The position numbers and the translations under genes are program-made. DNA of 32,893 bases, from positions 1 to 32,893 of the forward strand of contig JAJDZG010000165.1 in assembly GCA_022824765.1 (NCBI GenBank), read 5' to 3'. Positions 1 to 32,893 of this stretch are shown piece after piece; the first letter of the stretch is position 1, and the number at the start of each line of letters is the position of its first letter. This DNA comes from Dehalococcoidia bacterium. GTDB lineage: Bacteria > Chloroflexota > Dehalococcoidia > Bin125. The notes beneath the pieces were generated by a model, which made no database searches, had not been told where the DNA came from, and saw only the letters and a program-made list of their open reading frames with translations.

Positions 1-3000
1 ACCGGTCGACGATCGCGTGTCCATCTGGCGGTTCGTAGATCAGGCGCACCACATCCACAGACGTGATGCGTTCGGCCAGACTCAGTTCTATAGAAGTGTC
101 AGTCCAAGTTTGTGATTCGACTGGGATGGGTCGTCGGCCGGCGGTCACGACGAATGCAGGTGATGCGTCTTCGTTCTCGACGATCTCCTGGTCAAAGTGG
201 ATCGTCAATGTGTCGCTGTCGGCGATGGCAGATGCAACGGTTGGGGGCGTTTCCGTGTAGTTGCGTACCTGGAAGACGGATGTGTCCAGGCGTCCGCCGC
301 TCTCGCCTTGCAATCCCGCTCGTTGGGGCGCGAGGTAGACGACGAAGACGAACTCAAGATTGTCGGGCAATGATCCGTCGAGCCAGAGCGTGACGCTTGA
401 TCCGCTGATCACGATTCGATCGACATCAATGTCGAGTCTCGGAGCGGTGACCAGGAAACGGGACGCAGCGACCGCCCGCACGAGCAACGGAGCGTCGAAC
501 TGCAGAATGATTAGATTCCCGGCACCGAAGCCTTGTATGAACTTTGGAGGGATGACTTCCGGCTTGGGCGGCTTCGGTGGCTTGGGTGTCAAGTCTTTGA
601 TCGGAATCTTGAAGCCGCCGACGGTTAATCCGCCTCCCTTCAGTGTTGATCCGCTGTAGGTGAGTGGGACATTGTTGCCGACTCTGGAATCGTCTTCCAA
701 GTGCATGGTGATGGTCGATCCGTCGATGTCACCGATCGATGTGATCGTTTCGCCCTTGAGTTGGAACTCGTCCACTGTGGGAGCGGGGTCCGTACTGTCG
801 AGGGTCTGGTCGAAGGTCACTGTCAGGACGCCGGCGTCGAGGGTGGCGGAAGAGACGCATGGGGCAGCCTTGCTGATCGGTCGGGAGGGTAGGAACGGTG
901 TTGTAACGTCAGCTAATTCGAAGTCGACCTGGACCGTATCTCCGAGGCAGACCGATGTCGCGGGAGCCAACCTGAAGCCGGTATCGAGCGCCTCTGTTGT
1001 TGCGTCACGAGCGTCCTCCGCGTCTACTGTCACCGTCCAGTCGGCATCGGGAGAGACTTGTTCCGCACCGTCTGTCACGGTGAAGATGAGAGCGCCGAAG
1101 TCGGAATGGACACATTGTACGTTCCAGTCCGGGACGATGTAATTGTCGGCACCGAGGGAGAAGCCGTCCACCGTTCTGCTTCGTCCGTCAAGCAGTGGTT
1201 CGTCGGCTTCGTCGTACGTAACGGCCGCTTCGGTACACTCGGCGACCTCGGCGGTGACCTGGATGTCGAGGAGTTTCTCCGCCGCGGAGACTTGGTCTAT
1301 GTCAGCTGCGACGCCATCGACCGTTACCGAGAACCCTTCTGGATCGACGGACGCGACTTCTGCGAGGGCGTCATCGAAGTCAACGAACACGTGCGTCGGC
1401 GCGGAGCGGTCGACCGCTGCGCCGGTTGCGATTGCTGGGGTGATGTTGACGATGTCAATAGCGTCGGTTCCTTCAACCTGGTTGCCGGTCGGATCTCGCA
1501 GGTTCCATCGTTCTCCGCCGGCCGACTGGGGCGTGTACTGCATCTCCAGGGAGTCGGCGGGTGCGACTCGTTCCAACATGGTGATGACCACCGTTGAGCC
1601 GTCGATGACGATTGATTGGAAGGCCCGCCAGACGGTCCGGTCGGCAACGCGTTCGACAACGAACCAGGCGAGCTCGGGTTGTTCGTCGCAGAACATGCGG
1701 CCAATCTCTTCTTCTGCTGATTCGCAGTCACGCGGCGGCACGAAGTCCGCGTCGAGGGTCTGATCGAAGACGATGGTGAGTATCTTGTGACGGATCGTCG
1801 CGCTGACGATGGTTGGCGGCGAGTCTGCCTGGTTGGTGAGTGAGGTCGTAAAGGATGCGACCAGGTTGCCCGTGTCGTCTCGTAGTCCTGCCGAAGTCGG
1901 AGCCGTATAGGATAGCGTATAGTCGACGCCTTCGGTGAATGTTGCATCGGAGTCCAGTTCGATGATGATCTGACGTTCATTGTTCGGGTCGATGATCACG
2001 GCATCGATCTCGATGGTTGGTGCAAAGCTGAACCAAGCATCGTCGATTGATCCGCTGGGATCGATTCGTTGGTCGAACTGTACGGTGGCGCGATTGCCGT
2101 CGGTGTTGGACTGGATCGATGTGACGTAGGGCGCATAATCTGTGGTGTTGGTCATTGCCTGCGTGAAGTCTGCCACCACGTCGTCGTGGTCCGTTGACGG
2201 TCCTTGAAGTTTGTTGGTCGCCGGCGCGATGTATGAGATGGTGTAGTCGGCTCCTTCAATGACTGTGGTTGGCACGGTGAGGGTCAGGGTTGATCCTGAG
2301 ATTGCGACTGTGTCGATTGCTGGCGCCATGTTGGATAGCGAGAAGGCGGTGATTGGCGGCACGCTGTTGGCGTCTAGTGTTTGGTCGAAGACGATAGTTA
2401 GCGTGGTGGCGTTCACTGTGGCAGTGTCAATGGCCGGCGGCACGCCGGTGAGGTTTGTGAGGAGGTAGTTGTTGATTTCGGCTCGCTGAGGGTCGTCGTC
2501 GTCTTCGAAGATGCGAATCGATCCAGTCTGGGGGGCGTAACGGATGGATAGGACGTCTCCTTCTACGACGCTTTTGGATAAGGTGATCACGATCTTGCCA
2601 AACTTGCCGGGGCCAGTGTCTGAGACTGCAACGAAAGTGATTTCGGCGTCGGGATCGGACAGGACGAAGTGTTCAGTCGGATAGCCGTCTGGTTCGTCGA
2701 AGCGCGGGTTGGCTTCGATGGCCTGGTCGAGGATGATTGTAATGATGTTGTCTTCGACGGTGCCGCTGGTTGGAACCGGCGGCGTGTCGGTCTGATTGTC
2801 TATCGCGGTGACGAACGATGCAGTACGCAAGCCGCCGGGATCGGCAATGCCACCTGTGCTCGGCCTGTCGTACGATAGGGACGCGGTTTCGGACTCCAAG
2901 AGCGGCCGATTGAGCGCGAGGGTGACGGCTGCTGCTTGGATTGAAAGGGAGCTGACGGTGATGCCAGAGGCGGCGGTGATGGTGAAGCTCGAAATCGGAA

Positions 3001-6000
3001 TGTTGGCATTGGGGTCGAGGGTTTGGTCGAAGGTCAGGGTGAGCGTTGCGCCGTCGGCGACGGCTGAGAGCAGCATCGGGGCGGTATCAGTTCGGTTGTC
3101 GGCGGTTCTGCTGAAGTCGCCGACGGTCATTCCATCGGCCAGGGTCAAGGGCGAGGACGCGGGTTCGGTGTATGTGATTGTGGCGGCCACACCTTCGCGG
3201 AGCGATGCGGACAATGTGAGTTCGAGCTTGGTAGCTGAGACGCTTACCTGGCTGATTGCCGGGTTTCCATCATCGAGGCTGAAGGCGGCCGCTGCTGGTG
3301 TGACGGCGGTGTCGAGTTGTTCGGTGAACGTGAGGGTGAGCAGGTCGTTGACGGCGATGACAGATTCAATCAACGGACGAACGGTGTCGTTAGTGACGGG
3401 CACGGCTACGAACGCTGCGACGGTCAGGGTTAGCCCCGGCCGTTTCAACTTGATTTGGTCGTTGGCGAGGTAAGTTATCGTGAGTACGTCGTCCCAGGCG
3501 ACCGCATCGGACAGGGTTAGTGTTACGTTCGCGAGGGCTACGTCGACTGAGGTTACCGTTGCGGTGATGCCGGAAAGTGAGAACTGCGATGCCGGTGGCC
3601 GGGCGGTGGGGCTCGCGTCTAATGTTCTGTCGAAGGTGAGCGTCAGCTCGTCAGCGATTGCTATTGCCGACGTTAGGCGCGGAATACCGTCAGTGTTGTT
3701 GGTGACGGTCTGAGCGGTCCAGGAGGGCGTGCGCCAGCGTTCATTCGGGCTGCGCAGCGATGGGTCGCTTGCAGTTGTTGGCGGTGTGTACGTCAGGGTG
3801 ATCGTCTCTCCAATGTCCGCCGCGGGCGTCAGGGTTAGGGTGATGGTGTTACTTGCGATTGATATGTCTGTGACAGCGGCTGAGGACGTGCCTCCAATAG
3901 ATAGTGTCGATGCGGCTGGCAAGCCATTGCTTGTATCGAGCAGTGGATGCGACATGGTGACCGTCAAGGTGGCGCCGTCTGTGCTGGTCGCGGCTGAGCT
4001 GAAGATTGGCGTCGGATCCTCGGTCAGGTTGGTGAGCGGCAATGCTGCAAAGTCGTCTACCGTCTCGGTTCGTCCAGCACGAGTGAGGGGATTTGTTGAT
4101 GGCTGCTGATACGATAGCGTTACAGCGTCTTCGTGTGTGATGGGCGGAGAGATGGTGAGGGTCAGCGTGTTTGAGGCAATGGCGACCGTTGTAGTCGGGG
4201 CTGTTGCGCCAGCGAGAGTGAATGCGCTCGATGCGGGGACCGTGTTGTTGTCGAGCGGACGAGTAAAGGTGATGTTGATGGTGTCGCCGTCAATCGTGCC
4301 CGAAACGGGGCGGGGTTTGCCATCGGCATTGTTGGTCACTGAGGCGGCCGAGAACGCGGCGACTTCCTTACCGTGCGCGGACGACTTGAGGCGTGCGGAC
4401 GTCTCATCTGTTGGCGGCGCGTAGCTGACCGTTACGGTTTCGCCCACGTCGGCCGTAGGATTGAGAGTGAGAGTGACTGACGTTGCGCTGACGCTTACGT
4501 CGGAGATGTCAGCTGTCGTACCGGCAAGCGAGAATGTCGACGCGGCAGGTGTCCCGGAGGCTGTGTCATCGAGGGCTAACGTGAACGTTAGGGTGAGTAC
4601 GGTCCCGGCCGCGGAGATCGACGCGGTGCTCAATGTCGGTGCGGGCGCGGCGGTCGTGTTGGTGACGGCCTGGTTGGTAAAGGATGCTGCGTCGCGAGTG
4701 TTACGACTTTCGATGCGCGGCGGTGAATCCGGTTGGGCGTACGAGACGGTGATCGTGTCGGCGGCGCTTATGGGTGTTGAGAGCGTGAGCGTGACGACTT
4801 TGTCAGAGAAGGATACGCCGGTAACCGTTGTTTGCTGGACTCCGCCGATGCTGAAGGCGCTGGCCGGTGCGACGTTCTTGAGTGGTTGGTCAAACGTCAA
4901 GGTGAGCGTGGAGGCGTTGACGGATGCTGAGGACACGGTTGGATTGGTATCGGGCGTGTCGCTGGTGAACTGTTTGCTATAGAAGTCGCTGACTTGCAGG
5001 GCGCCGTCGGATTGCTGCAACGCAGATGCGTTTGGTTGCACATAGTCCAGAGTGTACGTTGGGGAATGGCGGGAGAGCACAACGTTGTCAGTCGTCAGGA
5101 CCACGGTGCTGCCGGAGATATCGACCGTGCTCACGCTGGGAGGATTGTTCACGCCAAGAATGGTGAACGCTGAGCCGTCCGGTACGCTTTCTTCGTCGAG
5201 TGGTTCGGAGAACGTCAGTGAAATCTGGTCCCAGAGTGCGGAGATGGATGTGAGGGTTGGCGGACTGTCCACGTTGTTGGTGACGGCGCGTGCTGCCCAG
5301 GATGCAACGTGGAGCGTTCCTTGATCGGCGTCCTGGAGCGGATAATCGTCGCTGCCCTTGGATTGGTCGTATGCCAAGGTTATTGTTTGGCCTTCCGCGA
5401 TGCCATTTCCCGAGAGCGGCAGGTCGATGCGTGATGGCGTGGCTGCGTGGCGGATCAGATCGTTGATGTCTACAGGCGCGCCGTCCGCCTGCAGGGTGAA
5501 TGCGGAGAAGTCGGACCATTGATAACTTACGTCGGCGACAGGTTCGCAGAAGTGTATGTAGACATAGTCGCCTTCGGTGTCCGTGCTGATCGAGGTCACT
5601 ACTGGCGCGGCGTCGGTCGTGTTGTTGACCGATTGTCCGCTGAATGCCGCGACGGTTCCGCCGCTGACTCCAATCAGTGATGAGGCGGCTGCGGTGTAAC
5701 TGGCCGACACGTCCGAGTCGGTGCACTGTGAGTCGGGGATTGCTTCGGAAAGGGTGAGGATGACGTCGGAGGCATTGATGGTTGCGGTGTTGACTGTTTG
5801 TGCGGCTGCGCCCAGGGAGATACTGAAGTCGGACGCGTCGACGGTGCTTTGCGATGCCAGTGATTCGCTGAACGAGAGGGTCACTGTCGTGGCGTGGACG
5901 TCGGCGGATGTGACGGTGGGAGGCGACTGCGTTGCGCCCCTTGGCAGGGACGCGCTGATTGCGAGCAAGAGGAGCAGGAAGAGAGCTCTAGTGCGCGCCG

Positions 6001-6037
6001 AGCTGCGAGGTGCTGTGAGCAGGAAGCGGATGGGCAC
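1..6037 (-). CDS. Giant secreted SwmB-like repeat protein, partial (C-terminus off the left edge)
   Basis: I read this frame codon by codon from the GTG at 6037-6035 to the left edge and found no stop, giving at least 2012 residues. The N-terminus looks like a Sec signal peptide: basic residues, then the hydrophobic run ALFLLLLLAISASL around residues 18-31. About 17 units of roughly 105 residues follow. Each has a core strand such as ATLTLTFDQTLD, a middle strand such as ISGSTLTLTL and a closing strand such as DYTISYIAP, then a turn like DDTGNLVASF. This matches the SwmB/SWM bacterial Ig-like repeat of large surface or extracellular proteins. A proline-lysine linker (PKPPKPPKPE) lies near bases 551-590, and the stretch at about 850-1720 contains several cysteines. 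The start lies 13 bases after the crotonase stop, with no clear ribosome site. No earlier in-frame ATG or GTG was found; a TTG lies inside the crotonase gene. Adhesion or a cell-surface role is inference. The gene is visibly less GC-rich than its neighbours. Confidence 0.88.
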   Translation of the reverse strand, partial: MPIRFLLTAPRSSARTRALFLLLLLAISASLPRGATQSPPTVTSADVHATTVTLSFSESLASQSTVDASDFSISLGAAAQTVNTATINASDVILTLSEAIPDSQCTDSDVSASYTAAASSLIGVSGGTVAAFSGQSVNNTTDAAPVVTSISTDTEGDYVYIHFCEPVADVSYQWSDFSAFTLQADGAPVDINDLIRHAATPSRIDLPLSGNGIAEGQTITLAYDQSKGSDDYPLQDADQGTLHVASWAARAVTNNVDSPPTLTSISALWDQISLTFSEPLDEESVPDGSAFTILGVNNPPSVSTVDISGSTVVLTTDNVVLSRHSPTYTLDYVQPNASALQQSDGALQVSDFYSKQFTSDTPDTNPTVSSASVNASTLTLTFDQPLKNVAPASAFSIGGVQQTTVTGVSFSDKVVTLTLSTPISAADTITVSYAQPDSPPRIESRNTRDAASFTNQAVTNTTAAPAPTLSTASISAAGTVLTLTFTLALDDTASGTPAASTFSLAGTTADISDVSVSATSVTLTLNPTADVGETVTVSYAPPTDETSARLKSSAHGKEVAAFSAASVTNNADGKPRPVSGTIDGDTINITFTRPLDNNTVPASSAFTLAGATAPTTTVAIASNTLTLTISPPITHEDAVTLSYQQPSTNPLTRAGRTETVDDFAALPLTNLTEDPTPIFSSAATSTDGATLTVTMSHPLLDTSNGLPAASTLSIGGTSSAAVTDISIASNTITLTLTPAADIGETITLTYTPPTTASDPSLRSPNERWRTPSWTAQTVTNNTDGIPRLTSAIAIADELTLTFDRTLDASPTARPPASQFSLSGITATVTSVDVALANVTLTLSDAVAWDDVLTITYLANDQIKLKRPGLTLTVAAFVAVPVTNDTVRPLIESVIAVNDLLTLTFTEQLDTAVTPAAAAFSLDDGNPAISQVSVSATKLELTLSASLREGVAATITYTEPASSPLTLADGMTVGDFSRTADNRTDTAPMLLSAVADGATLTLTFDQTLDPNANIPISSFTITAASGITVSSLSIQAAAVTLALNRPLLESETASLSYDRPSTGGIADPGGLRTASFVTAIDNQTDTPPVPTSGTVEDNIITIILDQAIEANPRFDEPDGYPTEHFVLSDPDAEITFVAVSDTGPGKFGKIVITLSKSVVEGDVLSIRYAPQTGSIRIFEDDDDPQRAEINNYLLTNLTGVPPAIDTATVNATTLTIVFDQTLDANSVPPITAFSLSNMAPAIDTVAISGSTLTLTVPTTVIEGADYTISYIAPATNKLQGPSTDHDDVVADFTQAMTNTTDYAPYVTSIQSNTDGNRATVQFDQRIDPSGSIDDAWFSFAPTIEIDAVIIDPNNERQIIIELDSDATFTEGVDYTLSYTAPTSAGLRDDTGNLVASFTTSLTNQADSPPTIVSATIRHKILTIVFDQTLDADFVPPRDCESAEEEIGRMFCDEQPELAWFVVERVADRTVWRAFQSIVIDGSTVVITMLERVAPADSLEMQYTPQSAGGERWNLRDPTGNQVEGTDAIDIVNITPAIATGAAVDRSAPTHVFVDFDDALAEVASVDPEGFSVTVDGVAADIDQVSAAEKLLDIQVTAEVAECTEAAVTYDEADEPLLDGRSRTVDGFSLGADNYIVPDWNVQCVHSDFGALIFTVTDGAEQVSPDADWTVTVDAEDARDATTEALDTGFRLAPATSVCLGDTVQVDFELADVTTPFLPSRPISKAAPCVSSATLDAGVLTVTFDQTLDSTDPAPTVDEFQLKGETITSIGDIDGSTITMHLEDDSRVGNNVPLTYSGSTLKGGGLTVGGFKIPIKDLTPKPPKPPKPEVIPPKFIQGFGAGNLIILQFDAPLLVRAVAASRFLVTAPRLDIDVDRIVISGSSVTLWLDGSLPDNLEFVFVVYLAPQRAGLQGESGGRLDTSVFQVRNYTETPPTVASAIADSDTLTIHFDQEIVENEDASPAFVVTAGRRPIPVESQTWTDTSIELSLAERITSVDVVRLIYEPPDGHAIVDR
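150..5960 (-). repeat. Tandem coding repeats of about 290-380 bp (SwmB-like units)
   Basis: The FDQTLD-like core motif recurs in one frame near bases 5870, 5550, 5200, 4890, 4580, 4260, 3950, 3630, 3320, 3030, 2730, 2390, 2070, 1770, 1390, 810 and 190. Spacing is mostly 290-350 bp and is longer in the last three intervals, where extra sequence (cysteine-bearing and proline-rich) intervenes. The repeats are diverged at DNA level, so this is an old domain array and not a recent expansion. Confidence 0.8.
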
Positions 6038-6050
6038 GCGAGCGCCACAT

Positions 6051-6827
6051 CTAGTGGCCTGTCCAGCTCGGGGGGCGTTTCTCAACGAAGGCGAGCGGAC
6101 CTTCAGTTGCATCTTCGGAGTTGAGCACCGTGCGGCTGACCCATTGCCCGACGCGGTAGGATTCGTCGATTTGTAGCTGGCGCCATTGCTGCGCCATGAA
6201 CTTCGTGCCTTCGACGGCCAACGGTGCGTTCGCGGCGATCATTTCCGCGATCTCGACGGCGCGCGGCATCAGCTCTTCCGCGTTGAGCACTTCGCGGATC
6301 AGGCCCATGCGCAACGCTTCCTCGGGCGATATGCGGTCGGCGGTGAGCATGATGTAAAGCGCATCGCCGATCGGTAGCATCCTGGCGAGGTGATGGATTG
6401 CATAGCCAGGCATGATGCCGCGTTTGACTTCGAAGAGGCCAAAGTAGGCGTCGGTTGAGGCAATGCGGATGTCGCAATCGAGGGCGCGTTCGAGACCGCC
6501 GGCGATGCAGAGTCCGTTGATTGCAGCGATGAACGGCTTGCGGGCGCGGGAGAACGGCATTGACTCGTCGAGGTCGTAGCCCATGGTGTTGCGCAAGCCG
6601 TCACGGGCCTGATTGCCCTCGTTCATTTCCTTGAGGTCAGCGCCGGCGCAGAAGGCGCGCCCGGCGCCCGTCAGAATGCCGACACGCATGTCAGGGTCGG
6701 ACTCCAGGTCTTCTACGGCTTCGACCATCAGCCGACGGAGATCGCCGCCGAGCGCGTTGAGGCGTTCGGGGCGATTCATCGTGAGGACGGCGTAATGGTC
6801 GAACTTTTCGTAGATGAGGTCTGGCAT
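6051..6827 (-). CDS. Enoyl-CoA hydratase/isomerase (crotonase) family protein
   Basis: The product is 258 residues, the usual length for the crotonase family, which acts on acyl-CoA thioesters. The first oxyanion-hole segment is AFCAGADLKEM (residues 58-68). The second is INGLCIAGGLERALDCD (103-119), followed by FGLFEVKRGIMPG (129-141). Glu133 aligns with the first catalytic glutamate of enoyl-CoA hydratase (rat Glu144). The position of the second (rat Glu164) appears to be Tyr158 in GDALYIML. Hydratase activity is therefore doubtful, and an isomerase, hydrolase or other crotonase reaction is possible. It follows the SDR gene by 12 bases and precedes the giant repeat gene by 13, so the three may be co-transcribed. 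The ATG at 6827 gives a standard N-terminus. Confidence 0.88.
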   Translation of the reverse strand: MPDLIYEKFDHYAVLTMNRPERLNALGGDLRRLMVEAVEDLESDPDMRVGILTGAGRAFCAGADLKEMNEGNQARDGLRNTMGYDLDESMPFSRARKPFIAAINGLCIAGGLERALDCDIRIASTDAYFGLFEVKRGIMPGYAIHHLARMLPIGDALYIMLTADRISPEEALRMGLIREVLNAEELMPRAVEIAEMIAANAPLAVEGTKFMAQQWRQLQIDESYRVGQWVSRTVLNSEDATEGPLAFVEKRPPSWTGH

Positions 6828-6839
6828 GACTCGAGATTC

Positions 6840-7625
6840 TTACAGTGCAGCGAGGGTGTCTCGCATGTCGCGGTCGTCGACGATGTTGCCGGTGTAGGAC
6901 GGCGGTTGGCTGGCGATCCAGACGGTGGCGCGCGCTATCCATTCTGCGTCTTCAAACTCGGTCTGCGGCTGTTCCGGTGTGGTCAGCGCGTACCAGTGTC
7001 CCGGCGTTTTGATCAGGTAGCGCAGGGTCAGGACGTTACAGGCAATCTGGTCGGACTGCAGTTCCATGGCCCAGCCTTGCGTGATGCGTTCCAGGCCGGC
7101 TTTGACCATTCCGTAGAACTGACCGCCTTCGCGGGGGTCGTCGTAGGGGCCGGGTCCAGGCATATCGGCGGCGCCGGAGGAGATGTTGATGATGTCACCG
7201 CCGTTTTCCTTCATGTAGGGAAGCGCGGCTTTGGCGAGCAGGATCGGACCGCGCAGATCGAGCTGCCAGATCAAGTCGATGTGGCGGGCCTGCGATGACT
7301 CGAGCGTGCCGGGCACGAGTACCGCGGCGTTGTTGACGAGAATGTCAAGTCCGCCGAGTTCTGATGCGGTTTGTTCGACGGCGCGGGCGATGGAGTCCGG
7401 GTCGCGTACGTCAAGGACGACGGGAACAGCGGTGCCGCCGGCATTGTTGATCTCCTCGGACACGGTCCGAATGGTTCCAGGCAAGCGGGGGTCGGGCGAT
7501 GCTTCGTCGGAGCGAGCTGCGACGGCGACGGCGGCACCGTGCGCTGCAAGTCCGCGCGCGATGTCGGCGCCGATGCCTCGGCTGGAGCCGGTCACGAGCG
7601 CCTTGCGTCCGTCGAGCAATGCCAT
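6840..7625 (-). CDS. Short-chain dehydrogenase/reductase (SDR) family oxidoreductase
   Basis: This is a 261-residue classical SDR. It has the NAD(P)-binding TGSSRGIG at residues 12-19, the structural motif VNNAA near 98-101, the catalytic serine in INISSG (about 149-150), and the catalytic pair in YGMVK (Tyr171, Lys175). The substrate cannot be told from sequence. The C-terminus (YTGNIVDDRDMRDTL) lacks the usual GG-x-DGG ending and is somewhat unusual. It is the first gene of the short minus-strand group SDR-crotonase-giant repeat protein. Its upstream region is the 437-bp non-coding stretch before the IS element, where its promoter should lie. Confidence 0.9.
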   Translation of the reverse strand: MALLDGRKALVTGSSRGIGADIARGLAAHGAAVAVAARSDEASPDPRLPGTIRTVSEEINNAGGTAVPVVLDVRDPDSIARAVEQTASELGGLDILVNNAAVLVPGTLESSQARHIDLIWQLDLRGPILLAKAALPYMKENGGDIINISSGAADMPGPGPYDDPREGGQFYGMVKAGLERITQGWAMELQSDQIACNVLTLRYLIKTPGHWYALTTPEQPQTEFEDAEWIARATVWIASQPPSYTGNIVDDRDMRDTLAAL

Positions 7626-8062
7626 GGGTGTCCCCCTTCGGAGCCTGTGCGCAAGCCACGCGGCGCGCAGGCTAGCAGGTCCGATCGTTTAGTGGTGGCA
7701 GATTCGTCGCCAAATCTTGGAGGTCTTCCTTCGCACGCTGCTGATGAAGGAGTCTAAGGGATCGTGGAGGCGGTGTTGAACCGATAGTCCGGGGGAGGTC
7801 TGCGTGGCGCGGCGGCGGGATCGTTGACCAGATGAAACTGGCTGATGCACGGCACAAGCGGGTCTCATCGCCTGGTGCTGGACGCCAACGTTCGTCATTC
7901 CAGCTTGTCTGGAATCTCGCCTGTCTGGCAAGCGCGCACAGAGAGCGAGGTTCCAGGCTTCGCTGGGACGACGATCCGGGACCGCGTCTTCTGCCGGACG
8001 GGGAACGAGGTTCCAGAGTTCGCTGGGACGACGATCCACAGCTACTGCGAGCGGACACCTAG
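7626..8062. other. Non-coding region upstream of the SDR gene, with REP-like repeats
   Basis: No convincing gene is seen here. The short open frames on both strands are rich in Arg, Pro and Ser and look like chance frames. The right half carries the palindromic repeats listed separately, and it ends at the CTAG target duplication of the IS element (8059-8062). The left part, next to the SDR start, should hold that gene's promoter, but I see no clear -35/-10 pair. Confidence 0.6.
7893..8033. repeat. REP-like palindromic repeat with a duplicated right arm
   Basis: The left arm at 7893-7919 contains CATTCCAGCTTGTCTGGAAT. It is an imperfect inverted repeat of the arm at 7946-7973 (core GGTTCCAGGCTTCGCTGGGA). 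A second copy of the right arm starts exactly 60 bases later, at 8006-8033. The same family recurs at 15523-15603, so this is probably a dispersed repeat in the genome. Confidence 0.75.
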
Positions 8063-8077
8063 GAACACTCTGAACAA
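8059..8077. repeat. Left IS end: CTAG target duplication plus terminal inverted repeat
   Basis: CTAG at 8059-8062 is followed by the 15-bp inverted repeat GAACACTCTGAACAA, which differs at three positions from the right end. Confidence 0.85.
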
Positions 8078-9217
8078 GTCGTGTTGGCGCGGCTGACTAG
8101 GATGAATGGATGTTGTAGGCAGAGGGAGGGTCTGATGCAGGAGCCGACGTTTGGGAGTCTGGAGTTTGAGCAGAAGAAGCGGAGGACCCGTCGCGAGCGC
8201 TTCCTCTCGCGTCTGGACGGGTTGCTGCCCTGGGCCGCACGATCCCAAGCCGGGACGTGGTCGGCGGCCCTACCCGCGTTTCGGTGATGCTGCGCGTGCA
8301 TGTGGTCCAGGTGTGCGACAACCTGAGCGACCGGGGGATGGAGGATCTGCTCTACGAGGCCGAGTCGGCGCGTCGCTTCTGCGGGCTGTCGCTGGCGGGC
8401 GCGATCCCTGATGAATCGACGATCCTGCACTTCCGCCACCTGCTGGAGCGGTGCCAGCTGGGCGACACCCTGCTGGCCGCGCTCCACGAGCAACTCGATG
8501 CGCAGGGACTGCGGCTGCAGGCAGGCACGATCGTGGACGCCAGCATCATCGCGGCGCCGTCCTCGACCAAGAACCGCGAGCGGCGTCGGGACCCGGAGAT
8601 GGATCACACGCGCAAGGGCAACGAGTGGCACTTCGGGATGAAGCTGCACATCGGCGTTGATGCGGCGAGCGGCCTGACCCACAGTCTGAGCACGACGGCG
8701 GCCAACGCCGCCGACGTGACCGAGGCGCACCGGCTGCGGCACGGGGGCGAACGCGTGGCCGACGGCGACGCCGGCTAGCGGGGCGCGGAGCGGCGTCCCG
8801 AGTTGGCCGACTCAGGCGTCGAGTGGCGGGTCGCGATGCCTCCCAGCCGTCGGCGGCAACTACAGCTCGGTAGCCCGCCGGCGGAACTCGAGCGCCGACG
8901 TGCCAAGCGCCGCGCCAAGGTCGAGCACCCCTTCTGCTACGTCAAACAGCGCTTCGGCTATCGCCGCACCCGATACCGCGGCCTGGCCAAGAATCATCAG
9001 CGTCTCGCGCTCTTGCTCGGCCTCGCCAATCTGCTGATCGCCGAACCGCAGCTCGCCTGAGCGCCGCCCCCTCAGGCCCGCGCGGCCCAGCGGCCAGCCA
9101 CTCGGCAATTAGCAGCCCTCAGCCCCCCAGCCACGCCGCGCTCGGCCTCCCCCTCCTCACGCCACACCACCCCCACGACCGCTACACGACCAGTCCACCC
9201 GGTTGTTCAGAGCGGTC
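8063..9217 (+). mobile_element. IS5-family insertion sequence, degenerate (1155 bp)
   Basis: The ends are 15-bp imperfect inverted repeats: GAACACTCTGAACAA at 8063-8077 and the complement of GACCGCTCTGAACAA at 9203-9217. They are flanked on both sides by CTAG (8059-8062 and 9218-9221), which fits the 4-bp YTAR-type target duplication of IS5-group elements. Inside is a decayed DDE transposase. The 157 bases between its end and the right inverted repeat hold no gene and are strongly C-rich on the plus strand. The right-hand CTAG contains the lysS stop codon. Confidence 0.88.
8135..9060 (+). pseudogene. IS5-family DDE transposase, frameshifted and with an in-frame stop
   Basis: The protein can be followed through three frames. 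The N-terminus starts at the ATG at 8135 (RTRRERFLSRLDGLLPWA). A second frame then gives HDPKPGRGRRPYP near 8234-8272, with a few residues missing before it. A third frame, from about 8287 onward, gives NLSDRGMEDLLYEAES, the first Asp region IVDASIIAAPSSTKN and NEWHFGMKLHIGVDA. At 8776-8778 the expected DAGY reads DAG-stop. The same frame then continues RGAERRPELADSGVEW and the Glu region AKVEHPFCYVKQRFGYRRTRYRGLAKN, up to the stop at 9060. The element has at least two frameshifts and one nonsense codon, so it cannot move by itself. Confidence 0.9.
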
Positions 9218-9221
9218 CTAG
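9203..9221. repeat. Right IS end: terminal inverted repeat plus CTAG target duplication
   Basis: TTGTTCAGAGCGGTC (9203-9217) is the inverted partner of the left end. The adjoining CTAG (9218-9221) includes the stop codon of lysS, read on the minus strand. Confidence 0.85.
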
Positions 9222-10753
9222 TCTTCTAGTTTGCGCATTTGGGGGAAGAGGATGATGTCTCGGATTGAGGGGGAGTTGGTGAGGAGCATGGCGAGGCGGT
9301 CCATGCCCATGCCGAGCCCGCCTGTCGGGGGCATTCCGTGCTCGAGCGCGATTAGGAAGTCTTCGTCCATCTGCTCGGCCTCGTCGTCGCCGGCGGCCTT
9401 GAGCTGAACTTGTTCCTCGAAGCGCCCGCGCTGGTCGACGGGGTCGTTCAGTTCCGTGTAGGCATTGGCCAGTTCCCAACCGCCGACGAACAGCTCGAAG
9501 CGCTCGACGAGCGTCTCGTCGTGTTCCGTTTTCTTGGCCAGCGGGGAGATCGCGAGGGGATAGTCCATCAGGAACGTGGGTTGCTGTAAGTTCGGCTCGA
9601 CCCGTTCGGAGACGAGCTCATCAAACAGCTTGCCCCAGCCGGCGTCGGGGGGAATCGGGACGCCGCACTCGCGCAGGAGTCCTTGCATCGCGTCGACGGT
9701 GGGGAACTCGCGGAAGTCGACGCCGACGTACTGCTGCACGGCCTCGACCATCGTGATTCGGCGGAATGGGGCGGTGAAGTCGATTTCGTCGCCGCGCCAG
9801 GGGACGGTCGTTGCACCGGTCACCTCCAGCGCAATGCGGGGGAGCGCGGCTTCGAGCATGTTGGCGACGCCGTGGTAGTCGGTGTAGGCCTCGTAGCTCT
9901 CGAGCATCGTGAACTCAGGGTTCCAACGGTTGCCGATGCCTTCGTTGCGGAACACGCGGCCGATCTCATAGACCTTGTCGAAGCCGCCGACGATCAAGCG
10001 TTTCAGATGCAGTTCGAGGGCGATCCGCAGTTGGCGCGGCTCGTCGAGCGCATTGAGGTGTGTGAGGAAGGGTCGGGCCGCGGCGCCGCCGGCCTCTTGC
10101 TGCAGTACGGGCGTCTCGACCTCGAGGAAGCCGCGCTCGTCCATGAAGCGGCGCATCGCGGAGACGATCTGGGAGCGTTTGCGGAGGACATCCTTCGCTT
10201 CGTCGTTGGCCATCAGATCGAGGTAGCGCTGGCGGTAGCGGATCTCGATGTCGGTGAGTCCGTGGAACTTCTCGGGCGGCGGACGCAGCGACTTGCCGAG
10301 GATGCCGAGGGAGTCCGTCTGCACGGACACTTCACCGAGTCTCGTGCGGATCAGTGGGCCGGAGGCTTCGAGGAAGTCGCCGAGATCAAGCTGCTCAAGC
10401 AACGGCCACTGATCGGCCAGTGCGCGCCTGCTGGCCAAGATCTGGATCTGTCCGCTGTCGTCGGTCAGGTCGAGGAAGGCGATGCGTCCCATGTGGCGGA
10501 TTGCGGAGATTCGTCCGGCGACGGTCACGGTGAGCGCTTGCGGCGGATCGTCGTCGTGATCTGCGTGATCGGCCTCGTGCTGTTCGAAGATTGCGCGGGC
10601 CGCGCCGATGGTGTGGGTGCGCGCGGTGCGCGGTGGAAACGGATCGATGCCGGCGGCGCGCAGCTGGGCGGTCTTGGCGAGGCGGTCGTTGATCAGACTG
10701 TGCAGGCCGCCGGCGGCTGCTTCGACGTTTGGTTCCGGTTCGCTCTCGCTCAT
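9218..10753 (-). CDS. lysS: Lysyl-tRNA synthetase, class II
   Basis: This cytoplasmic enzyme charges tRNA-Lys. The product is 511 residues, normal for LysRS. An N-terminal OB-fold anticodon-binding domain covers about residues 75-155 (VAGRISAIRHMGRIAFLDL). The class II catalytic domain follows, with motif 2 as VFRNEGIGNRWNPEFTMLES near residues 267-286 and motif 3 as GLGMGMDRLAMLL near the C-terminus. The N-terminus carries an acidic/His-rich insert (EADHADHDDD, about 60-69). It lies 84 bases after greA on the same strand and probably shares its transcript. Its TAG stop lies inside the CTAG target duplication of the IS5 element, so the protein end was kept intact while everything downstream was displaced. 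Confidence 0.97.
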   Translation of the reverse strand: MSESEPEPNVEAAAGGLHSLINDRLAKTAQLRAAGIDPFPPRTARTHTIGAARAIFEQHEADHADHDDDPPQALTVTVAGRISAIRHMGRIAFLDLTDDSGQIQILASRRALADQWPLLEQLDLGDFLEASGPLIRTRLGEVSVQTDSLGILGKSLRPPPEKFHGLTDIEIRYRQRYLDLMANDEAKDVLRKRSQIVSAMRRFMDERGFLEVETPVLQQEAGGAAARPFLTHLNALDEPRQLRIALELHLKRLIVGGFDKVYEIGRVFRNEGIGNRWNPEFTMLESYEAYTDYHGVANMLEAALPRIALEVTGATTVPWRGDEIDFTAPFRRITMVEAVQQYVGVDFREFPTVDAMQGLLRECGVPIPPDAGWGKLFDELVSERVEPNLQQPTFLMDYPLAISPLAKKTEHDETLVERFELFVGGWELANAYTELNDPVDQRGRFEEQVQLKAAGDDEAEQMDEDFLIALEHGMPPTGGLGMGMDRLAMLLTNSPSIRDIILFPQMRKLED

Positions 10754-10790
10754 TGGTGGTGCTCCTCGATCTCCGCGCGATGATCCAGCG

Positions 10791-10831
10791 GCGGTCTTCC
10801 GACTGCCGCTGTAGGCCGCGCGGAAGACCGC
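10791..10831. other. Inverted repeat between greA and lysS
   Basis: Perfect 11-bp arms (10791-10801 GCGGTCTTCCG and 10821-10831 CGGAAGACCGC) are separated by 19 bases. There is no T-run after it on either strand, so it is not a typical intrinsic terminator. It could be an RNA hairpin that tunes lysS expression or mRNA stability. Confidence 0.55.
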
Positions 10832-10837
10832 GGTCGT

Positions 10838-11317
10838 TTAGGAGATGGCCTTGACCTTGAACTTGCGCAGGCCGGATGGGGTCTCGACCGCGACTGTGTC
10901 GCCGACCTTGGCGCCTAGCAGTGCTTTGCCGACTGGCGACTCATCGGACAGCTTGCGGGCTTGCGGGTCTCCTTCGGCCGGGCCCACGATGCGATACTCG
11001 ACATCGGTTCGTTTGGGCAGGGGACGAACGGTGACGGTCGATCCGACGATGACGGTGTCGGAGTCCTTGATTTGGGTTTCGTCGATCACCTCGGCGGCGG
11101 CGACGATTGCCTCGATTTCGCGGATGCGGCCGACGATGAATCCTTGCTGGTCTCGGGTTTCGATGCCTTCGCCCTCGTCGCGTGCGCCGGGCGAGTCGTC
11201 ACGGGTCTGCTGAATCAGCTCAGCGGCCTCGCGCCGCCGTCGCTGGAGCTGGGAGAGTTCGTCTTGTAACTTCTCCAGACCCTCTGCTGTGATGGGAACT
11301 GACCGTCTGGTCACCAC
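10838..11317 (-). CDS. greA: Transcription elongation factor GreA
   Basis: GreA rescues backtracked RNA polymerase by stimulating transcript cleavage through its coiled-coil tip. The product is 159 residues, the usual size. The N-terminal coiled coil (about 10-75) has GFIVGRI at 59-65. The C-terminal FKBP-like domain has SPVGKALLGAKVGDTV and ends PSGLRKFKVKAIS. The tip differs from the canonical GDLSENAEY: here it reads GARDEGEGIE (44-53). By eye alignment the E44 position is kept (Glu50), but the D41 position is Gly and the tyrosine is Gly, with Asp47/Glu48 close by. It is first in a greA-lysS pair and divergent from the HtrA operon. Confidence 0.93.
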   Translation of the reverse strand: MVTRRSVPITAEGLEKLQDELSQLQRRRREAAELIQQTRDDSPGARDEGEGIETRDQQGFIVGRIREIEAIVAAAEVIDETQIKDSDTVIVGSTVTVRPLPKRTDVEYRIVGPAEGDPQARKLSDESPVGKALLGAKVGDTVAVETPSGLRKFKVKAIS

Positions 11318-11410
11318 GTTGTCCGCCTGACTACGCGCTTGAGCTTTGGCAGGATACGATACCAGTCAAGGCCCAACTACTTGCTCAAAACACCGAGATA
11401 ACGCTGTAAC
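11318..11410. promoter_or_regulatory. Divergent intergenic region between greA and the HtrA operon
   Basis: These 93 bases separate the starts of greA (minus) and the HtrA-like gene (plus), so promoters for both must lie here or just inside the genes. It is the AT-richest stretch nearby, but I could not assign a convincing -35/-10 pair with standard spacing. Confidence 0.4.
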
Positions 11411-12607
11411 GTGCGTCACACAGCCGCGCTCATGCTGGGATCTGGATTGATCGGCGCCGTCGTCGCGGCGCTGATCAGCGCGCTGATGCTGACGGGCAGC
11501 GACGAGTCGAGCGACGGCGATCTGCAGTCCGCCGTCGCGGAGGCGGTGCAGTCGGCGATGGCGGAGACGGTGGCTGAGTTGATCGACGAGCGGCTGGAGC
11601 GGTCGGATGATCAGGCGTCGGCACGGCTCGCCGAAGCGATGGCGTCGCAGCGCATGCTCGTGGCGAGTGCCTTCGAGGCAGTCGCGCCGTCGGTGGTGCT
11701 GATTGACGCGGAGGGTCCGCCGCGGGTCAATGAGGAGGGGGTCACGGTGGTCAGCGCGGCGCTGGCGACGGGGTTCTTGCTCGACGATCAGGGTCACGTG
11801 GTGACTGCGGCGCATGTGTTGGAGGGCATGACCAGCGTGACGGTGATTCTGCCCAACGGCGATCGACGGGAGGCGGAGCAGATTGGTGATGATCGGCCGT
11901 TTTCTGATGTGGGGGTGCTGCGCTTCGAGCCTGAAGCGTCGGACGAGCTGGCGGTGCCGAGCTTTGGCGAGGACCGCGTGGTTGGCTTCGGTGAGACGGT
12001 TCTGGCGATTGGCAATACGCTGATGGGCAGCGATCTCGCGGTCACCGTCGGCGTCGTCAGCGATCCCGACACCACGTTCTCTCGCGAGCGCTATGAGCAG
12101 GTTCAGCTGATACAGACCGATGCGGCGCTCAATCACGGCAACTCGGGCGGGGTGTTGGTCGACCTCGACGGCGTCATCGTGGGGATGCCGGCTGTGATCG
12201 CCCGCTCGACGCGCGAGGGCGGCTTCGTGGACGGTGTGGGCTTCGCGCTGCAGATCGTACCGGTGCTGGAGATTGCGCGGACGATCGCGGCGGAGGGGTT
12301 CTATCCGCGCGCGAGCTTTGGGGTGGTTAACGAGCGGCTGCTGACTCCAACAGCGGCGGCGCAGCTGGAGCTGGAGGTGTCGGAGGGATCGTTCTTGATC
12401 GAGCTGGAGCGACAGGGCGCGTTCGCGCGGGCGGGGATCCGTCCGGGCGACGTGCTGCGTCGGCTGAACGAGACGCCGATCAATGCGGAGACGCCGTACC
12501 TGAACGCGATGGCCGATCTGGAGCCGCTGGTGCCGGCCACCGTTCATATCTATCGCGGCGACCAGGAGTATCGGTTGCTCGTGACACCGGACCTGCGCGA
12601 GCCGTGA
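11411..12607 (+). CDS. HtrA/DegP-like membrane-anchored serine protease (S1C family) with PDZ domain
   Basis: This is a 398-residue protein. It has an N-terminal hydrophobic segment (about 5-27, signal anchor) and a helical, coiled-coil-like linker (about 36-80). The trypsin-like domain has a catalytic triad visible as His135 (VTAAHV), Asp166 (SDVGVL) and Ser245 (HGNSGG). The C-terminal PDZ domain covers about 305-395 (RAGIRPGDVLRRLNE). The family degrades or refolds damaged proteins outside the cytoplasmic membrane. The start is GTG at 11411, and the signal anchor follows directly. The stop overlaps the GTG of the next gene by four bases (GTGA), so the two are probably translated together. 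The paralogue type (DegP, DegQ or DegS) cannot be told. Confidence 0.93.
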   Translation: MRHTAALMLGSGLIGAVVAALISALMLTGSDESSDGDLQSAVAEAVQSAMAETVAELIDERLERSDDQASARLAEAMASQRMLVASAFEAVAPSVVLIDAEGPPRVNEEGVTVVSAALATGFLLDDQGHVVTAAHVLEGMTSVTVILPNGDRREAEQIGDDRPFSDVGVLRFEPEASDELAVPSFGEDRVVGFGETVLAIGNTLMGSDLAVTVGVVSDPDTTFSRERYEQVQLIQTDAALNHGNSGGVLVDLDGVIVGMPAVIARSTREGGFVDGVGFALQIVPVLEIARTIAAEGFYPRASFGVVNERLLTPTAAAQLELEVSEGSFLIELERQGAFARAGIRPGDVLRRLNETPINAETPYLNAMADLEPLVPATVHIYRGDQEYRLLVTPDLREP

Positions 12608-14442
12608 CGAGGCAGGGATCACCGCCCGACGGCGGATGGCAGCCGCAGCCGGCCCGGCGCATCGGAGAGCCGGCGCGACGCATGCCGCGGCGTGCGCCGC
12701 GCACGCCTGCGGAACCGGAAGCGGCGCCGTTTGAGCAGCCGTCCCAAGCTGAGGCAGAAGCTCCAGTGGGCGCTCAGTTGGAATCGGCTGGCGGAGGCGT
12801 CGGCGTGCCGCGCAGGGCGTCGACCGGCGGGCGCGGCTCCGGCTTTCTGATCATCGTCCTGATTGCCGCGCTGCTCGTCGGACTGGTGATCGTGCTGTTC
12901 TTCGAACCGGGCCTCGTCGAGACCGGCTTCACATCGGACGAGGAGGCCGAGGTGTCGGCCGGGTCGGAGCGGGCCGTGCTGGTCCGGGCGACGCTGATGG
13001 AGCAAGCGCCACCGATCTCGGACGTGTTGGGCGCGGCCTCTCCGATCTATGAGATCGCGGTGCCGGCGGGGCGACTGGGGCCGTTCGAGTTCTCGCTGCG
13101 GTTGACCAATCCGAGCCAGGACTCGCGCAATCTGGGCGCGTACACGTGGAATGGGGAGGACTGGGTGCGGCTGGGGGACGCTGTGCTTTCGAGCGATGGG
13201 GTTTCAGCTCGCATTCGTCTGGCGTCGGCGCCCGACAACATCGCGATCTTGCGGCGGCTGCAGTTTCGCGACGTGATCGCTGCCCGGGTGCCGCGGGGCG
13301 AAGAGCCGCAATCGCTGCTCTCTGGATCGCTCACGCTGCTGCATCCGGACGGTTGGCGGCCGGGCGCGGACGGATCGCTGCTCGGTCTGGTCGACCTGCC
13401 TGCGTCGGTGATTGCTCAGAATGTGTGGCCGACGATCTCCGCTGGCGCGGACCAGACAGAACTTGTCAATGACATTCTTGCGTCGGACAACTTGCGGCGC
13501 CAACACATCGGCAACATCCAGCACGCGATTCAGAGCGGCCAGCACGACGGCGTGGACATTCACTACCTGAACGTGTCGCCGGCCTTGCGGACGCAGTTCA
13601 CGTCGTTCATCACCGAGCTGGCGGATCGTCTGCATCGTGACGATCGGGGATTGTCCGTGCATATCCCGATCAATGCCTCGGGCGGCGTCGGCGAGGGCGC
13701 GTACGACCTGTCGCAGCTCGGTGCTTCGGCGGATTTCGTGGTGATTGAGCCGCCGCTTGATCCGACGATGCATCAGGCGGCGATTGCTGCCTCGCTGCCG
13801 ACGCTGCTGGAGCGGATTGAGTCGAGCAGATTGCTGTTGTCGTTGAAATCGAACGCGGTGGTGCGCACGTCGGCTGGATTCAGCGAGATCACGCAGCGCG
13901 AGGCGTTGGGCATCGCTTCGGACCTGAGCATCCGTGAGCCGGGACCGTACACTCCGAGCTCGCGAGTGACTCTGCAGGGAGCGGCGATCATGCTGGACAA
14001 CCTGTCCAGCGGACTGCGTTGGGACGACGCCAACCGAATCGTCTCGTTCACTTACAGCGATCAGACGGGAGCGCCGGTCACGATTTATATCCATAATCGG
14101 TTTAGCGCGGCGTTCCAGATGCAAGCGGTGTCGGACTGGGAGCTGGGCGGCGTCTACATCGCCAATGCGTCGGCTGATCCGGGTAACGCCAATCTGTGGC
14201 CGGCGATTGCGGCCTTCTTCGAGTCGGGCGTTCCCGACCTGCGCCTGCCCAACGCGATCCTGTTTGACCCGGTCTTCAGCGTCGAGGGCGGTGTGCTGTC
14301 GGGCAACAGCAGCAGCGGTTGGCAGTTCTGGGAGTTGCCAACGGAAGCAGGCAGCTATCGGGCGCAGCTGGTCGTCTCCGATGGCGACGTGCGCGTCGGG
14401 CATGAGATCACGGTGCCCGTGGGCATCGAGGCGGCGCAGTAA
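12604..14442 (+). CDS. Membrane-anchored GH18-like protein lacking the catalytic glutamate
   Basis: This is a 612-residue protein. It has a proline/arginine-rich cytoplasmic N-terminus (1-78), one membrane helix (about 80-100) and an extracellular region. Residues 312-358 resemble the glycoside hydrolase 18 barrel: GQHDGVDIHYLNV, then FITELADRLH and LSVHIPI. The GH18 signature DGxDxDxE would place the acid/base glutamate where this protein has Leu322, and the last Asp is His320, so hydrolysis looks lost. SGLRWDDANRIVSFTYSD (about 468-485) fits the end of a spore-cortex/YaaH-like GH18 barrel. Residues 120-260 and the C-terminus look beta-rich. A glycan-binding or scaffold role is inference. 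It starts at GTG 12604, overlapping the HtrA stop, and its stop overlaps the rsmD start (TAATG). Confidence 0.7.
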   Translation: MTRQGSPPDGGWQPQPARRIGEPARRMPRRAPRTPAEPEAAPFEQPSQAEAEAPVGAQLESAGGGVGVPRRASTGGRGSGFLIIVLIAALLVGLVIVLFFEPGLVETGFTSDEEAEVSAGSERAVLVRATLMEQAPPISDVLGAASPIYEIAVPAGRLGPFEFSLRLTNPSQDSRNLGAYTWNGEDWVRLGDAVLSSDGVSARIRLASAPDNIAILRRLQFRDVIAARVPRGEEPQSLLSGSLTLLHPDGWRPGADGSLLGLVDLPASVIAQNVWPTISAGADQTELVNDILASDNLRRQHIGNIQHAIQSGQHDGVDIHYLNVSPALRTQFTSFITELADRLHRDDRGLSVHIPINASGGVGEGAYDLSQLGASADFVVIEPPLDPTMHQAAIAASLPTLLERIESSRLLLSLKSNAVVRTSAGFSEITQREALGIASDLSIREPGPYTPSSRVTLQGAAIMLDNLSSGLRWDDANRIVSFTYSDQTGAPVTIYIHNRFSAAFQMQAVSDWELGGVYIANASADPGNANLWPAIAAFFESGVPDLRLPNAILFDPVFSVEGGVLSGNSSSGWQFWELPTEAGSYRAQLVVSDGDVRVGHEITVPVGIEAAQ

Positions 14443-15020
14443 TGGCGGGTCCAGCGCGAGTCTCGGGTGGAGCGCTGGCTGGTCGGCGGTTGCGATCGCC
14501 GGCGAACGGGACGCGTCCAGCGACGGCGTTGATCCGCTCTGCGATCTTTGACCGCCCCGAGATCGGCGAGCTGGTCGAGTCGGCGCGTGTGCTGGACTTG
14601 TATGCGGGCGCGGGTTATCTGGGGATCGAAGCGCTGAGCCGCGGGGCCGAGTATGCCGACTTCGTGGAGAAGAACGGCAACGCCTGTTCCGTGATTCGGC
14701 GAAATCTTGACGAGTTGGGTCTGAGCGCGCGGGCGCGGGTGCATCGCCTGCCGGTCGAGCGTTGCTTTTCGCGGATCGCGCTGGATCCAACGTTGATCTT
14801 CGTTGATCCGCCGTACCGGGTTGACGCGTTGCCGGTGATTGAGGCGTTTGCTGATCGCGCGCGGCTGGCTGAGGGGGTTCTGCTGGTCTGGCGGCGGTTG
14901 AACCGCAGCTCGGGCGGGGTCGCGCCGCCGCCGGAGCGGATTGGCGGACTAGTGCGGATTGACCAACGGCGCTATGGTGACGGCGCGATAGATACGTACC
15001 GCGCGGAGGCCAAGACATGA
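14442..15020 (+). CDS. rsmD: 16S rRNA (guanine966-N2)-methyltransferase RsmD
   Basis: The product is 192 residues, normal for RsmD, which methylates G966 of 16S rRNA using S-adenosylmethionine. The SAM-binding motif is VLDLYAGAGYLGIEALSRGA (50-69) and the catalytic motif is DPPY (122-125). The N-terminal TRPATALIRSAIF corresponds to the family RPT-x-x-x-REALF segment, though the Arg-Glu is altered. ATG 14442 overlaps the previous stop by one base, and its own TGA overlaps the coaD start (ATGA). The rsmD-coaD pairing is common in bacteria and supports the assignment. Confidence 0.93.
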   Translation: MAGPARVSGGALAGRRLRSPANGTRPATALIRSAIFDRPEIGELVESARVLDLYAGAGYLGIEALSRGAEYADFVEKNGNACSVIRRNLDELGLSARARVHRLPVERCFSRIALDPTLIFVDPPYRVDALPVIEAFADRARLAEGVLLVWRRLNRSSGGVAPPPERIGGLVRIDQRRYGDGAIDTYRAEAKT

Positions 15021-15499
15021 CGATCGCGCTCTATCCTGGCGGCTTCGACCCAATCACCAACGGTCATTTGGACATTGTGCAACGTGCGTCGGGCATGTTC
15101 GACGAGGTGGTAATGGCGATCTATCCACGCTCGAGCGAGACGTTCAACGTGGACGAGCGGCTGGCGATGATCGAGGGTGCGACGGAGCATCTGCCGAATG
15201 TGCGCGCGGCCAAGTTCACCGGTCTGGTGGTCAACTTCGCGGACGAGGTGGGGGCGAGGGTGCTGGTGCGCGGCATCCGCGCCGTGACTGGCTTCGAGGC
15301 TGAGTTCGACATGGCGTTGATGAACAAGAAGATGGCGCCGCACATCGAGTCGGTCTTTCTGATGGCGGGGCATGAGCACCTGTTCATCTCGGCCAGCCGG
15401 ATACGGGAGTTGGCGTCGTTGAAGCAGCCGGTTGATGATCTGGTGCCGCCCAACGTGTTTGAGTTGCTGGTCGAGAAGTACGGTCCGCCGAACCGTTAG
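15017..15499 (+). CDS. coaD: Phosphopantetheine adenylyltransferase
   Basis: This enzyme catalyses the fourth step of coenzyme A synthesis: 4'-phosphopantetheine plus ATP gives dephospho-CoA. The product is 160 residues, the standard length. The N-terminal YPGGFDPITNGHLDI carries the nucleotidyltransferase (H/T)xGH motif at residues 14-17. Other family segments are NVDERLAMI, VRGIRAVTGFEAEFDMALMN and the C-terminal ISASRIRELA. The start overlaps rsmD by four bases. It is the last gene of the HtrA-GH18-rsmD-coaD operon and is followed by a palindromic repeat. Confidence 0.97.
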   Translation: MTIALYPGGFDPITNGHLDIVQRASGMFDEVVMAIYPRSSETFNVDERLAMIEGATEHLPNVRAAKFTGLVVNFADEVGARVLVRGIRAVTGFEAEFDMALMNKKMAPHIESVFLMAGHEHLFISASRIRELASLKQPVDDLVPPNVFELLVEKYGPPNR

Positions 15500-15522
15500 G
15501 CGTCTGTTGTGCCAGTTTGGAT

Positions 15523-15603
15523 CGTCATCCCAGCTTGTCTGGGATCTCGTTTGGGGTTTCGTTGTAGCTGGTCGGGCGGGATTCCAGACAAGCTGGAATG
15601 ACG
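15523..15603. repeat. REP-like palindromic repeat downstream of coaD
   Basis: The 27-bp arms at 15523-15549 (core TCCCAGCTTGTCTGGGATCT) and 15577-15603 (core GGATTCCAGACAAGCTGGAA) are near-perfect inverted copies around a 27-base loop. The arms belong to the same family as the repeat at 7893-8033. Its position just after coaD suggests it may also end or stabilise that transcript. Confidence 0.8.
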
Positions 15604-15690
15604 GAAGTTGGGCTGGAATGACGGATCAGGGTGGAATGGCGGAGGTTGGCTTGGGGTGACGAATTGGGCTGGAATGACGGGGTTGGGTTG
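15591..15690. repeat. Degenerate tandem repeat of about 19-20 bp derived from the REP arm
   Basis: The word CTGGAATGACGG, or a close variant, recurs at about 15593, 15613, 15632, 15650 and 15669, separated by short GTTGG-like spacers. The first copy is the outer end of the right palindrome arm, so the array looks like an expansion of that arm. Confidence 0.7.
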
Positions 15691-15710
15691 GCTGCGGTAG
15701 AGTCGGATTA

Positions 15711-16316
15711 TTGGCTGGTGTTTGCGGATGGGAGCGAATCATCGACATCCTTGAACTGATTGACCAGATTGAAGCAGCGGTGCTGGCTGGTCGGCGGAGC
15801 CGACTTGGGTCGGGCTGGACGGTCGACCGTGAGCAGCTGCTGGACCTGATCGACCGGCTTCGCATGGCAGCGCCGGCGTCGTCGGCGGAGGTGCAGCAGC
15901 TGGTGGAGGAGCGGGAGCGGCTGCTTCGCCAGAGCCAGGAAGAGGCCGCGATCCTTGCTGAGCAGGCGCGCCGCGATGCCGAGCAGCAGGTTTCGGTTCA
16001 CGAGGTCGTCCAGCAGGCCGAGGCGCGGGCGCAGCACATTCTCGATCAGGCGCATCAAGCGGCCACCGAAACGACGTCGCGAGCGAACCAGGAGGCTGCC
16101 GCTGCGCTCGGACAGGCGACGGCTGAAGCGGTCTCGCAGGCGCTGGAGGCGGATCGCTACTCGCTCGAGATGCTGCGCCGATTGGGCGATCAGTTGCGCT
16201 CGATGCACACCTCTGTGGCGTCCGCCGTGGACCAGCTGGAAGTCAAGGTCGAGCAGGGCGAGCAGGCGCAAGCGGTGGATGAGCGCGATGAGGCGGCTCG
16301 ACGGGCGCTCAGCTGA
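15711..16316 (+). CDS. DivIVA-like / ATP-synthase-b-like coiled-coil protein of unknown function
   Basis: This is a protein of about 201 residues. The N-terminus reads IIDILELIDQIEAAVLAGRR, with the phrase LLDLIDRLRMAAP after it. A long Ala/Glu/Gln-rich coiled coil (about 60-145, EVQQLVEERERLLRQSQEEA) follows, then a second helix (SLEMLRRLGDQLRSM). I recall similar small proteins beside rsmD-coaD in several bacteria, annotated as DivIVA-like or hypothetical; the function is unknown. The only usual in-frame start is TTG at 15711. Homologues as I remember them begin at the DILELID segment, so the true start may be just downstream at a rare codon after the GGGAG at 15729-15733. The stop lies inside the terminator hairpin. 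Confidence 0.78.
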   Translation: MAGVCGWERIIDILELIDQIEAAVLAGRRSRLGSGWTVDREQLLDLIDRLRMAAPASSAEVQQLVEERERLLRQSQEEAAILAEQARRDAEQQVSVHEVVQQAEARAQHILDQAHQAATETTSRANQEAAAALGQATAEAVSQALEADRYSLEMLRRLGDQLRSMHTSVASAVDQLEVKVEQGEQAQAVDERDEAARRALS

Positions 16317-16343
16317 TCGATGCGATCGGTGGCTGAGCGCCCG
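16302..16343. terminator. Hairpin between convergent genes (likely bidirectional terminator)
   Basis: Perfect 12-bp arms, CGGGCGCTCAGC (16302-16313) and GCTGAGCGCCCG (16332-16343), lie between the coiled-coil gene (plus) and aroF (minus). The loop itself can pair further (GATCG/CGATC). No T-run follows, as is common in high-GC genomes. The TGA of the coiled-coil gene is just after the left arm. Confidence 0.65.
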
Positions 16344-16371
16344 CCGGCGTTGAGCCCACACTCGTCACGGG

Positions 16372-17418
16372 CTAGTCGGCGGTGACCAGCTGCGGCTGGG
16401 GCGCGAGCGGATTGCCGACTGCTTGGCCGATTTTCTCCAGCGAGCGCATCATGCTGTCGAAGTTTTCGAGCGTCAGCGACTGTCCGCCGTCGGAGAGGGC
16501 GTGATCGGGGTTGGGGTGGACTTCGATCATGAGGCCGTCAGCGCCGACGGCCATTGAAGCGCGAGCCATCGGCTCGACCAGGTACCAGTGTCCGGTGCCG
16601 TGGGCCGGATCGCTGATGATCGGCAAATGGCTGAGTCGCTTGACGACGGGGATGGCCGAGAGGTCGAGGGTGTTGCGGGTTGCGGTTTCGTAGGTGCGGA
16701 TGCCGCGCTCGCAGAGGATGACGTCGCGGTTGCCCTTGGCCATGATGTACTCGGCGGCGAGCAGCCACTCGTCGATGGTGGCAGAGAGTCCGCGCTTGAG
16801 CATGACGGGCTTGTGGGCCATGCCGACTTCGTCGAGCAGCATGAAGTTCTGCATGTTGCGGGTGCCGATTTGGAGGATGTCGGCGTAGCGAGCGACGAGT
16901 TCGACGTCGCGGGAGTCCATCACCTCGGTGATGACGGGCAGGCCGGTTTCGTCACGCGCGGTGGCGAGGTGCTGGAGTCCCTCTTCGCCGAGTCCGCGGA
17001 AGGCGTAGGGGGAGGTGCGGGGCTTGAAGGCGCCGCCGCGCAGGATCTGGGCGCCCGAGGCCTTGACTGCCTTGGCCGTGGAGACCATGTGGTCTTCGTT
17101 CTCGATCGAACAGGGACCGGCCATCACGACCATGTTGCCGTCACCGATCTTGACGCCGCCGACCTCGATCACGGTGTCGGCTTCCTGGAATTCGCGGCCG
17201 GTCAGCTTGTAGGGGCGGGAGATGGCGATGACCTCTTCGACGCCGCTCATGCGGCTCATTTGGGCGCGGATGTCGGGGTCGATGATGACGCCGACGGCGC
17301 CGATCACGACGCGCTCCTCGCCTGGGGACAGGTGTCCTTCGAGGTTGGCTTCCTTGAGTCGGGCGAGGACGCCGCGAACCTCTTCGTCGCTCGCGCCCAT
17401 CTTCATCACAATCAGCAT
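16372..17418 (-). CDS. aroF: 3-deoxy-7-phosphoheptulonate (DAHP) synthase, type I-beta with N-terminal regulatory domain
   Basis: This is the first enzyme of the shikimate pathway: phosphoenolpyruvate plus erythrose-4-phosphate gives DAHP. It has 348 residues, with a ferredoxin-like regulatory domain at about 1-70, as in Thermotoga maritima DAHP synthase. In that family this domain mediates feedback inhibition by Tyr and Phe. The catalytic barrel has [24 protein letters not shown] (126-142), [29 protein letters not shown] and IEVHP. The metal ligands are Cys103, His273, Glu299 and Asp310, each one residue beyond the T. maritima numbering. It is the last gene of the aromatic cluster, 76 bases after aroH. 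Confidence 0.96.
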
Positions 17419-17494
17419 GTCGGTTCCTTCTCGCTCGTGTGCGGTTCTACTCAGAGTTTGATGTGCGTTGTTTCGGCGCGTCCGCAGGGGGACG

Positions 17495-17899
17495 TTAACG
17501 CTCTGCGATTTCTGCCAAGTCTGTTCGCAGTACGCGTGCTCCGCGCAGGTAGACGTGCTCGACCTGGTCCTGTCGCCGGGTCGTATTGACGTGCAGCAGG
17601 ATCCGCAGGCAGGACGGCAGCGAGCCGGGCACTTGCATCTCGTGCCCGCACATCAACGCGGCGTTCGACCAGTTGTAGGTCAGGCGGGCCGCGACGGCCG
17701 GGAACTCAGCGTTGAGGTCGGGCGTGGTGGTGAACCAGGCGGAGGCCACTTCCTGGGCGTCGATGTCGTTGCGGGCGATCATCTCGCCGAGCAACTCTTC
17801 GGTTGCGGCGAGGATGTCATCACGGGCGTTGTGTTCGACCGTGGTGGCGCCGCGAATGCCTCGCAGGCGCCAGACTGGATCGGCAGAGTGGTTGGCCAT
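17495..17899 (-). CDS. aroH: Chorismate mutase, AroH type
   Basis: This enzyme converts chorismate to prephenate, the branch to Tyr and Phe. It has 134 residues and aligns along its whole length with the trimeric Bacillus subtilis AroH mutase: [50 protein letters not shown] and [14 protein letters not shown]. Active-site equivalents are present: Arg16 (B. subtilis Arg7), Cys84 (Cys75), Glu87 (Glu78), Arg99 (Arg90) and Tyr117 (Tyr108). It lies between trpA and aroF on the same strand. Together with TyrA, which lacks a mutase domain, it completes the Tyr branch. Confidence 0.97.
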
Positions 17900-18077
17900 C
17901 GCCAGGTGCTCAGTGGTTCTCGTCTGGTGGCTTGGGAACAGTGGGTAGGGCGATGCGGTTGATGTTGAGTCAACCGACCGCGCGTGGACGCGCGCTAGCG
18001 ACCGGCGTCAAAGATGCCGGCCGCGGAGGTATAGAGGCAGCGGTCAGGCAGCAGCGTACGGGTACGGCTGACAGTGC
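17900..18077. other. trpA-aroH intergenic region with small hairpins
   Basis: This 178-base gap is the longest in the 3' half of the cluster. It holds perfect short inverted repeats: GGTTGA/TCAACC (17957-17962 and 17970-17975) and CGCGCGT/ACGCGCG (17979-17994, two-base loop). A GC-rich ACCGG/CCGGC pair lies just beyond. There is no T-run. It may mark the end of the trp transcript or contain a separate aroH-aroF promoter; I cannot tell which. Confidence 0.4.
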
Positions 18078-19004
18078 TCATGCGCTCGTCTCTTCACTCC
18101 GGCGGCCGGTGACCACCTCGAGATAGTGCTCGACGGCCGCGACACGACCATCGGCAGGCGCCGACGCGATCGTGTTGGTCAGCGCTGAACCGATGATAGC
18201 AGCAGGAACGAGTTTGCCCACCTCGACAACGTGTTGTCGGCGACTGATGCCGAATCCGACCGCCAACGGGGTGTCAGTCAGGGCTCGAACGCGGCCGACG
18301 AATTGCTCAAAGTCGGCTGCGACTTGTTCTCGGGCGCCGGTCACGCCGGTGAGCGAGACGAGGTAGATGAAGCCCGAGGCCTTGTCGGCGACGGTGGCGA
18401 TGCGCCGGGGTGTGGAGGTTGGGGCCAGCAGGTAGATCAGCGAGATGCCGTGCTCGGCGAGCACGTCCCGCGCCGCGTCCGATTCCTCGACGGGCAGGTC
18501 GACGATGATCATGCCGTCGACGCCGGCATCGGCGGCCATCCGAGCGAGCGGCGCGAGCGGCTCGCCGACGGCGGCGCCGGGCGGATCGGCCAAGGCCTGG
18601 TCGGTTGCGTCTGCGACATTGGTTGCGCCGACGGCGAGGAAGGGATTGAGGTAACCCATCAGCGTGAGGGGCGCGTCGGGCGCGAATTCGCGTGCCGCGC
18701 GAACGGCGTCGAGCGCTGTGTCCAGACTGGCGCCGGCGGCGAGCGCCTGGGTGTAGGCGGTCTGGTGCACTGGGCCGTCCGCGATCGGGTCGGAGAATGG
18801 CACGCCGATTTCCAGGCCGGCTGCGCCGCCGCGCAAGGCGGCGCGGATCAGCTCGGGCGTCTCTTCAGGCGTGGGGAAGCCGGCGGTGAGAAAGGGGAAG
18901 ACGAGCGTGTCGCCGCCTGACTCGGCGGCGTCGAAGGCCTGTCGATAGCGCGCGCCGAGCGTCGCGCCTGGATTGTGTGCGCTGTTTGTTCCTGTGTGCG
19001 TCAT
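18078..19004 (-). CDS. trpA: Tryptophan synthase alpha chain
   Basis: TrpA cleaves indole-3-glycerol phosphate to indole, which passes to TrpB. The motifs are FPFLTAGFPTPEET, LEIGVPFSDPIADGP (catalytic Glu65 and Asp76), MGYLNPF, GVDGMIIVDLP and SLTGVTGAR. I chose the ATG at 19004. A longer frame continues upstream, but that part is Arg-rich, lies within the CPBP gene in another frame and has no family match. At 308 residues it is longer than the usual roughly 265-270. Most of the excess is an insertion at about 125-152, between MGYLNPF and GVDGMII, plus a short N-terminal extension. It starts 14 bases after the CPBP gene. Confidence 0.95.
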   Translation of the reverse strand: MTHTGTNSAHNPGATLGARYRQAFDAAESGGDTLVFPFLTAGFPTPEETPELIRAALRGGAAGLEIGVPFSDPIADGPVHQTAYTQALAAGASLDTALDAVRAAREFAPDAPLTLMGYLNPFLAVGATNVADATDQALADPPGAAVGEPLAPLARMAADAGVDGMIIVDLPVEESDAARDVLAEHGISLIYLLAPTSTPRRIATVADKASGFIYLVSLTGVTGAREQVAADFEQFVGRVRALTDTPLAVGFGISRRQHVVEVGKLVPAAIIGSALTNTIASAPADGRVAAVEHYLEVVTGRRSEETSA

Positions 19005-19018
19005 GGTGTTCGCTGCCT

Positions 19019-19732
19019 TTATCCGAGCTGTTGTACCAGCGTCGCTGAATATCCGATCAGGTTGAAGCCCACATGCGTCATTGACGCGGCGGTGAGCGAT
19101 CCTGTGCGCAAGTAGACCACTCCCAGGACGACGCCTGCGAGGGCAAAGGGAATGAGGCTGCCCAGGTCCGCGTGCAGCGCCGAGAAGACGGATGCCGAGA
19201 TTACGAATGCGGGGATGAGTCCCCAATGCGCGTTGAGTCCGCCCAGCACGAAGCCGCGCGAGAAGGCTTCCTCGTAGATCGGCGCGAGGCAGACGACCAA
19301 CACGCCGAGGGCGATCATCACGGACGTGTGCACGAAGAGCCTGTCGTCGTCGATCGTCGATTCAGGGATCAACGAGTCCCAGCCAAGGGCAGTGACGATG
19401 GCGGTGTAGATGTAGAGGGCGACGTAGATTGCGCCGAGACCGAACAACGCCGTCACGAGATCGGGGCGTCGGGGCCGACGCCAGGAGATCAGTTGCGATT
19501 GGCCGCGCCGTCTGAGGATCAGACGCGGGATCAGCAGCCATCCGACGAGGCCGGCGGCGGCCTGTCCGGCGACCATGATCAGCAGGCCGGCTTCGCTCTG
19601 GGCGTCGCCGCCGTCGATTTCTGAGACGATGACGGTCGCGAGCAGCACGATTGCCAGCCAGGCAACGGTGCAGAGCAATCCCCAGCCGACGAGCCGAAAC
19701 CCGGCCATGCCGTGATCCTGCGGACCGGCCAT
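19019..19732 (-). CDS. CPBP (Rce1/Abi-like) intramembrane metalloprotease family protein
   Basis: This is a 237-residue multi-pass membrane protein with hydrophobic segments near 12-37, 48-70, 92-116, 134-152 and two or three more to the end. The CPBP motifs are in order: YEEAFSRGF (Glu154, Glu155, Arg159), FSALH (His187) and HVGFN (His220, Asn224). The family cleaves substrates within or near the membrane, for example prenylated proteins and bacteriocin-related peptides; the substrate here is unknown. Its ATG overlaps the trpB stop by one base (TGATG), and trpA starts 14 bases after its stop. It is therefore embedded in the trp operon. An alternative start is the second Met (residue 9). Confidence 0.88.
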   Translation of the reverse strand: MAGPQDHGMAGFRLVGWGLLCTVAWLAIVLLATVIVSEIDGGDAQSEAGLLIMVAGQAAAGLVGWLLIPRLILRRRGQSQLISWRRPRRPDLVTALFGLGAIYVALYIYTAIVTALGWDSLIPESTIDDDRLFVHTSVMIALGVLVVCLAPIYEEAFSRGFVLGGLNAHWGLIPAFVISASVFSALHADLGSLIPFALAGVVLGVVYLRTGSLTAASMTHVGFNLIGYSATLVQQLG

Positions 19733-20934
19733 CAGCCGCCTCGCTGTGCGAGGGCGTCGCGGACGATTTCGACGTCCTTGTCTCCGCGGCCGGAGAGTCC
19801 GATGAGGATGTGTTGGTCCTGGCTCATGGTCGGCGCGATCTTGGCGGCGTAGGCGATGGCGTGAGCGGTCTCGAGGGCGGGGATGATGCCTTCGGTTTCG
19901 GAGAGCAGCTTGAGGCCGTCGAGCGCCTCATCGTCGGTGATCGACACGTACTCGGCGCGCTCGGTCTGCATGAGCCAGGCATGCTCAGGTCCGACGCCGG
20001 GATAGTCGAGGCCGGCCGAGATCGAGTGCGCTTCGGTGATCTGACCGTCGACGTCCTGCAGGACATAGGTGCGGGTCCCGTGCAGGACGCCTGGCGATCC
20101 GCCGGTCAGCGTGGCGGCGTGACGGGCGTTGAGACCTTCTCCGGCCGCCTCGACGCCGATCAGCTGCACGGGATCGTCGACGAGCGGGTGAAAGAGGCCG
20201 ATGGCGTTCGATCCGCCGCCGACACAGGCGACGGCGGCATCGGGCAAGCGTCCGATCTGCTCCACCATCTGGTCTCGTGCTTCGCGTCCGATGCAGGACT
20301 GCAGCTCTCGGACGATCATGGGATATGGGTGCGGACCGATTGCGCTGCCGATCAGGTAGTGGGTGGTTCGGACGTTGGTGACCCAGTCGCGGATGGCCTC
20401 GTTGATGGCGTCTTTCAGGGTTCTCGCGCCAGACTCGACTGGCACGACTTCGGCGCCGAGCAGGTTCATGCGGAAGACGTTGAGGGCCTGGCGTCGGACG
20501 TCCTCCGCGCCCATGTAGACGATGCACTCGATGCCAAAGCGAGCGCAGGCGGTGGCGGTCGCGACGCCGTGTTGTCCGGCGCCGGTCTCGGCGATGATGC
20601 GCGGTTTGCCCATGCGTCGGGCCAGCAGCACCTGTCCGATGGCGTTGTTGATTTTGTGTGCTCCGGTGTGGGCCAGGTCTTCGCGCTTGAGCCAGATTTG
20701 GGCTCCGCCCAGGCGCTCGGAGAGGCGCGGGGCGAGGGTGAGCGGCGTCTGGCGGCCCACGTAGTTTCGCAGCAACTCGTCGAGTTCGGCGCGAAAGGCT
20801 GGATCGGTCTGCGCGGCCTCCCACGCATCTTCCAGTTCGGAGAGGGCGGGCATCAGCGTCTCGGGCGCGAACTGGCCGCCGAACGGACCGAACGCTCCGC
20901 TTTCCCGCACACCGCTGAGACTTGCAGTCGACAT
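19732..20934 (-). CDS. trpB: Tryptophan synthase beta chain
   Basis: TrpB is the PLP enzyme that joins indole and serine to make tryptophan. The product is 400 residues, the normal length. Family segments include [17 protein letters not shown] at the N-terminus, [16 protein letters not shown] with the PLP lysine at Lys94, [13 protein letters not shown], the phosphate-binding GGGSNAIG (239-246) and LSGRGDKD near the C-terminus. It is a TrpB1-type sequence that pairs with TrpA. The start is the ATG at 20934, one base after the trpF stop. The longer upstream frame is an Arg/Ser-rich shadow within trpF and was not used. Confidence 0.97.
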
Positions 20935-20935
20935 C

Positions 20936-21613
20936 TCAATCGCCCCCCTTCGCAGCCCGAACAAATTCAGCAATCTTGGCGCGGTCCTTTGTGCCGTCAG
21001 TCTCGACGCCTGAGGACACATCGACGGCCCAGGGGCGGACCTGGTGGACAGCGTCGGCGACGTTGTTGGGGTTGAGTCCGCCTGCCAACACGATGGGCCG
21101 CTTTTCGGCAACGCTCGCGGCGATGGACCAATCAACTGCTTGACCTGTGCCGCCGCCCTGCGTGGATTTGGCGTCGAGCATGGCGACGGCGCGCGGCGCG
21201 CGATCGATCTCGCGCAGCACGGCGGACTCGTCCATGCCGTCCGACATATGAACCGCACGCACGACGGCGCGGCGGATGCGTTCGGCGAGGGCTGGATGCT
21301 CGCCGCCGCTGAGCTGGACGATGTCGAGATCGACCTGGTCGAGCACTCGTTCGATCTCGTCCACAGACTGTCTGGCAAAGACACCGACGAGCAGTGGCTG
21401 GCCGGCGGCGGCGCGTTCTCGGGCGAAGGTGATTGTGGAGGCTTCGGCCAGTTCGATGCGTGGTCCGAGTTCTTGGCGGACTTGACGCGCGGCGCTGATC
21501 TCGATGCGGCGCGGGGCGTCGGCGAAGATCATGCCGACGGCGTCGGCGCCGGACTCGCGCGCCCAGACGGCGTGTTGGACAGCACGAACGGAGCAGATCT
21601 TGACGAGGGTCAT
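20936..21613 (-). CDS. trpF: Phosphoribosylanthranilate isomerase
   Basis: TrpF isomerises phosphoribosylanthranilate to CdRP, between TrpD and TrpC. The product is 225 residues, slightly long. The N-terminal VKICSV holds the general-base Cys7, and the general acid Asp161 is in GQAVDWSIA. The phosphate-binding part reads [14 protein letters not shown] and [14 protein letters not shown]. Two conserved spots differ: VKICSV replaces VKICG(I/L), and QLSGGE replaces QLHG. The fit is otherwise good and the operon position is right. ATG 21613 overlaps the trpC stop by four bases. Confidence 0.94.
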
Positions 21614-22395
21614 CGTCCGAGCAGCTCTCGAGCTTTGGCGTGCGGGTCGGCGGCGGTGGACAACGCTTCGCCGATCAAGACGGCGTCGACGCCGCAGTCT
21701 TCCATCCGCCTCATGTCGTCGCGCGAGCGAACACCGCTTGCAGCAACGACGGCGATGGCGTCGGGGATTGCGGATCGGAGACGCTCCGTGGTGCCGAGGT
21801 CTTCCTCGAACGTGTGCAGATTGCGGTTGTTGATGCCGATGGCGACGGCGCCGGCGTCGAGCGCCATGTCGACTTCTTGCTCGTCGGTGACCTCCACGAA
21901 GGCGGTGAGGCCGAAGGGGTCGCCGGCTTCACAGAGCTCAGTGAGCGCTCTGCGGTCGAGCGTCTTGGCGATCAGCAGATAGGCATCGGCGCCGAGGGTT
22001 GCGGCTTCCGCGATCTGGTAGGGGTCAAGGTGGAATTCTTTGCGGAGCAGCGGGATGTCGGTATCGCGCAGGGCGGCGGCGGCGTGGACGAGATCGGTGT
22101 CCGTTGCGAAGAATGACGGCGCGGTGAGGACGGAGACGGCGACCGCGCCGATCTGGGAGTAGGTGCGGGCCAGGGCGGCGGGATCGAGATTCGGCGCGAA
22201 CGGTCCCTTCGAGGGCGAGCCTCGCTTGATTTCGGCGATCAGGCCAACGCCTGGCTGGCGCAGGGCGGCGGGGAAGTCCTTCGGCTCGACCGATTTCATT
22301 GCGGCGTCGAAGATCGTCTGAGGTGGAACCGCCCGCTTGCGCTCGGCGATGTGGGCACGGGTTTCCGCGACGATCCGCTCCAAGACCGAGCTCAT
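21610..22395 (-). CDS. trpC: Indole-3-glycerol-phosphate synthase
   Basis: TrpC closes CdRP to indole-3-glycerol phosphate. It has 261 residues. The catalytic Lys57 lies in AEIKRGSPSKG, followed by VSVLTAPSFFATD, LLRKEFHLDPYQI, LLIAKTL, INNRNLHTFEEDL, VAASGVRSRDD and VLIGEAL. All are typical of the family. I chose the ATG at 22395 (MSSVLERIV), which overlaps the trpD stop as ATGA; the open frame extending upstream lies inside trpD. One substitution stands out: FFATD replaces the common YFGGS/FFGGS phosphate-loop sequence. Confidence 0.96.
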   Translation of the reverse strand: MSSVLERIVAETRAHIAERKRAVPPQTIFDAAMKSVEPKDFPAALRQPGVGLIAEIKRGSPSKGPFAPNLDPAALARTYSQIGAVAVSVLTAPSFFATDTDLVHAAAALRDTDIPLLRKEFHLDPYQIAEAATLGADAYLLIAKTLDRRALTELCEAGDPFGLTAFVEVTDEQEVDMALDAGAVAIGINNRNLHTFEEDLGTTERLRSAIPDAIAVVAASGVRSRDDMRRMEDCGVDAVLIGEALSTAADPHAKARELLGR

Positions 22396-23447
22396 GGTGC
22401 GGATCCGATCGCTCGGGAGCGCTCGACGAACAGCTCGAGCTTGCGCAAGGCGCGTTGATCGTCGATGCACTCGGCGGCACGGCTGACGCCTTCGGCGAAG
22501 GTGGGGACTTCTTCGGCGGCGAACAGGCCGGCTGCGGCGTTGAGGGTGACGAAGCCGGTTAGGGCTGAGGTGATGCCGCCGAGCACCTGGCGCATCATTT
22601 TCGCTGATGCGTCAGCGGTGCTGCCGCCTCGAACGGCCTCGAGCGGCACGGGTCGGATCTGGAAGTCGTTGGGCGAGACCGTGAACTCGCTCAGCGCCCC
22701 GTCAACGATCAGCCAGCAGGTGGTCGCTCCGCTCGGTGACACTTCGTCCAGCCCCTCATGTCCGTGCACGACGAGGCCGCGTCGGACGCCGAGTCTGCCC
22801 AAGGCTTCGGCCATGATCGGACCAAGTTCGGGTCTGGCGACGCCGATCATCTGATGGGTCGCGCGGGCGGGATTGGTGAGCGGGCCGAGCACGTTGAAGA
22901 CGGTACGGACGCGGATCCGTCGGCGGATTGGGGCGACATGCCGCATGGCGGGATGGAAGGCCTGTGCGAAGAGGAAGCCGAAGCCGACCTCGCGGATGAG
23001 GCGGGCGGCTTGATTTGGGGAGAGCGCGATGGTCGCGCCGAGCGCTTCGAGCACGTCTGCGCTGCCGACGGATGAGGACATGGCGCGGTTGCCGTGCTTG
23101 GCGACGGGCACGCCGCAGCCGGCGAGGACGAAGCCGGCCGCTGTGGAGGCGTTGAACGTGTGCTTGCCGGATCCGCCGGTGCCGGCGGTGTCGGCCAGAC
23201 GGGGCAGATCGCTCAAGTCGACGGTGAGGGCATGCTGGCGCATTGCGCGAGCGAGCCCGACGATTTCGTCGACCGTTTCGCCGTTCATGCGGAGGCCCGT
23301 CAGCAGCGCGGCGGCCTGCACGTCGTCGGAGTCGCCGGACATGAGCGCGTCCATTGCGGCCGCGGCTTCGGCGTCGGACAGGTGGCGGCGTTCGTCGATC
23401 ACAGCGGCCAGCGCTGCCGTCATGTCGCCGGTCGAGGGGTCAGCCAT
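22392..23447 (-). CDS. trpD: Anthranilate phosphoribosyltransferase
   Basis: TrpD transfers phosphoribose from PRPP to anthranilate. It has 351 residues, typical. Motifs are DTAGTGGSGKHTFNAST (about 86-102, PRPP binding), VAKHGNRAMSSSVGSADVLE, FLFAQAFHPAMRHV and RTVFNVLGPLTNP. It is not fused to TrpG. Its stop overlaps the trpC start (ATGA). The 56-base gap before its start carries two imperfect direct copies of an AATCTTGCTC-like word (plus strand 23451-23464 and 23479-23492). Confidence 0.97.
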   Translation of the reverse strand: MADPSTGDMTAALAAVIDERRHLSDAEAAAAMDALMSGDSDDVQAAALLTGLRMNGETVDEIVGLARAMRQHALTVDLSDLPRLADTAGTGGSGKHTFNASTAAGFVLAGCGVPVAKHGNRAMSSSVGSADVLEALGATIALSPNQAARLIREVGFGFLFAQAFHPAMRHVAPIRRRIRVRTVFNVLGPLTNPARATHQMIGVARPELGPIMAEALGRLGVRRGLVVHGHEGLDEVSPSGATTCWLIVDGALSEFTVSPNDFQIRPVPLEAVRGGSTADASAKMMRQVLGGITSALTGFVTLNAAAGLFAAEEVPTFAEGVSRAAECIDDQRALRKLELFVERSRAIGSAP

Positions 23448-23503
23448 TGAAGTCTTGCTCTTCTGCGTACGTCACTCGAATCTTGCTCCTCTTGCCACTA
23501 CAG

Positions 23504-23985
23504 CTAGCGCGCCCTGATCCAGCGACCGAGTTTTTCCCAGCCGGAGGGACACTCAGGGGGTAGTCCCTTAGCGTCCGCTTTCACGTAGATGTGAAGTGCC
23601 TTTCGCTCGGTTCCACGTGCTGTTCGGCGACTGTCGAAGGTGTCTCGCACTTTCCCACCTCGAATTGCCGCGACATGCTCCTTGGTCGCAACGATGCAAT
23701 CCCCATAGCGCAGATATGCACCCGTCCATGTGAGTTTCGGCCCCTTCGGCTGAATCACCTGCACCAGTCCATGTTCCACAAACACCCGGTGTTCTATGTC
23801 CCGAAGGATGCCCTTGTCAGCCGTTGGCTCCAACCCGGCCGCGGCGTTCGCATCTGCCAATCTTCTTGAGACATCGCGGTAGCTTCTCCTGGTCAGGATG
23901 GACAACGCCCTGGCGACACAGTCTCCCTCAGCCTTGAAGATGCGGCCCGACCAGAAGCGCCCGCCGTCGTCGTGGGAATAGCCAA

Positions 23986-23989
<4 letters not shown>
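23504..23989 (-). CDS. Small papain-like (C/H/D) protein inserted between trpG and trpD, function unknown
   Basis: The product is 161 residues from the ATG at 23989, which overlaps the trpG stop as ATGA. The longer open frame lies inside trpG and was rejected. GDCVARALSILTRRSYRDVS (22-41), then CIVATKEHVAAIRGGKVRD (98-116) and DTFDSRR resemble small papain-fold proteins that are common in phages and mobile regions: Cys after GD, His in a GHxxAI-like segment, then Asp. A candidate triad is Cys24, His105 and Asp116. The protein has a basic C-terminus with three tryptophans overall. The gene is visibly less GC-rich than trpD and trpG, which suggests acquisition. Peptidase activity is inference; an amidase or an inactive phage-derived protein is equally possible. 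Confidence 0.75.
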
Positions 23990-24607
<618 letters not shown>

Positions 24608-24618
<11 letters not shown>

Positions 24619-25411
24619 CGGAGGCCTCCCGTTCTCTGAGGATGCGTGCGAGCGTTCGGTAGCCCTCGACGGCGCGGGGGAATCCGCAGTAGGGCGCGGC
24701 TGTGGCCATGACGCCCATGAGCTCAGTCTCGGTGACGCCGTGGTTGAGGGCGCCGGGGATGTGGAACTGCAGCTCGTCTGGCTTGTTCAGTGCGACGAGG
24801 ATGGAGACGACCACCAACGAGCGGTCGCGGCGCGACAGCTGGGAGCGCGCCCAGAGGTCGCCGAAGGCGAACTCGAACGCAAGCTTGCCGACTGGTCCGA
24901 TCCGTTCCATGCCGGCGAGCGCTTCGGCCGGATCCTGGGCAACGTCTGCTCCGTTGAGCGTGCGCATCACATCGACGGCGTCGCGGTGTCGCTGGTCGTC
25001 GTCCTTGTGTTGGGCGGGGGGGATGACATAGGGCTCGCCGTCGGCCTGGCTCCAGGCGTCGACGAGGACGTTGATCATCTCGTTGCCGGCGGGAAAGCCG
25101 GAGTAGCCGGCGATTTGCAGGGCGATTTCGGTGATTTCCTCACGGCTGACGCCGTTGGCTGGTCCGAAGCTGGCGTGGAAGCGAACGGCCTGGAGGCGTT
25201 CGAGCGCGCCGAGCATGGCGAGGGCGACGATGGTTCGATCACGTCGCGAGAGGTCGTCGCCCTGCCAGACCTGACCGAAGATGTAGTCGACGACGTAGCT
25301 GCCGAAGGCGCCGGTGCGCTGCTCGGCGTTGGCGGCGAAGCCGGGCCCGGCGCCGGTCATTTCTGCGAGCAGATTGGTGCCGGCTTGCCGTCGTTCTGCG
25401 TGTGTTGCCAT
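24608..25411 (-). CDS. Double carboxymuconolactone decarboxylase (CMD/AhpD-like) domain protein
   Basis: The product is 267 residues with two similar halves. Domain 1 (about 40-125) has SRRDRTIVALAMLGAL, RFHASFGPANGVSREEI and IAGYSGFPAGNEMI. Domain 2 (about 170-255) has SRRDRSLVVVSILVAL, FHIPGALNHGVTETEL and TAAPYCGFPRAVEG. Both match the CMD fold. Neither has the CxxC of AhpD peroxidase-type members, so it resembles gamma-carboxymuconolactone decarboxylase-type proteins; the substrate is unknown. It lies between the Nudix-like gene and trpG, overlapping trpG by 11 bases, so it is almost certainly co-expressed with tryptophan genes. A role in the pathway is not known. Confidence 0.9.
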
Positions 25412-25452
25412 GTCATCGTCTCTTTCCGCGCGACTCAGTGTTGGCGCGCATT

Positions 25453-26121
25453 CTAGGCAGGCGGTCGACTGATGCTCGCTTGTCGGGCGAGCTCGATCGC
25501 TTGTTGCAGCTCGGACCAGGACCAGCCGTGATCGCGTGCGGCTTGCAGATCAGTGTCCAGGTTGGCCTCCTGATTCGCAGCCGCGTTGACCGCGAGACGG
25601 AGCAGCGCCTCGACGTTTGCCGCCAGGCTGGGTTGCGCAGGCGTTGGCGCCTTTGGCTCGGCGAAGAGATCGTCGAGGCCGCTGTCGTCCTCGAACGTCC
25701 AGCCGGAGTTGAGCCGTTCCAGGATGGTTGCTAGGAGCTCGGCCTGCGGATCGGGCAGCGCAGCGACGGCTTCCGCCGCCGTCCACCATTGGGAGTCGTC
25801 GAAGGGGTTGGACTCATCGTCGGGGGCGCCGTTGAGCGCTTCCTGCGCGGTGACCAGATATCCGTTGTGGACACTGTGGCGTCCAGAGGACGGCTCGTTG
25901 GCGGTGACCGTATGGGCATAGGCGACGCGCACTTGCTGGCGGAGCAGCTGCTGGAAGAGTCGGGGCACGGTGTCGTCGGGTTCCTCTGAGAGCGGGGTGA
26001 CGTCGCCGGGCAGCCACCACTGGCCGGGCCAGAGCGGGTCGTGTGGTCGTCTGCGGAGTAGCAGGACGCGGCCGGCGTCGTCGAGGACGATGCCGTAGCC
26101 GATGATCAGCGACTGGGCCAT
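25453..26121 (-). CDS. Nudix-like protein with a degenerate Nudix box
   Basis: The product is 222 residues. The N-terminal half looks like a Nudix fold: YGIVLDDAGRVLLLRRRP, then GQWWLPGDVTPL (33-44), and later VHNGYLVTAQEAL and WWTAAEAVAALP. The Nudix box should read GX5EX7REUXEEXGU. Here the corresponding part is EEPDDTVPRLFQQLL (46-60), with the Arg kept and the metal-binding Glu pair replaced by Gln/Leu. Hydrolase activity is therefore doubtful. The C-terminal part (about 155-222) is a helical extension ending near WSWSELQQAIELAR. It begins 9 bases after trpE and precedes the CMD gene by 41. Confidence 0.8.
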   Translation of the reverse strand: MAQSLIIGYGIVLDDAGRVLLLRRRPHDPLWPGQWWLPGDVTPLSEEPDDTVPRLFQQLLRQQVRVAYAHTVTANEPSSGRHSVHNGYLVTAQEALNGAPDDESNPFDDSQWWTAAEAVAALPDPQAELLATILERLNSGWTFEDDSGLDDLFAEPKAPTPAQPSLAANVEALLRLAVNAAANQEANLDTDLQAARDHGWSWSELQQAIELARQASISRPPA

Positions 26122-26130
26122 GATCAGCCT

Positions 26131-27636
26131 CTAGTACCCGCGGGAGCCGCTGGCGGCGGATGTGGCGCGGGAGCGCTCTTCGGCGAGGTCGAGGGCGGTC
26201 AGCATGCCCATGGCCTTGTTGACCGTTTCGTCAAACTCGTCGGTCGGGCGGGAGTCGAAGACGATGCCGCCGCCGGCCTGGACGGATGCGACGCCGTCCT
26301 GCATGACGATGGTGCGGATGGTGATGGCGGTTTCCATATTGCCGCCGAATCCAAAGTAACCGAGGGCGCCGGCGTAGGGTCCGCGCTGGTCTTGTTCGAG
26401 TTCGGAGATGATTTCCATGGCGCGGATTTTGGGCGCTCCGGAGACGGTGCCGGCGGGGAAGGTCGCGCGAACGGCGTCGAAGGACGTGGCGCCCTCGGCC
26501 AGTTCGGCCTCGACGTGGGAGACGAGGTGCATGACGTGGCTGTAGCGCTCGATGTCGAGCTCCTGGGTGACGCGGACGGTGCCGGGCCGGGCGACGCGGC
26601 CGATGTCGTTGCGGCCCAGGTCGAGCAGCATGATGTGCTCGGCGACTTCCTTCTCGTCGGACTGGAGTTCGGCCTCGAGCGCGAGGTCTTCGTCTTCGTT
26701 GAGTCCGCGCCGACGGGTGCCTGCGATGGGATGGGTCGAGACCTTGCCGTCCTCCACGATGACGAGCAGTTCGGGCGATGTGCCAACGATCTGGTGGTCG
26801 TCCATCTCGAGGTAGTAGGTGTAGGGCGAGGGATTGACGGTGCGCAGGGTTCGGTAGACGTTGAAGGGGTGGACGAACGTCTCGCGTGAGAAGCGCTGGG
26901 AGTAGACGCACTGGATGATGTCGCCGGCGACGACGTAGTCGATCACCTGCTTGACGTCCGAGAAGTAGGCTTCGCGCTCCATGTTGGATCTCACGGTCGA
27001 GGAGTGTCCAGCTGGCTCGGATGCGTCGACTGGGGGGACGGGCGGTCCTGAGCTGAGCCGCTCGACCAGTTCGTTGATGCGGAATTCGGCGGCGCGGTAG
27101 GCGGCCTCGATGTCGCCGTCGAGGCGGGCGTGGGTGACGACCTTGATCACGTGCTTCAGATGGTCGAAGACGAGGATGGAGTCGACGAATTGGAAGAGCG
27201 CCTCGGGCAGGCCGTGCGGGTCGTTCTGGGCCGGCTGGACGCGCGGCTCGAAGTGTCGAATGGCCTCGTAGGCGAGATATCCGACCGCTCCGCCGTGGAA
27301 CGGCGGCAGGTCGGGATTTGGGACCAGGTTGAAGCGTTCGAGCTCGGCTTCGACCTCGCTCAGGGGATCGATGTCGCCGCCTGAGGGCGCACGGTAGACG
27401 CGATAGGGCTCGGTGCCGATGAATGAGTAGCGGCTGGGACGCTCGCCGCCCTCGACCGATTCAAGGAGGAACGAGTAGGGTCCGCGCTTGACCTTGAGGA
27501 AAGCGGAGACGGGGGTTTCGAGGTCGGCGAGGACTTCGCGATAGATGGCGGCGAAGTTACCGCCTGTGGCTCGCGCGTCGGCGGCCAGCTGTTTGAAGTC
27601 GTCGAGGCTCGGTGTGAGTTCGCCGGTGAGTGGCAT
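26131..27636 (-). CDS. trpE: Anthranilate synthase component I
   Basis: TrpE makes anthranilate from chorismate and ammonia. The product is 501 residues, typical. The N-terminal domain holds the LLES element (57-60) of the Trp feedback site, so allosteric inhibition by tryptophan is likely. The chorismate-binding domain has GDIIQCVYSQRFS, HPIAGTRRRG, EHIMLLDLGRNDIGRVA, SHVMHLVSHV, TFPAGTVSGAPKIRAME, ALGYFGFGG and QAGGGIVFDS. I chose the ATG at 27636; the upstream extension is Arg/Pro-rich and unlike TrpE. It opens the trp block after a 216-base gap from gmk. It is separated from its partner trpG by two unrelated genes. Confidence 0.97.
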   Translation of the reverse strand: MPLTGELTPSLDDFKQLAADARATGGNFAAIYREVLADLETPVSAFLKVKRGPYSFLLESVEGGERPSRYSFIGTEPYRVYRAPSGGDIDPLSEVEAELERFNLVPNPDLPPFHGGAVGYLAYEAIRHFEPRVQPAQNDPHGLPEALFQFVDSILVFDHLKHVIKVVTHARLDGDIEAAYRAAEFRINELVERLSSGPPVPPVDASEPAGHSSTVRSNMEREAYFSDVKQVIDYVVAGDIIQCVYSQRFSRETFVHPFNVYRTLRTVNPSPYTYYLEMDDHQIVGTSPELLVIVEDGKVSTHPIAGTRRRGLNEDEDLALEAELQSDEKEVAEHIMLLDLGRNDIGRVARPGTVRVTQELDIERYSHVMHLVSHVEAELAEGATSFDAVRATFPAGTVSGAPKIRAMEIISELEQDQRGPYAGALGYFGFGGNMETAITIRTIVMQDGVASVQAGGGIVFDSRPTDEFDETVNKAMGMLTALDLAEERSRATSAASGSRGY

Positions 27637-27852
27637 GGGAAGAGGCTCCAGGGGTCGTGGGGACGCGACGTGATGCGACGAGGCGCGCCCCGAGGCAGGC
27701 GCAGTTAGCAGACGCCCGGCCAGACCCCTGTTCCGCCCGTTGTGTGGCAACGCGCGACGGGGCGGGAGCGAGATTCCATCTCGACGTTGGTCATCCGGCC
27801 CACGGTGCTCACTTCCATTTCTAGCCGCAGACTAGACGACGGGCGTCGGAAG
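27637..27852. other. Intergenic region between gmk and trpE
   Basis: This 216-base gap is the best place for a separate trp promoter or leader. I looked for a tryptophan-rich leader peptide and for a terminator/antiterminator with a T-run on the minus strand and saw neither. A short open frame across it ends in GTGVWPGVC, with a single Trp, which is not enough for attenuation. Confidence 0.45.
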
Positions 27853-28440
27853 TCAAAGAGCGCGGATGACACGTTCGTGGTGGATGGCCTGGAGGAGCGC
27901 TTCGGCGGCATCGAGCTGTTGATGGTCGTCATTGACGATCACGACATCGAACCAGTCGGCTTCGGCCATTTCAGACTCGGCGAACTTGAGCCGCTCGGCG
28001 ATTTCCTGCTCGGAGTCGCCGGCACGAGCGCGCATCCGCCGGGCGAGTGCGTCGCTCGGCGCCGTGACGAAGACGAGTAGCGGGGCAGCGAGGCGCTGCT
28101 TGAGCGTTTGGGCGCCCTGGACGTCGGTGCGGAGGACGACGGTGCGGCCGGCAGCGAGTAGTTCCTCGACTGCGGCTCGGGGTACGCCGCTGCGGTGGTT
28201 GTAGACCTGGGCGTGTTCGAGGAATCGGTCAGCGGCGAGCCAGTCGTCGAACTCGTCCTCCGTGAGGAACAGCTGGTGGACGCCGTCGATCTCGCCGGGG
28301 CGAGGCGGGCGCGTCTTGACGGTTGCGACGGTGGCCAGGGAGGGGTCGCGAGCGAGCGCGTGCTGGATCACGGTGTCCTTGCCGGCGCCCGAGGGACCGG
28401 AAACCACGACGACGAACGCGGTATCAGGCTGGGGCGTCAT
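27853..28440 (-). CDS. gmk: Guanylate kinase
   Basis: This enzyme phosphorylates GMP to GDP using ATP. The product is 195 residues, the normal length. The P-loop is SGPSGAGKDT (14-23), the GMP-binding segment is KTRPPRPGEIDGVHQLFL, and YNHRSGVPRAAVEELL corresponds to the family YGTP segment. The lid-region arginines are in LARRMRARAGDSEQEIAERL. Its ATG lies 17 bases inside the end of aroA, so it is coupled to the aromatic genes. Placement of gmk within an aromatic cluster is unusual but may simply be a housekeeping gene in the same transcript. No rpoZ follows it. Confidence 0.94.
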   Translation of the reverse strand: MTPQPDTAFVVVVSGPSGAGKDTVIQHALARDPSLATVATVKTRPPRPGEIDGVHQLFLTEDEFDDWLAADRFLEHAQVYNHRSGVPRAAVEELLAAGRTVVLRTDVQGAQTLKQRLAAPLLVFVTAPSDALARRMRARAGDSEQEIAERLKFAESEMAEADWFDVVIVNDDHQQLDAAEALLQAIHHERVIRAL

Positions 28441-29740
28441 GCTGCAACCGATCGAGGTCGCGCCAGAAGGCGGGGTAGGAGATGTCGACGGCGGAGGCTC
28501 CGCGAATCTGGGTTGGTCCTGACTCTGGGTCTGCGGTGATCGCGGCGATTGCGGCTGCCATCGCCAGACGGTGGTCGCCGTGGGAGTCGACGGTTGCGCC
28601 GCGCAGCTGCCCGCCGACGATCTGCATGCCGTCGCGGCGTTCCTCCAGCTCGATGCCCATGGCGCGCAGCATCGCGGCGGTGGTGGCGATGCGGTCGGAC
28701 TCTTTGACGCGCAGTTCTTCGGCGTCGCGGATTTCGGTGACGCCGTCGGCGGTCGCCGCGGCGACGGCCAGGATCGGCACTTCGTCGATTGCTCGGACGA
28801 TCAGGTCGCCGTCCAAGGTGGCGCCGCGCAGTATGCCGCCGCGGACGACGATGTCTGCGACGGGCTCGCCGGACGCATCGCGTTGATTGCGCAGATCGAT
28901 CTCTGCGCCCATCAAGCGCAGAGCGTCGATCACGCCGGTGCGGCGGGGATTGACACCGAGATTGGGCAGCGCGATCTGCGCGCCTGGCGTGATCGCGGCG
29001 GTGGCCATCCAGAAGGCGGCGGCGCTGATGTCGGCCGGGACGTGGACATCTCGGGGCGTGAGCGCGGCGCCGGGCTCGACCGTGACGGTTGCGCCGTCGA
29101 CCTCGATGTTCGCGCCCATGGCGGCGAGCATGCGCTCGGTGTGATCGCGCGAGGGACCGGGTTCCACGATCGCACTGGGCGTGTTTGCGCGGAGAGCGGC
29201 GAAGAGGATGGCGCTCTTGACCTGCGCGCTGGCGACGGCGATTGGACCGTCGAAGCCGCTGAGGCGTCTGCCGCGCAGCTGGAATGGAGCGGTGCGATCT
29301 GCCGAAACGTCGGCTCCCATCGTCTGGAGCGGATCGAGCACGCGGCGCATCGGACGTGTGCGGAGGGAGTCGTCGCCGTCGAAGCAGCTGCGGAATGGGA
29401 GTCCGGCGGCGACGCCGGCGAGCAAGCGGATCGATGTGCCGCTGTTACCGCAGTCGAGCACGTGCTCGGATTCGTGGAAGGCCGCCTGACCCGGGCTTCG
29501 CACGGCGATTCGGTCGGCGTCGAGATCGAACTCCACGCCCCACTGGCTGAGACAGGCCATGGTGGAGCGGATGTCATCGCTATCGAGCAGACCGTGAATC
29601 TGCGCCTCTCCTTCGGCGAGGGCGTTGCAGATGAGCGCGCGGTGGGAGATGGACTTGTCACCGGGCGCCTGGACCGTGCCACGGAGCGGGCCGCTTGGGT
29701 GGATGTTGACGTGGTCGGCGGCCAACTGGTCGGGGGGCAT
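28424..29740 (-). CDS. aroA: 3-phosphoshikimate 1-carboxyvinyltransferase (EPSP synthase)
   Basis: AroA joins shikimate-3-phosphate and phosphoenolpyruvate to give EPSP. The product is 438 residues, typical. Motifs are APGDKSISHRALI (Lys29), DCGNSGTSIRLLAG, RTRPMRRVLDPL, ASAQVKSAILFAAL, RDHTERML, DEVPILAVAAA, LRVKESDRI and HGDHRLAMA. The PEP/glyphosate loop reads GNSGTSIR, not the E. coli-type GNAGTAMRP. It follows tyrA by 11 bases and overlaps gmk by 17. Confidence 0.97.
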   Translation of the reverse strand: MPPDQLAADHVNIHPSGPLRGTVQAPGDKSISHRALICNALAEGEAQIHGLLDSDDIRSTMACLSQWGVEFDLDADRIAVRSPGQAAFHESEHVLDCGNSGTSIRLLAGVAAGLPFRSCFDGDDSLRTRPMRRVLDPLQTMGADVSADRTAPFQLRGRRLSGFDGPIAVASAQVKSAILFAALRANTPSAIVEPGPSRDHTERMLAAMGANIEVDGATVTVEPGAALTPRDVHVPADISAAAFWMATAAITPGAQIALPNLGVNPRRTGVIDALRLMGAEIDLRNQRDASGEPVADIVVRGGILRGATLDGDLIVRAIDEVPILAVAAATADGVTEIRDAEELRVKESDRIATTAAMLRAMGIELEERRDGMQIVGGQLRGATVDSHGDHRLAMAAAIAAITADPESGPTQIRGASAVDISYPAFWRDLDRLQHDAPA

Positions 29741-29751
29741 TGTCAGTCGTG

Positions 29752-30780
29752 TTAGTCGCGGCCCCAGCGGTTGCCGCGCAGCTTGCGCTCTTTCTCGCGT
29801 TCGTCGGTGCGCTTGGTCATCTGGCGGACGCGGTCGTACAGCTTGGGGCTGACGAGGAGCGCGGCCATCTGCGATGTCGCGTCGGGCAGATCGGGCTGGG
29901 CGCCGGCGTCGGGGTCGAGGTCGTCGCCGCCGAGGAACTTGGCGTGATTGATTTGGGCGGTGGAGTACTCGCGGAAGACCTCTTCTTCTTCCTCGTCGAG
30001 CAAGTTGCGTACGCGGCTGAGTTCGAGGACGAGGCGGTCGATCCAGTGTTGCAGTTGTTCGCGGTTGGTGACGGCGATCTCAGTGGTCAGGCTGGGGTCG
30101 CCGGAGTTGAAGGCGGTCATGGTGCGGAAGGTATCGCCGGCGGCGCGGCCAAAGTCGGGCCAACCGTCGGAGCCGCGCAGCATCGTGAAGAGCGCGGACG
30201 AGACGACGAGCGGCAGGTGCGAGACACCGGCCATGACGTAATCGTGTTCTTCGGCGTCGAGGAAGTGTGGGGTGGCGCCGAGTTCGCGGATCATGCCAAT
30301 GACAGATTTGACTGCGTTCTCCGATGCTGCGGCGGCGGGGCTGATGAACCAGCGTTTGCCCTGGAACAGTTCGGCGCTGGCGGCTTCGATGCCGAAGGCC
30401 GAGGCGTCGCCGGCCATCGGGTGTCCGCCGATGAAGGAGACACCGCTGGGCAGATGTTGGCGGGCCCAGTCTCCGATCTGGACTTTGGACGCGGCGGTGT
30501 CGGTGACGGCGGCTCCGCGCCCGAGCGCGGGCGCGATTTCCTTGAGCAGTTCTTGTGTGGCGGCCGGGGGCGTGGCGATGATCACGAGGCCGGCGCCGTC
30601 GACGGCGTCGCGCGGGCTGCTGGCGAGATCGTCGACGGCGTTTGCTTTGTTGGCGGCGCTGCGGGCGGCGCGCCAGTCGTCGAATCCGATGATCTCGGTG
30701 TTGCGCAGCTTGGCGGCGCGCAGGCCCAGACCGATTGAGCCGCCGATGTAGCCCAGGCCGATGATCGCAATGCGCGGCAT
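29752..30780 (-). CDS. tyrA: Prephenate (or arogenate) dehydrogenase
   Basis: TyrA oxidatively decarboxylates prephenate (or arogenate) for tyrosine synthesis. The product is 342 residues from the ATG at 30780, preceded by a strong ribosome site; the longer frame upstream has no family match. The Rossmann nucleotide-binding motif is IIGLGYIGGSIGLGL (6-20). Other family segments are VIIATPP, VTDTAASK, FIGGHPMAG (His120), KRWFISP and SHLPLVVSSAL. There is no fused chorismate mutase or clear ACT domain. The C-terminal 40 or so residues are highly charged and basic. It is the first gene of the aromatic supercluster, and the divergent small membrane gene lies beyond its promoter. Confidence 0.95.
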   Translation of the reverse strand: MPRIAIIGLGYIGGSIGLGLRAAKLRNTEIIGFDDWRAARSAANKANAVDDLASSPRDAVDGAGLVIIATPPAATQELLKEIAPALGRGAAVTDTAASKVQIGDWARQHLPSGVSFIGGHPMAGDASAFGIEAASAELFQGKRWFISPAAAASENAVKSVIGMIRELGATPHFLDAEEHDYVMAGVSHLPLVVSSALFTMLRGSDGWPDFGRAAGDTFRTMTAFNSGDPSLTTEIAVTNREQLQHWIDRLVLELSRVRNLLDEEEEEVFREYSTAQINHAKFLGGDDLDPDAGAQPDLPDATSQMAALLVSPKLYDRVRQMTKRTDEREKERKLRGNRWGRD

Positions 30781-30927
30781 GGTCACCTCCCTACGGCACG
30801 CGACGCGGCGGTCGCCGCGCGGATGATGCCGTGTCTCACTGCCGTATCCACAGTATCGCAGCAAGGCCGCTGCGCTGAGCGTCGCACTGGGGTCGTCGCC
30901 CGCGCGCTCCGAGAGTGCTACTGTCAA
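30781..30927. promoter_or_regulatory. Divergent intergenic region between tyrA and the small membrane protein gene
   Basis: Both flanking transcription units point away from this stretch, so the main promoter of the aromatic cluster and the promoter of the plus-strand pair should lie here. I see no unambiguous -35/-10 pair, operator palindrome or riboswitch. Confidence 0.4.
30783..30791 (-). promoter_or_regulatory. Strong ribosome binding site of tyrA
   Basis: On the minus strand GGGAGGTGA ends two bases before the ATG at 30780, with GGAGG five bases from the start. It decides the tyrA start in favour of this ATG over the upstream in-frame codons. Confidence 0.8.
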
Positions 30928-30957
30928 ATGGCGTGGCCTGGCGGGGCACAGACGCAG

Positions 30958-31185
30958 ATGACGATGAGAGCGGACCGGTTCTGGATGATGCCGCGCCGTG
31001 GGCGTCGGCTGTGGCTGTGGGTAGTGGCGGCGCTGCTGCCGTTGGTGTTGCTCGTGTTGGGATTGTTTGCGCCGCGGGTCGCGACGATTGAGATTGGCGA
31101 GGCGTCTCTTGCTCCCACAACTGATCAGGCAGCCGAGGAGCGAGTCCCCGCCGATTCCGCGTTCAGCGGATGGTTCGCTGAGTGA
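30958..31185 (+). CDS. Small single-pass membrane protein, unknown
   Basis: The product is 75 residues from the ATG at 30958; an alternative ATG at 30928 would give 85. It has a short basic N-terminus (PRRGRRL), one strong membrane helix (LWLWVVAALLPLVLLVLGLF) and an acidic tail of about 35 residues ending SAFSGWFAE. The stop overlaps the GTG of the next gene (GTGA), and that gene also encodes a secreted protein, which supports this as a real coupled gene. The family was not recognised. Confidence 0.6.
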   Translation: MTMRADRFWMMPRRGRRLWLWVVAALLPLVLLVLGLFAPRVATIEIGEASLAPTTDQAAEERVPADSAFSGWFAE

Positions 31186-32507
31186 GGTTGCGGCAATGTT
31201 CTCGGCGGGGATGGTGGTGGGTCGCGCTGCTGCCGCTGATTGCGGGGCTGGGCATCTGGCTGAGTTTGGGCGTGTCGACGGTTCAGGCTGCGCCGTTGAG
31301 CTGTCCGTACAGCGGGGGCGGACCCCCGTTCACGATTGAGTCGTACGAGGCGGGCGAGTCGCGGCGGCTGTATCTGGACACGTTGCAGCTGGCGGCCGCC
31401 AACGAACTCTTTCCAGACGACCCGGAGTTTCGGCTGCCGGAGCTGACGGTGGGCCAGCGCCGGGTTGCGTCGCCGTCGGCGACGATTCCGGCGGAGATTC
31501 TCTACGCCGTCGCGTGGGTCGAGAGCAAGATTGCACAGGCGGCGTTCGAAGTGGATTGGGGCGACCTGGGCGCGGTCAAGCTCTCCTTTGACTGTGGCTA
31601 CGGGATCATGCAGATCACGAGCAGCATCAACAACGATGGCGGCTTGCCGTCGCGGTATGAGGCGCTGGTCGGATCGCATTTTGCCTACAACATCGCGGCG
31701 GGCGCGAGGATTCTGGCGGAGAAGTGGAATCAGCCGCTGTTCCCCATTGTCGGCGAGCATGACCCGAGCTACATCGAGTCGTGGTATTACGCGCTCTGGG
31801 CGTACAACGGGTGGGCTGGCGTTAATCACCCGCAGCATCCGTCGAAGAGCCCGGCGCGAGGCGTCTACGGTTGCGACGAGCGTGGGCGGGCGCAGTTCAC
31901 GTATCAGGAGTTGGTGCTGGGCTGCGTGATCAACCCGCCCGAGGTCAACGGCGTTCCGCTGTGGGATGCGCTTGAGATCGAGCTGCCGGATTTGGCGTCG
32001 CTGGGCGCGAACGGGATGCCCTTGGGCCTGGATGTGTTCTACGCGGGGCTCGACGCGATCCATGTGGAGATCAACCCGGCGGCCCCGTTTGCCGCGATGA
32101 GCATGCCGCTGCCAGCGGGGGCGTCAGATCGGGAGGCTGCGACGGATCTCGCAGCTGGGACGTCGCGGGCGAGCATTTTGGGTCGGCCACAGGGACGAGT
32201 CAGCGATGTGGTGCTGGAGATTAGCTCGACGGAGCTGACGTCTGGCGATGTGCCGCTGACGATCCATAACGAGGGGACGGGCTTGCTGGCCTGGCGGGTC
32301 GTCTCGGCGCCGAGTTGGCTGGAGATCGGGGCGCAGGCTGGTGTGGCCCTGGGTCAAGGATATGAGTCTGCGCCGCAGGCGTCGCGGCTGCTGATCTCGG
32401 CGTCGGCGAGTGGCGTGCCGGAGGGGAAGAACCGCGGACAGATCAAGTTTGAGTTCCACTATCCAGAGGGCGACCCGGAAGTCCTCGCGGTCGACATATC
32501 ATTGTAA
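31182..32507 (+). CDS. Secreted lytic-transglycosylase-like (SLT/lysozyme-fold) protein
   Basis: The product is 441 residues. A signal peptide (about 12-36, WWVALLPLIAGLGIW to VQA) is followed by a lysozyme-like domain at about 100-240. It has ILYAVAWVESKI with the likely catalytic Glu114, CGYGIMQIT (138-146) and YNIAAGARILAEKWN, then SYIESWYYALWAYNGW, the transglycosylase layout. The usual Ser-x-x-GA-x-GLMQ is replaced by FDCGYGIMQ. The C-terminal 110 or so residues look like an Ig/BACON-type beta domain (LTIHNEGTGLLAWRV, APSWLEI). Peptidoglycan cleavage is the expected role but is unproven. It starts at GTG 31182, overlapping the previous stop, and is followed by tRNA-Arg. Confidence 0.85.
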   Translation: MRLRQCSRRGWWWVALLPLIAGLGIWLSLGVSTVQAAPLSCPYSGGGPPFTIESYEAGESRRLYLDTLQLAAANELFPDDPEFRLPELTVGQRRVASPSATIPAEILYAVAWVESKIAQAAFEVDWGDLGAVKLSFDCGYGIMQITSSINNDGGLPSRYEALVGSHFAYNIAAGARILAEKWNQPLFPIVGEHDPSYIESWYYALWAYNGWAGVNHPQHPSKSPARGVYGCDERGRAQFTYQELVLGCVINPPEVNGVPLWDALEIELPDLASLGANGMPLGLDVFYAGLDAIHVEINPAAPFAAMSMPLPAGASDREAATDLAAGTSRASILGRPQGRVSDVVLEISSTELTSGDVPLTIHNEGTGLLAWRVVSAPSWLEIGAQAGVALGQGYESAPQASRLLISASASGVPEGKNRGQIKFEFHYPEGDPEVLAVDISL

Positions 32508-32562
32508 AATCGCGGGGCTGCCCGATACGAGGCTGGTCGCCCGCAGAGTTAGCCCAGCGTTC

Positions 32563-32639
32563 GCCCCCGTAGCTCAGCTGGAGAGAGCAACGGACTTCTA
32601 ATCCGTAGGCCGGAGGTTCGAGTCCTCCCGGGGGCGCCA
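32563..32639 (+). tRNA. tRNA-Arg (anticodon TCT)
   Basis: A full cloverleaf can be drawn: acceptor GCCCCCG/CGGGGGC, D stem GCTC/GAGC, anticodon stem ACGGA/TCCGT with loop CTTCTAA, and T arm GGAGG-TTCGAGT-CCTCC. Discriminator G and an encoded CCA (32637-32639) follow. The anticodon TCT reads AGA/AGG, rare arginine codons in a high-GC genome. Confidence 0.97.
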
Positions 32640-32667
32640 CACAGTTCAGGTCGCGACTGACACGTGG

Positions 32668-32700
32668 AACAGCGCCCCGACTTGTGGCTGGGGCGCTGTT
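32668..32700. terminator. Hairpin terminator between tRNA-Arg and the convergent gene
   Basis: Perfect 11-bp arms, AACAGCGCCCC (32668-32678) and GGGGCGCTGTT (32690-32700), enclose an 11-base loop. Arms rich in A on one side and T on the other suit termination in both directions. It lies 28 bases after the tRNA and 24 bases before the stop of the minus-strand gene. Confidence 0.75.
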
Positions 32701-32724
32701 CGTGTTGCGTGGCGTGGTCTGGTG

Positions 32725-32893
32725 TTACTGGGCGTAGACGCCGGCGCCGGGGCCCTCGGCGGTGGCCCAGAACTTGGCGCTGATCTGGTCGATCAGGTCG
32801 ATGAGTTCCTGGCCCTTGGCGACGTCGTTGGTCTTCTTGGCTTCGCCGGCGACCTTGGTCGCGTTCCAGAGGAGCTCGTGGATTGACGCGTCA
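32725..32893 (-). CDS. Unknown protein, C-terminal 55 residues (5' part off the right edge)
   Basis: Read from the right edge, a frame ends at TAA (32727-32725). It gives an alpha-helical, soluble-looking tail: DASIHELLWNATKVAGEAKK, then a segment with GQELIDLIDQISAKFW, ending EGPGAGVYAQ. Third codon positions are almost all G or C, as in real genes here, and a terminator hairpin lies just after the stop. I do not recognise the family. Confidence 0.6.
   Translation of the reverse strand, partial: DASIHELLWNATKVAGEAKKTNDVAKGQELIDLIDQISAKFWATAEGPGAGVYAQ

Follow-up and report, generated by a model that had tools for sequence, protein, structure and literature searches.

A giant SWM-repeat protein of near-constant architecture in a sponge-associated genus of Dehalococcoidia

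The SWM repeat is named after SwmB of Synechococcus WH8102, a giant surface protein of 10,791 amino acids (PMC4949707) that is required for non-flagellar swimming (PMC4949707, PMC3342319). Tandem Ig-like domains are also found in the S-layer proteins SbsC and EA1. In sponge MAGs, proteins of the cadherin and fibronectin III kinds are overrepresented, and they are discussed as attachment factors (PMC8163846). SWM-repeat giants are already known; what sets apart the one described here is an architecture nearly constant throughout its genus, together with an undescribed C-terminal domain.

The window, that is, the whole 32,893-nucleotide stretch of DNA analyzed, is a contig (C41) of a 2.35-Mb genome in 171 contigs. 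A sequence-only reading had proposed that its left 6 kb carry an open minus-strand frame for a protein of at least 2012 amino acids, with no stop inside the window. Both points stood. The frame from 6037 to 2 is stop-free over 2012 codons, and leftward extension located the stop on contig C61 of the same genome, which supplies the missing 197 codons for a total of ~2,209 amino acids. This length is read by joining the two contigs, with no base altered, at a shared 141-base overlap. Such an exact overlap is what de Bruijn assembly at k = 141 leaves between adjacent contigs. Contig names with k141 are present among the records of relatives, and the "jk18x" bins come from a study of Caribbean Ircinia sponges that used Megahit assembly (PMC9531527). 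Independent support for the junction comes from the nearest relative (G007, 86% identical), in which the gene lies unbroken on one contig with the same neighbors on either side.

Where does the protein begin? The GTG at 6037 was taken as the start, while a mechanical reading opens the frame earlier, at an ATG (6112) within the crotonase gene, to give 2037 amino acids. In G007 (L031, about 13500-13600), two additional bases directly follow the counterpart of this GTG, which does not lie in the reading frame, and the true start of both genes is uncertain. The frame itself is a genuine gene for a giant SWM-repeat protein: its Pfam and NCBIfam profile matches, its full-length orthologues, and its dN/dS of 0.156 show that it is not a product of chance. 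Neither a stop or frameshift in the frame nor a failure to match Ig-like or SwmB profiles appeared. The features of the locus are as follows.

1..141, no strand: the 141 bases with which contig C61 also ends (41946-42086), an assembly-graph junction (the two copies 100% identical; gene order uninterrupted in G007)
2..6037, minus: codes for the first 2012 of the ~2209 aa of the giant SWM-repeat protein, the rest and the stop lying on C61 (G000:C61:41353-41946, L003 19267-19860) (open frame, SWM_repeat match, contig overlap and continuation, orthologues)
5927..6037, minus: aa 1-37, where a Sec-type signal is predicted; start at GTG 6037 uncertain (hydropathy, similar N-terminal peaks in orthologues, DNA comparison of starts)
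1436..5923, minus: SWM-like units 1-14, aa 39-1534 (unit HMM, each E 1e-26 to 1e-33; Pfam, NCBIfam)
1118..1435, minus: SWM-like unit 15, aa 1535-1640 (E 1.7e-08)
869..1117, minus: aa 1641-1723, an all-beta domain that diverges from the units and has conserved cysteines (Cys 1642 and 1697 invariant; strands modeled as beta; not matched by the unit HMM)
563..868, minus: SWM-like unit 16, aa 1724-1825, with a Pro/Lys linker at its end (E 1e-11)
251..547, minus: SWM-like unit 17, aa 1831-1929 (E 1.1e-07)
2..250, minus: first part of SWM-like unit 18, aa 1930-2012, ending near aa 2030 on C61 (E 3.2e-14)
6051..6827, minus: crotonase (enoyl-CoA hydratase) gene, directly upstream (ECH_1, 4.7e-54)
6840..7625, minus: SDR gene (adh_short, 7.8e-36)

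Pfam SWM_repeat (PF13753) matches the protein in 12 stretches (E = 2.8e-110, 361 bits against a cut-off of 27), NCBIfam swm_rep_I (TIGR02059) in 14 stretches in tandem (6e-73, 241.5 bits against 40.1), and Pfam Big_5 at E 1.2e-14. Tandem matches above the curated cut-offs of the first two make this an SWM-repeat protein, and with the frame and the unit segmentation they bear out the SwmB-like repeats first noticed in the bare sequence. The segmentation yields 18 SWM/Big_5 units, which occupy aa 39-1640 and aa 1724-2030; the last four of them, 15 to 18, were detected with an HMM built from units 1 to 14 only. Seventeen are complete in the window and the 18th is cut by its edge; the original count of about 17 was thus right for the window, and the whole protein has 18. 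Between units 15 and 16 lie about 83 residues without the SWM pattern, and the Pro/Lys linker of unit 16 is 11 residues longer here than in other species, G007 excepted. The last 180 residues, after unit 18 (~aa 2030) and up to aa 2209, form a separate domain with no match in Pfam. No SWM paralogues of the giant were found in its own genome.

AlphaFold predicts aa 1300-1930 to be all-beta (pLDDT 87, pTM 0.60), and a fold search with this model returned tandem-Ig matches down to E 3e-11, among them SbsC and EA1 from S-layers, neural Ig adhesion proteins, and GhpA, the grappling-hook protein of Aureispira; global TM-scores were low, as expected with flexible chains. Taken with the Big_5 match, this model and its fold matches indicate a chain of Ig-like beta-sandwich domains. 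The C-terminal domain is modeled as alpha/beta (pLDDT 77.7, pTM 0.75). Its fold search produced hits to beta-galactosidase, a GAIN domain, and MYDGF, which were set aside because no PDB match reached E <= 0.001 and no TM-score exceeded 0.45. Sequence searches of the PDB with full-length and C-terminal profiles likewise found no relatives.

Is the protein exported? The N terminus had been described as a signal peptide and is indeed predicted to be signal-like, with a hydropathy maximum of 1.70 at aa 18-36, although its exact start shares the uncertainty noted above. By hydropathy, this copy has no membrane segment after the N terminus; it also has no LPxTG, and C-terminal hydropathy reaches at most 0.74. 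Two adjacent sortase genes are present elsewhere in the genome (G000:C71:10631-11955), the giant itself being without a sortase signal. No SLH domain matched anywhere in the genome, and Omp85 was not found in it, which together with the two sortases would fit a single-membrane cell envelope.

The most unusual part is how constant the architecture is, since repeat number might be expected to drift in such giants. The protein is encoded in each of the 14 further genomes examined from the genus (15/15 with this one), and it is a single copy here. Twelve of these copies are full length and two (G012, G003) are truncated at contig ends. The 12 full-length copies are colinear, with 41-86% identity and lengths of 2,186-2,415 amino acids. 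Counting insertions of at least 8 and deletions of at least 6 residues, the gaps among them, the extreme N terminus aside, come down to two additional units (209 residues) in G010 and G004, smaller insertions (13, 14, and 8 residues), and the 11-residue linker difference. Units at the same position in different species have mean identities of 44-48%, as against 28-29% at other positions, and by species the best match of 12 to 18 of the 18 units is the unit at the same position. Most of the unit order therefore predates the genus, and this position-specific similarity, with the near absence of indels, argues for a fixed architecture. The mature protein has ten cysteines, none of which varies in any copy that covers the region, at about 42% identity. 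The dN/dS of 0.156 was obtained at a dS of 0.48 (this species against G007), compared with 0.03-0.12 for six neighbors; the giant is under purifying selection, looser than that on its housekeeping neighbors. Positive selection was not seen in any 150-codon block.

The surroundings are conserved as well. The position after an SDR and a crotonase gene, already remarked on from the sequence, recurs in 12/12 loci with a full-length gene, in the order SDR, crotonase, giant, and a convergent downstream birA, and birA also adjoins the gene on the truncated contig of G012. In G003 (L040, G003:C445), whose copy is cut at a contig end, neither birA nor the aminotransferase gene, the usual downstream neighbors, was found within 8.3 kb, owing either to rearrangement or to a binning or assembly fault. 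The lower GC than in the neighbors was also correctly noted (59.4% versus about 66%). Does this mark the gene as foreign? That idea was rejected: synteny is conserved, and the deficit varies from 0 to 6 points across orthologues, being absent in some. Elsewhere in the window, the minus strand at 16372-30927 carries an aromatic amino acid cluster (DAHP synthase, trpA, trpB, trpF, trpC, trpD, trpG, trpE, EPSP synthase, and prephenate dehydrogenase); between its trpA and trpB sits the frame of a CAAX-type protease (19019-19732). A 612-residue frame at 12604-14442 scores 24.7 bits against glycosyl hydrolase family 18, short of the cut-off of 29.6.

Which organisms are these? The named relatives are Dehalococcoidia/Chloroflexota sponge MAGs (Ircinia, Aplysina), and the names RHO and IRC suggest Rhopaloeides and Ircinia. 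One relative, bin125 (MPNM01), is from Aplysina aerophoba, with a coverage of 757, apparently the highest among the Chloroflexi rows shown (PMC5649159). Bin125 is also the name of an order-level Dehalococcoidia lineage (PMC10608941), to which the genus with the giant protein probably belongs. The C-terminal domain is present in 15/15 genomes of the genus and in one sister genus (G017); it was found in none of the other 377 genomes of the class searched and in no plasmids, and the sister genera G015, G016, G018, and G019 are without it. SWM repeats as such occur in 14/400 sampled genomes of the phylum. Long SWM-repeat frames distinct from the giant were also seen in related genomes, of 4772 (G008:C19, about 91000), 3021 (G009:C25, 66000-72000), 3255 (G002:C23, about 82000), 3241 (G016:C6, about 53000), and 7818 (G438:C28, about 1600) amino acids. 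A literature search found no papers naming this protein family.

What might such a protein do? The best explanation, to which we give a probability of roughly 55%, is an exported extracellular or envelope rod of fixed length with a structural role at the cell surface. It draws on the SWM/Big_5 profiles, the all-beta beads and tandem-Ig fold matches, the hydrophobic N terminus with no other membrane segment, the invariant cysteines, the fixed architecture, the presence in all 15 genomes, and the looser purifying selection. The beads would form a stiff or semiflexible chain, extending by our estimate over roughly 80 nm (4-4.5 nm per bead) and locked by up to five disulfides, should the cysteines pair. 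As a structural surface or envelope protein, such a rod would be one whose span matters; its C-terminal domain may be what binds it to the cell or a partner, with the exposed bead surfaces left free to diverge, and it would probably contribute to the face that these bacteria show within sponge tissue. A fixed-length rod is weakened by the lack of a known anchor, whether SLH or sortase signal, by the low global TM-scores, and by the insertion in G010 and G004, which shows that length can change. In a bolder version, which strikes us as unlikely, this would be a genus-defining surface rod of sponge symbionts whose C-terminal domain, a new fold family, docks to the wall or the sponge, the fixed length setting the spacing between symbiont and host matrix.

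The sequence-only reading had spoken of a surface or adhesion protein. Giant size, predicted export, and SwmB-like repeats stood; a place at the surface or in adhesion goes beyond them, as no anchor, binding site, or known adhesive domain was found. Adhesion would nevertheless be a plausible role, and we regard as possible, if on the doubtful side, that the rod serves mainly to display a binding tip, either the C-terminal or the nearby divergent domain, for the sponge matrix or neighboring cells. The sponge origin of the relatives, the attachment factors discussed for sponge MAGs, and the fold matches to Ig adhesion molecules and GhpA all point this way, but Ig-like beads alone do not imply adhesion, bead number is fixed, and the codon blocks are free of positive selection. 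A structural rod and an adhesin are inseparable by sequence. Could the protein instead be a subunit of an S-layer or wall lattice tiling the cell? Its single copy, its universality in the genus, the SbsC/EA1-type fold matches, and a genome without Omp85, consistent with a single-membrane cell, speak for this, but we consider it decidedly improbable given a genome with no SLH domain and a protein that exceeds the size of the usual S-layer subunits, which are smaller. Least probable by far is a motility protein acting like SwmB; the repeat family and the role of SwmB in swimming would suggest it, but what the two proteins are known to share is limited to the repeats, and SwmB is about five times larger. 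SWM repeats are rare in the phylum, yet none of the genomes examined from this sponge-associated genus lacks the giant, and its architecture hardly changes. In an abundant, uncultured symbiont group, the protein offers a concrete candidate for surface building or host contact, with orthologues that form a clean set and a terminal domain, so far undescribed, that can be tested.

How does the giant compare with known systems? Like SbsC and EA1, it would be an exported chain of Ig-like beta domains, but the PDB search found no sequence relationship to them, and, with no SLH match in its genome, it falls outside the SLH-anchored S-layer class. It also falls outside the sortase-anchored class, since it has no C-terminal LPxTG with a membrane segment, the two encoded sortases notwithstanding. 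Sponge-associated bacteria, Chloroflexota included, also have beta-sandwich bead proteins of the cadherin and fibronectin III kinds; the domains of the giant, however, are SWM/Big_5, a family that goes unmentioned in the accessible part of PMC8163846. A further counterpart is the SWM protein of the sister genus (G017:C1), which has some 20 SWM units and a C-terminal domain related to that of the giant (E 6.4e-13). At 31% identity, with 20 units, 0/10 of the cysteines, and an extra 75-residue insertion near the C terminus, it was rejected as a full equivalent; no birA was seen in the 6.2 kb downstream. SwmB, finally, is likewise a giant of tandem units that match the SWM profile. It is not called an orthologue in this comparison, which is one of profile and size rather than of the SwmB sequence: only the repeats are shared, and the two are not of comparable size. 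Unlike SwmB, the giant belongs to a different phylum, keeps a fixed bead order throughout its genus, and has a C-terminal domain of its own.
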